Positions 1 to 64,000 of a DNA stretch of 64,000 nucleotides are shown piece by piece (positions within the stretch are counted from its first letter, which is position 1; each line of letters opens with the position of its first letter). This DNA comes from Fimbriimonadaceae bacterium (GTDB lineage Bacteria > Armatimonadota > Fimbriimonadia > Fimbriimonadales > Fimbriimonadaceae), in NCBI GenBank assembly GCA_026129685.1, contig JAHCHO010000003.1:1-64000 (forward strand), given 5' to 3'. The translations under genes were made by a program, and so were the position numbers. Below the pieces are notes generated by a model, which saw nothing but the letters and a program-made list of their open reading frames with translations, was not told the origin of the DNA and searched no databases.

Positions 1-97
1 CCCGTCACTCCCGTCACTCCCGTCACTCGCGTCACTCGTGTGTCTCGCGCCTTTCGCCGATCCCGTCACTCCCGTCATTCCCGTCAGTCGTGTGTCT
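1..97. repeat. 9-bp tandem repeat, two blocks
   Basis: The unit CCCGTCACT occurs three times at 1-27, followed by the variants CGCGTCACT (28-36) and CGTGTGTCT (37-45). After a 16-bp break the series restarts at 62-97 as CCCGTCACT, CCCGTCATT, CCCGTCAGT and CGTGTGTCT. Both blocks end in the same CGTGTGTCT variant, so the block itself looks duplicated. The array may continue left of the window. The rest of the upstream region (98-361) shows no gene I can support; it carries the leader of the next gene. Confidence 0.8.
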
Positions 98-361
98 CGC
101 TTGGAGTTCCGTCGCCGCTTCGACGCAGGGACCGAGCCCCGGGGATGCGCCGCGAGGTCCCCATCTGTATGGGGACGCGACGCGCCTCGGTCAACCGGGA
201 GCGGGCGGGAGGGCGAACCCTTTGGAAAAAAGTGTCAAGAATGTCCAACCATTGCCGCCGACGAAGCGAATAGGCGATCACGAGCGCGACAACGCGCCGG
301 GCCGGCGTCGCGGGTCCCTGAACTCTGGGGGACGCGGCCCCGGTCGAGAGAGGATAGATCG

Positions 362-868
362 ATGAAGCGAACCCTACTTTTCGCCCTCGCGGCGATTTCG
401 ACGAGCGCCTTTGCGCAGTTTGAGACGTTTTCGACCCTGAGCGGGATCACGGGCAGCCAGGAAGTCCCGGCGACGGGACACGGCGGCCTCGGGGCGGCGA
501 CCTTCACGGTGGACACGGGATCCCTGTTGCTGACGGGCTCGGTCAGCGTGGCGGGGCTTCCCTGGGGGGACGTGACGGGCTTCCACATCCACAACGCGGC
601 GGCGGGGGTCAACGGCCCGGTGGTCGTGAACTTCATGTCGAGCGGTTCGACGACGGGCACGGACCCTTGGCTGTACACGGCGAACACGACGATCACGCAG
701 TCGGTGCTGGACGCGATGCGGCTCGGCAACACCTACGTGAACGTGCATACGGCGGCGTTCCCGGGCGGGGCGATCCGGGGGCAGTTGTCGCCGGTGCCGG
801 AGCCGGCGTCGCTGGCGGCGCTCGGCGTGGGGGCGTTGGCGCTGTTGCGCCGTCGCCGTAAGGCTTAG
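362..868 (+). CDS. CHRD-domain protein with PEP-CTERM sorting tail
   Basis: A 168-aa secreted protein. Residues 1-19 form a signal peptide ending in AFA. The middle (about 24-140) fits the CHRD fold, first described in chordin, with blocks such as GSQEVPATG, GFHIHNAA, VNVHTAAFPGGAIRGQL. The tail VPEPASLAALGVGALAL followed by RRRRKA is a PEP-CTERM signal, normally recognised by an exosortase that anchors or processes the protein at the cell envelope; no exosortase lies in the window. The start at 362 was chosen because the signal peptide begins there and GAGAGGAT lies about 9 nt upstream; in-frame codons further upstream are not signal-like. The function of CHRD proteins in bacteria is not established. 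Confidence 0.85.
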   Translation: MKRTLLFALAAISTSAFAQFETFSTLSGITGSQEVPATGHGGLGAATFTVDTGSLLLTGSVSVAGLPWGDVTGFHIHNAAAGVNGPVVVNFMSSGSTTGTDPWLYTANTTITQSVLDAMRLGNTYVNVHTAAFPGGAIRGQLSPVPEPASLAALGVGALALLRRRRKA

Positions 869-893
869 AACGTTACGTCCTTGTCCACCCGCC

Positions 894-917
894 ACGGCCC
901 CGCTTCGTCGGGGCCGT
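894..917 (+). terminator. Terminator-like hairpin after the CHRD gene
   Basis: Nine-bp perfect stem ACGGCCCCG / CGGGGCCGT with loop CTTCGT, 25 nt after the stop codon. No long T tract follows, so Rho-independent action is plausible but unproven. Confidence 0.55.
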
Positions 918-969
918 TCGGCGTTACCCTTGGCCGGTTCGAGGGTAAGGTTTTGACGGGGGGGCGACG

Positions 970-1076
970 GGTTTCGCTTAAGGGGGCGCGATTCGTCGGC
1001 GAAACCTACCCGTTTCCGCTTGTTCCCGACGTCGCGCTTCGCGCTCTCGTCGAGAGCAAGACGGCGCGGGTAGGTT
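970..1076 (+). other. Array-flanking region with competing inverted repeats
   Basis: Two inverted repeats share bases. GGTTTCGC (970-977) pairs with GCGAAACC (999-1006), and AACCTACCCG (1003-1012) pairs with CGGGTAGGTT (1067-1076). Positions 1003-1006 belong to both, so only one helix can form at a time. The second helix ends 2 nt before the first CRISPR repeat. No ORF here is convincing. It may be a leader or structured array boundary; the function is unknown. Confidence 0.4.
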
Positions 1077-1077
1077 G

Positions 1078-1574
1078 TATGGGGAACGCTCCCAGAGCCT
1101 GATCTGATACACTAGGGCATTGGGAGAGCAATCATGAGCGAAGGTTGGGGAACGCTCCCAGAGCCTGATCTGATACACTGACTCGGTCACGACGGAATCA
1201 CAACCGAAGTTGGGGAACGCTCCCAGAGCCTGATCTGATACACTATCGGTATTCTCGACCGTTCGCGTTGTTCAGTTGGGGAACGCTCCCAGAGCCTGAT
1301 CTGATACACTCACGACGGCGACCGGCCAACTCGCCGTCGCGTTGGGGAACGCTCCCAGAGCCTGATCTGATACACTCAGCCGGAGCGGTGGTCCTATCAC
1401 TGGTGGGTTGGGGAACGCTCCCAGAGCCTGATCTGATACACTGGGCCGCCTTTGACGGACATGGTCTGACCGGTTGGGGAACGCTCCCAGAGCCTGATCT
1501 GATACACTTTCGGTCATCGCCTTCACGCCGCCCGCGACGTTGGGGAACGCTCCCAGAGCCTGATCTGATACACT
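1078..1574 (+). CRISPR. Type II-C CRISPR array, 8 repeats and 7 spacers
   Basis: The 36-bp repeats start at 1078, 1144, 1209, 1275, 1341, 1407, 1473 and 1539. They begin GTTGGGGAACGCTCCC and end CTGATCTGATACACT. Spacers are 30 bp, except the second (1180-1208), which is 29 bp. Repeat 1 differs at its first two bases (TA for GT); the other seven look identical. Plus-strand transcription is preferred because (i) II-C repeats typically start GTTG/GTTT and (ii) the repeat end TGATACACT resembles the extended -10 that lies in Neisseria II-C repeats. In addition, (iii) the anti-repeat at 6233-6262 pairs with this orientation. The array converges on the cas9-cas1-cas2 operon, which is on the minus strand. 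Spacer targets cannot be determined from the window. Confidence 0.98.
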
Positions 1575-1575
1575 G

Positions 1576-1609
1576 CCCCGAGTCCGGATCGAACCTTCCG
1601 GGCTCGGGG
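1576..1609. terminator. Strong hairpin between the array and cas2
   Basis: CCCCGAG (1576-1582) pairs with CTCGGGG (1603-1609), and inside it CCGGA (1584-1588) pairs with TCCGG (1597-1601). It begins one base after the last repeat and lies between two convergent units, so a two-way terminator is the simplest reading. It has no adjacent T tract; a T6 run on the plus strand lies 40 nt further on at 1650-1655. A structured leader element is the alternative. Confidence 0.5.
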
Positions 1610-1662
1610 AATCCACCCATGGGGCGGAGCCCACGGCGGTCCTCGCACGTTTTTTGGGCGGG

Positions 1663-2220
1663 TCACTCGAAGAATTCAAAGGTCGCCTGAGCTTTTTCGC
1701 CAGACCCCTTGCCGCGTTTCGGAGGGTCCGCGGCGGTAGTTGCGCGGCCCTCGTCTTCGTCGGCGTGGACTGAGGAACAGGGCGGCGACCCGGGAGCCGG
1801 ACCCGGGGGATCTCTCTCCTCCGCCAACTCCTCCAGCGCCTTGGCGGTTCGGACTTGGCCGGGGATCGGCATCCCGTCCGGGGTTTCCTCATCGAAGAAA
1901 GTGAACTGCTCGGGCGCCTCCTCGACGGAGCGGCGACGACGGGCGTGGAAGCAGACCATGCGCGCCCACTGCTTGTCGGTAAAGCGCAAGATTCGCACCT
2001 CCCCGGCGGGCGGCAGGGCATGGGTGACGCGGTTGTACAGCGAATCAGCGTTTTCCTCGGTGGCGCAGGGGCGGGCGTAGACACTGAACTGCACGCGGAA
2101 GAAGCCTTGGTCGACCAGGTCGTGGAGGAACCGCACGTAGTTTCGCCGGTGGGTCCGCGTCGTGACGGGCAGATCGAACATGACGAGCAACCACATCAGG
2201 CGAAACCCGCTGATCCTCAC
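1663..2220 (-). CDS. cas2: CRISPR-associated endonuclease Cas2 with long C-terminal tail
   Basis: A 185-aa protein starting at GTG 2220, which overlaps the cas1 stop as GTGA. Residues 1-110 form a normal Cas2 core: the first beta strand WLLVMFDLPVTT with its Asp, then FLHDLVDQGFFRVQFSVYAR, ending in EQFTFFDEE, the usual aromatic Cas2 C-terminus. About 75 further residues follow. They are low in complexity, rich in Pro, Glu and Ala, and end with a second aromatic motif (ATFEFFE). Cas2 proteins are normally about 90-110 aa, so the tail is unusual. Cas2 forms the spacer-integration complex with Cas1. It is the last gene of the operon, converging on the array. Confidence 0.93.
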   Translation of the reverse strand: MRISGFRLMWLLVMFDLPVTTRTHRRNYVRFLHDLVDQGFFRVQFSVYARPCATEENADSLYNRVTHALPPAGEVRILRFTDKQWARMVCFHARRRRSVEEAPEQFTFFDEETPDGMPIPGQVRTAKALEELAEERDPPGPAPGSPPCSSVHADEDEGRATTAADPPKRGKGSGEKAQATFEFFE

Positions 2221-3113
2221 GTTGGCTCGAAAACGGGCCTGGGAACCTCCAGCGCCTCCCCTTCGCAGACGGCCCGGCGCAAGGACGCGGCGTAGCGCTC
2301 AAGCCCGACGAAGAGGGGGAGTCGCAGGTCCGAGAAGGTGACGGTCCAACCAAGAGCGGTGATCAGCCGCTTCTTTACAGGAGGGACCAGTTCGTCGAGG
2401 GTGGGTCCGCCAGCGGCGAGGTCGAAGACCAGCCGATCCACGATCGGCCGGAGGGGTTCCATGGCATCGTCGGCGAGGCAGAGGGGGTTGAAGCGGTTGC
2501 GGTGCTGGACCCCCAGGGCGGGGTGGAGGCCGGCCCCGACAACGGCACGGGCGACGGCGGCGCGGACCACGGCGTAGCCGTAGTTCAGCATGGCGTTCAG
2601 GCCAGGCTCGTCGCGGTCCCGGAGGAAGGCCCAGCCGAACACCTGTTCGAAGGCGAGGGCGGCGGCGGCTCCCTCGACGTTGTCGGGATCGCCGCTGCGG
2701 ACCCGGGCGGCCAGTTTGCGGAGCCTCGCATCGTCCTTCCCCAGCGACGCGACGAGGTCGGCCTGGGCGAGGATTTTGTGGCGGACGACGGTCCGCCATA
2801 CGCGCTTCTTGGCGGGGAGCGACGCCTCGATCTGGCGGCGGAGGACCTCGGTGTGGGTGGAATGGCCGGCGACCGGGAGGAGGACGCCGTTGGGGAGGTG
2901 CCGGTCGTCGGCGGTCACGATCGTCACGTTTCGGCTCGCGCAGGCGGCCAGGAGGTCGTGGGTCAGGGTGATCTCCATGCCGTCGAGGACGATGACGGCG
3001 GTGTCGTCCAAGGGGACTCGGCCCCCGGCGCCCTCGGGCTTCTCGACGACGAGGCACTCGCCGGAACGGCGCAGGACGGCGGGGGCGGCGACGGAGACGA
3101 CGCGGAGGCTCAC
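2217..3113 (-). CDS. cas1: CRISPR-associated integrase Cas1 (type II)
   Basis: A 298-aa protein. It starts at GTG 3113, which overlaps the cas9 TGA as GTGA; the longer in-frame reading to 3338 is an artefact inside cas9. Features: N-terminal beta domain with VPLDDTAVIVLDGMEITL, then the helical catalytic domain with the Glu in ALAFEQVFGWAF. The His/Asp cluster LHPALGVQHRNRFNPLCLADDAMEPLRPIVD holds the metal ligands of Cas1. The length is normal for the family. With Cas2 it inserts new spacers at the array. No csn2 or cas4 is present, which with cas9-cas1-cas2 defines subtype II-C. Confidence 0.95.
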   Translation of the reverse strand: MSLRVVSVAAPAVLRRSGECLVVEKPEGAGGRVPLDDTAVIVLDGMEITLTHDLLAACASRNVTIVTADDRHLPNGVLLPVAGHSTHTEVLRRQIEASLPAKKRVWRTVVRHKILAQADLVASLGKDDARLRKLAARVRSGDPDNVEGAAAALAFEQVFGWAFLRDRDEPGLNAMLNYGYAVVRAAVARAVVGAGLHPALGVQHRNRFNPLCLADDAMEPLRPIVDRLVFDLAAGGPTLDELVPPVKKRLITALGWTVTFSDLRLPLFVGLERYAASLRRAVCEGEALEVPRPVFEPT

Positions 3114-6100
3114 CCTTGGCCCTCCGGGACTTCCCGGACGCGCCCGATCGGGTCCACTTCGACCTTCACGGCCCGGAGGGTGTTGGGCGACTTGATCAGA
3201 CGTTGTTCGTTGTCGCTCGGCGTCGCGGCATGAACCTGCCGGAGACAGATCTTGCGGTTGGTTGCTTCCAAGGCTTGAACTCGGTAGTAGGGCGGGTCCG
3301 CTTCGGCCACCATGACGGTGTCGTTCACGGCCAGCCACATCACGAAGCGCAGGCCGGGGCGAGGCGGGATTGGGTCGTACAGGGCCTTCGCCTTGCCCTG
3401 CCGGACCCGCCTGGCCGCCTTGAGCATCGACACGAAAAACCCCTCGCGCTTGAAGGTTCCATCACGGTTCTGCTTGGTCTCCTCCTCGAAGATGGCGACG
3501 TGGTGGTTGTTGCCGAGGGGGTAGTAGCGCTCGGGCCGGGCGGGGGGCACGGCGAGGAGGTCGGCCCCCGGCATGGGCTTCTGGAGCCGGGCGCGGCGAG
3601 CGACGGTCTTCCCCATCGGAAGCCCCTCCTTGAACGCGTCCTTCGGTTTGCCGCCCCGCTCCTTCAGGGTCCTCAGGGCAAGGTCGCGCAGACCGGGGTC
3701 GACGATGTCCGCGAGCGCGCTCTCGCTGAGATCGACTAGGGGTTTTCGGTAGTGAAAGACCCGGCGCTCGGCGTCGCGCAGGCCGTAAGCGGTGTCCTCG
3801 TGGAAGGCGTCGCGGATGCCGCGGGTCGTCTCGTGGCTGACGACCATGGACGCAAGGCGCGCCTTGAGGGCGTCGTGCAGCCAGGCGGGGGCGGGCGGGA
3901 CGGTGTCCTTCGAGAGGGGGGCGATCTTGCCGAAGGTCCCGTCGGCGTGCCGTTTGCGGTGGGCGGTCGCGCGCATGAAGACGGAGCGGGTGGTGAAGGC
4001 GACGGCGACGGCGTCGACGGCATGGTGGCGCAGATCGTCGCGGGTTTTCTCGGTACGGCCGTGGAGGGCTTCGAAGAGGCCCCAGTGTTCGCGCAGCATG
4101 GCGGTCGCGCCGCCCTTGGTGACCTCGATGCGACCCGCCACGGGGGCGAGGAATTCCTGCGCCTTGCGGGAGAGGTACCGCGTTTCGTTGAGCTGGCGGG
4201 CGACCATCTGGTCTTCAGGGGGCGTTTCCTGCCGGAGGAAGAGGGCCCGTTTGCGGCCGGTGCCGATGCCGCGCCACTCAAGGGCGCGGGCCTTCATGGC
4301 TTCCCACCGGGGGGTGCCGCCGAAGGCCTCATAGGGCGTGCGTTCCCCTTTCTCAAGGTTGGCGTGCGACTCGCAGAGGGTGAGGTTGTTGAACGAATCG
4401 TCGTTCGAGCGTGCGTAGGGCACGATGTGCTCGATCTGGAAGCGGGCGGTGCTCGCCAGTTCCTGGGGGATGGGGGTGTTCGTGTACGGGCAGACCCACT
4501 GGCACTGCTTGGCCAAGCGGAACCAGAAGCGGTCCGTCCGCGTCGGGTTGGCGACGCCCTGCTCGGCGAGCCATTTGTCGGCTTCGGCGTTCTCCTTCGC
4601 GAGTTGCTTCTGGGCTCTTTCCAGCCCTTCGCGTTCATTCTTGGTCAGGCTGAGGTCGCGAGCGAGTTCGATCCGGACGATCGAAGGTTTGCCGTACGTC
4701 GCGATGAGGGCGTTGACGACGCGTCTCAGCTGGCCCAGGGCCTTTCGGACGCGCGGGTTGGTGATTTCGGCGCGGGTGGGGGCACGGGGGACCCGATCGA
4801 GGCTCTCAATCTCCTTTGGCGTGTAGCCCGCTCGGACCTGGGCCTCGTACATTCGTTCGATGCCCTTGTCCTCGTCGAGAGCGCGGAGGATGCGACGCAT
4901 CGCGCGCGAACTGAGGGCGGCGGTGCCGTCGTCCAGCTCGACCTTGGCGATCGCATAGGCCTGGGGCACGTCCAGTTTGTAGGCGTTCCTCAGGGTCTGG
5001 TAGAGCTTGCCTTGGTCGGGGCTGGTGAGGATCGTCTCGACGAGGTTTTCGCGAGCGGCCTCGTCGAGTCGTTTCCAGAGGTCGGGTGCGGCCGAATGGA
5101 GCTTGGCGGTGGTCGCGTTGCCCTTGAGCTTGTCTTTGGCCCGGGTCAGGTTGAAGTCCGTGCCCTTGGGCAACCGAAGGAGCTTTCGAACCGCTTCCCA
5201 GGAGACTTCTCGCCTGGTTTCCAGGTGATCGGCGAGTACCCGCCTTTCGTCAGGGCGCAGGGGACGGTGCTCCTCGTCGTGAGGTTCGCGCACGCGCAGG
5301 TTGACGATGTCCTGCCAGTAGCGGTAGCGCTGGGCGACCAACTGGGCGCGATCGGCCCGTTTTCGCCGAGGCTCGAGCGAGCAGTAACCCTTGAGGCGCT
5401 TCTGCGGCTTGAGGGGGCGCTGGTGGAAGATGGCTTGGTGCAGTCGGGCCCGGAGTTCGTGGTCGAGCAAGTCGGGCCGGTGGCGGGCTTGGCACTCCCA
5501 GATTCTCTCGAACTCGTCCTCGTACATGTCGCGGTGCGCGTGCCGTCCTCTTACCGGACGTCCGGCCTCGAGTTCGGAGAGGAAGTACTGGGCGAGCGTT
5601 CGGCCCGCCAGGGCGCCGCGCAGTTCGGCGATCGCCTCGAGCACTTTGCCCTCCTCTTTCTTCCGCTCGGCGTCATCGGGCGACCTTTCGTCGGCTTCGT
5701 CGACGACTCCCGGATTCGTCTCGTCCGCTCTCAGGAGTGCGGCAACCTCGGGATTCGACGCGATGCCGGCGAACTGGGCGCCTCGGTTCGATCGGAAGCC
5801 TCTCCTTCGGGCCAGGTGGTAGAGGGCACGACCGAGTTCATGCGGTTCGAGGAGTTCGTCGACGGCCCTGGCTCGCAAGCGGTAGGGCACCCATTGGTCT
5901 GACTCCGAGTCGGCAAAGGGGCGATCCGATGGGGTCGCCAGCCCCGCCTTGAAGAGGACGTTGTAGAGGACATCGAGCCGCTGCCGTCTTCGACGCAGGC
6001 TCTTGCGGAGACCGCGCTTGGTGCGGCGCTTCTTGTTCTTCAGCGTGTTGGCCTTGGGTTCCACGACCTCCTCGAAGTGGCGAACTCCGAGGTCAACGAG

Positions 6101-6193
6101 TTCGGAGGGCACGCCGTCCGCGTCGCCATGGAACAGGGCCCAACCGATGGAGGAGGTGCCGAGGTCAAGTCCGAGGATAAGATTGGCATTCAT
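3110..6193 (-). CDS. cas9: CRISPR effector nuclease Cas9, compact type II-C
   Basis: A 1027-aa RNA-guided DNA endonuclease, small for Cas9. RuvC-I: LGLDLGTSSIGWAL with D10. Arg-rich bridge helix at about 52-75 (KKRRTKRG, RRRRQRL). RuvC-II: SIVRIELARDL with E509. HNH domain: FQIEHIVPYARSNDDSFNN with H589 and N603, then N612 in ANLEKG; the residue before H589 is Glu where SpCas9 has Asp. RuvC-III: LRHHAVDAVAVAF with H724 and D727. All expected catalytic positions are present, so both strands should be cut. The REC region (about 80-490) is short, as in II-C. The ATG at 6193 has AAAGGAG 6 nt upstream. The cognate tracrRNA is divergent at 6233. The PAM cannot be read from the window. Confidence 0.97.
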   Translation of the reverse strand: MNANLILGLDLGTSSIGWALFHGDADGVPSELVDLGVRHFEEVVEPKANTLKNKKRRTKRGLRKSLRRRRQRLDVLYNVLFKAGLATPSDRPFADSESDQWVPYRLRARAVDELLEPHELGRALYHLARRRGFRSNRGAQFAGIASNPEVAALLRADETNPGVVDEADERSPDDAERKKEEGKVLEAIAELRGALAGRTLAQYFLSELEAGRPVRGRHAHRDMYEDEFERIWECQARHRPDLLDHELRARLHQAIFHQRPLKPQKRLKGYCSLEPRRKRADRAQLVAQRYRYWQDIVNLRVREPHDEEHRPLRPDERRVLADHLETRREVSWEAVRKLLRLPKGTDFNLTRAKDKLKGNATTAKLHSAAPDLWKRLDEAARENLVETILTSPDQGKLYQTLRNAYKLDVPQAYAIAKVELDDGTAALSSRAMRRILRALDEDKGIERMYEAQVRAGYTPKEIESLDRVPRAPTRAEITNPRVRKALGQLRRVVNALIATYGKPSIVRIELARDLSLTKNEREGLERAQKQLAKENAEADKWLAEQGVANPTRTDRFWFRLAKQCQWVCPYTNTPIPQELASTARFQIEHIVPYARSNDDSFNNLTLCESHANLEKGERTPYEAFGGTPRWEAMKARALEWRGIGTGRKRALFLRQETPPEDQMVARQLNETRYLSRKAQEFLAPVAGRIEVTKGGATAMLREHWGLFEALHGRTEKTRDDLRHHAVDAVAVAFTTRSVFMRATAHRKRHADGTFGKIAPLSKDTVPPAPAWLHDALKARLASMVVSHETTRGIRDAFHEDTAYGLRDAERRVFHYRKPLVDLSESALADIVDPGLRDLALRTLKERGGKPKDAFKEGLPMGKTVARRARLQKPMPGADLLAVPPARPERYYPLGNNHHVAIFEEETKQNRDGTFKREGFFVSMLKAARRVRQGKAKALYDPIPPRPGLRFVMWLAVNDTVMVAEADPPYYRVQALEATNRKICLRQVHAATPSDNEQRLIKSPNTLRAVKVEVDPIGRVREVPEGQG

Positions 6194-6196
6194 GGG

Positions 6197-6227
6197 TTGC
6201 TCCTTTGTGCTTTCCCGGTGTATGATA
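6197..6227 (+). promoter_or_regulatory. Divergent cas9/tracrRNA promoter with shared -10
   Basis: Plus strand: TTGCTC (6197-6202), 18 bp, TATGAT (6221-6226), predicting tracrRNA initiation near 6233, exactly at the anti-repeat. Minus strand: the overlapping TATCAT (complement of 6222-6227) predicts a cas9 start near 6215, leaving a 22-nt leader that contains the AAAGGAG ribosome-binding site. I see no good -35 for the cas9 direction. Confidence 0.6.
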
Positions 6228-6232
6228 GCGTC

Positions 6233-6379
6233 GTATCAGATCAGGCCTGCGGCTTCCTCAACAAGGTCTCTTTTGAGACCGCAGGATAAATGACCTACGG
6301 GTCAACGTTAGCGGGTCCGCGAGGGTCCGTCCTAGAGATCAGGGTTCGGAGCAGCGGTTCCGGACCCTGACTCTCTTTT
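6233..6379 (+). ncRNA. tracrRNA candidate
   Basis: The anti-repeat lies at 6233-6262. GTATCAGATCAGGC (6233-6246) is the exact complement of repeat positions 20-33, and TTCCTCAAC (6254-6262) pairs with repeat positions 1-9 with one G-U. An internal loop separates them (repeat 10-19 against 6247-6253). Downstream hairpins are GGTCTC-TTTT-GAGACC (6265-6280), then TGACC-TACG-GGTCA (6291-6304) with a UNCG-type tetraloop, then the terminator at 6341-6368. The predicted RNA is about 147 nt. tracrRNA pairs with crRNA to load Cas9 and, where present, RNase III trims the duplex. Boundaries are inferred from promoter and terminator signals. Confidence 0.85.
6341..6379 (+). terminator. Intrinsic terminator of the tracrRNA
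   Basis: Arms 6341-6350 and 6359-6368 form a 10-bp stem with one T-G pair (AGGGTTCGGA / TCCGGACCCT), with an 8-nt loop, followed by the T-rich GACTCTCTTTT. Confidence 0.7.
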
Positions 6380-6464
6380 GGCTTGCGGGCGACGGCATCC
6401 CTTCCACCGTTCGTGACACGGGATCGTTGGCGAAGGGCGGCTGAGGTAAAGTCCGGGGCGAGCG

Positions 6465-7526
6465 ATGACCCGATTCGCCTTCGTCGTCCACCCCTTGGAA
6501 GCGCGAGACGCGGCGCGGAAGTACCCGCTGTTCCGTTACCTTCCGGACGGGTGGGTGGAGGCTTTGCTTCGGTTCAAGAAGCCGGGGGTGGTGAGCCACA
6601 TCACGGGGGTGCGTTCGATCACGGGGGCGGAGACGGAGGGTTGGTTCATCGGTTGCCCGCTCACGTCGCACCAGTTGGTGACGATGCCTCCGGAGGCGGT
6701 CTATCCGATTCTCGTGGAGTGCGCGCGCCTCGGGGCGGAGCAAGGGGCGGACCTGATCGGGCTGGGGGCGTTCACGAGCGTGGCGGGGGACGGGGGCGTG
6801 ACGGTGGCGCACCAGGCGCCGATCGCGGTGACGACGGGCAACTCGTACACGGTGGCGACGGCGATCGAGGGGACGTTGAAGGCTTGCGACCTGGTGGGCA
6901 TTCGGCTGGACGACTCGGTGTTGGCGGTGGTGGGGGCGACGGGTTCGATCGGGCGGACGTGTGCGACGATGATGGCGCCCTCGTTTCGGCGCACGATTCT
7001 GGTGGGGCGGGACGAGGAACGGACGCGGGAGGCGGCGCGGGAGCTTCCTCGCAGCGAGGCGACGACGCGGGTGCCGGACATCACGGTGGCGGACGTGGTG
7101 GTGACGGTGACGAGCGCGGACACTCCGGTGATCGAGCCGGGGCATCTTCGGCCGGGGGCGATCGTGTGCGACGTGGCGCGTCCTCGGGACGTTTCGGTCA
7201 AGGTGGCGAAGGAGCGTCACGACGTCCTGGTGATCGAGGGCGGGGTGGTGAAGGTGCCGGGGGAGGTGGATTTCGGCTTCGACTTCGGGTTTCCGGCGGG
7301 CACGGCGTACGCTTGCATGGCGGAGACGATGGTTTTGGCGCTGGAGGGGCGGGCGGATTCGTTCACTTTGGGAAAGAGCGTGTCGCTGACGCAGGTTCAG
7401 GAGATCACGCGCCTCGCGCAGCGGCACGGTTTCGGGCTGGCGGGTTTCCGGTCCTTCGAGCGGGCGGTGGAGCCGGAAGCGATCGAGCGGGCGCGCCGGG
7501 CGCGGGCTTCGATGGCGTCGGCTTGA
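6465..7526 (+). CDS. Long-chain acyl-ACP reductase-like oxidoreductase
   Basis: A 353-aa protein resembling cyanobacterial acyl-[acyl-carrier-protein] reductase (AAR), which reduces fatty acyl-ACP to fatty aldehyde. Visible hallmarks in family order: GLGAFTSVAGDGG (about 99-111), TTGNSYTVATAIEG, the nucleotide-binding loop VVGATGSIGRTC (155-166), the block VIEGGVVKVPGEVDFGF, and C284 in YACMAETMVLALEG. That Cys aligns with the active-site Cys in the ACFAEAM block of AAR. No aldehyde decarbonylase neighbour is present. A -10-like TAAAGT lies at 6447-6452. Substrate is inferred; a shikimate-dehydrogenase-like enzyme of other function is possible. Confidence 0.72.
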   Translation: MTRFAFVVHPLEARDAARKYPLFRYLPDGWVEALLRFKKPGVVSHITGVRSITGAETEGWFIGCPLTSHQLVTMPPEAVYPILVECARLGAEQGADLIGLGAFTSVAGDGGVTVAHQAPIAVTTGNSYTVATAIEGTLKACDLVGIRLDDSVLAVVGATGSIGRTCATMMAPSFRRTILVGRDEERTREAARELPRSEATTRVPDITVADVVVTVTSADTPVIEPGHLRPGAIVCDVARPRDVSVKVAKERHDVLVIEGGVVKVPGEVDFGFDFGFPAGTAYACMAETMVLALEGRADSFTLGKSVSLTQVQEITRLAQRHGFGLAGFRSFERAVEPEAIERARRARASMASA

Positions 7527-7549
7527 TCGCAGATCGGCGCGGATTGCCC

Positions 7550-7578
7550 TTGGCTTTCGACCCGGAACGTGCTATAAT
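7550..7578 (+). promoter_or_regulatory. Housekeeping promoter of the RRM gene
   Basis: TTGGCT (7550-7555), 17 bp, then a perfect TATAAT (7573-7578) preceded by TGC. The predicted start near 7585 leaves a leader of about 113 nt, long for this window and typical of cold-shock-type RNA-binding protein genes. Confidence 0.75.
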
Positions 7579-7697
7579 CCGATTGTTACGTTTCGGATGT
7601 CTTGGATTTCGTATGGAGCTTCGCCCTTGGGGCCGGTTCTCGAATCGAATTCTCCTGCCTTCAGAACCGGAACAGAAAGCCTTAGGAGGCTAGTATC

Positions 7698-8090
7698 ATG
7701 GCGACGACTCTATACGTGGGCAACCTGCCCTATTCCGTTTCGGAAGCTCAGCTTACCGAATTCTTCTCCGCTTACGGCGCGACGAACGCGCGCATCGTCG
7801 AGGGCCGCGGTTTCGGCTTTGTCGACATCGAGGGCAGCCAGCTCGAGGCGGCCATCGCCGACAAGCACAACAGCCAGCTCGGCGGACGCAACCTGACCGT
7901 GAACGAAGCCCGACCGCGCGAGAGCCGGCCGAGCGGCGGCGGCGGCGGTAGCTACGGCGGCGGCGGTGGCGGCGGTCGCAGCGGCGGCGGCGGCTACGGC
8001 GGCGGCGGTGGCGGCGGTCGGAGCAGCGGAGGCGGCGGTGGCCGCGGCGGCTTCGGCGGTGGCAACCGCGGCGGCGGCGGCCGCTGGTAA
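7698..8090 (+). CDS. Glycine-rich RRM RNA-binding protein
   Basis: A 130-aa protein. One RNA-recognition motif (1-76) has RNP2 LYVGNL and RNP1 RGFGFVDI. The tail (about 80-130) is almost only Gly with Arg, Ser and Tyr, as in cyanobacterial Rbp proteins that bind mRNA and rise in the cold. RNP1 begins RGFGFVDI where the classical motif is [RK]GFGFV, so the binding surface is intact. AGGAGG lies 10 nt upstream of the ATG. It is monocistronic: own promoter at 7550, strong terminator at 8124. The Gly tail probably mediates low-affinity assembly (inference). Confidence 0.92.
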   Translation: MATTLYVGNLPYSVSEAQLTEFFSAYGATNARIVEGRGFGFVDIEGSQLEAAIADKHNSQLGGRNLTVNEARPRESRPSGGGGGSYGGGGGGGRSGGGGYGGGGGGGRSSGGGGGRGGFGGGNRGGGGRW

Positions 8091-8123
8091 GAACGAATCC
8101 GGCCCTCTAGGGGTCCCTGACAG

Positions 8124-8161
8124 GACGGCCTCGGCGTTTCGCGCCGGGGCCGTCGCATTTT
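8124..8161 (+). terminator. Intrinsic terminator of the RRM gene
   Basis: GACGGCC / GGCCGTC continues through a T-G pair into CGGCG / CGCCG around a TTTCG loop (8124-8154), then GCATTTT. Confidence 0.8.
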
Positions 8162-8202
8162 CGGCTCATGACTTGCGGGGGGAGTTTGGCCTCGATTACT
8201 GC

Positions 8203-8208
8203 CACAAT
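8203..8208 (+). promoter_or_regulatory. -10 box of hisC, near-leaderless
   Basis: CACAAT ends 9 nt before the hisC ATG. No Shine-Dalgarno sequence is present in that gap. Confidence 0.4.
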
Positions 8209-8217
8209 GAAGTCGCG

Positions 8218-9330
8218 ATGGCCATCAACGTCCGTCCCGCCGTCACCCGAATGACGCCCTACTCGCCGGGGAAACCGGTCGAGGAGGTTCGACGCGAACT
8301 GGGGTTGGAGCGCGTCGTCAAGCTCGCGAGTAACGAGAACCCGCTGGGTCCGAGCCCGAAGGCGATCGAAGCGGTGGAGCGCGCCGCCGAGACGATGCAC
8401 CTTTATCCGGACGCCTCGGCCCACGACCTGAACGCGGCGCTGGGATACCACCTGCGGCTGGCCCCGGAACGGATCGTGATCGGCAACGGAAGCGACGAGT
8501 TGATCCACCTGCTCGGGCTGGTGCTGCTGGAAAACGAAAGCGACGAACTGGTGATGGGCGACCCGTCCTTCGTGCGGTACGAGGCGTCCGCCCAGCTCGC
8601 GAACGCACGACTGGTCAAGGTGCCGCTGGACGAGGACTTCCGCCACGATCTGCCGGCGATGGCGAAAGCGGTGACGGAGCGGACGCGCCTGGTGTACATC
8701 GCGAACCCCAACAACCCGACGGGGACGATCGTGCGGCGCGACGAGTTCGAGCGCTTCCTGGGCGACCTGCCGACGGACGTCCTGGTCGTGCTGGACGAGG
8801 CCTATTACGAATACGCGGCGGGGGCCGACGGCTACCCGAGCAGCCTCGACTACGTTCACGCCAACCGCAACGTGTTCGGCATGCGCACGTTCAGCAAGGC
8901 CTACGGTCTCGCAGGGATACGGGTCGGTTACGGTTTTGGGCCGCCGGAGGTCGTCGACGCGATCCACCGCGCGAGGGAGCCGTTCAACGTGAACTCGCTG
9001 GCCCAGGCGGCGGCGATCGCGGCCTTGGGGGATCGCGAGCACCTGGCGCGCACGGTGGCGACCAACCGAGCGGGTCTGGAGCGGCTCGGCCTACTGATGC
9101 GCTCGCTGGGGGCGAGCGTCGTCGAGAGCTACGGCAACTTCGCGTTCGTCGACCTGGGTCGGCCGGCGGAACCGGTGTTCGAGGCGCTGTTGCGCAAGGG
9201 GGTGATCGTCCGCGCGGGACGGCACATCGGCCACCCGGATTGCCTGCGGGTCACGGTCGGGACCGATGAGGAACTGGACTTTTTCGAGGAGGCGATCCGG
9301 GAGGCGCTCGCCCCTTCGGTGTTCGTATGA
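8218..9330 (+). CDS. hisC: Histidinol-phosphate aminotransferase
   Basis: A 370-aa fold-type I PLP enzyme that converts histidinol phosphate and 2-oxoglutarate to imidazole acetol-phosphate and glutamate in histidine synthesis. Evidence: N-terminal ASNENPLGPSP, the substrate/PLP motifs YIANPNNPTGT and LDEAYYEY, the Schiff-base Lys in TFSKAYGLAGIRVGYG, and the C-terminal RVTVGT. The length is typical. The ATG at 8218 is preferred over the in-frame extension to 7966, which runs through the Gly-rich gene and the terminator. The stop overlaps queD by 4 nt (ATGA). Other class I/II aminotransferases are possible but the motif set fits HisC best. Confidence 0.9.
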   Translation: MAINVRPAVTRMTPYSPGKPVEEVRRELGLERVVKLASNENPLGPSPKAIEAVERAAETMHLYPDASAHDLNAALGYHLRLAPERIVIGNGSDELIHLLGLVLLENESDELVMGDPSFVRYEASAQLANARLVKVPLDEDFRHDLPAMAKAVTERTRLVYIANPNNPTGTIVRRDEFERFLGDLPTDVLVVLDEAYYEYAAGADGYPSSLDYVHANRNVFGMRTFSKAYGLAGIRVGYGFGPPEVVDAIHRAREPFNVNSLAQAAAIAALGDREHLARTVATNRAGLERLGLLMRSLGASVVESYGNFAFVDLGRPAEPVFEALLRKGVIVRAGRHIGHPDCLRVTVGTDEELDFFEEAIREALAPSVFV

Positions 9331-9803
9331 GCGGGCCGATCTATCGCGTTTGCCGGCGATTCGTGGTCGAGAGCGGCCACATGCTGAGCCGCCACCCGGA
9401 AGCGTGCCGGTTCCCCCACGGCCATACGCGCACGATCGAGGTGGTCGTGGCCAGCGACGAACTCGACGATCTTGGCATGGTGGTGGACTTCAAAGCACTT
9501 AAGCTCGCTTTGGAAGGGCACCTAGACCGCTACGACCACGCGATCGCGGTGAACAAGACGGACCCGTTTCTTAAGAGTTTACGGTCGGCGTTCCCCGAAA
9601 GCGCCTTCGTCGTCTTCGAGGGAGAGCCTACGACGGAAGCGATCGCGAAAGAAATCTTCGATCACGCTTCGCGCGTTCTGGCGGACGGGTTCGAGGCAGC
9701 GTCGGGGTCCGGGACCCCTTATCGGATACCGCCAGGGCGATGCCGCCTCGAGCGGGTTCGGGTCTGGGAGACGCCGTCCAGTTGGGCGGAAGTCGCGCGG
9801 TAG
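9327..9803 (+). CDS. queD: 6-pyruvoyl-tetrahydropterin synthase / QueD family
   Basis: A 158-aa protein of the T-fold PTPS/QueD family. Zn ligands are visible in ESGHMLSRHP and FPHGHTRT. A Cys lies between them in PEACRFPHGH, close to the catalytic Cys of QueD, which makes 6-carboxytetrahydropterin for queuosine. The C-terminal half holds FEGEPTTEAIAKEIF, where family members have PT(S/T)EN; Glu is kept and Asn is Ala. It is translationally coupled to hisC through ATGA. The link with hisC is positional only. A 6-pyruvoyl-tetrahydropterin synthase role cannot be excluded. Confidence 0.82.
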   Translation: MSGPIYRVCRRFVVESGHMLSRHPEACRFPHGHTRTIEVVVASDELDDLGMVVDFKALKLALEGHLDRYDHAIAVNKTDPFLKSLRSAFPESAFVVFEGEPTTEAIAKEIFDHASRVLADGFEAASGSGTPYRIPPGRCRLERVRVWETPSSWAEVAR

Positions 9804-9805
9804 GA

Positions 9806-9835
9806 CGCGACCCGGGCCGATCGGCCCAGGTCGCG
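9806..9835 (+). terminator. Terminator-like hairpin after queD
   Basis: CGCGACC / GGTCGCG encloses a self-complementary GGGCCGATCGGCCC. It starts 3 nt after the queD stop. No T tract follows. Confidence 0.5.
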
Positions 9836-9868
9836 AGACGACCCGGGCGGACGACCCCTAGAAGAGAC

Positions 9869-10360
9869 ATGAACACCGCGATCCATCCCGAAGCGCGCAT
9901 CGGACACGTCCACCTGAAGGTGGCGGACCTGGAGCGGGCGCTCGCGTTCTACACCGGCGTCCTCGGATTTGAACTGACCCAGCGGTACGGCCGAGGGGCG
10001 GCGTTCGTGTCGGCGGGCGGGTACCACCATCACATCGGTCTGAACACGTGGGACAGCCTTGGCGGGTCGCCGCCGCCGCGCGGGAGCACCGGGCTGTACC
10101 ACGTCGCCATCCTCTTCCCTTCGCGGAAGGCCTTGGCGGAGGCCCTGGTGCGCCTGGATCGGGCGGGCGTCGCCCTCGACGGGGCCGCCGACCACGGGGT
10201 GAGCGAAGCGCTCTACCTGCGCGACCCGGATGGGAACGGCCTCGAGTTGTACTGGGATCGACCGGCCGAGGCGTGGCCGCACGACGCGAAGGGCGAACTG
10301 GCGATGGTCACGGAGCCGCTGGACTTGGACGGCTTGCGGCGGGCGGCGACGAACGCCTAA
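9869..10360 (+). CDS. VOC (glyoxalase/dioxygenase) family protein
   Basis: A 163-aa vicinal-oxygen-chelate protein. First beta-alpha-beta-beta-beta module: IGHVHLKVADLERALAFYTGVLGFEL, with a metal-type His, then YHHHIGLNTW. Second module: GLYHVAILFPSRKALAEAL and the ligand-bearing end SEALYLRDPDGNGLELYWDRP with the closing Glu. The pattern resembles the N-terminal half of CatE-like catechol 2,3-dioxygenases, but the substrate cannot be told from sequence. Start at ATG 9869, with GAAGAGA 3-9 nt upstream. Its stop overlaps the end of the convergent HD-GYP gene by 4 nt. Confidence 0.85.
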   Translation: MNTAIHPEARIGHVHLKVADLERALAFYTGVLGFELTQRYGRGAAFVSAGGYHHHIGLNTWDSLGGSPPPRGSTGLYHVAILFPSRKALAEALVRLDRAGVALDGAADHGVSEALYLRDPDGNGLELYWDRPAEAWPHDAKGELAMVTEPLDLDGLRRAATNA

Positions 10361-11442
10361 GCCGCGCGTCGCTCGCCGAAGGGTTCGGGGATGCGCTCGT
10401 CTTCCAGTTCGAGTTTGGACCAGTCGAGCCGCAGGAAGGCCTCGACGATGTTGGGGTCGAACTGGTGGCCGCTCTGTTTCTGGATTTCGAGCATCGCTCT
10501 GGACAAGGGCCAAGGGTGCTTGTAGGGGCGACGATGGGTCAGGGCGTCGAACACGTCGGCGAGGGCCACGATCCTCCCCGACATGGGGATCTCCTCGCCC
10601 TTGAGGCCGGTCGGGTATCCCGCCCCGTCCCATCGCTCGTGGTGCGTCAAGGCGATCTCCTCGGCGAGGCGGAGGAGCGACACCCGGCTGTTGCCCAGGA
10701 TCTGCGATCCGACCCAGGTGTGGGCCTTCACGTTTTCGAACTCATAGGCGGTGAGTTTGCCGGGCTTGCGCAAGATGCCGTCCGGCACGCCGATTTTGCC
10801 GAGATCGTGGAGCAGGGCGGCCATGCCGATGTGGCGCGCGTAGACCGGGTCGAGCCCGGCCGCCTTGGCGATTTCCTCGCTCAGGAAGCCCACGCGGCGG
10901 GTGTGCTCGCCGGTGTCGTCGTCGCGAAACTCGGCGGCGAGGGCTAGGCGCTCGAGGATTTCGCGCTGGGTGTCCTCCAACTCTTGGGTGCGCTCGAGGA
11001 CCCTACGCTCGAGTTCCTCGCGTTGCCATTTGTTCTCGCAGTACAGGCGGCGCGTGTGCAGCAGGTTGCCGACGCGGAGAAGGGTTTCGGTGAAGTCGTC
11101 GCTCTTGGTGACGTAGTCCATCGCGCCGCACTCGAGGGCGCGGGTGCGTACGTGCTGGCCGCCGTTGCCGGTGAGCACGAGGATGGGCAGAAACTCGTCA
11201 CGCGAAATGCGGTCGCGAAGGGCGCGGATGACCTCGAAGCCGTCCATGTACGACATGGCCAGGTCCACGGCAACAAGGTCGGGGCGGTACGCCTCGAACG
11301 TCGCCAAGGCTTGGCGGGGGTCGGCCACGTGAGCCGTTTCGGTATAGCCGGCGAACACCAGCTCGCGACGAAGGAGGAGGTAAAAGTCCTCTTCGTCGTC
11401 AATGACCAGTATCCGCGGTTGGAACGCGTCGCGTGTTTCCAT
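10357..11442 (-). CDS. Response regulator with HD-GYP cyclic-di-GMP phosphodiesterase domain
   Basis: 361 aa from the ATG at 11442 (an in-frame start at 11469 would add 9 residues). Receiver domain: ILVIDDEEDFY acidic pair, phospho-acceptor Asp in VAVDLAMSYMDGFE, Thr in LVLTGNGG and Lys in YVTKSDD. A coiled linker rich in Glu and Arg follows (RRVLERTQELEDTQREILERL). The HD-GYP domain has GEHTRRVG, HDLGKIGVPD and the full HHERWDGAGYPTGLKGEEIP motif, so c-di-GMP hydrolysis is expected. No cognate kinase is adjacent. It is RpfG-like in architecture. It converges with the VOC gene. Confidence 0.93.
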   Translation of the reverse strand: METRDAFQPRILVIDDEEDFYLLLRRELVFAGYTETAHVADPRQALATFEAYRPDLVAVDLAMSYMDGFEVIRALRDRISRDEFLPILVLTGNGGQHVRTRALECGAMDYVTKSDDFTETLLRVGNLLHTRRLYCENKWQREELERRVLERTQELEDTQREILERLALAAEFRDDDTGEHTRRVGFLSEEIAKAAGLDPVYARHIGMAALLHDLGKIGVPDGILRKPGKLTAYEFENVKAHTWVGSQILGNSRVSLLRLAEEIALTHHERWDGAGYPTGLKGEEIPMSGRIVALADVFDALTHRRPYKHPWPLSRAMLEIQKQSGHQFDPNIVEAFLRLDWSKLELEDERIPEPFGERRAA

Positions 11443-11600
11443 CGGGGTTCCGAACGGTCGGCTTCCCAATCATCGGGTCGTCAGCCGGAGTTCCTCAAGG
11501 CCCCGGGGATGCGGAACCGTACAAGTTTGGGGGCCGAAGCGGGTCCAGCGACGCCTGGTGGCGCGCTGAACCCGTTCCACTAAGTTGGTCACCAGGTTGC

Positions 11601-14501
11601 CTAGGGCGCACCGGATTGGCCGAACGATCCGCGCAGGATTACGAAGTCGGCGACGTTGACCGATCCGCTTCCGTTGAGGTCGGCGTTCGGGTTCCATCCA
11701 GCCCCGCCGGTGGAACTGCCGAAAGCGGCGCGCAACTGGAGGAAGTCGGCGATGTTCACGGTGTTGTCGCCATTGACGTCGCCATTCACGAGCGACAACG
11801 AGACGGTCGCCCCGGAGCCGCTGACGCTCACGTTCGCCGACTTGGCGCGGAGCCAGTGCGAGCTCTTGATCGTCACATCGTAGGTTCCGTTCAGGCTCGT
11901 CACGACGCCATAGGCGCCGCCGGAGGCGAGGGTCGTGTCGTAGGTCTCGAGGGGAACGGTCGAACCCGGGCTACGGATTTCGACGCGGACGGGCGTGCCG
12001 GCGACGGTCCCGGCGAAGTTCTGGAGGGTGACGTTGCCGGAGACGGTGCGGGTGGTGGCGAGTTGGACGCGCCAGATTCCGCGACCCCATGTCGCGGCGA
12101 ACAGATAGCCGGCGCTCACGCCCACCTCGTTCACCTGCACGTTCGGCAGGCCCAGGGGGGCGGTCACGTTGGTCCAGGTCGAACCGGCGTTCGTGGTCAT
12201 GAAGACCCCGAGGTCGGTGCCGACGTACCAGGTGTTCTGGGGGTCGGCGGGATCCCGGGCGAGCGAGTTGGCCGGGACGTCGGGCAGTCCGGTGGCGCCG
12301 CTACCGGAACGATCGGACCAAACCGGGGTCGCGGCGAGGGTGTTCGCGCAACGGAAGACGTGTCCGCTTCCGGTGCCGGAGAGGAGGACGAGGAGGTCGC
12401 TCTTGTTGGTCGGGTTCACGTTGAGGAAGGTGATCGTCCGATCCGGCAGGGCGGGACTCCCGCCGTCGATCGGGGTCCACGACGTCCCGCCGTTCGCCGT
12501 CATCTGGAGGACACCGTTGGCCGTTCCGGCGTAGATGCGATCGGAGTCCCCGGGCGCGACGGCAAGGCAGTTGATAACGTCGGAGCCGGTCGCGACCTCG
12601 ATCCCGCCGACGCGGGGCGTCCAACTCAGGGTCGACGAGTCGAACCGCCAAAGGTAGTTCGCGCCAGCGTAGAGGAGGTTCGGGTTGTTCGGGTCGAGAA
12701 CGATCGGGGCGATGAAGGCGGCGCGGTCGGTGCCGTGACTCAGGGGTGGGCCGATGTAGGCGCTCGTGGACCACTCGTTGGTGGTGAGGAAGGTGGCGAG
12801 TCCTTGGGCGGTGCAGTATTGGATGGCCGGGTTCGCGGGGTTGATCGCGCACCAGCCGCCGTCGCCCCCGCCCCGGTTGAGCCAGTTGGCGAGGTCGCCG
12901 GTCGAGACGGGGGTGGCGTTGTCCTGGGTGCCACCGAGCATCTTGTCGGGATTCGTCGGATGGAAGGCGGCCCGGTAGAACTGGGTGGTGTAGAGCCCGG
13001 CGTTCAGGGGGGTCCACGTGAATGTCCCGCCGCCGGGGTTGTAGACGAGGCGGTAGGCTCCCCCGTCCATGCCGACGAGGCTTTCGTTGGCGTTCGACGG
13101 GTTGACGGTCAGGCTGTGCTGGTCGTTGTGGATCACCGCGTCGCCGGTGTAGGTCGGGCCGCCGATGGAGTTCCAGTTGGCTCCCCCGTTGATCGAGACG
13201 GCGACATCGATAAGGCCGACGTAGACGACGTCCTGGTTGTTGGCGACCGAAGTCTCGATGAAGACGTCGTAAAAGGACTGCGACCAATTGTAGGTCGCGC
13301 CCATGCCGGCATTGCCATGGGGGAAGTCGTTGGTCGAGTCGCCCCAGGTCAAGCCGCCGTTCGTCGTCTTCTGGACCTTGCCGGGCGAACTGATCGAGGA
13401 GTCGACGACGTAGGCGGTCAAGGGGTCGCGCTTCGAACCGGCGACGCGGGTCAAGGCGCTGCCGCTGCCGGTTCCGACGTAGCCGGAGTTGACCCAGGTC
13501 GCTCCCCGGTTGGTGGAGAGGAGGACGCGCCCACGATAGCTGTCGGTGGCGTAGTAGAGCCGGTTGTTGAGGCCGTCCTTCGCGGCGTAGTCAAGGCTCG
13601 CGAAGAGGCCCCATCCTTCGAGGGGGGTCACGTCGCTCCAGTTGCCACCGCCGTTGGTGGTACGGACGAGTTTGCCCCACCAAGAACTCCCTCGCGAAAG
13701 CGAACAGACGATGGTGCTCGGGGATTCGGGGTCCACGATGATATCGCTGACGGCAAAGCCGTCGAACAAGGAGTCCGAAATCTTGGTCCAATTCGCGCCT
13801 CCATCGGTGGAACGCATAAGGCCGTTCGTGTAACCGACCATGCCGTCAAAGTCGCCGGTACCGGCATAGATCGTGTTCGGGGCGGAGGCCGGGATGGCGA
13901 GGCAACTCACGTGAAGAAGGGGCCAAGCGGTATCGGTGAGTGGGGTCCAGGTCGCGCCGCCGTCGGTGGTCTTGTGGACTCCGCCGGAGGCTCCCGCGAC
14001 GTAGACGATCTGCGAGTTCGTCGGATGGTAGGCGGCGGCGTTGATGCGTCCGGAGAGCGGGGCGATGCCGTAGTACGTGCGGTAGGGGACCTGGAGGTTC
14101 TTCGGCCCCACATACGACCAAGTGCCGGTGGGGGCGAGGGTTCGCCGATCGCCGCGGAGACCGATTTGGCCGACGGGCATCTTGTCGCGGTGGTCGGCGC
14201 CGCGGCGCCACGCGTCCCAGTCCACGGTGTCGTTCGGGTAGGCGCGTTGCCGGAGGTAATAGAGGAGCGACTTGAGGTAGTCCACCCCCGGTTTCTCCTT
14301 GCGCTCGCGAGGGTCCACCGCAGCGTCCTCTTCCTCGCCGCCCTCCAGTTTGTCGATGTGCGCGGTCAAGCTCTTGACGGACCGGAAGACCGGTTCGGGG
14401 TTCGGGCGCGAATTCTGAGCCGACAGTCCGGAGGCCGCGCCGACGATCAGGACCAGCGCGAGAATGCGAGCAGAGAGCGGAGCGAGAGATCGCGGACGCA
14501 T
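11601..14501 (-). CDS. Secreted BNR/VPS10-type beta-propeller with dockerin-like tail
   Basis: A 966-aa protein. Residues 1-28 form a signal peptide ending GLSAQ. From about 125 to 800 there are many sialidase/sortilin-type Asp-box repeats (TTDGGATWT, STDGGANWT, TTNGGGNWS, TTNGGLTWG), the pattern of a large propeller. A carboxypeptidase-like beta-sandwich follows (VSGNVTLQNFAG). Then come two dockerin-type calcium loops: DVNGDNTVNIADFLQLRAAFG and DLNGSGSVNVADFVILRGSFG. Ligand and enzymatic activity are unknown; the Asp boxes alone do not imply sialidase. A TATACT -10 lies 6 nt upstream of the ATG, so the message is probably leaderless. Confidence 0.85.
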   Translation of the reverse strand: MRPRSLAPLSARILALVLIVGAASGLSAQNSRPNPEPVFRSVKSLTAHIDKLEGGEEEDAAVDPRERKEKPGVDYLKSLLYYLRQRAYPNDTVDWDAWRRGADHRDKMPVGQIGLRGDRRTLAPTGTWSYVGPKNLQVPYRTYYGIAPLSGRINAAAYHPTNSQIVYVAGASGGVHKTTDGGATWTPLTDTAWPLLHVSCLAIPASAPNTIYAGTGDFDGMVGYTNGLMRSTDGGANWTKISDSLFDGFAVSDIIVDPESPSTIVCSLSRGSSWWGKLVRTTNGGGNWSDVTPLEGWGLFASLDYAAKDGLNNRLYYATDSYRGRVLLSTNRGATWVNSGYVGTGSGSALTRVAGSKRDPLTAYVVDSSISSPGKVQKTTNGGLTWGDSTNDFPHGNAGMGATYNWSQSFYDVFIETSVANNQDVVYVGLIDVAVSINGGANWNSIGGPTYTGDAVIHNDQHSLTVNPSNANESLVGMDGGAYRLVYNPGGGTFTWTPLNAGLYTTQFYRAAFHPTNPDKMLGGTQDNATPVSTGDLANWLNRGGGDGGWCAINPANPAIQYCTAQGLATFLTTNEWSTSAYIGPPLSHGTDRAAFIAPIVLDPNNPNLLYAGANYLWRFDSSTLSWTPRVGGIEVATGSDVINCLAVAPGDSDRIYAGTANGVLQMTANGGTSWTPIDGGSPALPDRTITFLNVNPTNKSDLLVLLSGTGSGHVFRCANTLAATPVWSDRSGSGATGLPDVPANSLARDPADPQNTWYVGTDLGVFMTTNAGSTWTNVTAPLGLPNVQVNEVGVSAGYLFAATWGRGIWRVQLATTRTVSGNVTLQNFAGTVAGTPVRVEIRSPGSTVPLETYDTTLASGGAYGVVTSLNGTYDVTIKSSHWLRAKSANVSVSGSGATVSLSLVNGDVNGDNTVNIADFLQLRAAFGSSTGGAGWNPNADLNGSGSVNVADFVILRGSFGQSGAP

Positions 14502-14507
14502 GGGGCG

Positions 14508-14513
14508 AGTATA
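14508..14513 (-). promoter_or_regulatory. -10 box of the dockerin propeller gene
   Basis: TATACT on the minus strand ends 6 nt before the ATG. TTGCGG lies 16 bp upstream as a weak -35. Confidence 0.5.
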
Positions 14514-14589
14514 CGACCGAACTCGCGATCCGCAAAGGAGATTCTCGTCCCCTGAAACTTACCGGGCGGGGACCTCGTTTTGAACCCTC

Positions 14590-15357
14590 GTGAAACCGCT
14601 CGCCTCGCCCCTTGCCGCTCTCGTTCTGATAGCCGCCGTCGCCACCGTCCGCGCGGAGGTCCAAACCAAGGCGCTCGACTACAAGGTCGGGGACGCGACG
14701 TACGAGGGGTACCTGGCCTGGAACGACGCTTTCAAGACGCCGCGACCGGCGGTGCTCGTGGTCCACGACTGGAACGGGCTCGACGACTATGAGAAGTTGC
14801 GCGCTCGGATGCTTGCCGAACTCGGCTATGTGGCCCTGGCGGTGGACGTTTACGGGAAGGGCGTGCGACCGACCAACACGCAGGAGTCCAGCGCGGAGGC
14901 GCGGAAGCTGTACGGCAACCTGCCCGAGTTCCGGGCGCGGCTCCAGGCGGCGGTCACGGTGGCGCGGTCCTTGCCGGAGGTGGACAAGACGAAGGTCGCG
15001 GCGATCGGCTACTGCTTCGGCGGGGCGGGCGTCCTCGAACTCGCCCGGTCAGGCTCGGACGTGCAGGGGGTGGTGAGTTTCCACGGCTCGCTGGGCACCT
15101 CGATGCCGGCGAAGGAGGGCGAGGTCAAGACGAAGGTGATGGTGTGCCACGCGGCGCAGGACCCGGCGGCGCCGCGGCCCACCCTGGTGGCGTTTCTCGA
15201 CGAGATGCGGGACGCGAAGGTGGACTACCAGATGGTGATGTACAACGTCGCCGCCCACCCTTGGACGGTGATCGGCGGCCCGCAGTACCATCCGGAAGCA
15301 GACCGACGCTCCTGGGCGGCGATGCGGGCGTTTCTCGACGAAGTGTTCAAGTCCTGA
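14590..15357 (+). CDS. Secreted dienelactone hydrolase family protein
   Basis: A 255-aa alpha/beta hydrolase starting at GTG. Residues 1-21 form a signal peptide (LAALVLIAAVATVRA). The nucleophile elbow GYCFGG carries the Cys typical of dienelactone hydrolases. The acid is probably the Asp in CHAAQDPAAP, and the His is in NVAAHPWT. An oxyanion-region motif VHDWNGLDDYEKLRA precedes them. The family hydrolyses dienelactones in chloroaromatic degradation, but most secreted relatives have no assigned substrate. It converges on the aldehyde dehydrogenase with 7 bp between stops. Confidence 0.88.
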   Translation: MKPLASPLAALVLIAAVATVRAEVQTKALDYKVGDATYEGYLAWNDAFKTPRPAVLVVHDWNGLDDYEKLRARMLAELGYVALAVDVYGKGVRPTNTQESSAEARKLYGNLPEFRARLQAAVTVARSLPEVDKTKVAAIGYCFGGAGVLELARSGSDVQGVVSFHGSLGTSMPAKEGEVKTKVMVCHAAQDPAAPRPTLVAFLDEMRDAKVDYQMVMYNVAAHPWTVIGGPQYHPEADRRSWAAMRAFLDEVFKS

Positions 15358-15364
15358 GGCTAAT

Positions 15365-16807
15365 TTATCCCGATATCTGCACGGTCTTGACGTCGGTGTA
15401 GAAGTCGCGGGCGGCGGGACCTTGTTCGCGCGAGTGGGAACTGGAGCCCTTCAGACCCCCGAAGGGGGCGTGGGGGTCGACCCCGGTGGTGTCGCCGTTC
15501 ACGCGAACCAAGCCGACCTCGATGCGGTCCGCGTAGCTCAGGGCCTTCGCCAAGTTCTGGGTGTAGAGGGAGGCGCTGAGGCCGTAGCGGGTCTGATTCG
15601 CCAGGGCGATGGCGTGGTCGAAATCGTCCGCCTCGATCACGGCAAGGACCGGCCCGAACAACTCCTCTTGGGCGAGGGGCGAGCCGGGGTCGACGCCGGT
15701 GAACACCGTCGGCTTGACGAAGTAGCCCTCGCGGAACCGGTCGTCTTGGATCGGGCCACCGGTGAGCCGCTCGAAGGGAGCGCCGGCGATCGCCGCCTCG
15801 ACTCGTTCCCGGGCCGCGAGGCTGATCAGCGGGCCGATGGCGGACATCGGATCGCTCACCGGGCCAAGCGGAAGCGCCTCGACCGCCGCCTTGAGTCTTG
15901 GCAGGAGGGCGTCGCGCACGGACCGCTCCACGACGACGCGTCCGGTGGCGGTGCATTTCTGGCCGGCGCAGCGCATCGCGCCCCCCGCGATCAGATTCGC
16001 GGCGCGATCAAGGTCGGCGTCGGCGAGGACGATGCCCACGTTCTTACCCCCCATCTCGGTCTGAAACTTCGCGTTGCGGGTGGCGCAGGCGCTGGCGACG
16101 AGGCCGCCCACCTTCGCGGAACCGGTGAAACTGATCGCGGCCACGTCTGGATGGGCGACCAGGGCCGACCCGGTTTCGCCCGCTCCATGGACCACGTTGA
16201 ACACACCGGCGGGCAATCCCGACGCCTCGGCGGTCTCGGCGAGCAGGGCCGCCACCGCTCCGCTCAGTTCGCTCGGCTTGAGGACCACGGTGTTGCCGAA
16301 GGCCAGGGCGGGAGCGGCCTTCCAGAGGGGGATCGCGACCGGGAAATTCCAGGGTGTGATCAGGCCGCACACCCCGACCGGGCGGCGCTGGGAGTACTGG
16401 AGCGCGCCAGGGATTTGGGAGGGGATCACGTCGCCGGCTTCGCGCACGGCCTCGCCCGCGTAGTAGCGGAGGATCAGCACGCCCCGCCCAACTTCCCCGC
16501 GCGCCTCGCCGATCGGCTTACCGACCTCGCGGGCGATCAGGCCGGCGAGTTCCTCGGCCCGCGCCTTCAGGGCATCGGCCCAGGCGTAGAGCGCGTCGGC
16601 GCGGGCCATTCCGGTTCGGGTCCACCATCCGGCTTGGGCGGCAACCGCCCCCTGCACCGCCGCTCCGACGTCGGCGAACCCCGACTCGGGGACTTCGGCG
16701 ACCACGTCGTCCGGTTTGGAGGGGTTGCGGCTCGAGTGCCACGCCGTCGCTTCCGCCTCGACGCACCGTCCGGCGATGAAGTTCGGGAGTCTGGGTACAT
16801 TGCTCAT
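15365..16807 (-). CDS. Aldehyde dehydrogenase, probable 2,5-dioxopentanoate dehydrogenase
   Basis: A 480-aa NAD(P)-dependent aldehyde dehydrogenase. Seen: cofactor motif ITPWNFPVAIPLWKAAPALAFGN, FTGSAKVG, general base Glu in TEMGGKN, catalytic Cys in GQKCTATG, and EELFGPVLAV. The EMGGKN variant and the overall pattern fit alpha-ketoglutaric semialdehyde dehydrogenases, which produce 2-oxoglutarate. The gene is divergent from a hydroxyproline-epimerase-like gene with only 26 bp between start codons, which supports a role as the last step of hydroxyproline catabolism. The substrate is inferred. A GATAAT -10 on the minus strand ends 14 nt before the ATG. Confidence 0.85.
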   Translation of the reverse strand: MSNVPRLPNFIAGRCVEAEATAWHSSRNPSKPDDVVAEVPESGFADVGAAVQGAVAAQAGWWTRTGMARADALYAWADALKARAEELAGLIAREVGKPIGEARGEVGRGVLILRYYAGEAVREAGDVIPSQIPGALQYSQRRPVGVCGLITPWNFPVAIPLWKAAPALAFGNTVVLKPSELSGAVAALLAETAEASGLPAGVFNVVHGAGETGSALVAHPDVAAISFTGSAKVGGLVASACATRNAKFQTEMGGKNVGIVLADADLDRAANLIAGGAMRCAGQKCTATGRVVVERSVRDALLPRLKAAVEALPLGPVSDPMSAIGPLISLAARERVEAAIAGAPFERLTGGPIQDDRFREGYFVKPTVFTGVDPGSPLAQEELFGPVLAVIEADDFDHAIALANQTRYGLSASLYTQNLAKALSYADRIEVGLVRVNGDTTGVDPHAPFGGLKGSSSHSREQGPAARDFYTDVKTVQISG

Positions 16808-16820
16808 CGTTCTCGGCTTC

Positions 16821-16827
16821 CATTATC
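16821..16827. promoter_or_regulatory. Shared bidirectional -10 of the hydroxyproline pair
   Basis: CATTAT (16821-16826) on the plus strand ends 7 nt before the epimerase ATG. The overlapping GATAAT on the minus strand (16822-16827) ends 14 nt before the dehydrogenase ATG. Any -35 would lie inside the opposite coding region. Confidence 0.5.
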
Positions 16828-16833
16828 CCCGCC

Positions 16834-17781
16834 ATGACCCACCCCGAATGGATCGAAGTCGTCGACTCGCACACCGAAGGCGAACCCACTCGGGTGGTGA
16901 TCGAGGGCTGGCCGATGCCGAGCGGGGCGACGATGTCGGAGAAACGCGCCGACCTGAGGGAGCGGTTCGACCACCTCCGGCGGGCGGTGGTGACCGAACC
17001 CCGGGGCCACGACGCGATCGTCGGCGCCCTGCTGACGCCCCCGGTTTCGGAGGGTGCGCACTGCGGGGTCGTGTTCTTCAACGACGTGGGCACCCTCGGG
17101 ATGTGCGGCCACGGGTTGATCGGGGTGACGAAGACGCTGGCTCACCTGGGTCGCCTCGCGCCGGGCGCGGTCACGATCGATACCCCGGCGGGTCCGGTCG
17201 TCTCGACGCTGCTCGGCGACGGGTCGGTCACGTTCGCCAACGTACCGAGTTTCCTTTACGCCAAGGACGCGGCGGTGGAGGTTCCGGGTTACGGACCGGT
17301 GGTGGGCGACATCGCCTACGGCGGCAACTGGTTTTTCCTGACGGAACTGCCGGAGATCGTGATCGGGCTCCCGAACCTTGAGAGGCTGATGGCGGTGACG
17401 CGGGCGATCCGCGAGGCGCTTTGGGATCAGGGGGTGGCGAACGAGGCGGCTCCGATCGACCATATCGAGTTGTTCAGCCCTTCCCCACGGGCGGACGCGC
17501 ACTCGCGGAACTTCGTGCTCTGCCCCGGGGCGGCCTACGACCGATCGCCGTGCGGGACGGGCACGAGCGCCAAATTGGCGACCCTCGTCGAGCGTGGGGT
17601 CCTCAAACCCGGCCAGGTATGGCGGCAGGAAAGCGTGACGGGAAGCCTGTTCGAGGGGACGGTCGAGGTGCGCGGCGACGACCTCATCCCGCACATTCGG
17701 GGCCGGGCCTACGTCACGGGGACGGCGCGCCTGCGCTTCGAGCCATCGGATCCCTTCCGCTACGGCATTCGCCCCGCGTGA
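16834..17781 (+). CDS. Proline racemase family, probable 4-hydroxyproline 2-epimerase
   Basis: A 315-aa cofactor-free epimerase. The two catalytic Cys sites are visible: GMCGHGLIGV and DRSPCGTGTSAK. N-terminal VVDSHTEGEPTRVV is the family signature. Enzymes with this pattern convert trans-4-hydroxy-L-proline to cis-4-hydroxy-D-proline. The remaining middle steps (D-hydroxyproline oxidase and the deaminase) are not in the window. The 3' end overlaps the convergent flavoprotein by 22 bp. Proline racemase or dehydratase activity cannot be excluded; family members are separated by a few active-site residues. Confidence 0.88.
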   Translation: MTHPEWIEVVDSHTEGEPTRVVIEGWPMPSGATMSEKRADLRERFDHLRRAVVTEPRGHDAIVGALLTPPVSEGAHCGVVFFNDVGTLGMCGHGLIGVTKTLAHLGRLAPGAVTIDTPAGPVVSTLLGDGSVTFANVPSFLYAKDAAVEVPGYGPVVGDIAYGGNWFFLTELPEIVIGLPNLERLMAVTRAIREALWDQGVANEAAPIDHIELFSPSPRADAHSRNFVLCPGAAYDRSPCGTGTSAKLATLVERGVLKPGQVWRQESVTGSLFEGTVEVRGDDLIPHIRGRAYVTGTARLRFEPSDPFRYGIRPA

Positions 17782-19064
17782 GTTTCGGCGTCTCGGGCAG
17801 CGGTTTCGCCCGCGACGAATCCGGTGGACCATGCCGCTTGAAGGTTGTAGCCGCCGACCCGGCCCGCCACATCGAGGACCTCGCCGCAAAGGTAGAGGCC
17901 TTCGCAGCGCAGGGAGCGCATCGTTTTGGGGTCCACCTCGTCGAGGGCGATGCCGCCCGCGACGACCTCGCCCTTCTCCAGCGGGACGGTGCGCGCCTCC
18001 CCGATCGGCCAGCGCTTGAGCGTTTCGAGAAGCCGGTTACGGGTTTTGCGGTCCACCTGGCCGAGGGGAGTTTCGCCTTCGGCTTTTGCGGCGATCAGGA
18101 CACGGTCGGTCAGACGCTCCGGGACAATGCCGTCGAGGAGCGAGCGAAGGCGCTTCCTGGGATGGGTGGTCGCGAGTTCGAGAGCCCATTCGGCCACCTG
18201 TTCGGGAGTTCGATCGGGGAGCAGGTCCACGTCGAGGGAGACTCCTTCCGCACCCGCTTCGGCGACGGCGCGGCTGACCTCAAGCGCGGTGGGACCCGAA
18301 ACCCCGTGGTGGGTGAAGAGGAGGTCGTCGCGCCAGCGATCCAGAACCTTGTCGCCCTTCCGGGCGCGCAGCACGACGTCGCGGAGCGACACGCCGCTCA
18401 GGTCCGCCCACGTAGAATCGGTGCGGAGGTAGATGGGGGCCAGGGCGGCGCGAACGGGAACCACCGTATGCCCCAGGTCGCGGGCCCAGCGGTAGCCGTC
18501 GCCGGTCGTGCCGGAGTTCGGGTACGAGCTGCCGCCGGTAGAGACCACAACGCGTTCGCAAGGAATGGCGCCTTCGGCGGTCTCGACGCCCGTCACCCTT
18601 CCCTCTTGGTGGGACAGGCGTCGAACGGGGGTCGCTCTTCTGACCTCGACCCCGGTTTCGGCCAAGACCTCGGCCAAGATGGCGACGACGTCCTTGGCGG
18701 TCTGGTCCACCGGGAAGACCCGGCCGTTCGGCCGGGTGTAGACCCTCAGTCCCCGGTCGGTCAGGAGCCTAAGTAGGTCCTGGTTGGAGAATCGGTAGAA
18801 GGAGGGGCGGAGGAACCGGGCCTCGTTCGGGCGGAATCCCTTCAGCACCTCCTCCATAGGTCCGTCGTGGCAGACGTTGCACTTGCCCCCGCCGGAGATC
18901 AGGATCTTGGTGCCGATGCGGGGGGTCTTCTCGAGAAGGAGGACCCGGGCGCCGAGGCTCGCGGCGCGCCAGGCGGCGACGATGCCCGCCGCGCCCGCTC
19001 CGACAACGAGGACGTCCGGAATATCGCGCACGGGATCATTGTGGCGGACGGGCCCACGGTCCAC
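17760..19064 (-). CDS. HI0933/BaiN-type NAD(P)/FAD-dependent oxidoreductase
   Basis: A 434-aa flavoprotein. FAD-binding Rossmann motif GAGAAGIVAAWRAASLGARV, then the family signature KILISGGGKCNVCHD, the internal STGGSSYPNSGTTGDGY and the C-terminal LYLCGEVLDVAGRVGGYNLQAAWSTG. Relatives include YhiN and BaiN, the latter active on bile-acid intermediates; the physiological substrate here is unknown. The GTG start at 19064 abuts the stop of the upstream dehydrogenase (1 bp), so the two genes are co-transcribed. An alternative GTG lies at 19031. Confidence 0.88.
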   Translation of the reverse strand: MDRGPVRHNDPVRDIPDVLVVGAGAAGIVAAWRAASLGARVLLLEKTPRIGTKILISGGGKCNVCHDGPMEEVLKGFRPNEARFLRPSFYRFSNQDLLRLLTDRGLRVYTRPNGRVFPVDQTAKDVVAILAEVLAETGVEVRRATPVRRLSHQEGRVTGVETAEGAIPCERVVVSTGGSSYPNSGTTGDGYRWARDLGHTVVPVRAALAPIYLRTDSTWADLSGVSLRDVVLRARKGDKVLDRWRDDLLFTHHGVSGPTALEVSRAVAEAGAEGVSLDVDLLPDRTPEQVAEWALELATTHPRKRLRSLLDGIVPERLTDRVLIAAKAEGETPLGQVDRKTRNRLLETLKRWPIGEARTVPLEKGEVVAGGIALDEVDPKTMRSLRCEGLYLCGEVLDVAGRVGGYNLQAAWSTGFVAGETAARDAETHAGRMP

Positions 19065-20687
19065 TCAGAACAGGAAATCGGTGCTGAGGAAGTTGCTGGT
19101 GCGGGAGGCGACGATGTCGTTCACGAGGTCGCGGTTGCGGGGAGAGTAGTCGGTCGCGACGAGGGAACGGATCGAGAACCGCTTGAGGGCGTCGCGAACC
19201 GAAAGGGTGCCCTCCGCCGAGGCTTTGCGACCGGTGAAGGGGAACGTGTCGGGTCCGCGTTGGCACTGAGTGTTCAGGTTGACGCGCGAAACCTGGTTCA
19301 CCATGTGGTCGATGAGCGGCCCCAACACGGCCGGGTCGTAGCCGAAAAGCGACACCTGCTGGCCGAACTGCGATTCGAGGGCGTAGCGCATGACCTCTTC
19401 GATCCGCTCGAACTCGCGGACCGGGATCACCGGGCCGAACTGCTCGACGTGGTAGACCTTCATACGGTCGTCCACCGGGTAGAGGACGGCGGGATGGACA
19501 AAGTTTTCGACAACTTCCCCGCCTCCTGGGTTGACCACTTCGGCCCCGAAGGATCGGGCGTCGGCGATCAGATCGCGTAGGAACTCGGGGGCTTTAGGGT
19601 CGGCGACCGGGGTGAGCCTCACCCCCTTCTGCCAGGGAAACCCGGCCTTGAGGTCGTCCAGGGCGGCGCACAGCCGGTCCAGGAACTCGGCGCGTCGGCT
19701 GCGATGGACGAACAGCATCTTGAGGGCGGTGCAACGCTGGCCGTTGAAGCTCAGCGCGCCCGCCAGCACCTGCGGGATCGTCACGTCCAGGTCGGCGTCT
19801 TCGAGCACGATGCCGGGGTTCTTCGCGTCCAGGGAGAGGACGGATCGGAGCCGATGGGGTTGCGGGTGCTGGGACTTGAGGATGTCGGCGGTCCGGGAGT
19901 TGCCGATGAAGGCGAGCATCGAGACGCGGCCCGACCGCACGATCGGGGTGACGATATCGGTTCCCTTTCCCGCGATGATATTGACGACGCCCGGGGGGAA
20001 GCAGTCTCGGAAGGCCTCGAGGAGGGGGATGTTCAGGAGTTGCCCGAAGCGCGGGAGTTTGCTCACGACCGGGTTGCCCATAAGGACGGCGGGAATGAGG
20101 GTGGCGAAGGTCTCGTTGAGGGGGTAGTTGAAGGGCCCCATGCAGAGGGTCGGGCCGAAAGGGGAGCGGCGAATCTGGGCGAAGGCGTTCTTCTCGACGG
20201 CGAAGCGAGCGGAGGCGCGCTCCATGTCTTTGAGCTCGTGGATGGTGTCGCGGATGTACTGGACGGTGCGGTCGAACTCGCCGTAGGAGTCGGCTTGGGT
20301 CTTGCCGATCTCCCACATCATGCGCTCGACCACGGTCTCGCGGACGGCGACCATGCGCTCGACGAACGCCTCCATCGCTTCGATTCGTTTGGCGACGGTG
20401 GTGGTCGGCCACTCGCCCTTGCCCTCGTCCCAGGCACGCTCGGCGGCTTCGAGGGCGGCCATGGCTTCGTCGGCGTCGAGCATCGCGCCCGGGCCAAGGA
20501 CGGGCCGCACGAAGCCCTCGTTCCAGGCGAAGGCGAGGCAAGAGCGGATTTCCTGCGTCTCGCCGGTCCAGGTGCGGATTTCGCCGCCGATGAGGTACCG
20601 GAGTCCGTCGTCGGTCTTAGGGACGGCGCGTCCGTCGGACTGCCAGAAGCTCGGGCGGAGGTGCGGGCGGGGCGGGTCTTGGGCCAC
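19065..20687 (-). CDS. GapN-like aldehyde dehydrogenase
   Basis: A 540-aa member of the aldehyde dehydrogenase superfamily, closest in pattern to NADP-dependent non-phosphorylating glyceraldehyde-3-phosphate dehydrogenase: GPFNYPLNETFATLIPAVLMGN, SFNGQRCTALKMLFVH with the catalytic Cys, and EQFGPVIPV. At the general-base region most family members read LELGGK or GLEAKNP; here it reads LSLDAKNPG, so the usual Glu is not visible. The start is GTG at 20687, with TAACAT 5 nt upstream as a possible -10. Forms a two-gene unit with the downstream flavoprotein. Pathway uncertain. Confidence 0.8.
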   Translation of the reverse strand: MAQDPPRPHLRPSFWQSDGRAVPKTDDGLRYLIGGEIRTWTGETQEIRSCLAFAWNEGFVRPVLGPGAMLDADEAMAALEAAERAWDEGKGEWPTTTVAKRIEAMEAFVERMVAVRETVVERMMWEIGKTQADSYGEFDRTVQYIRDTIHELKDMERASARFAVEKNAFAQIRRSPFGPTLCMGPFNYPLNETFATLIPAVLMGNPVVSKLPRFGQLLNIPLLEAFRDCFPPGVVNIIAGKGTDIVTPIVRSGRVSMLAFIGNSRTADILKSQHPQPHRLRSVLSLDAKNPGIVLEDADLDVTIPQVLAGALSFNGQRCTALKMLFVHRSRRAEFLDRLCAALDDLKAGFPWQKGVRLTPVADPKAPEFLRDLIADARSFGAEVVNPGGGEVVENFVHPAVLYPVDDRMKVYHVEQFGPVIPVREFERIEEVMRYALESQFGQQVSLFGYDPAVLGPLIDHMVNQVSRVNLNTQCQRGPDTFPFTGRKASAEGTLSVRDALKRFSIRSLVATDYSPRNRDLVNDIVASRTSNFLSTDFLF

Positions 20688-20783
20688 GGCCCATGTTACT
20701 CGCCGAATCTAGCGGCGGCGGTCCGCATCGTTGCTCGGACAGACTCCGCACCCTTCACTCGAGCTGACACGGGGATCCGTTGA

Positions 20784-21131
20784 CTAACCGCAGTACTTGA
20801 TCTGGCGCTGGGCCTGTTCGTGGGTCGGGTCGAGGCGGAGCACCTCACGGAAGTTGGCGCAGGCCTCGTCCACCATGCCGAGCATCATTTCGGTCATCGC
20901 GAGGTCGTACCGGGCGGCGACGTGGCTCGGGTTGCCAGCCACCACTTTCGCCAGCGTATCGAGCGATCCGTCAAAGTCTCCTTCGAAACCCTGGACCAAT
21001 CCGAGTTGCCACTGGGCGTTCGCGTGAGATGGGTTGGCGGCCAGCACGGTCTCGAAAGCGGTACGCGCCTCGCGGTAGCGCCCCTCACATCGGTGTGCGA
21101 AGCCCTGCTGATAGATCGCCTCGGTGTCCAT
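20784..21131 (-). CDS. Small TPR protein
   Basis: A 115-aa protein made of about three tetratricopeptide repeats: AIYQQGFAHRCEGRYREARTAF, ANAQWQLGLVQGFEGDFDGSL and ARYDLAMTEMMLGMVDEACANF. No signal peptide, so probably a cytoplasmic scaffold. Start at the ATG 21131; the longer reading to 21419 runs into the GNAT gene. TATACT on the minus strand (21144-21149) ends 12 nt before the ATG. Function unknown. Confidence 0.75.
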   Translation of the reverse strand: MDTEAIYQQGFAHRCEGRYREARTAFETVLAANPSHANAQWQLGLVQGFEGDFDGSLDTLAKVVAGNPSHVAARYDLAMTEMMLGMVDEACANFREVLRLDPTHEQAQRQIKYCG

Positions 21132-21166
21132 GGAGGTTCCGGGAGTATATCCCACGGGTTCGTTCG

Positions 21167-21937
21167 CTACCGGGAGGCGGACTCCTTCCTGGGAACGTAG
21201 CAGTGGAGGAGTCCCACGCGGCGGTACCCGAGGAGCGGGTAGAGGCGGCTCCCGGTCCAACTGGCGACAAGGCAGCTCCACAACGCCCCGCGAGTCCGAT
21301 CGTCGCTCAGGGCGGCGTTCATGAGGGAGGTGGCGATCCCCTGGCGCCGGTACGCGGGGATCGTCGCCAAGTCCCCGATCCAGCGGGCATCGTCGCGCGC
21401 CTTCATGGAGCGGACCCACCCGACGACGCTACCGTCCTTCTCACACCAATACGCCCGGCTTAACGGATCGTCCGGTCCGAGGTCGCTCGGGCGGAGCAGT
21501 CGGTGGCGAATCGCCTTGGCGACGCGGGCGGCGTCCTCCTTCGATTCGATGCGGCGCACCGGCACCGTCGGTTCGGGGATGGGCTCGCGCAGATCGCGGA
21601 CGAACACGGGTTCGCGGTTCATCAGCCGGTATCCGAGTTCGACGAAGCGGTTGCGGTCGGCAAGGTGGTCGGTGCCGTCGTCGTCGTCCGCGGTCACGAT
21701 GCCGTACTTTGGCGGGATTCCATAGGCCCGCACGGTCTCGACCACTTTGTCGGGCGGCAGGCGAAGGGCGACGAACTCGGTGTTGCGCGGGTCGGGACGG
21801 GGAGCAGCGTCGCGCATCACCCAGACGGGGCCGAACGGGACCGCCTCGTAGGGGGTGGTCACGCTGCGCTGGATGGCGAAGCCCTTGACGAACACCTCGA
21901 TCGCGAGGGCCAGCGGGTCCTCTTGGTCACGTTTCAC
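21167..21937 (-). CDS. GNAT family N-acetyltransferase
   Basis: 256 aa from the GTG at 21937. The N-terminal part (1-60) holds a conserved-looking PLALAIEVFVKGF block. The C-terminal GNAT domain has the acetyl-CoA-binding loop IPAYRRQGIATSLMNAAL and the strand GSRLYPLLGYRRVGLLHCYVPR. The substrate is unknown. The start overlaps the stop of a 13-codon mini-ORF as GTGA (see that entry). An in-frame ATG at 22069 would add 44 residues of non-conserved character and is less likely. Confidence 0.75.
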   Translation of the reverse strand: MKRDQEDPLALAIEVFVKGFAIQRSVTTPYEAVPFGPVWVMRDAAPRPDPRNTEFVALRLPPDKVVETVRAYGIPPKYGIVTADDDDGTDHLADRNRFVELGYRLMNREPVFVRDLREPIPEPTVPVRRIESKEDAARVAKAIRHRLLRPSDLGPDDPLSRAYWCEKDGSVVGWVRSMKARDDARWIGDLATIPAYRRQGIATSLMNAALSDDRTRGALWSCLVASWTGSRLYPLLGYRRVGLLHCYVPRKESASR

Positions 21938-21975
21938 GGCTCGAGCGCTTCCTTGGTCGAGTGCGCGGCATCCAT
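21934..21975 (-). CDS. Possible 13-codon leader ORF of the GNAT gene
   Basis: ATG at 21975 opens MDAAHSTKEALEP and stops at the GTGA that starts the GNAT gene. A CACAAT -10 on the minus strand (21983-21988) ends 7 nt before this ATG, the leaderless spacing seen elsewhere in the window. It may serve only to deliver ribosomes to the GNAT start. Alternatively, one base is missing and this is the true GNAT N-terminus. Confidence 0.35.
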   Translation of the reverse strand: MDAAHSTKEALEP

Positions 21976-21982
21976 GGTCGCC

Positions 21983-21988
21983 ATTGTG
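21983..21988 (-). promoter_or_regulatory. -10 box upstream of the GNAT mini-ORF
   Basis: CACAAT, identical to the hisC hexamer, 7 nt before the mini-ORF ATG. Confidence 0.35.
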
Positions 21989-22227
21989 CGCGATGCCGCC
22001 GCAGGAAATGTCGAATCGCGTCGTGCGATGATTCTTGCCGTCGACCCTGGTACCGCGTGCTTTGTTCATGTCTAAGGCTAGTGACTGGTCAAGATCACGC
22101 AACGATCGTTCGGGGGCGCTCGCGTTTCGCGGCGCATTGCTTCCCTCCTTCGTTGGCGCCGACGACGTTTCGCGATCGGCGGGCGGGTACGTCAACCGCG
22201 TCGCCTTGCGTCGCTCCTTGCGCGGAC

Positions 22228-22425
22228 CGGGATTGCTTCGCTCGGCGCGACCGGGAGGACTTCGCTGCGCTCGACGCGACCGGGATTCTTCGCTTCGCTC
22301 AGAATGACAGTCGAGGGTGGCACCGGGATTCTACGCTTCGCTCAGAATGACAAGCGGAGGGGCGCGATCCGGGGTTCTTCGCTTCGCTCGACGCAACGGG
22401 ATTCCTCGCTGCGCTCAGAATGACA
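22228..22425. repeat. Cluster of short interspersed repeats
   Basis: About six copies of a 25-30 bp unit of the form GGGATTCTTCGCTTCGCTC followed by AGAATGACA. The best copies are near 22281-22309, 22325-22352 and 22398-22424; degenerate ones begin near 22228, 22251 and 22371. In the opposite sense the unit reads TGTCATTCTGAGCGAAGCG, a motif I know as a dispersed intergenic repeat in many unrelated bacterial genomes. The block fills the gap downstream of glyQ. The region 21989-22227 just left of it shows no supportable gene. Confidence 0.8.
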
Positions 22426-22442
22426 ATAGAAGGTGGATGGCA

Positions 22443-23387
22443 CTAGGCCTTCGCGGGGACTTTGAACTGCTCCATGTACTTGAGGCAGCACGCGCGGACG
22501 CGGGCGCGGATGCGGTTGATGTAGGCGGCCCGTTGCTGGGCGCTGACGGCGCCGCGCGCGTCGAGCAGATTGAAGGCGTGGGAGCATTTGAGGGCCAGGT
22601 CGTAGGCGGGATAGACGAGGGCCAGGCAGGTGGGCGGTCCGTCCTTCGGCATCGGATGCTCCTCGGTGGTCAGGATGCCTTGCTCGGAGTTCCAGTAGAC
22701 CGGGGTCTCGATCGTGCGCTTCGACTCTTCCTCGTACATCTCGAACAGCTGGAACAGCATTTCGGTCGAGGCGACCTCGAAGTTGTACACGTTGTGCTGC
22801 ATTTCGAGTTCGTACTCGGCGGTTCGGTAGCTCGTCTCCTCGTTCCACATCAGGTCGGACCAGAACGAGTGTTGCTTGTTGAGCATGAGGGCTAGGCGCT
22901 CGGGGCCGTAGGTGATCTCGGCGCAGACGGGGTCGCACTCGATGCCCCCCATCTGCTGAAAGAAAGTGAACTGGCTGATCTCGGTCCCGTCCAGCCAGAC
23001 CTCCCAGCCGACGCCGCTCGCGCCGATGGAGGGAGACTCCCAGTCGTCCTCGACGAGGCGCACGTCGTTCTTGGTGGTATCGAAGCCGAGGGCGTTGAGG
23101 GAGCCGATATAGCGGTCCACGATATCGTCCGGGCTCGGCTTCATGATCACCTGGAACTGGTAGTAGCGCTGGTTGCGCATCGGGTTGCGCGTGTAGCGGC
23201 CGTCGGCGGGGCGTCGGGAGGGCTGGACGAAGGCGACGTTCCACGGGTTCGGGCCGAGGCACTTGAGGGCGGTCGCCGGGTGCATGGTGCCCGCACCGAC
23301 CTCGGCGTCGTACGGCTGGTACACGAGGCATCCCTGCTCGGCCCAGTACTCGTTCAGCCGCCGGATGAGGTCTTGGAGGGTCGTCAC
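22443..23387 (-). CDS. glyQ: Glycyl-tRNA synthetase alpha subunit
   Basis: 314 aa from the GTG at 23387. Clear class II catalytic subunit: LQDLIRRLNEYWAEQGCLVYQPYD, GAGTMHPATALKCLGPNPW, FVQPSRRPADGRY, and GVGWEVWLDGTEISQFTFFQQMGG. The alpha subunit forms the aminoacyl-adenylate of glycine and needs the beta subunit (GlyS) to charge tRNA. In most genomes glyS follows directly; here it does not, and repeats follow instead. A TACACT -10 (complement of 23396-23401) ends 8 nt before the GTG, with no ribosome-binding site, so the mRNA should be leaderless. Confidence 0.95.
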   Translation of the reverse strand: MTTLQDLIRRLNEYWAEQGCLVYQPYDAEVGAGTMHPATALKCLGPNPWNVAFVQPSRRPADGRYTRNPMRNQRYYQFQVIMKPSPDDIVDRYIGSLNALGFDTTKNDVRLVEDDWESPSIGASGVGWEVWLDGTEISQFTFFQQMGGIECDPVCAEITYGPERLALMLNKQHSFWSDLMWNEETSYRTAEYELEMQHNVYNFEVASTEMLFQLFEMYEEESKRTIETPVYWNSEQGILTTEEHPMPKDGPPTCLALVYPAYDLALKCSHAFNLLDARGAVSAQQRAAYINRIRARVRACCLKYMEQFKVPAKA

Positions 23388-23395
23388 GGGCAGGA

Positions 23396-23401
23396 AGTGT
23401 A
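23396..23401 (-). promoter_or_regulatory. -10 box of glyQ
   Basis: TACACT, the same hexamer that ends each CRISPR repeat, 8 nt upstream of the GTG start. Confidence 0.4.
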
Positions 23402-23445
23402 CCGGGGGACGAACAGGGACCCGCACGCAGAGGAACCCGAACGGC

Positions 23446-23475
23446 GGATCATGGTCTACAATATGACCATGATCC
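23446..23475 (+). promoter_or_regulatory. Palindromic operator/promoter of the toxin-antitoxin pair
   Basis: An 11-bp perfect inverted repeat, GGATCATGGTC (23446-23456) and GACCATGATCC (23465-23475), flanks TACAATAT. The central TACAAT (23457-23462) is a -10 box ending 6 nt before the ATG at 23469, so the operator covers promoter and start codon. This fits autorepression by the antitoxin complex. Confidence 0.7.
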
Positions 23476-23729
23476 GCGCCAACGTCGCCGATGTCAAGGC
23501 ACGACTCTCTCACTATCTTCGGCTCGCCAAGTCCGGCCAGAAGGTCGTCATTTGTGAGCGGAACACACCCGTGGCCGAGCTTACGGCCGTTCCCCGACCC
23601 GTCGATCGGGCATTACGGGAATCGGCCTTCGGGATGTTCTCGTTTCCGATGACGGACGAGGAGTTCGAAGAGGCGCTTCGGCCGATGACCGAGGGAGAAG
23701 CCGACGCGTTTGTCGAGGGTCGGTATTGA
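23469..23729 (+). CDS. Phd/YefM-family antitoxin
   Basis: An 86-aa protein. The N-terminal MIRANVADVKARLSHYLRLAKSGQKVVICERNTPVAEL is the Phd/YefM DNA-binding fold; the Asp/Glu-rich C-terminus (MTDEEFEEALRPMTEGEADAF) would wrap the toxin. Starts at 23451 and 23463 are also in frame, but the predicted transcription start at about 23469 favours this one and a leaderless mRNA. It precedes and overlaps the PIN toxin by 4 nt. Confidence 0.88.
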   Translation: MIRANVADVKARLSHYLRLAKSGQKVVICERNTPVAELTAVPRPVDRALRESAFGMFSFPMTDEEFEEALRPMTEGEADAFVEGRY

Positions 23730-24106
23730 GGTTGCTCGTCGACACCAACGTCCTCTTGCGCTATGCCAGGAGCGCCCCGCCGTTGCCCGACGGGACGCGG
23801 AGGGCCATCGTGGAAGCCGAGGAGCTCTACGTGACGGCGGTTTCCCGCGCGGAGATCGGGATCAAGGCCTCGATCGGCAAGCTGAGATTGCCGAAGCCCG
23901 AACCCGCGTTTTGGAGTGAACTCGTCGCGCGGCTCCAGGCCATCGAACTGGCCTTCGACTCGGGCCACGCGGCGTTGCTCGCCGAACTGCCATTGCACCA
24001 CCGCGACCCTTTCGACCGCATGATCGCGTGCCAGTGTCTGGCCGCGGGCCTCAAGTTGGCGACGGTCGATCCCGTGTTCCGGCAGTACGGTATTGAAACC
24101 GTCTAG
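23726..24106 (+). CDS. PIN-domain toxin (VapC-like)
   Basis: A 126-aa PIN-domain ribonuclease. Acidic residues: Asp in LLVDTNVLLRY, Glu in TAVSRAEIGIKASIGK, Asp pair in HRDPFDRMIACQ and Asp in ATVDPVF, giving the metal site used to cleave RNA. Begins at TTG 23726, overlapping the antitoxin TGA; a second TTG at 23732 is possible. It has the Phd-type rather than VapB-type partner, a common mix. The stop overlaps the convergent MFS gene by 4 nt. Confidence 0.9.
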   Translation: MRLLVDTNVLLRYARSAPPLPDGTRRAIVEAEELYVTAVSRAEIGIKASIGKLRLPKPEPAFWSELVARLQAIELAFDSGHAALLAELPLHHRDPFDRMIACQCLAAGLKLATVDPVFRQYGIETV

Positions 24107-25500
24107 CGGACCTCGACCAGGTCCTTCGGCTCGATCGCTGCTTCGTCCGCCCCGTCCGACGTTGGTTCGGCGACCTCTTCCTCCGGCAACACCGATGTCC
24201 GGAAGGAGCGGTCGAGCAAGCCGGCGAGGGCGACGGTCACCATGCCCAAGCCCATGACTAGGAACATCCGCTCGACGCCCATTTTCTCGAGGAGGAAGCC
24301 GCCGAGGCCGTAGCCGATCGGCATGACGCCGACGGACATCGTGACGAGGACGCTGTTCACGCGCCCGCGATAGGCGTCGGGGGTGGTGGCCTGGACGTAG
24401 GTGTTGGTGGGAATCTGGGCGAAGGGGACGGCAAGGCCGGCGATCATGTTCATGATGGCCACCTGCCAGAACCCGATGGTCATCGCTGCGCCAAGGGTCG
24501 CGACGAACCAGCCGATTCCGCCGAGCCAGGGCGCAAAGCCGGCGAACCACAGCCAGGTCACGTTTCCGAAGGCCATCGCCGCCACGGTGAGGCCGGTGAC
24601 GGTCAGGCCGACGATATAGCCCGCGCCGACGCGGCGCACGTTCATCGCGCCCACGGCGATGCTCGAGACAAGCATTCCGAGGAAGAAGGTGAGTTCGAGG
24701 ATGGCGACGGTTTCCGGTTTGCCGCCGAACCATCGCTCGTTGGCCGCCAAGTAGATGACGAAGAACGGCGAGATCATGAGGTTCATGAGCAGGCCGAGCA
24801 GCATCAGCACGACCAGCTCGCGGCGGGTGCGGATGTAGCGGAGTCCCTCCGCGAAGTCGTGCCATCCGCTCACCTTCACGTGCCGGACGCGATCGGGCAC
24901 GATGGGCGGCAGTTTGGCGATGTACCATCCCGAGCCGTAGAACGTCAGGGCGTTGAGGGCGATGGTGGTCGCGAAGAACATCTGGGGACTCTGGCGATAG
25001 AGGATGCTGAGGACGCCGGCGCTCAGGCCGAGGCCCATGATCGGGACCATGTTCTGGGTGGCGGTGCTGAGCGAGTTGGCCTTCAGCAGCATGTCGGTCG
25101 GCACCACCGCCGGGACGGCCGCGCTTTTGGCGGGAAGGAACACCGCGCGCAGGGTGGAGAGGATGAAAGCGGTGACGACGAAGAGGGCCGCCGGGGGGTT
25201 GGGCACCACGAGCACAAGGGCGCCGATGGCGAGAAGGAACGTTCCGCTCGCGAGGTCGGACCCGAGCATGATCTTGCGCCGATCGAACTTGTCGGCCAGG
25301 ACGCCGGAGGTCGGGCCGAAGAGGACGTAGGGCAAGGTCTCGGCCGCGCCGACGAGGCCGACCATCACGTCGCTGCCGGTGATCTTCTTCACCATAAACA
25401 TGAAGACCACGAAGTACAGCGAGTCGCCGACCTGGGAGATCAGCTGGCCGAGCCAGAGGTTGCGGAACGCGGGAATGCGTAAGGGTTCCGTCGGTAACAA
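24103..25500 (-). CDS. MFS transporter, drug-exporter type
   Basis: A 465-aa membrane protein with about 12 hydrophobic helices. The N-terminal FRNLWLGQLISQVGDSLYFVV and the loop GVLADKFDRRKIM (motif A) place it in the MFS_3/enterobactin-exporter-like group of proton-driven exporters. Helix 7 onward begins at LVVLMLLGLLMN. A charged C-terminal tail of about 30 residues (PEEEVAEPTS) is cytoplasmic. The start codon is TTG at 25500, with a 115-nt gap to gpsA upstream; I do not see a clear promoter or ribosome-binding site there. The substrate is unknown. Confidence 0.85.
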   Translation of the reverse strand: MLPTEPLRIPAFRNLWLGQLISQVGDSLYFVVFMFMVKKITGSDVMVGLVGAAETLPYVLFGPTSGVLADKFDRRKIMLGSDLASGTFLLAIGALVLVVPNPPAALFVVTAFILSTLRAVFLPAKSAAVPAVVPTDMLLKANSLSTATQNMVPIMGLGLSAGVLSILYRQSPQMFFATTIALNALTFYGSGWYIAKLPPIVPDRVRHVKVSGWHDFAEGLRYIRTRRELVVLMLLGLLMNLMISPFFVIYLAANERWFGGKPETVAILELTFFLGMLVSSIAVGAMNVRRVGAGYIVGLTVTGLTVAAMAFGNVTWLWFAGFAPWLGGIGWFVATLGAAMTIGFWQVAIMNMIAGLAVPFAQIPTNTYVQATTPDAYRGRVNSVLVTMSVGVMPIGYGLGGFLLEKMGVERMFLVMGLGMVTVALAGLLDRSFRTSVLPEEEVAEPTSDGADEAAIEPKDLVEVR

Positions 25501-25615
25501 GGGACGCTCCGTTGCGGGGGGTCGGGGACGCGCGGCCGGTGCGGGGGTCGGAGAAAGGGCCGCGGTCGGAACGGAAGACCGACCTAACGAAGAGTCATTC
25601 GCACAACGGGGGCGA

Positions 25616-26638
25616 TTATAGCCCGCCGAGGCGGTGTTCGAGGTGGGCCTCGGGACCCAGCGGGGCGTCCGCGCGGCTCATCCGTTCCATCAGCATCGTC
25701 ACTCCCTCCATCGGGCGTTTCTGGCCGCGCAGAATGAGATCGAGCGCCTCGAAGACGGGCATCGCCACCCCGTGACGGCGGGCGAGGACGAGGGCGGACT
25801 CGCTGGTGCCGACCCCCTCGGCGACCTGGCCGACCTCGCGGAGGGCCTCCGTGAGGGTGGTTCCCCGTCCGATCGCGTGGCCGACCCGGTAGTTGCGGCT
25901 CAGGCGGCTGTTGGCGGTGGCGAAGAGGTCGCCGACGCCGGCGATTCCGAGGAAGGTCTCGAGGCGGGCGCCCATGGCGAGGCCGAGTTTGGTGATCTCG
26001 TAAAGGCCACGGGCGAGGAAGGCGCCCTTCGAGTTGTCGCCGAACCCAAGGCCATCGGAGACGCCGGCTCCGATGGCGAGGACGTTTTTGAGGGCGCCCG
26101 CGAGTTCGACGCCGACGATGTCGTGGCTCACGTAGACGCGGTAGGTGGGACCGGTGAAGGCGCGGCGGACGGCGTCGGCGGTCTCGAGGTCCTCGCTCGC
26201 GCTGACTGCGGCGGTCGGGACGCCACGCACGATCTCGACGGCGAGGTTGGGACCGCTGAGGGCGGCGGTTCGCACGCCCTTGTCGGCCAGCACTTCGCGG
26301 GCGAGTTCGTGCATGAGGGCGCCGGTCTGGGGTTCGAGACCTTTGCTGGCGCAGCAGACGAGGGGTTCGTCGCCTCGGACGGCGACGAGGGTCTGGCGCG
26401 CGGCGGCGGCGGGGACGGCGACGACCCAGAGATCGGCCGGTTCGTTGGCATCGGTGGCGTAGGCGACGTTTTTGGGGATGGCAAAGCCGGGAAGGTAGCG
26501 GAGGTTCTCGCGGCGAGCTTCAGTGATGGCCATTTCCTCGGCGTTTCGGCCGACGAGGGTCACGTCGCAGTCGTTGCGAGCGAGGAGGATGGCGAGGGCG
26601 GTCCCCCAACTTCCGGCGCCGAGGACGGTGACGTTCAT
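25616..26638 (-). CDS. gpsA: Glycerol-3-phosphate dehydrogenase [NAD(P)+]
   Basis: 340 aa. Reduces dihydroxyacetone phosphate to sn-glycerol-3-phosphate for phospholipid synthesis. N-terminal NAD(P) motif VTVLGAGSWGTALAILLARN, then SKGLEPQTG, LSGPNLAVEIVRGVPTA, the catalytic Lys region AGALKNVLAIGAGVSDGLGFGDNSKGAFLARGL and GVGDLFATANSRLSRNYRVG. Normal family length. TACAAT on the minus strand (26649-26654) ends 10 nt before the ATG, giving gpsA its own promoter downstream of the MinD-like gene. Confidence 0.97.
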   Translation of the reverse strand: MNVTVLGAGSWGTALAILLARNDCDVTLVGRNAEEMAITEARRENLRYLPGFAIPKNVAYATDANEPADLWVVAVPAAAARQTLVAVRGDEPLVCCASKGLEPQTGALMHELAREVLADKGVRTAALSGPNLAVEIVRGVPTAAVSASEDLETADAVRRAFTGPTYRVYVSHDIVGVELAGALKNVLAIGAGVSDGLGFGDNSKGAFLARGLYEITKLGLAMGARLETFLGIAGVGDLFATANSRLSRNYRVGHAIGRGTTLTEALREVGQVAEGVGTSESALVLARRHGVAMPVFEALDLILRGQKRPMEGVTMLMERMSRADAPLGPEAHLEHRLGGL

Positions 26639-26648
26639 CGCGGTCCCG

Positions 26649-26654
26649 ATTGTA
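26649..26654 (-). promoter_or_regulatory. -10 box of gpsA
   Basis: TACAAT on the minus strand, 10 nt upstream of the gpsA ATG. Confidence 0.4.
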
Positions 26655-26677
26655 CTTGTCGCCTCGACGTCAACCGA

Positions 26678-27433
26678 TTAGGCGAGGAGGGCGCGGGCGA
26701 TGGCGCGGTAGCGAGCGGTCACGGGATGGTCCGGGTAGCGGGCGACGAAGACGCCGGAGGAGGCGAGTTCCATGAGTTCGTCGGAATGGGGGATGACGCC
26801 CGCGACGGGGCAGCCATAGGCCGACTCGATCTCGGTCTGGAGGGCGACGGGGTCGAGGGAGCGGGGCACCTTGTTGACGACCAGACTCATCGAGGGGACG
26901 CCGAGTTGGCGGGCGACGTCGACGGTGACCCCGGTTCCTTGGTAGTCCTGTTTGTCGGGGCGCATCACGATAGCGAGGCAGTCGGAGATCGCGATCGAGA
27001 GGAGGGTCTCCTCGTTCATTCCCGGGTGGGTGTCGATGACCAGGGCGTCGAGGCCGAGCCTCTCGATGGCGCGCTGGAAACCGTCGTTCAGCAGTCCTAC
27101 GTCGTAGCCTTTTCGGAGGACTTCGGCAATCTCGCCCGCCTTGACGCTCGACGGGATGAGGAACATCCGGCCGGTGAGGGACGGGTCCACGGTCGAGCCG
27201 ACCTCGACGGCGGTGTCCTCGATCTCGCAGCCGCCCCAGAGGTAGTCGTTCAGGGTCGGGCGACCGCCGGCGTCTTCGACCCCGAACAGCACGTGGATGC
27301 CGGGGGACTGGATATCCGTGTCCACCACGCCGAGGCGGAGGCCGTCCATCGCGAGCACGGTGGCGACGTTGGCCGAGGTGTTCGACTTGCCGGTTCCGCC
27401 GCGGAAGGAGTGAACGGAGAGGATGCGGGGCAC
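26678..27433 (-). CDS. MinD/ParA-like P-loop ATPase
   Basis: 251 aa from a GTG. The P-loop reads SFRGGTGKSNTSAN: the deviant Walker A signature Lys is replaced by Arg11, with the canonical Lys16 kept. Switch motifs VVDTDIQSPGIH and LVIDTHPGMNEE follow, then MRPDKQDYQGTG. No C-terminal amphipathic helix of the MinD type (no run of basic and hydrophobic residues; it ends RYRAIARALLA). No MinC or MinE neighbour. It may position a cargo or act in a secretion or surface system; its partner is not in the window. Confidence 0.8.
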   Translation of the reverse strand: MPRILSVHSFRGGTGKSNTSANVATVLAMDGLRLGVVDTDIQSPGIHVLFGVEDAGGRPTLNDYLWGGCEIEDTAVEVGSTVDPSLTGRMFLIPSSVKAGEIAEVLRKGYDVGLLNDGFQRAIERLGLDALVIDTHPGMNEETLLSIAISDCLAIVMRPDKQDYQGTGVTVDVARQLGVPSMSLVVNKVPRSLDPVALQTEIESAYGCPVAGVIPHSDELMELASSGVFVARYPDHPVTARYRAIARALLA

Positions 27434-27468
27434 GTTCGCAACGTACCCGGAACGGTAACCTCCGCCGC

Positions 27469-28065
27469 ATGAGCGAGCCGGTGCGATGCGCGTGGTGCCT
27501 GGGTTCGGAGGCGTACTTGCGCTACCACGACGAGGAATGGGGGGTGCCCACGACGGACGACCGAACGCTGTTCGAGTTCCTGATTCTGGAGGGGGCGCAG
27601 GCGGGACTCAGTTGGAGCACGATCCTGAACAAGCGGGATGGGTACCGGGCGGCTTACGACGGGTTCGATCCTTCGGTCGTCGCGGAGTTTGGCGAGGCCA
27701 AGGTGGCTTCCCTGCTTGCCGACCCGGGGATCGTGCGAAACCGGGCCAAGGTGGCGGCTTCGGTGGCCAATGCGCGGGCGTTTTTGGCCGTACGGGAGGA
27801 GTTCGGCTCGTTCGCGGCGTACGTGTGGCGATTCGTGAACGGGCGTCCGATCCAGAACGCCTGGTCCGACCTTGCCCAGATCCCGGCCCGGACGGCGGCG
27901 TCGGACGCCTTGAGCAAGGACCTCTCGCGTCGGGGCTTCAAGTTCGTCGGCAGCACGATCTGCTACGCGTTCATGCAGGCGGTGGGGATGGTGAACGACC
28001 ACGTCGTCGCCTGCCACCGGTTCGAGGCGGTTCGGGCGATGGGCCTTCGACCGCCGTTTGGTTGA
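27469..28065 (+). CDS. tag: DNA-3-methyladenine glycosylase I
   Basis: 198 aa. Excises 3-methyladenine from alkylated DNA. Zn-binding and catalytic motifs are visible: RCAWCLGSEAYLRYHDEEWGVP at the N-terminus (the two Cys of the zinc snap), FEFLILEGAQAGLSWSTILNKR, and the C-terminal ICYAFMQAVGMVNDHVVACHRF with the matching His and Cys. Length is standard. Divergent from the MinD-like gene, with 35 bp between starts. Confidence 0.96.
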   Translation: MSEPVRCAWCLGSEAYLRYHDEEWGVPTTDDRTLFEFLILEGAQAGLSWSTILNKRDGYRAAYDGFDPSVVAEFGEAKVASLLADPGIVRNRAKVAASVANARAFLAVREEFGSFAAYVWRFVNGRPIQNAWSDLAQIPARTAASDALSKDLSRRGFKFVGSTICYAFMQAVGMVNDHVVACHRFEAVRAMGLRPPFG

Positions 28066-28133
28066 GACCTCGGCGGACCTGGCACCGTGGACGGGTGAGA
28101 ACGTCCGGTGCGAGATCTGCCACTCGCGAGGTC
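28066..28133 (+). terminator. Nested hairpin after tag
   Basis: Begins on the base after the tag stop. Outer arms GACCTCG (28066-28072) and CGAGGTC (28127-28133); inner hairpin GCACC-GGACG (28082-28093) with CGTCC-GGTGC (28102-28111). It lies between convergent genes and has no T tract. A terminator is the simplest reading. Confidence 0.4.
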
Positions 28134-28155
28134 GCCGGCCCGGCTCGGTACGGGG

Positions 28156-29184
28156 CTATCCACCACCCTGGTTGTGGCAACCCTCGAGGCAGACGGCGAG
28201 CGCCTGATTGCACCCGGTGCGGCAGGATTGAAAGGCGTCGCGGTTGCGGACCACTTGGCCGGCGTAGACCAGGTTGGCCTGGGCGAGACCCTCCGCCAAG
28301 TGCTGTTGCGCGTAAGCGATGGACGCGTTCTTGGCATCGACGAGGGTCTGTTGGCAGGCCGCGTCGCCGTGGCAGCCGAGATACAGCATGCTGTAGATCG
28401 AGGCGGCGCCGCTGACGATGACCACCACGTTGATGAGAATGGGTCTGATCTGCTCCCGGAAGCCGGCCAAGGTCTGTTGCATGGCCAGGCTGAACGCGTT
28501 GCCGCAGGATTGGTCGCAACCGGCAAACGTGGCTTGGCAAGCGTCCTGGCATGGCCCGGCGGGGCGCGCGGGAAGGCCCTTTGCGGAAGCCAAGACCGGG
28601 GACGGGACGATCGAATCGCCGTTTCGCTCGGTCCATACGTTGCCGTAGACGACGAGCATCACCATGACCTGGACCACGGTGACGCCCTCGTCCAGGGTCA
28701 TTTGCGGAGCGGCGTAAGGAACGTGACCGGGCCGCGAGGACAAGAGCACGTAGACGGCGTTTTGGGGGGTGTTCGGATCGGCGTACGCGGCGGCGAGGCG
28801 CCCGTTCACGGTCGCGAGGAACTGCTCGGCGGTGAGATCGAGCACATACCCGGCGGTGCGGGGATCGGCGGCGAGTCGGCTCAGAAGGGCTTCGTAGCTT
28901 TCTCGAAAGGTGCCATGGTCCACACCCCCCGAGTCAAGGTGCGGCTGGGCGAACTGCATCAGGGTGGTGCGGGCTTGGCCGTCGGCGATGCCGACAAGGT
29001 CGAACAGCCGCCCAAAGGCCCGCTCCATTTCGGCTCGGGTCGTGGCGCGGGCGATCGCCTCGCTGACGTCGCGGACGAGGATGGGCTTCGGTCCGCTCGT
29101 CGCGCCGCCACAGGCCCAGACGACGGCGAGGACGAGGCCGGCAAGGACCGCCACGATGAGGGACCGGCATGAACGATGACGCAT
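28156..29184 (-). CDS. Cys-rich probable lipoprotein with duplicated twin CX3C motif
   Basis: 342 aa, no recognised family. N-terminal hydrophobic stretch ends VVWACGG, with C25 as a possible lipidation site (the Trp before Ala is atypical). The C-terminal third has C212-x3-C216-x6-C223-x3-C227 and the same spacing again at C321, C325, C332, C336. Between them are a hydrophobic segment (250-269) and two more Cys (C271, C277). The repeated spacing suggests disulfide-linked helical hairpins in the envelope. A TATACT -10 ends 6 nt before the ATG. Function unknown. Confidence 0.7.
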   Translation of the reverse strand: MRHRSCRSLIVAVLAGLVLAVVWACGGATSGPKPILVRDVSEAIARATTRAEMERAFGRLFDLVGIADGQARTTLMQFAQPHLDSGGVDHGTFRESYEALLSRLAADPRTAGYVLDLTAEQFLATVNGRLAAAYADPNTPQNAVYVLLSSRPGHVPYAAPQMTLDEGVTVVQVMVMLVVYGNVWTERNGDSIVPSPVLASAKGLPARPAGPCQDACQATFAGCDQSCGNAFSLAMQQTLAGFREQIRPILINVVVIVSGAASIYSMLYLGCHGDAACQQTLVDAKNASIAYAQQHLAEGLAQANLVYAGQVVRNRDAFQSCRTGCNQALAVCLEGCHNQGGG

Positions 29185-29190
29185 TCGCCC

Positions 29191-29196
29191 AGTATA
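29191..29196 (-). promoter_or_regulatory. -10 box of the Cys-rich lipoprotein gene
   Basis: TATACT, 6 nt upstream of the ATG, the same arrangement as at the dockerin propeller gene. Confidence 0.45.
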
Positions 29197-29243
29197 GGGC
29201 GTTTCCTTCGCGAGAGGTCGGTTTTCCGAGGAATCGACCGGGT

Positions 29244-30245
29244 TCAGCCTCCGGTCTTGATTTCGGAGGTGGGAATGGAGAAGCCCACGCCGAAGAAGGC
29301 CTTCGTGCCCAGAGCCCGGTTCTGGGTGCTGGGTCCTACTTGCAGACCTTCGAGTCCGAGGGTCACGTTCATTTTGAGCGGGAACCCGAAGACGCCCCGG
29401 CTCGAGTGGTAGTACCGGGAGCCGGCCAAGGTGCTGTAGGTGAGGGCGCCTCCGATGCCGATGTCGTCCGATCCGTTGTAGACCGTCACGGCGTCGAGGC
29501 TCAGTTTGGTGCTGCGACCGAGGGACATCAGGGGGGTGCGCAAGGCGAGGGCGCCCCGGCGGGTGGATTGGCGATAGACCCCGAACAGGCCGAAACTGGA
29601 CTCGAAGGAGGCGAGGTTGGTGGACACGCCGACCAAGAAGCGGACGTTACGCGAGACGTTCGGGTTGGGCAGTTTGACGGTCAGGCCACCCACGGTCGCC
29701 TCGTTGTCGGTCGCGGAACGCCGGTTGACGAAGGTCACCTGAACCTCGGCGGGTTCGCCGGCGGGGGGCCGGTATCGATATTCCATGAAGACCTTGCCCG
29801 GGTAGCCGGCGGGGCGGGTGGCCAGTTCGACCGGTTCGACCACGCGTTCGCCGACGGAGACGGTCAAGGTCCCCGGCAAGTCTCGCTCGTCGATCACGAC
29901 GCGAAGGACGAGTTCCTGTCCGGGAACGAGGAGCAGGGGCGAACCGACAAGGTCCCAGAACCGGACGCCCTGGAGGAGGACGTGTCCGTGGCGCTCGCGG
30001 GGCGGGGCGTCGGCGTCCATTCGGACGACGACGGCGGTTTCGGCGGCGGGGCGTTCGACGGACCCGAGGACGCGGAAATCGAGGTCGGTGCGGAGGAAGG
30101 TGATGCCGTCGACCTTGCGCTCGCGCGGGTCCGGGGGCGTGTCTTGCGCAAGGACGCGCCCCGCGCCGACGACAAGCGCGGCAACGGCAAGGACGGGGCG
30201 GAGCGACGGAAACGTAAGAACGGAGTCCCGAAGGTTGCATCCCAT
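29244..30245 (-). CDS. Secreted beta-rich protein of unknown function
   Basis: 333 aa, not recognised. Residues 1-34 form a signal peptide ending VLAQ. The rest alternates short hydrophobic strands and turns with no membrane helix. From about 215 on, the pattern (RNVRFLVGVSTNLASFESSFGLFG, SSRGVFGFPLKMNVTLGLEG, KAFFGVGFSIPTS) is consistent with an outer-surface beta sandwich or barrel. TAAACT on the minus strand (30252-30257) ends 6 nt before the ATG. It lies head to tail with the Cys-rich lipoprotein (59-bp gap), so they may belong to one envelope unit. Confidence 0.7.
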   Translation of the reverse strand: MGCNLRDSVLTFPSLRPVLAVAALVVGAGRVLAQDTPPDPRERKVDGITFLRTDLDFRVLGSVERPAAETAVVVRMDADAPPRERHGHVLLQGVRFWDLVGSPLLLVPGQELVLRVVIDERDLPGTLTVSVGERVVEPVELATRPAGYPGKVFMEYRYRPPAGEPAEVQVTFVNRRSATDNEATVGGLTVKLPNPNVSRNVRFLVGVSTNLASFESSFGLFGVYRQSTRRGALALRTPLMSLGRSTKLSLDAVTVYNGSDDIGIGGALTYSTLAGSRYYHSSRGVFGFPLKMNVTLGLEGLQVGPSTQNRALGTKAFFGVGFSIPTSEIKTGG

Positions 30246-30336
30246 GCATCCAGTTTATGGCGAGCGAGGCGTTTCGTCAAGGGGCGACGGAGAGATGGGG
30301 AAAACCGGGTCGGGATCGGGGCGGCACGCGGGGTCG

Positions 30337-30342
30337 TACAAT
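30337..30342 (+). promoter_or_regulatory. -10 box of mutL
   Basis: TACAAT ends 10 nt before the GTG start. Confidence 0.4.
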
Positions 30343-30352
30343 CGTCTGTAAC

Positions 30353-32269
30353 GTGACCTTGCCCACGACGACCCCGGCCTCGGCGCGGCGCGTCCGCCTG
30401 CTCGATCCGCACACCGTGAACCAGATCGCGGCGGGCGAGGTCGTGGAGCGGCCGGCCTCGGTGGTCAAGGAACTGGTGGAGAACGCGCTCGACGCGGGGG
30501 GCCGGCGGATCGAGGTGGACCTCGAGGAGTGCGGCCGCAAGCGGGTCCGGGTCGCCGACGACGGGTGCGGGATGGCGCCGGAAGACGCGTTCACCTCGCT
30601 GGAGCGGCACGCGACGAGCAAGATCGCCTCGGCCGAGGACCTTTCGCTGGTGACGACGCTGGGGTTTCGGGGGGAGGCGCTGCCGTCGATCGCCTCGGTT
30701 TCGCGGTTTCGGCTGGCCACCGCGCCGGCGGACGGGGCGCGCTTCGTGCTTGAGGCGGAAGGGGGCGAGGTGCGCCCCTTGGACGCGCGCGAAGCGGGGC
30801 CGCGCGGGACCGAGGTGGTGGTGGAGGACCTGTTCTACAACACGCCGGCCCGCCTCAAGTTCCTCAAATCGAACGCAACCGAACTGTCGGCGTGCCTGGA
30901 CGCGCTCGCCAAAGCCGCGCTCGCCCACCCCGACGTCGCCTTCACGGTCCGGCACAACGGGCAGTTGGCGTTGCGCACGACGGGCAGCGGCGACCTGTTG
31001 GCGGCGATTCTGGACGTATGGGGGCGGGATGCCGCGCGCACCCTCGTTCCGGTGGACACCGAAGCGGGCGGGATACGGGTACGAGGTTTTGTGGGAATGC
31101 CCCACGCGACGCGGCCCACCCGGGCGTACCAGGTCACCTTCGTCAACGGCCGCCCGATCCGATCGCGCACGCTGATGGCGGCGATCGACCAGGCTTATCG
31201 CGACTACACGCCCGATCGGCGCTACCCGACGGTGGCGCTGTTCCTCGAACTCGATCCCGCGCGAGTGGACGTGAACGTGTCGCCGACCAAGGCGGAGGTC
31301 CGGTTTCAGCAGGAAGGGACGGCCTTCGAAGCGGTCCGGTACGCGATCCGGGCCGCCCTTCAGGAGCACGGGATGATCCCACGGGCGGACGGGACGGACC
31401 CAGCCAAGGCTGCTCTTCGGCCGTTCGAGGCGGGGAGCGCTTCGGCCACCGGAGAGTCGGCGGGCGATCCGGCGCACGGGGCGTTCGCTCGCCTGCTCGG
31501 CTTCGGCTCGTCCGCGCCGGCGGGGACGGCGCCCGGCGAATCCGGATGGGGTCCCGGGTTCGGGCACGGGGCCAGCCGCACCGACCTCGACGTGCAGGCC
31601 CAGATGCCCCTCGGGGTCGAGGCGGGACTCCCATCCGTTGCCGGGGGCTTCGACGCCTCGGCGGAGGGCGACCGCACGCCGTTCGCGTTCCTGTTGCGCA
31701 ACATGCGGGTCGTCGGCCAGTTGATGAACACGTTCATCCTGGTGGAGACCTCGCTCGGCCTCGCGATCGTCGACCAGCACGTGGCGCACGAGCGCGTTCT
31801 TTACGAGTACCTGTGCGGCATTCGCGGCCAGGGGGCGATCGAGAGGCAGGCGCTGCTGACGCCGGAGACGCTTCACTTGGACCGGCGGGCGGCGGTGCTG
31901 TTCGCGGAGCAACTCGACGAGGTGCGCGCCCTTGGGTTCGACATCGAGTCGTTCGGCGGCGAGAGTTTCCTCGTGCGGTCGGCGCCGGCGGCGATCCAGC
32001 GCGGGCAGACGCTCAAGGTGCTTCGGGACCTTGCCGACGAGTTGGTGGACGGGATGGGGTCGAAGGGGGTGCGGCCCACGCGCGAACAGATTTGGATCAC
32101 CACCTCCTGCAAGATGGCGGTCAAGGCGGGCGATCCGCTCGGGACGGCGGAGATGGAGCGCCTGATCGTCGAGCTCGCGGGGACGGAAAACCCCTATATG
32201 TGCCCGCACGGAAGGCCGATCACGGTGCTGATGACGGTCGAGGAGCTCCTGCGCCGCTTCAAGCGGTAG
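30353..32269 (+). CDS. mutL: DNA mismatch repair protein MutL
   Basis: 638 aa from the GTG at 30353. N-terminal GHKL ATPase: NQIAAGEVVERPASVVKELVENALDAG, VADDGCGM, TLGFRGEALPSIASVS, and EDLFYNTPARLKFLKS. C-terminal part has DQHVAHERVLYEY, which fits the DQHA(x)2E(x)4E metal motif, and CPHGRPITV. So this is an endonuclease-type MutL of an organism without MutH. A low-complexity linker occupies about 345-450. The near-leaderless start is supported by TACAAT just upstream. mutS is not in the window. Confidence 0.96.
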   Translation: MTLPTTTPASARRVRLLDPHTVNQIAAGEVVERPASVVKELVENALDAGGRRIEVDLEECGRKRVRVADDGCGMAPEDAFTSLERHATSKIASAEDLSLVTTLGFRGEALPSIASVSRFRLATAPADGARFVLEAEGGEVRPLDAREAGPRGTEVVVEDLFYNTPARLKFLKSNATELSACLDALAKAALAHPDVAFTVRHNGQLALRTTGSGDLLAAILDVWGRDAARTLVPVDTEAGGIRVRGFVGMPHATRPTRAYQVTFVNGRPIRSRTLMAAIDQAYRDYTPDRRYPTVALFLELDPARVDVNVSPTKAEVRFQQEGTAFEAVRYAIRAALQEHGMIPRADGTDPAKAALRPFEAGSASATGESAGDPAHGAFARLLGFGSSAPAGTAPGESGWGPGFGHGASRTDLDVQAQMPLGVEAGLPSVAGGFDASAEGDRTPFAFLLRNMRVVGQLMNTFILVETSLGLAIVDQHVAHERVLYEYLCGIRGQGAIERQALLTPETLHLDRRAAVLFAEQLDEVRALGFDIESFGGESFLVRSAPAAIQRGQTLKVLRDLADELVDGMGSKGVRPTREQIWITTSCKMAVKAGDPLGTAEMERLIVELAGTENPYMCPHGRPITVLMTVEELLRRFKR

Positions 32270-32381
32270 GGGTTGGAAGGTCCGGGAACGCAGGACATGG
32301 GGGATCGGGGGGACGTCGGGCCGATCGCTCCGCGCTGTCTTGCGTCAACCCCCCCTCGGTTTTCCCCTCTTTCGCTATCGG

Positions 32382-34229
32382 TTACTGACCCGTCCCGGGG
32401 ATGCCGGGGTAGATCACGACGGGCGGTTCGCGCTCGCCACGGCGGTCCCGGTCGACACGCTCGGCACGGACCTTCGACAGGAGGTCGGGGCGGGTGTGGG
32501 GCGGCGCCTTGGGCTCGGCGAACGCCTTCTCGAAGACGGACCAGAGGGGATCGATGTCGTGGGACAGGTCGAAGACCATGACCCCCTGGGTCGAGCCGAC
32601 CGCCGCCTGTAGGCACCGTTGCAGGGCGTCGACGTCGCCTTTGAAGGTGTTGATCGCCAGTCCGGCATAGGTCCAGGTGGCGTCGCGGGCGATCCGGTTG
32701 GAGAGTTGCCCGGCCGCTTCGACGGTGGCGCCGGGCGCGATCCCGTAACGGAGCGAATCGGCGATCGTCGCGTCGGTGTAGTAACAGCCGGTGACGAGGT
32801 AGTCGAGGAGATCGGCGTACCCAGTTCGGCGATAGCTGTCGTTGATAAACGCGAAGCCGGCATCGAACAGGGGCGAGGCGTAGTTCGATCCGAAGTTGGG
32901 GTACTCGCCGTACCAGGAGCCCACGTAGACGCCCAGCTTGGCGCCGGGACGGGCACGGTCGACGGTCGCGCGGGCGCGGGCCATAAAGTTGCGGACGGTG
33001 GCGGCTTTGAAGGTGAGCCAAGCGTCGTAGAAGCGGCCGGGAAGGACGCCTCGCGAGTAGTCGGGGCGCACGTCGTACACGAACACGTCCTCGGGCCACT
33101 GGACGGGTTGGCCGACGAAGGCCTCGAAGCCCCGCCGCGCGTCCTCGCTGAAGTCCGCGTTCAGGCCCCCGAAGCGGAGGCGGTCGTCGAAGATCACGCC
33201 GTCAATGTCGTAGTTGGCGAGGGCCTCGTCGACGATCTGCAGGACCTTGTCCTGGACCTCCTTCTTGTGGGGGTTCGTCATGAGGGGAATCTGTTGGCTC
33301 AGCCGCTCGCCGATCGGCACGAAGACGGGCTTGTGCTCGAACGTGATGGTGTCGCGAGGTTTGGCGTAGAGCCTCAGGAACTCCGCGCCCTCGCCGATCC
33401 CGATCAGCACGGCGCCGCCGGCGGGGATGCCGACGGCGAGGCTGCGCACAGCTTCGACGGTGGTCTGCATCAGGACCTTGCCCCGGACGTCCACGATGGC
33501 CGCGAGATGGCCCTCGAGGGCGCGACGGGGGAGGGCGGCGACGCTGTTGTAGGCGGCGATGCGGGTGCCGTCGTCGGGCGGGCCCACGTTCGGCTCGTCC
33601 ATTCCGCGAAAACGGGGATCGGTGAAGAAGCTCGCCTTGAGCGTCACCTCGGTTTCGTAAAGGACGGTTTGCAGGTCGGGTCGGTCGAGTCCCGGTCCGG
33701 CCGGGCCGGGCTTCTCGAGTTGGGCGATTCGGTGGCCGTCGCTGAAGACGTTGAAGGAGCAGATCAGGGAGAGGCCGGCCGCACGGCACTCCTTGGACAT
33801 CGCGGCGAGGGGGTCGTACTCGGCGGGCATCCGCTCGTTGCGCCATTGGGTGAGTTTGGGGGCGAATCGGCTCGGATAGAGGGTGTAGCCGACGATCGGT
33901 TTGACGTCGAACACGATCGTGTTGAAGCCGGCGGTCTTGGCCCTTTCGACGAGGCGGCGGACCTTCTCGTCGTCGTTCACGCGGCCAAGGTTGGCGGTGC
34001 CGTCCACCCAGAGGACGCGGGCTTGGAGGGCGTTGTCGCGGGCCGTTCGCTGGGCGATGCCCCATCCGTTGCCGAGGGTGTCGAGGGTGACGGGCGGTAG
34101 GCCGGGCAGCGGGGCGACGGTCTCGAACCGGTTCCGAGGGGGGGCGACGCGGAGGGGCTCGACCGTCGGTTGGGCGAACGCGCGCGAGCCGACGACGAGC
34201 AGCACGCCGCAGAGGACGGAGCGAAGCAT
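32382..34229 (-). CDS. Secreted GHL10/DUF187-type glycoside hydrolase-like protein
   Basis: 615 aa from the ATG at 34229. Signal peptide 1-19 (LCGVLLVVGSRAFA). The (beta/alpha)8-type core shows the GHL10 pattern: VLWVDGTANLGRVNDDEKVRRLVERAKTAG at the N-terminus, NYDIDGVIFDDRLRFGGLNADF in the middle with the acidic DD pair, and LGVYVGSWYGEYPNFGSNY. GHL10 proteins are putative glycosidases related to YngK; no substrate is assigned. A TACAAC -10 (complement of 34237-34242) ends 7 nt before the ATG. Convergent with mutL across 112 bp that hold no gene. Confidence 0.82.
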   Translation of the reverse strand: MLRSVLCGVLLVVGSRAFAQPTVEPLRVAPPRNRFETVAPLPGLPPVTLDTLGNGWGIAQRTARDNALQARVLWVDGTANLGRVNDDEKVRRLVERAKTAGFNTIVFDVKPIVGYTLYPSRFAPKLTQWRNERMPAEYDPLAAMSKECRAAGLSLICSFNVFSDGHRIAQLEKPGPAGPGLDRPDLQTVLYETEVTLKASFFTDPRFRGMDEPNVGPPDDGTRIAAYNSVAALPRRALEGHLAAIVDVRGKVLMQTTVEAVRSLAVGIPAGGAVLIGIGEGAEFLRLYAKPRDTITFEHKPVFVPIGERLSQQIPLMTNPHKKEVQDKVLQIVDEALANYDIDGVIFDDRLRFGGLNADFSEDARRGFEAFVGQPVQWPEDVFVYDVRPDYSRGVLPGRFYDAWLTFKAATVRNFMARARATVDRARPGAKLGVYVGSWYGEYPNFGSNYASPLFDAGFAFINDSYRRTGYADLLDYLVTGCYYTDATIADSLRYGIAPGATVEAAGQLSNRIARDATWTYAGLAINTFKGDVDALQRCLQAAVGSTQGVMVFDLSHDIDPLWSVFEKAFAEPKAPPHTRPDLLSKVRAERVDRDRRGEREPPVVIYPGIPGTGQ

Positions 34230-34255
34230 AGGGGTGGTTGTACCCGCTGGGCGGA

Positions 34256-34857
34256 TCAGCGGCCGGAGACGCCCTGGGAGCCGGTCTTGCCGTCGAAGGA
34301 CTCGCCAGCGTGGGGCATCGAGACGTCCTCGATGGCGGGCCCATGCTCGCCTCGGTCGAACAGCACGTCCTCGCCGCCGAGGGGATACTCCTTGCGGAGG
34401 GGATAGCCCACCCAGTCGTCGGGGAGAAGGAAGCGCTGCGTCTGTTCGTTCCCCTCGAAAACGACGCCATAGAGATCGTTGATCTCGCGCTCGGGGTACT
34501 CGGCGCCGAGGAAGAGGCCCTTTGCGGTCGGCACCGTCTGGCCGTCGTCCACTCCGACCTTGACGAAAACGCGGGAGAACCACCGGGTGGACATGAGGTT
34601 GTAGATCACCTCGAAGCGACCGGGAAGATCGCGTTCGTGGGTCCAAGCGCTGTAGTCCGCGCCGAGGCACTCGCAGAAGTAGTCGTAGCCGAGGTCGGGG
34701 TCCTCCTTGAGGACGCGGAGGGCGTCGACGACGCGCTCGCGCGCGACGCACAGAAACAGATCGTCGCGGAAGGTCTTGACCTTGATCAAGTCCTCGCCGA
34801 GGGCCACGCGGACTTTGACGACCTCGAGCCTCTCCTCGCCGAGCATGGGGTTCGGCA

Positions 34858-34858
<1 letters not shown>
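34256..34858 (-). CDS. nuoC: NADH-quinone oxidoreductase subunit C
   Basis: 200 aa. Peripheral-arm 30-kDa subunit of complex I. Signature EREINDLYGVVFEGNEQTQRFLLPDDWVGYPLRKEYPL is intact. The ATG shares one base with the nuoA stop (TGATG), so translation is coupled. The C-terminal 25 residues (EDVSMPHAGESFDGKTGSQ) extend beyond the core. In most operons nuoB separates nuoA and nuoC; here it is absent, and downstream lies a secreted hydrolase gene instead of nuoD. Confidence 0.95.
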
Positions 34859-35319
<461 letters not shown>

Positions 35320-35328
35320 ACGGCGGGG

Positions 35329-35334
35329 ATTCTA
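35329..35334 (-). promoter_or_regulatory. -10 box of nuoA
   Basis: TAGAAT on the minus strand, 9 nt before the ATG. Confidence 0.45.
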
Positions 35335-35371
35335 CCTCTGGGGGAGGTCGAACCGTCGGCGCCGTTGGGAG

Positions 35372-36826
35372 CTACTTCAGGAGCTTCTCGACGACCTTGC
35401 CGTGCACGTCGGTCAGCCTAAAGTTTCTGCCCTGAAACTTGAACGTAAGCTGGGTGTGGTCGATGCCCATCAGGTGGAGGATGGTGGCGTGGAGGTCGTG
35501 GACGTGAACGGCGTCCTCGGCGATGTTGTATCCGAGTTCGTCGGTTTGCCCCACCGATCCGGGTCGGATGCCGCCGCCCGCCATCCACATGGTGAAGGCG
35601 CGGGGATGGTGGTCGCGACCCGGGTAGGGGGACATGCCACGGCCTTCGTTCATGGGGGTCCGTCCGAACTCGCCGCCCCAGACGACGAGGGTCTGTTCGA
35701 GCAAGCCGCGCCGTTTGAGGTCCATGACGAGGGCGGCGGCGGCTTGGTCGGTCTGCTTGGTCAGCCGGCCCAAGCCGGTCTTGATGTCCGAATCGGCGCT
35801 CGTGCCGTGTTGGTCCCATCCCCGGTGGTAGAGCTGGACGAAGCGCACGCCTCGCTCGACCAAACGGCGGGCGAGGAGGCAGTTGTTGGCGAAGCTCTTC
35901 GCGCCAGGCTCGGCCCCGTATAGCGCCATGGTTTCGGGGGTTTCTTTGGACACATCCGCCAACTCGGGGACGCTCGTCTGCATCCGGTAGGCGAGTTCGT
36001 ACTGGGCGATCCGGGTTTCGACCTCGGGGTCGAGCGACCGTTTGTGCTCGAGCGAATTGAGGTCGCGCAAGGCGTCGAGGGTGTCGCGGCGCACCTGGCG
36101 CGAGACCCCGGCGGGGTCGGACACGTAGAGCACGGGGTCGCCCTGGGAGCGCAGTTCGACGCCTTGGTAGAGGGTGGGCAGAAACCCGCTTCCCCAACAG
36201 GCCTTGCCTCCGTCCGGGTTGTTCTCGCCCGAGATCAGGACGACGAAACCGGGCAGGTCCTGGTTCTCGGTGCCGAGGCCGTAGTTCAGCCAGGATCCCA
36301 TGCTCGGCCGACCGGGGAGTTGAAACCCGGTGTTCATGAAGATCTGGGCGGGCGCGTGGTTGAACTGGTCGGTGTGCATGGAGCGGACGACGGCGACGTC
36401 GTCGGCGATCTCCTTGAAGTGAGGGAGCAGTTCCGAGACCCATTGACCGGTCGAGCCGACCTGCTCGAACTTGTGCGGCGAGCCGAGGAGTTTTGGGGTG
36501 CCCTTGATGAAAGCGAAACGCTCGCCCTTGATCAGCTCTTCGGGGCAAGGCTGGCCGTCGAACTTCTGGAGAAGCGGTTTGGGATCGAAGAGGTCGACCT
36601 GCGAGGGGGCGCCGGCCATGAAGAGGAAGATCACGTTCTTGACCTTCGCGGGCATCGGCGGCTTCTTGGGAGCGAGGGGGTTTCGGGCGTTCTGATCGAC
36701 GGGGAGGGCGTAGCCCAAGTCGCGCAGCATGGCGGAGAGGGCGAGGGCGCCGACGCCGTAGCCGAGTTCCTTGAAGAACGTGCGCCGGGTGATGTGTCGT
36801 AGTATTCGTTCCTGGGCACTATCCAT
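35372..36826 (-). CDS. DUF1501 family protein, Tat-exported
   Basis: 484 aa. Twin-arginine signal at 14-35 ([22 protein letters not shown]). The body is the alkaline-phosphatase-like DUF1501 fold: [97 protein letters not shown]. Activity is unproven; the family is typical of Planctomycetes-like lineages, nearly always beside a DUF1549/DUF1553 gene. That is so here: the PSD1 gene ends 5 bp upstream. Together they are thought to act outside the cytoplasmic membrane on unknown substrates. Confidence 0.92.
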
Positions 36827-36831
36827 ATGGG

Positions 36832-39800
36832 TCAGCCTTTCGTCAGCGTTTCGTCCAAGTTCAGGAGCACGTTCGCGACGAGGGTCCAGACGGCGTCCTC
36901 GGTGGTCGCCTTCTCCGAGCCCGCCACGCGCCGCGCCTGCACGGGTTCGTTGGCGTAGCGCGCGCGCAACCGCGCGGCCAGCGTCGTCAATCGTTTTATT
37001 TCTTCAGGAAGGGGCGCTCTTCCTACACATATCTTGAAACCACGCGCCACCTTCGCGGCGTCGTCTCCCGAACCCATGCGCCGAGCCAGTCCGCGAGCGG
37101 CTTCTAGGAGACCCTCGTCGTTCAGCAACGCCAAGGCTTGGAGCGGGGTGTTGGTCCGAATGCGGCGCACGGTGCACTCCTCTCGGCTGGTGGCGTCGAA
37201 GGCCATGAACATGGGGTACGGGGCGGTTCGCTTCCAGTAGGTGTAGAGCGAGCGACGGTACCGGTCCGGCCCGGTTTCGGTGCGCCACTGCTCGCCCGAG
37301 TACGGGCTGTTCCACGTTCCCTCGGGTTGGTAGGGGTACACGCTGGGACCCCCGATCTTCGGGTTGAGGAGCCCCCCGTAACGGAGAGCGGCGTCCCGAA
37401 TCGCTTCCGCTTCCAGGCGAACGCGCGGGCCACGGGCCAGCAGGCGATTGGCGGGGTCGGCGGCGAGCATCGCCGGGGTGGCGCGAGAGGTTTGGCGGTA
37501 GGTGGCGGAGGTGACGATCGTCTTGAGCAACGCTTTCATGTCCCAGCCTCGGTCCATGAACTCGACGGCGAGCCAGTCCAGGAGGGGAGGGTTCGCGGGA
37601 GGCGAGCCCTGGGTGCCGAAGTCCTCGGCCGTCTCGACGAGCCCCTGCCCGAAGAGCTGCTCCCACATCCGGTTCACCTGAACGCGGGCGGTGAGGGGGT
37701 TGTCCTTCGAAACGAGCCATTGGGCCAGCCCGAGGCGGTTGCCGGGCCGTTTCCCGAAGGGCGACAGCACCACCGGGGTGTCGGCTCGGACGAGTTCGCC
37801 CTTGCTGAGGAACTCGCCACGCTCGTGGACGTTGGCCTGGAGCGGCAGGGCGGCGGGTTTGTCGCGCATGACAAGGGCGGTCGGAATGGCTCGCTGAAGT
37901 TCCTCGAGGTTGCGTTGGGCGGCCGCGAGCCGGTCGCGCAGGTCGCGGGTGGCGGCCGAGCGGGAGGCGAAGTGGGCGCGCAACCGGGCCTCGTCCGAAG
38001 CGATTCGATCCGGTCGCGCCCAAGCGGCGCGAACCTCGCTCGGATAGGCGGCGAGGAGAGGTTCAGGGTCGCCGGTGAGGGCGACGCGGAATCGCCCCAG
38101 GTTGTGCCGGTCGTACTTCGAGCGCTGTTCCAGGGTGACGACCAGGTCGGTCGAGACGGGCGTCACGATGGGCTCGACGAACTCGGCGATCAGCCAGTGG
38201 GAACGGCCGGTCTGTTGGGCGACGGCCCACCCCTCGCCGGTGCCGGGACGGACGGCGGCGTTGGCGGAGAAGCCCATTTGGCTGTAGTCGGCGACCGCTT
38301 CGCGAAGGGCCACCGGTTTTCCGGCGACCTCCACCTGGACGCCGGTCAGGACGAAGTTGCCATTGTCGGATCGGCCGGGGCCGGTTCCGGGGAGGGACGG
38401 GTCGGTCAGAACCTCGAGGCGCAAGCCGGTCAGGCGGGCCGGTCCCTTCACCTTGCCGACCGCCTTCGTCGTGTCGTTTTTGGGGTTCGGGCCGCCGATC
38501 CGGACGGTGCCGTCGGCGGAAACCTCGGCGGCGGCGCCCTCGGCGGAGGTGACGGAGGACGGGACCAGGAGGGTCCAGTCGGTCTCCCGCGGACCGTCGG
38601 CCTTCCATCGTTCGTAGGCGGCGCGGGTCGCGGGGTCGAAGTAGTCGAGCTTGGCCCGCAGGGTCCCAACCTGGGCGCGGAGCGCTTGGCGTCGGGTTGC
38701 CTGTTCCGGCGTGGGGGCGTCCATTTCGGCCTCGTACCATTTCTCCTCGGAGACCTCCTTCGGGCCGCGCGGGTAGATCTTCGAATTCGAGAAGAAGGCG
38801 GCCATTCGGTAGAAGTCCTTCTGGGAGAAGGGATCGTACTTGTGGTCGTGGCAGCGGGCGCAGGCGAGGGTGGAGCCGAGCCAGACGGTGGCGGTGGTGC
38901 TCACGCGGTCGAGGACGACGTTGAAGTGGGCCTCTTCCTGGTCCACGCCGCCTTCCAGGTTCAGCATCGAGTTACGGTGGAAGCCGGTGGCGAGGAGTTG
39001 GTCCACCGAGGGGTTTGGCAACAGGTCGCCGGCGATCTGTTCGATGGTGAACTGGTCGAAGGGCAGGTTCCGGTTGAAGGCGGCGATGAGCCAGTCCCGG
39101 TATTTCCAGGCGGTGCGCCCGAGGTCTTTCTCGAAGCCGTCGGTGTCGGCGTAGCGGCCGAGGTCGAGCCACACGCGGGCCTGCTTTTCGCCGTAGGCTG
39201 GGGAGGCGAGCAACCGGTCCACGACCTTTTCGTAGGCTTGGGGCGAACGATCGGCGACGAAGGCGTCGATCTCTTCGGGGCTGGGGGGCAATCCGGTCAG
39301 GTCGAAACTCAGGCGGCGAAGGAGGGTTGGCCGGTCGGCCTCGGGCGAGGGTCGCCACCCCTTGGCCTCCAAGGCGGCGAGGACAAAGGCGTCCAGCGGC
39401 TGTTTCGGCCATGTCTTGTCTTCCAAAGATGGCGTTTTCGGACGTACCGGGGGAACGTAGGCCCAGTGTTTGCGGGCTTCCCCTACGGCCAGCGACGCCC
39501 CACCGGCGATCCAGGCTTCGATCGTCCGCACTTGGGAGGCGGACAGAGGGGGAAAGCCCATCGGCATCCGGGTCAAGCCCCCCTCGCCCCGCACCCGTTG
39601 GAGGATTCGGGACGCTCTCGGGTTTCCGGCGACGAAGGCGGGACCGCTCGCGCCACCTTTGGCGATCCCGGCGGGCGAAGCCAGGTCCAAGCCGCCCTTG
39701 GCCGATGGCCCCGCATGGCAGGACGAGCAGTTCGCCTTGAAGATCGGCGCGACGTCGCTCCACGTGAGGAGAGTTTCGAACTTGGCGCCTTGGCGCACCC

Positions 39801-40143
39801 AGGCGGCCAACGTTTCGACCTGGGCTTTCGGCAGGGCGGGAAAGCCCAGCGGCATTCTCTTGCCCTTGTCGGGGTGGTCGAGGCGGACGACGAGGGACGA
39901 GCGCTCCGGTGCCCCGGGCACGACGGCCTTGCGAACGCCGGTCGGGGTCGATAGGTCGAGTCCGCCCTGAGCATCGGCCCCGGAGTGGCAACCGAGGCAA
40001 CTCGCCTTGAGGATCGGGGCGACCTGGCGCGCGTAGTCGACAGGATCCTCGCGGGGAACGGTCCCGGCCGAGGCGAGCAACAAGACGTACGGACTCGCGC
40101 TTCCGAGCGCAAGCCACCAACGGGTACGGGTTCGACCGATCAT
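36832..40143 (-). CDS. PSD1/DUF1549-DUF1553 protein with two cytochrome c-type domains
   Basis: 1103 aa from the ATG at 40143. Export signal at the N-terminus. Two heme-binding motifs, C49-LG-C52-H53 and C139-SS-C142-H143, lie in tandem planctomycete-type cytochrome modules, each followed by a KGGLDL/QGGLDL block and a MP-GFP block with the Met that can be the second ligand. DUF1549 follows ([69 protein letters not shown] with a third CxxCH). DUF1553 then closes the protein ([18 protein letters not shown]). Redox role inferred from hemes; substrate unknown. Confidence 0.92.
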
Positions 40144-40206
40144 GCCGATGCGGGATAGCTTAACGCAGAACGGCGGGCCGCGCAACCCCGACGGCAAGAA
40201 TCTCGA

Positions 40207-41772
40207 TCAGGACCGAGGCGGGGCGGGGAGAGGATCGGGCGACCCGATCCGCTCGGTCACCTCGACGAAGTCGAACGGGAGGGCGTAGCCGCTGTACCAA
40301 CTTCGCTCCTCTAGGTCGGGAAGATCGGTGGCTCCCATCGCGGTGAAGAGGCGCCGGAAGGCGTTCACGGGGGTGGCGTCTTCGGGGACGGCCATCGGCA
40401 AGTCGGGCGGGGTCTGGATCGCGGAGAGGATGGGGAAGGCCTCGCCAAGGTCGGTCTTTTCGAGGGAGTTCTGGTCCAGGCCGAGCTTCGATCCGTGGTC
40501 CCCTTGGAGCACGATGACGGGCGGATTCTCCTTGTCGCCCTCTTTCAGCGCGTCCACGAGTTCGAGCGTTCGTTTGGCGATGTAGGTGACCTGCTCGTCG
40601 TAGCCCTTCCGGTAGTCGTCGGCGGAGCCGACGAAAGCGAGGAAGTCGCTCGCGTCCCAATAGCCGTAAGGCCCTCGGGGGCGTCGGGGTTCGCCGTTGG
40701 GTCCGAAGACGAAGGGGGGATGGGGAGCGAGGATATGGGCGACGACGAATCGTGGCGTCCGGGTCGGGCGGGCCATCGCCGCCAACGTTTCGAACACGTT
40801 GCCCAGGCGTTCGCGACGGCGGTCGTACTGACTTCGAGCCACGTCGTCGCGCAGGAGCCAGGGCGTTTTGGCGAGCAAGGTTCCCTCGAACAGGGTGACG
40901 GCGGCGTCGTTCGCCACGGGCAACTCGTACTTGCCAAAGCCCAGCCCCTCGAACCCGGAGCCGACGGCGAGATAACGGTAGCCGCTCGCTTGGAAGCGCC
41001 GGGCGACGGCGGGTTCCTCGAGCAAGGGGTTCAGCACGCGGCGATCGTTGAACTCGGGTCCGACCTCGGGGAGGAGGGTCTGAAGGAACGCCATGTTCAG
41101 CGAGGAGGTCACCGAGAGTTCGGTCTGGACGTAGTTCGCGCGGGCGCGGCCGGCCACCTGGAACCCGCGATCTCGCAGTCCCTGGACGAACCATGACAGG
41201 TCGGTGCCGATCGCCCGTTTGACGGCGTCTTCGCGACCGAAACCGTCGAGCACGATGTAGAAGACGTCCGGCCGGGGGCCGGGCGGCAGGACCGGGGCTT
41301 CGCGGCGCGCCTCGGCGGAGGCCTTCGGCGCGGGGGGACGCGCAAGGTACCAACCCAGGTTCGCGAGGGACACGAAGGTCACGGATCCGGCCACGAGATT
41401 CAGGATCGACGGGCGAGGCGCCCAACGGCCGGCGACGGCGGCGAAGAGGAGCCCAAGGCCGGCGTACGCGCCAAGGGTCGACGACTCCCCCACCAGGGGT
41501 TTGATCCACGGCGCGACCGTCCCAAACGCCCAAACCCACGCGAGCAGGACGGCGGCGGACGCGGCGCCGCGCGCCGCGTTTCGCCAGAGAATGGCCGCCA
41601 AGATCTGGATCGACACCCCGGCGGCGAGGGCCACCAGAAGCGGGCGGCCCAAGTCGGTGGCGGGCACGATCGCGAGGTTGGCGGTCAGCACGGCCAGAAC
41701 CGGGAAGGCGGCGACGAGGGCCGGGTAGATCGGGATCGGACCGCGTCGACGGTCCGTTCCCGGCTCGTTCAT
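40207..41772 (-). CDS. Membrane-bound sulfatase/phosphatase-superfamily protein
   Basis: 521 aa. About five N-terminal membrane helices (residues 18-150), then an alkaline-phosphatase-superfamily domain: DVFYIVLDGFGREDAVKR (metal Asp), VQTELSVTSSLNMAFL (Thr/Ser nucleophile region), VAHILAPHPPFVFGPNGEP and VIVLQGDHGSKLGL with the Asp-His metal pair. The layout resembles lipoteichoic-acid-synthase or phosphoethanolamine-transferase-like enzymes that act on envelope glycans. The ATG overlaps the methyltransferase stop by 4 nt, making it the third gene of a coupled operon. Confidence 0.82.
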   Translation of the reverse strand: MNEPGTDRRRGPIPIYPALVAAFPVLAVLTANLAIVPATDLGRPLLVALAAGVSIQILAAILWRNAARGAASAAVLLAWVWAFGTVAPWIKPLVGESSTLGAYAGLGLLFAAVAGRWAPRPSILNLVAGSVTFVSLANLGWYLARPPAPKASAEARREAPVLPPGPRPDVFYIVLDGFGREDAVKRAIGTDLSWFVQGLRDRGFQVAGRARANYVQTELSVTSSLNMAFLQTLLPEVGPEFNDRRVLNPLLEEPAVARRFQASGYRYLAVGSGFEGLGFGKYELPVANDAAVTLFEGTLLAKTPWLLRDDVARSQYDRRRERLGNVFETLAAMARPTRTPRFVVAHILAPHPPFVFGPNGEPRRPRGPYGYWDASDFLAFVGSADDYRKGYDEQVTYIAKRTLELVDALKEGDKENPPVIVLQGDHGSKLGLDQNSLEKTDLGEAFPILSAIQTPPDLPMAVPEDATPVNAFRRLFTAMGATDLPDLEERSWYSGYALPFDFVEVTERIGSPDPLPAPPRS

Positions 41773-43151
41773 CGGGGCGCCACCCGATAGAGGACCCGTC
41801 CGGAGTCGGCGATGGGGGCGCGCGCCACGATCCTCAGCCCCGGAGGAATCGACGCCTCAAAGTGCGCTTCGTCGTAGGTCGCGAAGACGTCGCGACGGGC
41901 GCGCATCATCCGTTGCACCTGGGAGTCGGATTTGGGGACCCACTCGACGATCAGAGTTCGCCCGCAACGGGCGAAGGCGGACCAGACGGAGGGCAGGGGA
42001 ACGTTGTTGCCGATCGCGAGGTGATGCACGAGGGCGAGGGCGAGGGCGACGTCGGCGGGACCGCGGTCGAAGAAGCGGTCGCGCTCCCGACCCTCCCAGC
42101 CCCGACCCGGAGGCGGGTTGCGGAGATCCACCAGGAGCGGGTGGAGGTTCGTCGCGTTGGTCGCGCGAACGTGGCGGTACGCCTGTTCGACGGCGGCGGG
42201 GTCCACGTCGGCGGCAAGCGTCCAGAGGCCGACCTCGGCGGCAAGACGGCTGTAGCGACCGTTGTTGGCGCCGAGGTCCCAGCAGGTCGCGCCTTCGGTG
42301 GCGAGTTCGGCGAGCCAACGGCGGACGGTGTCTTCCTTGCTCCTTTGACCGGCCTCGGTGTAGTTGGTGTCCGAGTAGTAGTCGGCCCACTCGGTTCCCT
42401 TCGGCTCCCAGCGCAACGATTCAACGGTGCGGCGCAGGCTTTGGATCAGGCCGCGCATCCCGCCCTCGGACAGGGAGGGGGTTCGCGCCGAAGGTCCGTC
42501 GCCGCGGGACGCCCCGGCCCGGGCGTGCGCGTGAAGGTGGGTCAGAAGGCCGAAACTCCACTTGGTTCTCCACGGCAAGAGCCGGGCGGCAAGGTCGAGC
42601 GGAATGCCATCGAGGTGCTCGCCCATGAGGGCGCCCAGGCGCACGTCCACGTGGGCCATGAGGGCGAGGGGCGCAAGAAAGTGGCGGCAGAACTGGGCGT
42701 AGGCGATCCAGGGCTCGCCGGGAACGTACCGCTCGAAGGACAGTGTGTCGATGAAGACGGGGCGGCCTTCGTCGAACTGCACGTTGTAGGCGCTCGCGTC
42801 CTTCAGGACAAACCCGCGTTCGATGGCTCGCCACTGGAGGTCGAGGGTCAGCAAGGCGGCGTCGCGAAGCATCCCGAAGGACCATTCGTAGGGGTGGCTG
42901 ACGAAGCGAATCGATTTGGGGAGCAGGACGGCCACCGCGCCGGGTTCGGCTTGTCGCTCCAAGTCCGTTTCGGGCGCCGACACGAGAAGGCCGAGGTCCT
43001 CCCATTCGGCGAGCAAGCCGGCTTCCTTGAGGGCGGCGTACTCGTCCCGGTAGGCCTCGTTGACCTGACGATAAAGGACACCGTCCCGGCGAAAGACGAA
43101 GCCGCAGGGATCGCGAAAGGAGCCGCCAAGCCGCCCATCGGCGGCGCTCAC
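41769..43151 (-). CDS. Class I methyltransferase with N-terminal kinase-like region
   Basis: 460 aa from the GTG at 43151, which overlaps the stop of the small upstream gene as GTGA; a TTG at 43199 is in frame but would overlap that gene by 52 nt. Residues about 90-135 (AIERGFVLKDASAYNVQFDEGRPVFIDTLSF) recall the catalytic loop and DxD of aminoglycoside-kinase folds. The C-terminal half is a SAM methyltransferase: CWDLGANNGRYSRLAAEVG, then AADVDPAAVEQAYRHV and ADVALALALVHHLAIGNN. Probably modifies a lipid-linked or surface glycan, given the envelope neighbour; the target is not known. Confidence 0.8.
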   Translation of the reverse strand: MSAADGRLGGSFRDPCGFVFRRDGVLYRQVNEAYRDEYAALKEAGLLAEWEDLGLLVSAPETDLERQAEPGAVAVLLPKSIRFVSHPYEWSFGMLRDAALLTLDLQWRAIERGFVLKDASAYNVQFDEGRPVFIDTLSFERYVPGEPWIAYAQFCRHFLAPLALMAHVDVRLGALMGEHLDGIPLDLAARLLPWRTKWSFGLLTHLHAHARAGASRGDGPSARTPSLSEGGMRGLIQSLRRTVESLRWEPKGTEWADYYSDTNYTEAGQRSKEDTVRRWLAELATEGATCWDLGANNGRYSRLAAEVGLWTLAADVDPAAVEQAYRHVRATNATNLHPLLVDLRNPPPGRGWEGRERDRFFDRGPADVALALALVHHLAIGNNVPLPSVWSAFARCGRTLIVEWVPKSDSQVQRMMRARRDVFATYDEAHFEASIPPGLRIVARAPIADSGRVLYRVAPR

Positions 43152-43327
43152 TTCGGGCTGGAATCCGGTTTGCGGGAAGCGGGGCGGAACCGGGCCCAAA
43201 GGTTGCCGAGGCGGAAGGAGACGAAGTAGCCGAAGGCCAGAAGACCGCCGACCACCGCCTGGAAGATCATGCTGGCGGAGCCGCCGTCGATGTAGCCGAG
43301 AAGGTTGAAGGTTGAAAGGACCTGCAT
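43148..43327 (-). CDS. 59-aa single-helix membrane protein
   Basis: ATG at 43327, TGA at 43148-43150. Sequence starts MQVLSTFNLLGYIDGG, has one membrane helix (ASMIFQAVVGGLLAFGYFVSF) and a basic tail (RLGNLWARFRPASRKPDSSPK). Its stop overlaps the GTG of the methyltransferase by 4 nt, which argues that it is real and translated. It likely anchors or assists the downstream enzymes. It is too short to be found by length-based ORF calling. Confidence 0.75.
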   Translation of the reverse strand: MQVLSTFNLLGYIDGGSASMIFQAVVGGLLAFGYFVSFRLGNLWARFRPASRKPDSSPK

Positions 43328-43482
43328 GGTGGGGATTCCCTACCGGCGCACAACGAGGGAGATCCGGGAGCGTTCACCCGATGGGTCCAATGGTCCGTGA
43401 ACAACCGATGACACGGTTGCCGGACGATGAAGGGAGCCTGACGGCCAGATCAGGAACCGGAGCGAACCCTCGGCCAAACCAG

Positions 43483-43488
43483 TAGAAT
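43483..43488 (+). promoter_or_regulatory. -10 box of nuoF
   Basis: TAGAAT ends 10 nt before the ATG, matching the hexamer of nuoA on the other strand. The rest of the gap 43328-43482 shows no gene. Confidence 0.45.
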
Positions 43489-43498
43489 AGGGTCGCTC

Positions 43499-44803
43499 AT
43501 GGCCGAACGTCTTCTCCTCCTCGAACACGCCGCCGACCCGAACTTCGCGACGCTCGCCGGGTACCAGGCCAAAGGCGGTTACGCCGGGTTGCGCAAGGCG
43601 CTGGCGATGGACCGGCAAGGGGTGATCGACCAGGTCAAAGCGTCGGGCCTGCGCGGGCGCGGCGGCGCGGGCTTTCCCGCTTGGATCAAGTGGAACGGCA
43701 TCGAGAAGACGAAGACGCAACCGCACTACCTGATCTGCAACGCGGACGAGGGCGAACCGGGCACCTTCAAGGACAAGCAACTGATGGAGCAGACGCCCTT
43801 CCTGCTGGTCGAGGGGATGACGATCGCGGGATTCGCCACGCAGGCCGACTGCGGCTACATCTACATTCGGGGCGAATTCATCGACGCGGCGCGGGCGGTC
43901 CGGAAGGCGATCGACGAAGCCTACGCGGCGGGGCTTCTGGGCAAGAACATTCTGGGTACGGGCCTCGACTTCGACCTCTACATCCACCTGGGGGCGGGGA
44001 GCTACGAGTGCGGCGAGGAGTCGGCGCTCATGAGCAGCCTGATGGGCGAACGAGGGATGCCGCGCCTGAAGTTCCCCCACGCGCCGTTGCCGACGGTCGC
44101 GGGCCTATGGGACAGGCCGACGATCATCAACAACGTCGAGACCTACTGTTGCGCTCCTTCGATCCTGACGAACGGGGGCGAGTGGTACGCCTCCATCGGC
44201 GCCTCGACGAAGAACTCGCGGGGCACGAAGATCTTCTCGGTCAGCGGCCACGTGAACCGACCGGGCAACTACGAGGTCGAGTTCGGTACGCCTTTGGCGG
44301 AACTGCTGCAGATGGCGGGCGGGATGAAGGGCGGCGCGCTCAAGGCGTGCGTCCCGGGCGGTTCTTCGGTGCCGATGATCCGCGCGGAGGCGGTCGAAAG
44401 GGCGATCATCGGCTACGAGGAGATGGGCGAGGTCGGTTCGATGGTCGGGTCGGGAGGATGCATGTTTCTCAACGAACACACGTGCATCGTCCGTTTCATC
44501 TGGCGCACCTCCCTGTTCTACGCGCGCGAATCGTGCGGGAAGTGCACGCCTTGCCGGGAGGGGACGAAGTGGCTGGCCCAGATTCTGGACCGAATCGTGA
44601 AGGGCGGCGGGCGCTCGGGGGACTTCGAACTGCTTCAACAGGTCTGCTCGCAGATCGATGGGCGTTCGTTCTGCGGCCTCGGCGATGCGGCGGCCTGGCC
44701 GGTGGCGGGGGCGCTCAAGGTGTTCCCGGAGGAGTTCCGGCACTTCATCGAGCACGGCAAGTCGGTGGTGGACTCGCCGTTGCGCGAGCCCGCGATGGTC
44801 TGA
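43499..44803 (+). CDS. nuoF: NADH-quinone oxidoreductase subunit F
   Basis: 434 aa. FMN/NADH-binding subunit of complex I. FMN motif GRGGAGFPAWIKW (53-65), NADH region NADEGEPGTFKDKQLME, GAGSYECGEESAL, and the N3 iron-sulfur ligands ESCGKCTPCREG plus the later Cys in RSFCGLGDAAAWP. All cluster ligands are present. nuoE and nuoG are not adjacent: the downstream neighbour is convergent folB. With nuoA-nuoC 8 kb away on the other strand, complex I genes are dispersed in this genome. Confidence 0.97.
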   Translation: MAERLLLLEHAADPNFATLAGYQAKGGYAGLRKALAMDRQGVIDQVKASGLRGRGGAGFPAWIKWNGIEKTKTQPHYLICNADEGEPGTFKDKQLMEQTPFLLVEGMTIAGFATQADCGYIYIRGEFIDAARAVRKAIDEAYAAGLLGKNILGTGLDFDLYIHLGAGSYECGEESALMSSLMGERGMPRLKFPHAPLPTVAGLWDRPTIINNVETYCCAPSILTNGGEWYASIGASTKNSRGTKIFSVSGHVNRPGNYEVEFGTPLAELLQMAGGMKGGALKACVPGGSSVPMIRAEAVERAIIGYEEMGEVGSMVGSGGCMFLNEHTCIVRFIWRTSLFYARESCGKCTPCREGTKWLAQILDRIVKGGGRSGDFELLQQVCSQIDGRSFCGLGDAAAWPVAGALKVFPEEFRHFIEHGKSVVDSPLREPAMV

Positions 44804-44813
44804 GCCGACGGTT

Positions 44814-45173
44814 CTACCGGGTCACGGTGAGGCTAACGCCCGCCCGGTCGACGGTGGCGGGGATCGGGGGAAGACGCTTTGCCAACTCGATCCGCACCTC
44901 CCGCACGCGCGGATGCCGGTCCAGGATCGCCTTCGCGATCGAGTGGGCCAGGGCTTCCATCAGGTCGTGGCGTCGGGCGCGGGAGACTTCTTCGACGAGG
45001 GCCACGACGGTGCCGTAGCACACGGTGTCGCCGAGACGGTCGCTGGACGGGGCGTCGGACTCGATCTCAAGTTCGAGGGACGCCTCATAGCGGTGCCCGA
45101 CGGTCTTCTCCTCGCTCGAAAAACCGTGGTAGCCGTAGAACTCGATGCCTTCGATGAAGAGAGTGATGCGCAT
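44814..45173 (-). CDS. folB: Dihydroneopterin aldolase
   Basis: 119 aa T-fold enzyme of folate synthesis; converts 7,8-dihydroneopterin to 6-hydroxymethyl-dihydropterin and glycolaldehyde. Family motifs: IEGIEFYGYHGFSSEEKTVGHRYEASLELE, the Tyr in VCYGTVVALVEE, LMEALAHSIAKAIL with the pterin-binding Glu, and VREVRIELAKRLPP, containing the catalytic Lys. Its ATG has GGAG 9 nt upstream, unlike most genes here. Convergent with nuoF (10 bp). No other fol gene is in the window; the PTPS-like gene at 9.3 kb is the only other pterin gene. Confidence 0.95.
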   Translation of the reverse strand: MRITLFIEGIEFYGYHGFSSEEKTVGHRYEASLELEIESDAPSSDRLGDTVCYGTVVALVEEVSRARRHDLMEALAHSIAKAILDRHPRVREVRIELAKRLPPIPATVDRAGVSLTVTR

Positions 45174-45292
45174 TAAGGACTCCGCAAGCCGGTGTTAACG
45201 CCGGGCTAAGGGCGGTTCGAAGCGGGAACAATCCCCGTTGTCCCCGGCGATCGGGTGACGATGAGAAGCATCGAAAGGTAAAGCACGCCTCC

Positions 45293-45316
45293 GGGGCCGA
45301 CTTTCACATCGGCCCC
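45293..45316. other. Isolated hairpin upstream of folB
   Basis: GGGGCCGA (45293-45300) / TCGGCCCC (45309-45316), 8-bp stem, loop CTTTCACA. No gene ends here on either strand, so it is not an obvious terminator. It could insulate folB from the PEP-CTERM promoter or be a protein-binding site. The rest of the 349-bp gap (45174-45522) holds the promoter described next and no ORF I can support. Confidence 0.4.
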
Positions 45317-45391
45317 ATCTCTTTCAGGATACGCCGGGCCGCCACCCGCTCCTCCCAAGCCCACCGCTCGGATCGCCCCCGAGATCTTCAG

Positions 45392-45439
45392 ACTTTCGTA
45401 GAGAAAGTTCTTGACAATCGAGGAGCGATCCCCTATGAT
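45392..45439 (+). promoter_or_regulatory. Near-consensus promoter of the second PEP-CTERM gene
   Basis: TTGACA (45411-45416), 17 bp, TATGAT (45434-45439). Directly upstream is a 6-bp inverted repeat ACTTTC-GTAGA-GAAAGT (45392-45408), a possible operator or activator site. Predicted leader about 78 nt. This is the best sigma-70-type promoter in the window. Confidence 0.8.
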
Positions 45440-45522
45440 GAGCGCGAGAACCCCTGAGGGTCCCGCGACCGACGTATCGGCGACGGTGCCCCGTCCGAAG
45501 GGTTCGGGTCAGGTGTAGGAAC

Positions 45523-46329
45523 ATGCTAGATCTCAACGGACGCATTGCGCGTCGCACCCTCGTCGTTGCCGGCAGCTCGGTTTCGGGCGCCATTCGATCC
45601 AAAGCGATGGCGGTCACCTTGGTCGTCGCCGTGCTGAGCGGGGTGGCGCCGGCGGACAACGTCGTCGTCGCGAACCAGTACGCCACGACGCCCTGGTCCC
45701 CGGCGGCGGGCCTGAACACGTTCATTCGCGACACGGGTCAGGCACGCACGGGGCAGTTGCTCATCCATAGCAGCCAACTCGGAGCGATGGCTCCGGGCGA
45801 CCTCATCACGGGTTTCTCCTTCCGGATGTGGAACGGGGCGACGAGCACGTTCACGGGCGCGACCTGGGCGGACTATGAGATTCGCGTGGGGGCCGGGGTG
45901 GCGCCGAGCGCGGGTTCCACGACCTTCGCCGACAACTTCGTGGGAGCGCCCACGCTGGTCCAGGACGGCGCGTTGACGCAGTCGGGCTACACGTCCGGGG
46001 CATCGGGCGCGACGCCCAACGCTTGGGGCAACACGATCACCTTCCAGACGCCGTACGTGTACACGGGCGGCCATCTGACGATCGAGATTCGGCACGGCGG
46101 GAGCAACATCACGAACCCGGCCAACTCCTTCCTCGAGGCGGTCGCCACGACGGGCACCGGTTACTCGACCGACTATCGCTCCTTCACGGCGACGGGCATG
46201 ACGGCCACCACGGGCGCCCAAGCGACGTTCACGATGACGAACCTCCAGTACACGCCGGTTCCCGAGCCGGCGACAATGACGGCGCTGGGCGTCGGCGCGC
46301 TCGCCCTGTTGCGTCGGCGGCGCAAGTAG
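45523..46329 (+). CDS. PEP-CTERM protein of unknown function
   Basis: 268 aa. The N-terminus is long: a basic stretch precedes a hydrophobic segment (AVTLVVAVLSGVAPA), so the true start may be the ATG at 45607; GTAGGAAC lies just before the ATG at 45523. The body is Thr/Gly-rich beta structure (GDLITGFSFRMWNGATSTFTG, YVYTGGHLTIEIRHGGSN). C-terminus VPEPATMTALGVGALALL followed by RRRRK is a PEP-CTERM sorting signal, closely matching the tail of the CHRD protein at 0.4 kb. Exported and probably envelope-anchored; no enzymatic motif seen. Confidence 0.82.
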   Translation: MLDLNGRIARRTLVVAGSSVSGAIRSKAMAVTLVVAVLSGVAPADNVVVANQYATTPWSPAAGLNTFIRDTGQARTGQLLIHSSQLGAMAPGDLITGFSFRMWNGATSTFTGATWADYEIRVGAGVAPSAGSTTFADNFVGAPTLVQDGALTQSGYTSGASGATPNAWGNTITFQTPYVYTGGHLTIEIRHGGSNITNPANSFLEAVATTGTGYSTDYRSFTATGMTATTGAQATFTMTNLQYTPVPEPATMTALGVGALALLRRRRK

Positions 46330-46353
46330 GTTCGCGCGTCCGGGCGATCCGGC

Positions 46354-46359
46354 CATAAT
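46354..46359 (+). promoter_or_regulatory. -10 box of the dihydroorotase gene
   Basis: CATAAT ends 7 nt before the GTG at 46367, which favours that GTG over the ATG at 46358, which lies inside the box. Confidence 0.45.
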
Positions 46360-46366
46360 GCCCTCC

Positions 46367-47704
46367 GTGTGGATTCGGAACGCGGACGTGGCGTCATCCG
46401 GCGGGGTCGCCCGGGCGGACGTGCTGATCCGTGACGGGCGGATCGTTCGGGTCGGTCAGGTCCGCGAGTCGGACGCGGCGGGCGAGGAGCCACTCGACGC
46501 CACGGGACTCACGGTCCTGCCCGGGCTGATCGATACCCAGGTCCATTTCCGCGAGCCGGGAATGGAGCACAAAGAGGACATCGCGTCAGGGAGTCTGGCG
46601 GCGGTCTGTGGGGGCGTGACGACGTTCTTCGAGATGCCGAACACGGTCCCGACGACGACGACCGCCGAGGCGCTCGCCGACAAGTTGCGGCGAAGCGAGG
46701 GTCGATCGTGGGCCAACTACGCCTACTTCGTGGGAGCGACGACCGACAACGCGGCCACCCTTACGGCCTGCGAGCGCCTGCCCGGGACGCCGGGGATCAA
46801 GATCTTCATGGGCAGTTCGACGGGCACCCTGCTCGTGCCCGATGACGCGACGCTCGAGGAGGTGTTGCGCAACGGGAGCCGACCCTGTCCGATCCACGCC
46901 GAAGACCACTTTCGGCTGGAGGAGCGGAAGTCGTTGGCGGACCGGGCCCGGGGTCCCGAGCAGCACCCGTTCCTGCGCGACGCCGAGTGTGCGCGCCGTG
47001 CCACCGCCCGCATTCTTGCGCTGAGCGAGAAGACGGGGCGCCCGGTTCACGTGCTGCACGTCTCGACGCTCGAAGAGTTGCCTCTGTTGGCGGAGGCCAA
47101 GTCAAGGGGGCTCCGCGTTTCGTGCGAGGTCACGCCCCAGCACCTGACGCTCGCGGCGCCGGAGGCATACGAGCGGTTGGGCTCGCTCGCCCAGATGAAC
47201 CCCCCGATTCGAGGGCAGGAGCATCGTGAGGCGTTGTGGTCGGCGGTTCGGACCGGCCTGTTCGACGTTTTCGGGAGCGATCACGCCCCCCACACGCTCG
47301 AGGAGAAGGCCAAGTCCTATCCGGGATCACCGAGCGGGATGCCGGGGGTGCAGACGATGTTGCCCGTCCTGCTGACCCATGTGGCGGAGGGCCGACTCGA
47401 ACTTGGCGACGTCGTGCGGATGGCGTGCGAGAATCCGGCGCGCCTCTACGGGGTCGCGCGAAAGGGGACCGTCCGCGAAGGGTTCGACGCCGACCTGTGC
47501 CTGGTCGACCTTGCGGCCAGGTGGACGTTCGAGCGCTCCGAGGTGCGGTCACGGTGCGGTTGGAGCCCCTTCGAGGGGATGGCCATGGTCGGCCGACCCA
47601 TTCACACCTTCGTCGGCGGAACGTGGTCGGTGCGGGACGGCGAACCCGTCGGCCACCCCTCCGGTCAAACGACGCAATTCACCTGGAAGGACGGACCGCA
47701 TTGA
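46367..47704 (+). CDS. pyrC: Dihydroorotase (class I) or related amidohydrolase
   Basis: 445 aa from the GTG at 46367 (448 from an ATG at 46358). Metal-dependent amidohydrolase: N-terminal VLPGLIDTQVHFREPGMEHKED with the HxH-type pair (here Q-V-H), GIKIFMGSSTG with the Lys expected to be carboxylated, HAEDH, VHVLHVST and FGSDHAPHT with the catalytic Asp. Closes the pyrimidine precursor ring between carbamoyl-aspartate and dihydroorotate. The usual first motif is DxHxH; here it reads DTQVH, with Gln at the first His position. Allantoinase is the main alternative. Confidence 0.85.
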   Translation: MWIRNADVASSGGVARADVLIRDGRIVRVGQVRESDAAGEEPLDATGLTVLPGLIDTQVHFREPGMEHKEDIASGSLAAVCGGVTTFFEMPNTVPTTTTAEALADKLRRSEGRSWANYAYFVGATTDNAATLTACERLPGTPGIKIFMGSSTGTLLVPDDATLEEVLRNGSRPCPIHAEDHFRLEERKSLADRARGPEQHPFLRDAECARRATARILALSEKTGRPVHVLHVSTLEELPLLAEAKSRGLRVSCEVTPQHLTLAAPEAYERLGSLAQMNPPIRGQEHREALWSAVRTGLFDVFGSDHAPHTLEEKAKSYPGSPSGMPGVQTMLPVLLTHVAEGRLELGDVVRMACENPARLYGVARKGTVREGFDADLCLVDLAARWTFERSEVRSRCGWSPFEGMAMVGRPIHTFVGGTWSVRDGEPVGHPSGQTTQFTWKDGPH

Positions 47705-48144
47705 ACCTCAAGACCCGACTGATCGACGGTTTTCGATACGACCTTTGGGCCAACCGCGCCTGGTTGGCGGTGTTGCCTCGTCTGGCCGACCCGGAGGACG
47801 GCCGGCAGGTGTTGCGGCACATTCTGAACGCCCAGATCGTGTGGCGCGCGAGGATCGTCGGGACCACGCCGGAGATCGCCACAGAGGTGGACGACGGTTC
47901 GCTCGAATCCTCGGCGCTCGCCTGGATCGGCTTGCTGGAGGAACGGGACCTGGGAGAGGTCGTTTCGTACCGGACGACGCTCGGGGTGGCGTACGATCAG
48001 CCGCTGCACGAGATCGCCTACCACGTCGTGAACCACGGAACCTACCACCGAGGCCACCTGCGGGGGTTGGCGGACGCACAGGGCATGAGCGACTTTCCGG
48101 AAACGGACTTTGTGGGCTGGGTTCGCACGGGGGCGTCTCGCTGA
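47701..48144 (+). CDS. DinB-family protein
   Basis: 147 aa starting at TTG 47701, overlapping the pyrC stop as TTGA. Four-helix DinB/YfiT fold with the metal triad spread as in the family: His in VLRHILNAQIVW, and the pair in HEIAYHVVNHGTYHRGHLRGL. Family members include metal-dependent thiol transferases (bacillithiol/mycothiol) and many of unknown role. The coupling to pyrC is positional only. Confidence 0.85.
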   Translation: MNLKTRLIDGFRYDLWANRAWLAVLPRLADPEDGRQVLRHILNAQIVWRARIVGTTPEIATEVDDGSLESSALAWIGLLEERDLGEVVSYRTTLGVAYDQPLHEIAYHVVNHGTYHRGHLRGLADAQGMSDFPETDFVGWVRTGASR

Positions 48145-48257
48145 CGGTCCGGCCGATCTAGCGGTTCTCGGCTACAATGGCAAGCACCGCCCGAGCGGGC
48201 GACGCGACGACGTGTTCACTGCCGTAACAACCGAGAGGCCGGGGGCCGCCCGCTAGC

Positions 48258-48995
48258 GTGTCCCAACTTGGCGGCTTGGATTCCGAGAGACCCTCGGACT
48301 CGTCTCGCGGCGTCGCCGCGAAGCCCGAGTTTTCGGAGAAGTTCCTGTCCCGAATCCGAAACTACACCAATCCGCTGTACCACTGCCGCCGGATGGCGGA
48401 CGACTTGGCCTCGGCCTACCACGCCCTCCGGAACTGGAACTACACGACGATCCGGCACGACGAGGGGAGGCTCGCCAAGGCGTTTCGGGGGAAGCTCTTC
48501 GCGGCGTTCTTCTTCAGCGGCGCCTTCATGATCGTGGCGGTCGCCCTTGGCGTTAAGACGCAGTTCGACACGAACAACCGGTACGTCGGGGTGTTCGCGA
48601 CGATGGCCTACAGCATGATCCTGACGACGGCGGCGTACCAGGTTTTCTGGGCGATCGCCAACGTGGACTTCTACCACTACACGGAACGGAACTTCTGGGC
48701 GCGTTTCCTTCAACTCGAGCGCGACCTGTGGCCGGTGCATCGTCGGGCGCTTCAGATGGCGCTGGTCGTGGCGTTCATCATCGTGCCGATCAACCTGGGG
48801 ATCGCCTGGGCGGTCGGCTGGTTGCCCGCGCACGTGGCCGACTACGTGCCGATGGGGGTGATCGTGGCGATCGTCAACGTGATCCTGATCGACAGCACGG
48901 TCGTTCGGGCGATGGGCGACAAGTTCGACGAACACTCGCGAGTGCTGGCGGAGCAGTACGCCGTTCCGGGCGAACCGGCGGATCCGCCCGAGTAG
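48258..48995 (+). CDS. Conserved-looking 4-TM membrane protein
   Basis: 245 aa from a GTG. No family recognised. Cytoplasmic N-terminus of about 78 residues, then helices near 79-98 (KLFAAFFFSGAFMIVAVALG), 109-131 (YVGVFATMAYSMILTTAAYQVFW), 162-184 and 191-212, with a final charged tail. An upstream TACAAT (48173-48178) would give a leader of about 75 nt that contains the hairpin CGCCCGAGCGGGCG. The last bases converge on the glycosidase-like gene 8 bp away. Function unknown. Confidence 0.65.
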   Translation: MSQLGGLDSERPSDSSRGVAAKPEFSEKFLSRIRNYTNPLYHCRRMADDLASAYHALRNWNYTTIRHDEGRLAKAFRGKLFAAFFFSGAFMIVAVALGVKTQFDTNNRYVGVFATMAYSMILTTAAYQVFWAIANVDFYHYTERNFWARFLQLERDLWPVHRRALQMALVVAFIIVPINLGIAWAVGWLPAHVADYVPMGVIVAIVNVILIDSTVVRAMGDKFDEHSRVLAEQYAVPGEPADPPE

Positions 48996-49003
48996 GCGGC
49001 GGT

Positions 49004-51001
49004 TCAGCGCACGAGGATCGCCCCGTGGATTTCCAGTTTCGGGACGGTGACGACGAGGGTCCCGTCGCGCCACGTCGTTTTCAGAACCTTGCCGTCGGGC
49101 TCCCACGTCACGCGCTTGGGTTGGGGGCACCGTAGGCGCACCTGGATCGGCCCGACGGGCGGGACGACGTCGGCGCTGAGGACCTGGCTTGAGCGCTGCA
49201 TCTCGAGGGTGTTCAGCAGATGCACGGCGAGACGTCCGTCGCGGGTCCGACGAAGGGCCAACTCGACGAAGGACGGCGCGTCCGACGTCACGGCGGGCGA
49301 CGGGAACAGCGACCGGGCCAAGGCGGCGAACAAGGAGCGCGAGGCGGGATGGTGGGTCCGGAAATGGCCGATCGCGAGGGGACCGAAGACGGCCGCCATC
49401 CGGCCCTTGCCGTATGCGTTGATGGTCGCGGCGACGAGGCCAGGTTTGCGGGTGTCCCGGGTGGCGTACCGGTAGGCAACGGGCTTGGCGGTCTTCGGCC
49501 TCACCGTTTGCCACGCGCCGGCAATCGGGACGAGGCCGCCCGGGCAGGCGAGTTCGGCGGTCGTCTCCTGGTTCTCACCCTCAAAGTCGGCCCCGATCGC
49601 TTCCCGAAAGTTGGCCGCGCAGGCGGCGCCGAGGACCAGGAGGGAGCCCCCGTTCCGAACATAGGCGAGGAGCGCCCGCCGGGTCGGTTCGGTGATGCGG
49701 TAGGCGTCGGCGACCACGACCATCGGGTATTTCGCGATCTGCGGCAACAGGGCGTGCTCGGCGAGGATGTCCACCGAGTAGCCGTTCTCCAGCAAACCGT
49801 GCAGGGCGCCTTCGAGTTCGGAGGTGCATCCCCAGGGGGTGAACACCACGTCGGAGCGGTCGAACTGGGTTTCGCTCGAGAGCATCAGGGCGACCTGGGG
49901 AACGGACGCGCTTTTGTGGGAGACGGCCTGCCGGGCGCGGCAAAACTTGGCGACGGCCTCCTGGGTCTCGATGATCTGGGGGACGATGTAGCCCCGGCGG
50001 GTCGGCTGGTAGTAGGTCTGGAATCCGCCGCCCTGCATCAAGACGACCGCCGCCTCCTGTTCGAGCATGGCGGGGGTCTTGAGGGTGTGGCCGATGCCGT
50101 CGGTCCAGTTAAAGCCCCAAGCCATCAGGTCCCAGGGGAGGCCGTTGCCCGCGAGGTAGCGGGCCTCGACGCGCGCCCGGTCCACCGACAGGGTGGGCGA
50201 GTAGTCGCCGGAGAGGAAGTCCAGGTTCACCTCGGGCTTTTTGGGGGCATGAGTGCTGTACATCCAGTTGCTGGTGAGTTGGACCCCGGGGACGGCGCGG
50301 TGCACCGCGTCGACCCAATGGGCGACGTACCGCTCGAACAGGCGGCGATGGAACTGCTTCCACTCGAACCAACCCGGATCGCTCCTCTTGCGGGGGGCAT
50401 CGTCGCGGCCCGTTTCCGACTTCCAGGCGGCCATGGCGGCGGGCGAGTAGTCGAGTTGAGCGGCCCAGCAGTCGCCGTCCACCCAGGCCCCGTCCAGCTT
50501 GTAGGCGGTGAGGACCTCGGTGAGCTGGGGGATGAGCAGCTCGTCCACGTACGGGCCGAAGGTGCTCGTGTTGTTGGGGTCGCGGTTTCCGGCGGCGTCG
50601 ACGCGCGCCCATTCGGGGTGGTGCTCGATGGCGACGGTATCCCATACGCCGGAGTAGTGGACGAAAAGGCCAACCCCCTGGTCGGCAGTCACCTTGCGCC
50701 AAAGGGCGAGGGAGTCCCTGACGATGCCGGGGGACGCCCAGCCGACTTTGGTCGGGTAGCCGGTGTAGCCGGCGTGGCCCTTGCAGTCGTACTGGACGTA
50801 ATCGGGCCGGACGCGCCTCAGGAGTTCGCGCAGGTTCGCCTCGTCGAGGTCCGCCCCGAGTTCGGTGTCGCCTTTCTGAGGGTGGAGGTCGAAGTGCATT
50901 CCCAGGAACGCCTCCTTCCTGGGGACGGGCTTGTTGGGCTGGGTCGGTTCGGACGGGAGGAGCATGAGACCGAGGGACAGGGCGAGAGCGCAGAGGCTCA
51001 T
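49004..51001 (-). CDS. Secreted glycoside-hydrolase-like protein
   Basis: 665 aa from the ATG at 51001 (in-frame reading further up to 51127 runs into the upstream glycosyltransferase gene). Signal peptide 1-18. The TIM-barrel part shows GLFVHYSGVWD, PYVDELLIPQLTEVLTAYKLDGAWVDGD with the acidic pair, and TSNWMYSTHAPKKPEVNLDFLSGDY, a pattern of alpha-L-fucosidase/GH42-like relatives. A flavodoxin-like module (VALMLSSETQF through LLVLGAACAANF), as in beta-galactosidase trimerisation domains, and a small beta domain end it. Substrate unknown. Confidence 0.78.
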   Translation of the reverse strand: MSLCALALSLGLMLLPSEPTQPNKPVPRKEAFLGMHFDLHPQKGDTELGADLDEANLRELLRRVRPDYVQYDCKGHAGYTGYPTKVGWASPGIVRDSLALWRKVTADQGVGLFVHYSGVWDTVAIEHHPEWARVDAAGNRDPNNTSTFGPYVDELLIPQLTEVLTAYKLDGAWVDGDCWAAQLDYSPAAMAAWKSETGRDDAPRKRSDPGWFEWKQFHRRLFERYVAHWVDAVHRAVPGVQLTSNWMYSTHAPKKPEVNLDFLSGDYSPTLSVDRARVEARYLAGNGLPWDLMAWGFNWTDGIGHTLKTPAMLEQEAAVVLMQGGGFQTYYQPTRRGYIVPQIIETQEAVAKFCRARQAVSHKSASVPQVALMLSSETQFDRSDVVFTPWGCTSELEGALHGLLENGYSVDILAEHALLPQIAKYPMVVVADAYRITEPTRRALLAYVRNGGSLLVLGAACAANFREAIGADFEGENQETTAELACPGGLVPIAGAWQTVRPKTAKPVAYRYATRDTRKPGLVAATINAYGKGRMAAVFGPLAIGHFRTHHPASRSLFAALARSLFPSPAVTSDAPSFVELALRRTRDGRLAVHLLNTLEMQRSSQVLSADVVPPVGPIQVRLRCPQPKRVTWEPDGKVLKTTWRDGTLVVTVPKLEIHGAILVR

Positions 51002-51047
51002 GGTCCCCTGTTTCGCGGCCCTGGACGCCACTCCTTCGCGCACCCGG

Positions 51048-52037
51048 TCAGCGGGCGTCCGGACCTTTGACGGGGGCGAGAAGCACCCGCGCGAACAGCC
51101 CGACCTGGTTGCGGAACCGACCGACAAGGCCGAGGGTGAGGAGGCAGGGGATCAGCCAGGCGACCCATCGCAGAGCCGCGCCCATCCGGTCAAGCAACCA
51201 GCAGACGAACGCGGCGGGTCGGCCGTGATGAATCCGAAAATAGAGCTCCTTGCCCCGGTTGTAGCGGGCGACGGCGCGCCATCGATTCACCCCGCTCGAC
51301 GAACCCAGTTCGTGGACGAAGACCGCCCGGGGGACGTACACGATGCGGCCGTGGCGTCGCAGGCGGCGGCACAGGTCGGTGTCCTCGCAATAGAGGAAGA
51401 AGCGTTCGTCGAAGCGCTCGACCGGGCGCATCATGAGGCACGCCCCCATCACCTGCTCGGTCTCGGCGTTCTCGTCGAGCCGGCGCACCAAGTCGCGAGT
51501 GTTCCAGTAGGGGCTCAGGACGGGACTTCCGGGCCAGGCCTTCTCGAGGAGCGTCTGTTCGCAGAAGACGGCCCAGAGGGTGAGGGCGTTGGCGCTGGAG
51601 TTCTGCAGGCTGCCGTCCGGGTTCAGGAGCCTTCCCCCGGCCGCGACGACGGCGTCGTCCTGGAACGACTCGGCGAGCCGGTCGATCGCGCCCGGTTCGG
51701 CATAGGCGTCGCTGTTGAGGAGGAGGACAAGGGGGTTGGAGGCGAGGTCGATGCCTTGGTTGTTCGCGGCCCCGAAACCCCGGTTCGTCTCGTTGCGGAT
51801 CAGGCGCGCGCGGGGGTGGTCCGCTTCCACCATCTCCGGCGACCCGTCCTCCGAGGCGTTGTCCACGACGATGACCTCGTGATGGGGTTCGATCGCGCGG
51901 AGGCACCGGTCGAGCTTGTCGCGGGTGTTGAAGCTGACCACGACCACGGAGACCGACGGACACAACCCGACCTGGCCTTCCCACCGACCAAGCGGCGGGG
52001 CACGGCGTTCGCCGGGTTCGGGCGTGTCGGGCCTCAT
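51048..52037 (-). CDS. Glycosyltransferase family 2
   Basis: 329 aa GT-A glycosyltransferase similar to rhamnosyltransferases: SVVVVSFNTRDKLDRCLRAI, VIVVDNASEDGSPEMV, NRGFGAANNQGI, LLLNSDAYAEPGAI with the metal-binding DxD equivalent, GACLMMRP and FFLYCEDTDLCRRLRRHG. A C-terminal amphipathic/membrane-associated segment (AALRWVAWLIPCLLTLGLVG) suggests work at the inner membrane on surface polysaccharide. The ATG is 20 bp from divergent greA. A second gene (the glycosidase-like protein) follows after 46 bp, probably in the same operon. Confidence 0.9.
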   Translation of the reverse strand: MRPDTPEPGERRAPPLGRWEGQVGLCPSVSVVVVSFNTRDKLDRCLRAIEPHHEVIVVDNASEDGSPEMVEADHPRARLIRNETNRGFGAANNQGIDLASNPLVLLLNSDAYAEPGAIDRLAESFQDDAVVAAGGRLLNPDGSLQNSSANALTLWAVFCEQTLLEKAWPGSPVLSPYWNTRDLVRRLDENAETEQVMGACLMMRPVERFDERFFLYCEDTDLCRRLRRHGRIVYVPRAVFVHELGSSSGVNRWRAVARYNRGKELYFRIHHGRPAAFVCWLLDRMGAALRWVAWLIPCLLTLGLVGRFRNQVGLFARVLLAPVKGPDAR

Positions 52038-52049
52038 GCTACAATGCTA
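52037..52049. promoter_or_regulatory. Interlocked divergent -10 boxes of greA and the glycosyltransferase
   Basis: Plus: extended -10 TGCTACAAT (52037-52045), 12 nt before greA. Minus: TAGCAT (complement of 52044-52049), 6 nt before the glycosyltransferase ATG. The whole intergenic gap is 20 bp. Confidence 0.45.
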
Positions 52050-52057
52050 CTTCCGCC

Positions 52058-52531
52058 ATGGCCAAGCCCATCCTCATGTCGCAAGAGGGATTCGACAATC
52101 TTGCCAAAGAACTCGAGCGCCTCAAGGGCACCGAGCGCAAGACCATTGCCGAAGCGATCCGCGAGGCAAAGGCGCACGGCGACCTGCGCGAGAACGCCGC
52201 GTACCACGAGGCGAAGCTCAACCAGGCGCGCCTGGAGCAGCGCATCGCGGAGTTGGAGAAGTCGCTCCTCTCGGCCAAGATCGTCGAACGGCCGGAGGAC
52301 GCGGTCCACGGATCGGCTCACCTTGGCTCGAGGGTGACGCTCGAGGACCTGGAGTTCGGCGACGAACTGACGGTGGAGCTGGTCGGCTCGATGGAGGCGG
52401 ACCCGGCGCACGACAAGATTTCGATCACCTCGCCGATGGGGGAGGCGTTGATCGGCCGATCGGCGGGCGACCTGGTCGAGGTCGCCGCCCCGGCGGGGAC
52501 GATCCAGTACAAAGTGCTGGCGGTCGAGTAA
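52058..52531 (+). CDS. greA: Transcription elongation factor GreA
   Basis: 157 aa, standard length. N-terminal coiled-coil finger with HGDLRENAAYHEAK, whose Asp and Glu coordinate the Mg2+ used for RNA cleavage in backtracked RNA polymerase; C-terminal FKBP-like domain with SPMGEALIGRSAGDLVEVAAP. It rescues stalled polymerase. No Shine-Dalgarno sequence is visible; the -10 lies 12 nt before the ATG. Confidence 0.97.
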   Translation: MAKPILMSQEGFDNLAKELERLKGTERKTIAEAIREAKAHGDLRENAAYHEAKLNQARLEQRIAELEKSLLSAKIVERPEDAVHGSAHLGSRVTLEDLEFGDELTVELVGSMEADPAHDKISITSPMGEALIGRSAGDLVEVAAPAGTIQYKVLAVE

Positions 52532-52552
52532 CCGCGACGGTGAGCCTCGGGC

Positions 52553-52558
52553 CATACT
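52553..52558 (+). promoter_or_regulatory. -10 box of the propeller gene
   Basis: CATACT ends 6 nt before the ATG at 52565. Confidence 0.35.
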
Positions 52559-52564
52559 TCGGGC

Positions 52565-55237
52565 ATGGCTCGCAAGAAAGGCGATGCGTCGACGGAGGCG
52601 CCCGCGACCCGAACCCTCGTCGAATCGGACCTGAAACGACTCCCGTGGCGGTGCATCGGCCCGGCGACGATGGGCGGCCGGGTCAGCGACATGGCTTTCA
52701 AGCCGGGCGACGCGAAGACCTTCTACGTCGCCTACGCGACGGGCGGGCTCTGGCGCACCACGAACCGAGGGACCACGTTCGAGCCCCTGTTCGACAAGGA
52801 GGCCACTTGCAGCATCGGCGCGGTCGCTTGCTGCGACGCCCCGGTCGACTGGAAGGGGTGGACGGAGGAGACCAAGCCGGAAGACCGCGAGAAGGCGGGC
52901 AAGGGCAAGATTCTCTGGGTGGGGACGGGCGAGGGCAACGGGCGCAACAGCAGCAGTTGGGGTCACGGCGCGTACCGTTCGACCGACGCGGGCAATACGT
53001 GGGTTCACCTCGGTCTGACGAACACCCACGACATCCCGCGCCTGGCGGTGGATCCCCGAGACCCCGACGTCTGCTACGTGGCGGCCCTTGGGCACCTTTG
53101 GGGACACAACGAGGAGCGGGGCCTGTACAAGACCTCCGACGGCGGCAAGACCTGGGAGAAGGTCCTGTACCTCGACGAGAAGACGGGCTGTTGCGAGGTG
53201 GCGCTCGACCCCCAGAACCCGGACACCGTTTACGCGGCGATGTACATGCGCCTGCGTAAGCCGTGGTCGTTCGAGAGCGGCGGTCCCGTCGGGGGGCTCT
53301 ACCGATCCCAGGATGGCGGCAAGACCTGGACGCGACTTGCGGGAGGGTTGCCCGCCCAAACGGGCCGGATCGGGGTGGACGTGTTCCCGGGCGACCCCCA
53401 GAAGCTCATCGCGGTCGTCGAGAGCACGGAGGAAGGGGCGAACAGCATCCGCGACGACCGGATGCGCGGCGGGGGGGTCTTCCGAAGCGACGACGGTGGG
53501 GACACCTGGCGACGGATGAGCGTCCGGTCGCCCCGTGCGTTCTACTTCAGCAAGATCAAGTTCGACCCGAAGGACGATCGGCGGGTCTACATGCTGGGAT
53601 GGACGACCGAGGTGAGCGACGACGGGGGCGAGACGTTCCGGCAGGGCTTCGCCGACATCTTGCACGCCGACCACCATGCGATTCTGATCGACCCGAACGA
53701 CCCCGACACGATCGTGATCGGAACCGACGGGGGGGTGTCCCAGACTTTCGACCGGGGCAAGACGTGGGACTTCCTGAACACGATGCCGACCGGCCAGTTC
53801 TACAACATCGCGCTGGACGATTCGGACCCCTACCGAATTATCGGCGGGTTGCAGGACAACGGGACCTGGATGGGGCCGAGCGCGACCAACCGCCTCCACC
53901 CCAAGAGCGAGGCCGAAGGCGTGGCGGACACCGGGATCACGAACGCGGATTGGCAGGTCGTGTTCTGGGGCGACGGCTTTCACGCCGCGTTCGACCCCAC
54001 CGACCCGAACACGGTCTATGCCGAGTGGCAAGGCGGGCACATCACGCGGCTCGACCTGCGAAGCGGCGAGAAGAAGTACGCCAGCCCCGAGGCGAGGGAA
54101 GGCCAACCGCGCCACCGCTACAACTGGAACGCGCCGTTTCTGGTGAGCGCGCACGACCCCACGGTGCTGTACCACGCGGGCAACTACGTCTTCAAACTGA
54201 CCGAGCGAGCAGACAAATGGGCGAAGATCAGTCCCGACCTCACGACCGCCGACCCGCTGAAGATGGAGACGGTCGGCTCCCAGGCGGAAACGCACTGCAC
54301 GGTCGTCAGCCTGGCGGAATCGCCGATCGCGCCCGGGATTCTGTGGGCGGGCTCGGACGACGGACTTATCCATGTGACCAAAAACGACGGCGGTCACTGG
54401 AAGGAGGTGACCCCGAAGGAGGTGGACGGCCGTTACGTTTCGCGGATCGAGGCTTCCCACCATGCCAAGGGCCGGGCTTACGCGAGCATCGACGGGCACC
54501 GAACCGACGACTTTTCACCTTGCATCTTGATGACCGACGACTTCGGCAAAAACTGGCAGTCGGTGACCGGCGACCTGCCGAAGGGATGGTCGGTGAAGTG
54601 CGTGCGCGAGGACCGGTTCAACGAGAACGTGCTGTACTGCGGGACGGAACAGGGGTTCTGGGTGTCGCTCGATCGCGGCGGCCATTGGGTTCGGCTGCAC
54701 GGAAAGGCGCTCCCGACGGTACCGGTGGACGACGCGCAACAACACGCTCGTACCCGGGATTTGGTGTTGGGGACTCACGGGCGTTCGATCTGGATTCTGG
54801 ACGGGGCGGGCTGGCTCGGCGAGTTGACCGGGGAGGTGCTCGCGAGTCCTTTGCACCTGTTCGCGGTCTCACCGGCACGGCCCAGGTGGTTCCTGACCTA
54901 TCCCGGCCTGTGGACGCACAAGGTGTTTCGGGCGCCCAATCCCCCGGCGGGGGTCTGTTTCGACTACTGGATCGCGGCCTATACGGGGGACGAACTGAAG
55001 GCGACGATCGAGGACGCGGAGGGCGTCGTGGTGAAGAAACTGACCGGCTCGAACGCCCCGGGCTACAACCGGCTGGTCTGGGACCTGCAACCGGAGGAGT
55101 GGCTCCGCTTGCACGACAAGGGCGAGGAGGCGATCCTGCCGCTCCCGTTCCACGCGCGCCCGGGCGAGTACAAAGCGACGATCGAGATGGGCGACCATAA
55201 GGTGTCCCAAACGTTTACGGTGCTTCCCAGAGCGTGA
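52565..55237 (+). CDS. BNR/VPS10-type beta-propeller protein without signal peptide
   Basis: 890 aa. Repeated Asp-box blades: STDAGNTWV, TSDGGKTWEK, SQDGGKTWT, SDDGGDTWR, TFDRGKTWD, plus HADHHAILIDPNDPDTIVIGTDGG, the sortilin-like pattern. A C-terminal domain (ELKATIEDAEGVVVKKLTGS, PGEYKATIEMGDHKVSQTFTV) looks like a fibronectin-type end piece. The N-terminus MARKKGDASTEAPATRT has no signal peptide and the -10 supports this start, so it is predicted cytoplasmic, unlike the related secreted protein at 11.6 kb. The stop overlaps the next gene as GTGA. Ligand unknown. Confidence 0.85.
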   Translation: MARKKGDASTEAPATRTLVESDLKRLPWRCIGPATMGGRVSDMAFKPGDAKTFYVAYATGGLWRTTNRGTTFEPLFDKEATCSIGAVACCDAPVDWKGWTEETKPEDREKAGKGKILWVGTGEGNGRNSSSWGHGAYRSTDAGNTWVHLGLTNTHDIPRLAVDPRDPDVCYVAALGHLWGHNEERGLYKTSDGGKTWEKVLYLDEKTGCCEVALDPQNPDTVYAAMYMRLRKPWSFESGGPVGGLYRSQDGGKTWTRLAGGLPAQTGRIGVDVFPGDPQKLIAVVESTEEGANSIRDDRMRGGGVFRSDDGGDTWRRMSVRSPRAFYFSKIKFDPKDDRRVYMLGWTTEVSDDGGETFRQGFADILHADHHAILIDPNDPDTIVIGTDGGVSQTFDRGKTWDFLNTMPTGQFYNIALDDSDPYRIIGGLQDNGTWMGPSATNRLHPKSEAEGVADTGITNADWQVVFWGDGFHAAFDPTDPNTVYAEWQGGHITRLDLRSGEKKYASPEAREGQPRHRYNWNAPFLVSAHDPTVLYHAGNYVFKLTERADKWAKISPDLTTADPLKMETVGSQAETHCTVVSLAESPIAPGILWAGSDDGLIHVTKNDGGHWKEVTPKEVDGRYVSRIEASHHAKGRAYASIDGHRTDDFSPCILMTDDFGKNWQSVTGDLPKGWSVKCVREDRFNENVLYCGTEQGFWVSLDRGGHWVRLHGKALPTVPVDDAQQHARTRDLVLGTHGRSIWILDGAGWLGELTGEVLASPLHLFAVSPARPRWFLTYPGLWTHKVFRAPNPPAGVCFDYWIAAYTGDELKATIEDAEGVVVKKLTGSNAPGYNRLVWDLQPEEWLRLHDKGEEAILPLPFHARPGEYKATIEMGDHKVSQTFTVLPRA

Positions 55238-56574
55238 TCGACTGGACGCCCTGTCTGCTGGAAGCGAAAGACGGCGACCGCCTTGCCGCGTTCGAGGGTT
55301 CGTTCTCAGTTCTTGAAGACCGGTCCTCTTCCGTCGGTCGGCGGTTGCGGCTGCGGGTCGTGCGGATTCCGGCTCGAGAGCCCAGCATGGCACCCCCGGT
55401 GGTGTTCCTGTGCGGGGGTCCGGGGGATTCGGCGATCCGGTGGCCTTCGCACGGGCCTTTCTTACGGGCATTTCGACTGATCTCGGCCCGATGCGACCTC
55501 GTGTTGCTCGATCAGCGTGGCTGCGGGCTGTCCGAACCCGACCTAAGGACAGATGGGCCGAGTTTGGACGGCGACGCTCTGGGGTCGGAGGAGGCCTTCC
55601 GGACGGCGGTCTTGGACCATGTCCGTTCGTGCGCCTTACGATTTCGGGAGACGGGGGTGGACTTGGCGGCCACCACGGTGGTGGCGAGTGCGGCGGACGT
55701 GGCCGACCTTGCCGAACACCTGGGCGGAAGGGTCTCGCTCCTAGGCTACAGTTACGGCACGCACTTGGCGCAGTTCGCTTGCCGCTTGTACGAGGATCGG
55801 ATCGAGCGCGTCGTCCTGTGCGGGTTCGAAGGTCCGGACCAAACCTTGAAACTGCCCTCCAACCTGGACGCGCAGTTGTCGAAACTTGACGCCTTGGCGT
55901 CGCCGGCGGGCTATGCCCTGCGGAGCGACCTCTTGCGGTGCCTTAATCGTTCGGAGTCCGAATCGTTCGTTCTAGGGGACGGTCGCATCGTCGGCGCGTT
56001 CACCCTCCGGCAGATGGTCTCGTCGTTCCTCGGCCTCAGCAACCGGTTCGCGCGGTTGCCGGCGGTGCTTCGGGAACTGGCGGAGGGGGGCACGTCGAGT
56101 CTCGAGCGGGCGCTGTCGGTGTACGCGCGGGGGTGGTCTCGCCCACTGACGTTCTACTTGAAGGACGCCGCCTCCGGGGTTTCGTCCGCCCGGCGGGAGC
56201 GGATCGTCCAAGAGGGCAGCGCGTTTGAGGTCTTGGGGGACGCGGTGAACTTCCCCTTCCCGGAGGTCGGCGACGCGGCCGGGGCGGGAGACATCGGGGA
56301 CGCGATGCGGCAACCCCTCACCTCCGAACTGCCTTTTCTGATCCTCACGGGGAGTCTGGACGGGTTCACCCCGACCGTCAACGCGACCGAATCATTGGGG
56401 ACCCTACCGAACGCGACGCATCGTGAGATCGCGTTCGCCGCCCACAACGATCTGCTGTCCTGCCCGGAAGCGAACGCGGCAATCGAAGCCTTCCTGTCCA
56501 ACGGGAGTCGGCCCGCCGAAGCCACTGAGTTCTGCGTTCCATCCCCTTGGTCCGACGGATCGGTATCAGAATGA
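55234..56574 (+). CDS. Alpha/beta hydrolase, S33 peptidase-like
   Basis: 446 aa from a GTG coupled to the propeller gene. Catalytic set: oxyanion HGGP-like block VFLCGGPGDSAI, VLLDQRGCGLSEPDL, nucleophile LLGYSYGTHLAQFA, Asp in LILTGSLDGFTPTVN and His in IAFAAHNDLLSC. This is the TAP/proline-iminopeptidase layout, including the extra cap inserted between strands. No signal peptide. It probably releases N-terminal residues from peptides, but esterase activity is possible. It forms a two-gene unit with the propeller. Confidence 0.85.
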   Translation: MIDWTPCLLEAKDGDRLAAFEGSFSVLEDRSSSVGRRLRLRVVRIPAREPSMAPPVVFLCGGPGDSAIRWPSHGPFLRAFRLISARCDLVLLDQRGCGLSEPDLRTDGPSLDGDALGSEEAFRTAVLDHVRSCALRFRETGVDLAATTVVASAADVADLAEHLGGRVSLLGYSYGTHLAQFACRLYEDRIERVVLCGFEGPDQTLKLPSNLDAQLSKLDALASPAGYALRSDLLRCLNRSESESFVLGDGRIVGAFTLRQMVSSFLGLSNRFARLPAVLRELAEGGTSSLERALSVYARGWSRPLTFYLKDAASGVSSARRERIVQEGSAFEVLGDAVNFPFPEVGDAAGAGDIGDAMRQPLTSELPFLILTGSLDGFTPTVNATESLGTLPNATHREIAFAAHNDLLSCPEANAAIEAFLSNGSRPAEATEFCVPSPWSDGSVSE

Positions 56575-56577
56575 ACC

Positions 56578-56820
56578 ATGGTCGACGATGAGCGCGCTCG
56601 GGTCCAGGCGTACCAGGCACGGTATGCGGTGCTCAACGAACTAAGGCGCCGCGAGGCGCTCGAACGTCCGTTGGACCAACGCGTTCGAATGATGGATCAG
56701 GCCTTTGAGTTCGCCGTCTCGCAAGGTTGGACCGGCGAGAAGCCTTTCGATCTCCAGCAGAACGCCCTTTGGCTGAAGCTCAAGAGGATGGATGGCGGAC
56801 GACCCGGCACCGGCCGCTAA
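56578..56820 (+). CDS. Small helical protein preceding a nucleotidyltransferase
   Basis: 80 aa, acidic/basic helical (ARVQAYQARYAVLNELRRREALERPLDQRVRMMDQAFEFAVSQGW). No known motif. It starts 3 bp after the previous stop and overlaps the nucleotidyltransferase by 29 bp. CAGAAT (56567-56572) ends 5 nt before its ATG. Its size and position fit the small partner of a nucleotidyltransferase toxin-antitoxin-like pair; that is inference. Confidence 0.6.
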   Translation: MVDDERARVQAYQARYAVLNELRRREALERPLDQRVRMMDQAFEFAVSQGWTGEKPFDLQQNALWLKLKRMDGGRPGTGR

Positions 56821-57202
56821 GCTTTCCGAAGCGGCAGCCGAACTGGGGCAGGCCCTCGAGTCCCTCGACGTACCCTATGCCGTGCTGGGCGGTGTCGCCG
56901 TTAGCCTCGTCGCCCGACCTCGTTACACTGCCGATCTCGACGCGGTCATCGCCGACGTTCTGGATCGCCTACCCGAACTCGTCGAGGAGTTTGCGCGACG
57001 AGGCTATTCGCCGCGTGTTCCCGACCCGGTATCCTTCGCCCGAACTAACCTGGTCCTTCTCCTGCGCAGTCCGACGGGTGTCCCTCTCGATCTCTCCATT
57101 GGGCTGACAGGTTTCGAGAGGACGGCCTTGTCACGAGCCTTAACGGTACGTCTCGCGACCGGTCGGGACATCCGTGTCTGTCGGCCGGCGACCTTGCCGT
57201 GA
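56792..57202 (+). CDS. Nucleotidyltransferase, N-terminal part of a split gene
   Basis: 136 aa, DNA-polymerase-beta-type nucleotidyltransferase of the AbiEii/DUF6036-like kind. Motifs: VPYAVLGGVAVSLVARPRYTADLDAVIAD (Gly-Gly loop, metal Asp48 and Asp50) and PLDLSIGL with a third acidic residue, D102. It ends prematurely at TGA 57200-57202. The +1-shifted frame just before the stop reads SAGDLAVMKALAGRAKDRDDL, the usual continuation of the family, so a base was lost near 57180-57181 or the gene is naturally split. Confidence 0.75.
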   Translation: MADDPAPAAKLSEAAAELGQALESLDVPYAVLGGVAVSLVARPRYTADLDAVIADVLDRLPELVEEFARRGYSPRVPDPVSFARTNLVLLLRSPTGVPLDLSIGLTGFERTALSRALTVRLATGRDIRVCRPATLP

Positions 57203-57387
57203 TGAAGGCGCTCGCGGGACGGGCGAAGGACAGAGACGACCTCGATGCGGTGCTCGCCCGATGCTCGTTGCCCGAACGCCAGGAGGCCCTCGAGATCACG
57301 CGGGCGCTTGGCGTGCTCCTTGAGTCCGACGAGCCGGCCGAACGCCTTCGGCGCGCGCTCGATTCGATCGGCGACCCTAACGCTTGA
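57199..57387 (+). CDS. Nucleotidyltransferase, C-terminal part of a split gene
   Basis: 62 aa from a GTG that overlaps the preceding TGA as GTGA: VMKALAGRAKDRDDLDAVLARCSLPERQEAL and a helical end. This is the C-terminal part of the same family. The 4-nt overlap could let ribosomes re-initiate and yield a two-chain enzyme; a frameshifted pseudogene is the alternative. The stop lies 11 bp inside the convergent DUF1080 gene. Confidence 0.65.
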   Translation: MMKALAGRAKDRDDLDAVLARCSLPERQEALEITRALGVLLESDEPAERLRRALDSIGDPNA

Positions 57388-58600
57388 GGACTCCCAACGG
57401 GGCGACCCAGATGTTGCGGTAGCGCACCCGGTTGCCGTGGTCCTGGAGTTTCAGGGGCCGGTCGCCGGGCGCTTCCGGGAAGCCGGCGGTCGTGCCGCGC
57501 GGAACTTCGACGTCCTTATGAATCCTCGTTCCGTTGTGGTAGACGGTGAGCTTCGCGCTCGATACCTTTCGGTTTCCGTCCCATCGCGGGGCGACGAACT
57601 CGATGTCGTAGGTTTGCCAGACGCCGGCCGGGTACGCCATCGCGTAGTCGGGGGCTTTGACGCCGTAGATGCCGCCGCACTCGTTGTCGAGGGGTCCGCG
57701 CGGCGCGGAGTTCAGGACTTGGACCTCGTAGCTGCGCTGTAGGTAGACGCCGCTGTTGCCGTTCGCCTGTCCTTCCTTGCCGTTCTCGTCGGTCATGAAC
57801 TCGACGTGGAAGCGGGCGTCGCCAAAGGACTCCTTGGTCATGAGATCGCCGCCTTGGACGGTTAAGCCTTCCCCGTCCCAGGGCCACGGACACGGGTTTG
57901 CGGGGTTGGCTTCGGAAACCCAGTTGGCCCGGTCTTTCTCAGTCCGGAGCAACCACTTCCCTTCCTTCGGCGGGCTAAGGGTTGGGATGCCATAGTCCTT
58001 GAGGCGGAGGTTGCGCCAGCGGACTTCGAGGGGTTCGGCGGTCGAGACGGCGTGAACCTGCAAAGCGACGAAGCCGGTACGGGTCAGGTCGTCGCGCAGG
58101 TCGGCGACGGGCTTGCCGTTGATCCAGGTCTGGAGCCGGTCGCCTTTGGCGACGACGCGGTACTTGTTCCAACCCTCTCGCTTGAAGGCGGCCCGGCCGG
58201 CGAGGAAGGCCCGGTCGGGGTCGACGAGCCAGCCGCGCCGGGCTTCGTCGTAGACGCCTCCGGGGTAACCGGAGTCGGTGCCGTCGATCTCCACTTGGTA
58301 GCCGTGTACCCGTCCGTTGTCGTAGCCGGGAACCCGATTGCTCCGGATTTGGACCCCGGAATTGAGGCGCGGGTCGCACTTGACCTCGAATTCGAGTTCA
58401 AAGTCCCCGAAGACGCGATCCGTGCAAAGGAAGCTGTTGGGGGAATTCGGGACGCTCGCGCCGACGATCTGGCCCCCTTCGACTCGGTACCGGGCGGATC
58501 CGTTGAGTTGGGTCCAACCGTTCAGGGTCTTGCCGTCGAACAGGGGTTCCCACACCGGGGCGGCGGAGGCGACGCAGAGCAACAAGAGGCCGGAGACCAT
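57377..58600 (-). CDS. Secreted tandem DUF1080 protein
   Basis: 407 aa from the ATG at 58600, signal peptide 1-14 (VSGLLLLCVASAAP). Two copies of the 3-keto-disaccharide hydrolase/DUF1080 jelly-roll: residues about 16-200 (EPLFDGKTLNGWTQLNG, GDFELEFEVKCDPRLNSGVQIRS, EVRWRNLRLKDYG) and about 215-405 (FGDARFHVEFMTDENG, ANGNSGVYLQRSYEVQVLNS, RVRYRNIWVAPLG). Only the first copy keeps the LFDGKTLNGW start. Family members hydrolyse glycosides or bind sugars. It follows alaS by 40 bp but is functionally unrelated. Confidence 0.88.
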   Translation of the reverse strand: MVSGLLLLCVASAAPVWEPLFDGKTLNGWTQLNGSARYRVEGGQIVGASVPNSPNSFLCTDRVFGDFELEFEVKCDPRLNSGVQIRSNRVPGYDNGRVHGYQVEIDGTDSGYPGGVYDEARRGWLVDPDRAFLAGRAAFKREGWNKYRVVAKGDRLQTWINGKPVADLRDDLTRTGFVALQVHAVSTAEPLEVRWRNLRLKDYGIPTLSPPKEGKWLLRTEKDRANWVSEANPANPCPWPWDGEGLTVQGGDLMTKESFGDARFHVEFMTDENGKEGQANGNSGVYLQRSYEVQVLNSAPRGPLDNECGGIYGVKAPDYAMAYPAGVWQTYDIEFVAPRWDGNRKVSSAKLTVYHNGTRIHKDVEVPRGTTAGFPEAPGDRPLKLQDHGNRVRYRNIWVAPLGVLKR

Positions 58601-58640
58601 GCCTCCATGATTCCCGTCCGGTGGATCGGGTCCTCCCCGC

Positions 58641-61433
58641 CTATGCGCCAACCTGGACGGCGAGCGCCGCCTTGGCGGCTTCGAAGGCGGCGGGGATCGC
58701 GTCGGCGTTCCGGCCCCCGGCGGTCGCGAAGTCGGGTCTTCCACCCCCGCCGCCCCCCGCAGCCTTGGCGACCTCGCGGACGATGTTGCCGGCGTGGGCG
58801 CCCGCCGCCATCGCCGATGCCCCGACCTTGCAGGTGAAGAGGACCTTGCCCTCCAGTTTGAGGGCGACCAGGGCGACGCGGTTCGGCGCGGCCTCCGCGA
58901 GGCGGTCGGCGACGAGGGCGGCCTCCTTTGGGTCGCCTTCTTCGAGGGATTCCAGGGCGAGTTCGACCGGCCCGATCGCGAGCGTTTGCACCGACCCTGC
59001 CTGAGCGGCTTGGGTGCGCAGGCGTTCCAGCCGCTTGCCAAGTTCTCGATGCTGGTCGAGGTGGCGCGCGAGCGCCCCGACGAGGTCGGCGGGGCTGGCT
59101 TTCAGGAGCGACGCGGCCTCACGGACGGTTTCGGCCTGCTCGACCGCCCACTGGTAGGCCCGTTCGCCGGTGACGGCGACGATGCGGCGGACGCCGCTCG
59201 CGGCGGAGGACTCGTGCAGGATGCGAAACAGGCCGATTTCGGCGGTGTTGCGGACGTGGGTTCCGCCGCACAGTTCGGTCGAGACGCCGCCGACCTGGAC
59301 GACGCGGACCCGCTCGCCGTACTTTTCGCCGAAGAGAGCCATCGCCCCCATCGCCTTCGCCTCGGCGAGGGGCACGTCGGTGAGGGTGCGCACCTCGATG
59401 GCGCGCCAGATTTGTTCGTTAACCCACCTCTCGACGGTCGCGATCTCCTCGGGGGTCATCGCCTTGCCGTGGGTGAAGTCGAAGCGCAGTTGGTCCTCGG
59501 CCACGAGGGAACCCGCCTGGGTCACGTGCGCGCCGAGGGTGCGGCGGAGGGCGGCGTGCAACAGGTGGGTCGCGGTGTGGTGGGGGAGGATGCGGCGGCG
59601 GCGGACGGAATCCACCTCGGCGATTCCCACTTCGAACAGGCCGGCCCGGTGCGCCAACTCCTTGAGTGAAGCGACTTCGCGACCGATCAGGCGGGGGGCG
59701 GCTTCGCCGCCCAGGCGCGCCGTGTACCAGATCCGATCGTCTTCCTTCTTCCCTTCCTCGATCTCCAGTTCAAGACCGCCGACCCGAACGACGCCCCGGT
59801 CACTCTCTTGGCCGCCGGAAGCGGCGTAGAAGGGGGACCGATCCAAGGTGACCCACGCCCGGTCGGTCGTCCGACCTTCTGCCAAGACGGGTCGAAAGCG
59901 GGTGATTCTGGCTTCGTGGCGGAGGGCGAGGTAGCCGGTGAACTCGGTCGGACCGGCGTCGGGGAGGGCGATGGTTTCGGCGACGTCGGCCTGGACACCG
60001 TAGACGGTGTCCATGTCGCTGCCGGCGCGCGAGCGTTCTTGCGCTTCGCGGAGGGCGGCTTCGAAGCCGTCTTCGTCGAGTTCGAAGCCCGCTTCTTGGG
60101 CCAGTTCTCGGGTGACCTCCAGGGGAAAGCCGAAGGTGTCGTAGAGCCGGAACGCCTTCTCGCCCGAGCAACGGCGCAGTCCGGACGCCCGCATCGCCTC
60201 GAGTTCCTCTTGCAGGACCTGGCTGCCCGCGTGAAGCGTACGGCGGAACTGGGTCTCCTCGTTCAGGAGGGTTTCGCGGATCATCGCCGCCCGCTCGCGG
60301 AGTTCGGCGTAGTGGTCGGCCATGGCCTCCAGCACTCCGTCGAAGGCGAGGTGGAAGAAGGGGGTCTCGAAACCGAGCACCCGCTGGCCCTTCAGGACGG
60401 CGCGGCGTATAACGCGCCGCAGGACGTACCCGCGCCCGGTGTTCGAGGGCAACACGCCGTCCGCGATGCAGAAGGAGGCGGTGCGGATGTGGTCGGCGAC
60501 GATGCGGATCGCCCGGTCCTTGGCGTCGTCGCCGCCGTAGGCATGGGCGGCGCCCGCTTCGTTCATCAGGCCGACGATGCGGGCGACGATGGGCACGAAC
60601 AGGTCGGTGTCGTACACGCTCGAAAAGCCGTTGAGGACGGCGGCGGTGCGTTCAAGGCCCATCCCGGTGTCCACGCTCTGGAACGGGAGATTGGGCATGC
60701 CCTCCTTGACGTAGCCGGAGGCGGGGCGGGACGGGTCCTTGAGGCGACCTTGCCACTCGTACTGGATGAACACGTCGTTCCAGATCTCGAGCCAGCGCCC
60801 GGCGGCGTCATCCCGTTTGTAGTCGGCGACGGTGTAGGGACCGGTGGGCGGATCGCCGGAGGCGAGGGTCCAGAAGAACATCTCGCTGTTCGGTCCGCAG
60901 GGGCCGGGGGGGCCGTTCGTGAAGGCGCTCGCGGGCCAGTAGTTCTTCTCCTCGCCCAGGCGGAAGACGCGGGTCGCGGGGTCGATCCCGACCGCTTCGA
61001 GGTGCGTGGCCCAGTAGCCGTACGCCTCGTCGTCCTCCTCGAACACGGTAAAGGCCAACCGCTTCGGGTCGAGCCCGAGCCAGCGGGGGTCGGTCAGGAA
61101 CTCCCAGGAGTAGGCGATGGCCTCGCGCTTGAAGTAGTCGCCGAACGAGAAGTTGCCGAGCATCTCGAAGAAGGTGAGGTGGGAGAGGTTGCCCACCTCC
61201 TCGATGTCGCCGGTACGCACGCACTTCTGGGCGGTGGCGAGGCGGGGGTTGGGCGGGGTGGCGACACCGCGGAAGAACGGCTTGAACTGGACCATGCCGG
61301 CGCCGTTGAAGAGGAGCGACTCGTCGAGTTTGCCGGTGACGTCGTAGGGCACGAGAGAACCGGAGGGGTACACGGTGTGCCCCTTCGATTCGAAGAACTC
61401 GAGGTACTTGCGGCGCAGTTCGCGGGCGGTCAT
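58641..61433 (-). CDS. alaS: Alanyl-tRNA synthetase
   Basis: 930 aa from the ATG at 61433 (GGAG 8 nt upstream); longer in-frame reading continues through hpf in another frame. Class II catalytic core: YPSGSLVPYDVTGKLDESLLFNGAGMVQFKPFF and GMGLERTAAVLNG. Editing domain with HHTATHLLHAALRRTLG and CGGTHVRNTAEIG, the Zn ligands that clear Ser-tRNA and Gly-tRNA. The C-terminal DHHA1-like domain ends GGGGGGRPDFATAGGRN. It charges tRNA-Ala. It is downstream of hpf with an intervening hairpin. Confidence 0.97.
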   Translation of the reverse strand: MTARELRRKYLEFFESKGHTVYPSGSLVPYDVTGKLDESLLFNGAGMVQFKPFFRGVATPPNPRLATAQKCVRTGDIEEVGNLSHLTFFEMLGNFSFGDYFKREAIAYSWEFLTDPRWLGLDPKRLAFTVFEEDDEAYGYWATHLEAVGIDPATRVFRLGEEKNYWPASAFTNGPPGPCGPNSEMFFWTLASGDPPTGPYTVADYKRDDAAGRWLEIWNDVFIQYEWQGRLKDPSRPASGYVKEGMPNLPFQSVDTGMGLERTAAVLNGFSSVYDTDLFVPIVARIVGLMNEAGAAHAYGGDDAKDRAIRIVADHIRTASFCIADGVLPSNTGRGYVLRRVIRRAVLKGQRVLGFETPFFHLAFDGVLEAMADHYAELRERAAMIRETLLNEETQFRRTLHAGSQVLQEELEAMRASGLRRCSGEKAFRLYDTFGFPLEVTRELAQEAGFELDEDGFEAALREAQERSRAGSDMDTVYGVQADVAETIALPDAGPTEFTGYLALRHEARITRFRPVLAEGRTTDRAWVTLDRSPFYAASGGQESDRGVVRVGGLELEIEEGKKEDDRIWYTARLGGEAAPRLIGREVASLKELAHRAGLFEVGIAEVDSVRRRRILPHHTATHLLHAALRRTLGAHVTQAGSLVAEDQLRFDFTHGKAMTPEEIATVERWVNEQIWRAIEVRTLTDVPLAEAKAMGAMALFGEKYGERVRVVQVGGVSTELCGGTHVRNTAEIGLFRILHESSAASGVRRIVAVTGERAYQWAVEQAETVREAASLLKASPADLVGALARHLDQHRELGKRLERLRTQAAQAGSVQTLAIGPVELALESLEEGDPKEAALVADRLAEAAPNRVALVALKLEGKVLFTCKVGASAMAAGAHAGNIVREVAKAAGGGGGGRPDFATAGGRNADAIPAAFEAAKAALAVQVGA

Positions 61434-61473
61434 GGTCGGCTCCGGGAAGGGTACCTCCCGAAGCGAACCGGCC

Positions 61474-61494
61474 CGGGGCCGCCGGGCGGCCCCG
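61474..61494 (-). terminator. Hairpin between hpf and alaS
   Basis: CGGGGCCG / CGGCCCCG (arms 61474-61481 and 61487-61494), loop CCGGG. Without a T tract it may only attenuate read-through from hpf into alaS. Confidence 0.4.
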
Positions 61495-61516
61495 AGGCAT
61501 CGGTCCCGCGCACGGT

Positions 61517-62053
61517 TTAGGCGGGCTGAATGAGTCCGTATTTGCCGTCGCGGCGCTTGTACAGCACTTCGGTGTGCTTGGATTCCGCGTTCAGGAAGAC
61601 GAAGAAGGGATGCCCGAGCATCTCCATTTGGAGGGAGGCCTCCTCGAGGGTCATCGGGCGAAGGTCGAACCGCTTGTGCTCGACGATGCCGAGGACCTCG
61701 TATTCGTCGGGTTCGTGCTCCTCGATCTGGAGGAGCGCGTCGGGGGGTGGCGTTCCGCGTTTCCGGTGGCTCTGGATGATGCGCCCCTTGAGGCGGCGCA
61801 GACGCGATTCGAGTTTGTCGCTCACGCGGTCGATGGCGGCGCGGATGCTGAGGTCGTTCTCCTCGCCCCGGATGGTGAGACCGTCGGCGAAGACGGTGAT
61901 CTCGACCCGGTGGCCGTGCTTTTCGGCGCGGTGCACCATCTCGACCTTCTGGGCCTGGTTGAAGTAGCGGTCGAGGCGGCCCAGCTTTTTGGCGGCGTAC
62001 TCGCGATCTCGTTGAGTCACGTTGCCTTCGGCGTTGCGTACGAGTACTTCCAT
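61517..62053 (-). CDS. hpf: Long-form ribosome hibernation promoting factor
   Basis: 178 aa from the ATG at 62053. N-terminal sigma-54-modulation/YfiA domain (1-100): MEVLVRNAEGNVTQRDREYAAKKLGRLDRYF, VEITVFADGLTIRGEE. The C-terminal dimerisation domain (about 120-178, FDLRPMTLEEASLQMEMLGHPFFVFLNAESKHTEVLYKRRDGKYGLIQP) is the mark of the long form, which dimerises 70S ribosomes into 100S particles in stationary phase. The start lies 8 bp after the ispDF stop, so the two are probably co-transcribed. Confidence 0.95.
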   Translation of the reverse strand: MEVLVRNAEGNVTQRDREYAAKKLGRLDRYFNQAQKVEMVHRAEKHGHRVEITVFADGLTIRGEENDLSIRAAIDRVSDKLESRLRRLKGRIIQSHRKRGTPPPDALLQIEEHEPDEYEVLGIVEHKRFDLRPMTLEEASLQMEMLGHPFFVFLNAESKHTEVLYKRRDGKYGLIQPA

Positions 62054-62061
62054 GGTGTTTC

Positions 62062-63222
62062 CTACGAAGGACCCCGAACGAGGGTGGCGACGGCGAAGGC
62101 CGCGATGCCTTCGCCCCTCCCAATGGTTCCCAAGCGTTCGTTGGTCGTTGCTTTGACGTTGACGCGGTCGGAGGGGAGGCCCAGGGTCTGGGCGATGGTG
62201 AGGCGCATGTCGTCTCGCTTGCTTCCGAGTCTGGGCGTTTCCGCGATCACCGTTGCGTCTATGTTCACCATACGCCAACCTTCCTCCTCTACCAAGTCCT
62301 TTGACACTTCCAGGAAGGTTTTGGAGGCGCATCCGGCCCATTTGGGATCGGAATTCGGGAAGTGGACGCCGATGTCGTCCTTGCCCGCCGCGCCGAGGAT
62401 CGCGTCGGCGATGGCGTGGAGCAGCACGTCGGCGTCGGAATGGCCCTCCAGGCCGGCGTGCCCTTCGAAGAGGACGCCGCCGAGCCAGAGGGGCCGGTCC
62501 GGATCGGCCGAAAAGGCGTGAACGTCGTAGCCGAGTCCGGTGCGGGTTTCCATGGGTCGGTTCGTTCGGGGGGAGAGCAGCGCGCGGGCGAGGTCGGCGT
62601 CGCCGGGGTGGGTGATCTTGAGGTTGTCGGGGTCGCCTTCGACCAGGACGGGGTTGGCGCCAAAGGCCTCGAGCATCGAGAGTTCGTCGGTGAACGAGCG
62701 ATCGGCGGCGCCGAAGGCCCGGACGAGCAGGCCTCGGAGAGCGCCCTGCGGGGTCTGGACGGTGCGGAGGCGCGTTCGGTCAAGGGTTTCGATCCCTTCC
62801 TCGCCCAAGCGTTTGACGGTGTCGGTGATCGGCAGTCCCGGGGCGGCGGCGCCGCGCTCGACCACGCCGGCGATGACCCGTTCGATGAGGGCGGGCGTCA
62901 CGAAAGGGCGGGCCGCGTCGTGAATCAGGACGATCTCGGCCTCGTCGGGGCAAGCCGTCACGCCGCGTCGAGCGCTTTCCTGTCGGGTTTCGCCGCCCGG
63001 AACGACGAAGTCGGCGTCGGGCGCCTCGCTTCGGAAGCGCCCCACCCGTTCGGGGGCGACGACGATGCCAACCCCGGCGATCCGCGCGTTGTCGCGAAAG
63101 GCCCGGTAGGCGTGCCGCCAGAGGGGCGCACCATCCAGGTCCAGCCACAATTTGTCGCCGCCGAACCGCTCGCCGCGCCCGGCGGCGACGAGAACGGCGT
63201 AGACGATGGGCGGGCTCGGCAT
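62062..63222 (-). CDS. ispDF: Bifunctional IspD-IspF enzyme
   Basis: 386 aa fusion of two MEP-pathway enzymes. IspD part (1-225): VYAVLVAAGRGERFGGDK for CTP, IHDAARPFV, and TVQTPQGALRGLLV. It makes CDP-methylerythritol. IspF part (about 228-386): TGLGYDVHAFSADPDRPLWLGG with Zn Asp and His, EGHSDADVLLHAIADAILGAAGKDDIGVHFPNSDPKWAG, and TTNERLGTIGRGEGIAAFAVATL. It makes methylerythritol cyclodiphosphate. IspE, the middle enzyme, is not in the window. Fusions of this kind are known in Alphaproteobacteria and Campylobacterota. Confidence 0.96.
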   Translation of the reverse strand: MPSPPIVYAVLVAAGRGERFGGDKLWLDLDGAPLWRHAYRAFRDNARIAGVGIVVAPERVGRFRSEAPDADFVVPGGETRQESARRGVTACPDEAEIVLIHDAARPFVTPALIERVIAGVVERGAAAPGLPITDTVKRLGEEGIETLDRTRLRTVQTPQGALRGLLVRAFGAADRSFTDELSMLEAFGANPVLVEGDPDNLKITHPGDADLARALLSPRTNRPMETRTGLGYDVHAFSADPDRPLWLGGVLFEGHAGLEGHSDADVLLHAIADAILGAAGKDDIGVHFPNSDPKWAGCASKTFLEVSKDLVEEEGWRMVNIDATVIAETPRLGSKRDDMRLTIAQTLGLPSDRVNVKATTNERLGTIGRGEGIAAFAVATLVRGPS

Positions 63223-63306
63223 GGCGCCCTCAGCTTACTTGGCGTCGGAACCTCGGAGGTCGGAAAGAGGAACTCGTCGGCCCATGCGACGCTTGGCGAT
63301 CGTCGT

Positions 63307-64000
63307 TCACGGATCGCGGCGTTTGATCGCGCTGTAGTGGACCCGGTCGCTGCGTTTGCGGGGTTGGTCGAGGCCGTAGCTTTCGAAACAGCGGACTTCG
63401 TCGAAGCCGGCTTCGTCGAGCATCGCGCGAACCTCCTCGTCGGAGTGGGCCCGCTGGACGTGGGTCTCTTCGTATTCCTGGTCGCCCACCCAGAACTTCA
63501 TGTGGACGCGGATGATGCGCGCGTGGGGGTCCCAATCTCCCTTCCAGTCGTACCGCACCTTGGCGCGCGGGTTCTTGTTGTGCTGGTCGAACATCTTGGC
63601 CTCGAAGGCGTAGGCGGTGTTCAGGTCGAACACGAACGAGCCGCCGAGGTCGAGGTGCTGGGAGACGCGGACGATCGCTTGGGAGAGGCTTTCGGCGTCG
63701 GTGATGTAGTTCAGGCTGTCGAAGAACGAGTAGGCGCCTTCGAAGGTGTCACCGAGGTCCAGGGAGGTTACGTCGGCGACCTCGTAGCGAATCTTGAGCC
63801 GCTTCTTGTGCGCCTTCTGGCGGGCGACGCGGATCATGGTCTCGGACAGATCGAAGCCGGTCAGTTCCTTCCCTTCGCGGGTGAGCATCTCGCACATGGT
63901 GCCGGTGCCGCAACAGACGTCGAGGACGCGCTGCGGCTTGACGTTCTGTTGGGCGAGGAGAAGGAGGTAGTAGCCGGTCCACATTCGGTACGGCACGTCC
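63307..64000 (-). CDS. SAM-dependent methyltransferase, 5' end outside the window
   Basis: At least 229 aa; the frame is open to the right edge, and the first visible residues (VPYRMWTGYYLLLLA) lie inside the usual N-terminal helix, so the true start is beyond 64000. SAM motif I VLDVCCGTGTMCEML, motif II LTGFDLSETMIRVAR, motif IV AYSFFDSLNYIT and then GSFVFDLNTAYAFEAK. The substrate is not identifiable. The small gap to ispDF (84 bp) shows no other gene. Confidence 0.85.
   Translation of the reverse strand, partial: DVPYRMWTGYYLLLLAQQNVKPQRVLDVCCGTGTMCEMLTREGKELTGFDLSETMIRVARQKAHKKRLKIRYEVADVTSLDLGDTFEGAYSFFDSLNYITDAESLSQAIVRVSQHLDLGGSFVFDLNTAYAFEAKMFDQHNKNPRAKVRYDWKGDWDPHARIIRVHMKFWVGDQEYEETHVQRAHSDEEVRAMLDEAGFDEVRCFESYGLDQPRKRSDRVHYSAIKRRDP

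Follow-up and report, generated by a model that had tools for sequence, protein, structure and literature searches.

Very few tracrRNA models are held in Rfam, where they form one family (PMC9067536). The model CRISPRCas_38 represents a type II-C tracrRNA and is found almost only in Bacteroidetes (PMC9067536). In the single guide RNA of Neisseria meningitidis (Nme), as printed, the anti-repeat contains the motif CGTTGC, and GCAACG follows stem-loop 1 (PMC6594998). In the omega-RNA of IsrB a pseudoknot is closed by pairing between a guide-adaptor element and the nexus region; this adaptor pseudoknot joins two hairpin loops and is degenerated in Cas9 tracrRNAs (PMC9581776).

The stretch of DNA analysed here (the window, 64,000 nt) carries at 6233-6379 of the plus strand a well-defined tracrRNA of ordinary function, which belongs to a type II-C-like locus in Armatimonadota. 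The probability that this is a tracrRNA gene divergent from cas9, starting at the anti-repeat, ending at 6339-6379 and serving guide loading into Cas9, is put at about 96%. As in the type II-C tracrRNA of Nme, two anti-repeat arms surround an internal loop, stem-loop 1 follows directly, and further stem-loops come after it; unlike the Nme RNA, this one has a different sequence, an extra GCGA hairpin and a length of 147 nt. In gene position and repeat match the locus also resembles the type II-C loci of CRISPRCas_38, with its tracrRNA within ~100 bases upstream of cas9 and an anti-repeat that matches the local repeats, but the host is a member of Armatimonadota and not of Bacteroidetes. Window positions 1-16000 gave no Rfam match at E-values up to 1, so none was obtained for the tracrRNA. 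The features of the locus are as follows.

1078-1574, plus strand: CRISPR array with eight 36-nt repeats, of which the first is degenerate, and spacers of 29-30 nt
1663-2220, minus strand: cas2, by family match, with a long C-terminal extension
2217-3104, minus strand: type II cas1, start approximate, open frame extending to 3338
3110-6193, minus strand: cas9, 1027 aa, whose catalytic motifs of RuvC and HNH could be aligned
6197-6202, plus strand: weak -35-like TTGCTC, TTGACA-like in many relatives
6221-6226, plus strand: -10-like TATGAT, ending 6 nt before the anti-repeat, for a start at about 6232-6234
6233-6379, plus strand: tracrRNA, predicted primary transcript of 147 nt
6233-6246, plus strand: first arm of the anti-repeat, forming 14 bp with positions 20-33 of the repeat
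6247-6253, plus strand: anti-repeat internal loop CTGCGGC, whose CTGC can pair with 6281-6284
6254-6262, plus strand: second arm of the anti-repeat, forming 9 bp with positions 1-9 of the repeat
6265-6280, plus strand: stem-loop 1, GGTCTC-TTTT-GAGACC, 6 bp, covarying in relatives
6281-6285, plus strand: GCAGG directly after stem-loop 1, complementary to CCTGC at 6246-6250, conserved and partly covarying
6291-6304, plus strand: stem-loop 2, 5 bp, C(UACG)G loop
6312-6329, plus strand: stem-loop 3, 7 bp, GCGA loop; its GGGTCC...GGGTCC also occurs in relatives L009 and L036
6339-6379, plus strand: intrinsic terminator, 14-bp stem at 6339-6370 followed by a T-rich tail

The cas9, cas1 and cas2 genes are placed between the array and the tracrRNA. 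The order array-cas2-cas1-cas9 leaves no room for another cas gene, and the operon itself is therefore without csn2 or cas4. The Cas9 protein matches TIGR01865 (8e-168), and its LDLGT, IELARD, EHIVPY and HHAVDA motifs were aligned with those of the Nme protein and GeoCas9, which are among the nearest solved Cas9 proteins. From the operon content and the size and motifs of Cas9 (~1000 aa, RuvC, HNH), compared with its nearest solved relatives, the locus is type II-C-like. The C-terminal extension of Cas2 (1663-1960) comprises ~80 aa past the family match, which covers residues 9-106 of 185.

The array repeat (36 nt) is GTTGGGGAACGCTCCCAGAGCCTGATCTGATACACT. The predicted direction of array transcription, deduced from the repeat strand that pairs with the tracrRNA, would be opposite to that of the cas operon. 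The degenerate repeat is the first in transcription order, at the cas-distal end, both here (1078-1113) and in five relatives (L044, L045, L050, L051 and L053), among which L053 alone shows a change in its last repeat as well. Such a position of the degenerate repeat suggests that new spacers enter the array at the cas-proximal end. The 3' end of the repeat (for example 1105-1113) reads TGATACACT, which is extended -10-like, and relatives have TACAAT, TACACT or TATAAT; such ends would be expected if each repeat carried a crRNA promoter. Of seven spacers whose 20-mers were compared with viral contigs, spacer 5 (1377-1406) was the only one matched: its last 20 nt occur exactly in two viral contigs (L086 and L087), while the remaining 10 are unmatched, and no PAM can be deduced because the match covers 20 nt without those 10. 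In L087 the matched frame reads GGPITGGTPYLVGERGP, which resembles a phage tail tape-measure motif.

Co-folding of the repeat with 6233-6379 gave a two-segment duplex of -47.2 kcal/mol. The preliminary description had deduced 14 contiguous pairs between repeat positions 20-33 and 6233-6246 and 9 pairs between positions 1-9 and 6254-6262, and both segments were recovered, the second with one G-U pair. The internal loop that it placed between them is present but is not empty, since optional pairs can form inside it: CTG at 6247-6249 can pair with CAG at repeat positions 16-18. The 14-nt core of the anti-repeat has nine exact copies in the 3.94 Mb genome, eight in the array repeats and one, inverted, at 6233-6246; the same exact search found no second repeat-like sequence near 6233. 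Pairing had also been described as more extensive than the minimum Cas9 needs. This is true of the minimum, but the reach is not unusual, as relatives pair just as far, and far-reaching repeat:anti-repeat pairing is the rule in related loci and this locus no exception.

A match to the window Cas9 is encoded in 24 of the 291 genomes of the phylum, the window's own included. Wherever the array could be read, the best anti-repeat was located upstream of cas9 and, with few exceptions, on the strand opposite to it; 17 loci of Armatimonadota had such an upstream anti-repeat. Across these 17, anti-repeats paired with their own repeats at a mean of -51.3 kcal/mol, compared with -27.1 kcal/mol for the repeats of other loci. 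This coevolution of anti-repeats with their own repeats settles the identity of the region as a tracrRNA, as originally proposed. The region adjoins an intact cas9-cas1-cas2-array locus, lies beside the cas9 of a type II system, and holds, outside the array, an anti-repeat complementary to the local repeat. Promoter and terminator elements accompany the anti-repeat on its own strand; the terminator is strong, and the promoter is weak here and conserved in relatives. Observed directly are the sequence, its pairing, the conservation of position and orientation, and the coevolution of anti-repeat and repeat. The same-genus relative L009 (G140:C51) has an intact tracrRNA and a cas9 match in two overlapping frames, and its cas9 is therefore frameshifted or misassembled. 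In L010 (Lentisphaerota) and related loci from genomes of that phylum (L067-L079), pairing of the anti-repeat near cas9 is often confined to the initial ~18-19 nt of the repeat, a layout unlike the one here.

Transcription was predicted in the preliminary description to begin at about 6233, exactly where the anti-repeat begins. The promoter of the window, TTGCTC-18-TATGAT, matches the consensus at only 8/12 positions, below the scan threshold, and a sigma70 promoter scan of 5900-6700 listed no promoter. Support for this start came mainly from relatives, because the same spacing between -10 box and anti-repeat recurs there. The -35/-10 comparison covered 20 loci, namely the 17 above and three that lack a readable array. 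Their best -35/-10 pairs averaged 9.15 of 12, whereas no shuffled set had a mean above 7.3. In 18 of these 20 loci a gap of 4-8 nt separates the end of a sigma70-like -10 box from the start of the anti-repeat. This spacing points to a start at the anti-repeat throughout the phylum, and a transcript starting there would be a phylum-wide design, well supported by the comparison.

The weak -35/-10 elements of the window could instead indicate a start upstream of 6233 and a transcript with extra 5' sequence. A long tracrRNA form of S. pyogenes regulates cas9. We regard an upstream start as improbable here, because the cas9 start codon is only 39 bp away from 6233, no second repeat-like sequence lies near that position, and the spacing of the -10 box is conserved as described. 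The region could also be a degenerate repeat or array remnant within a minus-strand cas9 leader, with no tracrRNA role, given that the minus strand of the anti-repeat resembles a repeat and that the cas9 promoter must be close by, but this is most improbable, as promoter, hairpins and terminator lie on the plus strand and are conserved in relatives with compensatory changes. With a tracrRNA start at the anti-repeat, the divergent promoters of cas9 and the tracrRNA must overlap, because the interval 6193-6233 leaves them only those 39 bp. Read on the minus strand, the -10 sequence TATGATA is TATCATA, and the two promoters might share it.

The fold of the tracrRNA was more stable than all of 200 dinucleotide shuffles (z = -4.3). 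Of the hairpins proposed earlier, the 6-bp one after the anti-repeat was found at 6265-6280 and the one with a C(UACG)G tetraloop at 6291-6304, and a further hairpin, which had been missed, was identified at 6312-6329 (7 bp, GCGA loop), making four with the terminator. The terminator is strong and has the T-rich end ascribed to it, but its stem is of 14 bp (6339-6370) and not 10 bp, with further outer AGAGA/TCTCT pairing. Adjoining the tracrRNA is a reductase-like gene (6465-7526) with a Shikimate_DH domain above the Pfam cut-off; its similarity to PigE and to acyl-ACP reductase is below the NCBIfam cut-offs.

An additional helix can be drawn between CCTGC (6246-6250, plus strand), which lies partly inside the anti-repeat internal loop and partly at its edge, and the GCAGG that follows stem-loop 1. 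In a 13-locus alignment this helix and stem-loop 1 together showed 94% standard pairs, compared with 33-42% when slid by 1-3 columns, and pairs changed on both sides numbered two in the extra helix and three in stem-loop 1. Divergent loci carry the replacement pairs AGCTTG/CAAGCT (L046) and ACCCT/AGGGT (L042), whereas L045 and L050 do not fit and L043 in part does not. The strength of the permutation test depends on segmentation. With automatic segments, including three loci outside the design, 1601 of 100000 permutations reached the observed value (p = 0.016); with hand-set segments 2 of 100000 did, a result that is biased because the sequences had been seen beforehand. Loci of another phylum and of plasmids were considered as a further test and set aside, because most of these systems have another anti-repeat layout.

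For the anti-repeat strand of the extra helix, pairing with the crRNA repeat is predicted as well (mean probability >0.5 in 16 of the 17 loci), so the helix would either form in free tracrRNA and be displaced by the crRNA or form a pseudoknot after loading. It is conceivable, though on balance doubtful, that the covarying CCTGC:GCAGG helix is a real and undescribed type II-C tracrRNA element of this branch, acting as a guide pseudoknot or as a lock on free tracrRNA opened by the crRNA. The literature searched (tracrRNA pseudoknots and type II-C systems, in papers outside subscription) yielded no description of it, which is weak evidence of novelty. The candidate helix links the loop of the anti-repeat with the sequence flanking stem-loop 1, a likeness of arrangement to the IsrB adaptor pseudoknot, and it differs from the two joined hairpin loops of IsrB. 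The Nme motifs CGTTGC and GCAACG, between which CGTT:AACG pairing would be possible, stand at the same two places as CCTGC and GCAGG here; by this likeness, drawn from the printed sequence alone, the extra helix may extend beyond Armatimonadota and may already be visible in Nme structures.

Transcription, exact ends, processing and activity of the tracrRNA are predicted from its sequence. The sigma70-type promoter at 6197-6226 would start the RNA at the first anti-repeat base and the terminator at 6339-6379 would end it. The anti-repeat would then anneal to the repeat of a pre-crRNA made from the plus strand of the array, RNase III would probably trim the duplex, by analogy with other type II systems, and stem-loops 1-3 would hold the tracrRNA:crRNA duplex in Cas9.

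With the tracrRNA, the system of a compact Cas9 (1027 aa) from a little-studied phylum is complete, and its guide RNA parts, their borders and the Cas9 are defined well enough for testing. If the extra helix is real, it should be retained in single guide RNAs designed for such Cas9 proteins, and it may account for the tracrRNA staying quiet until the crRNA arrives.
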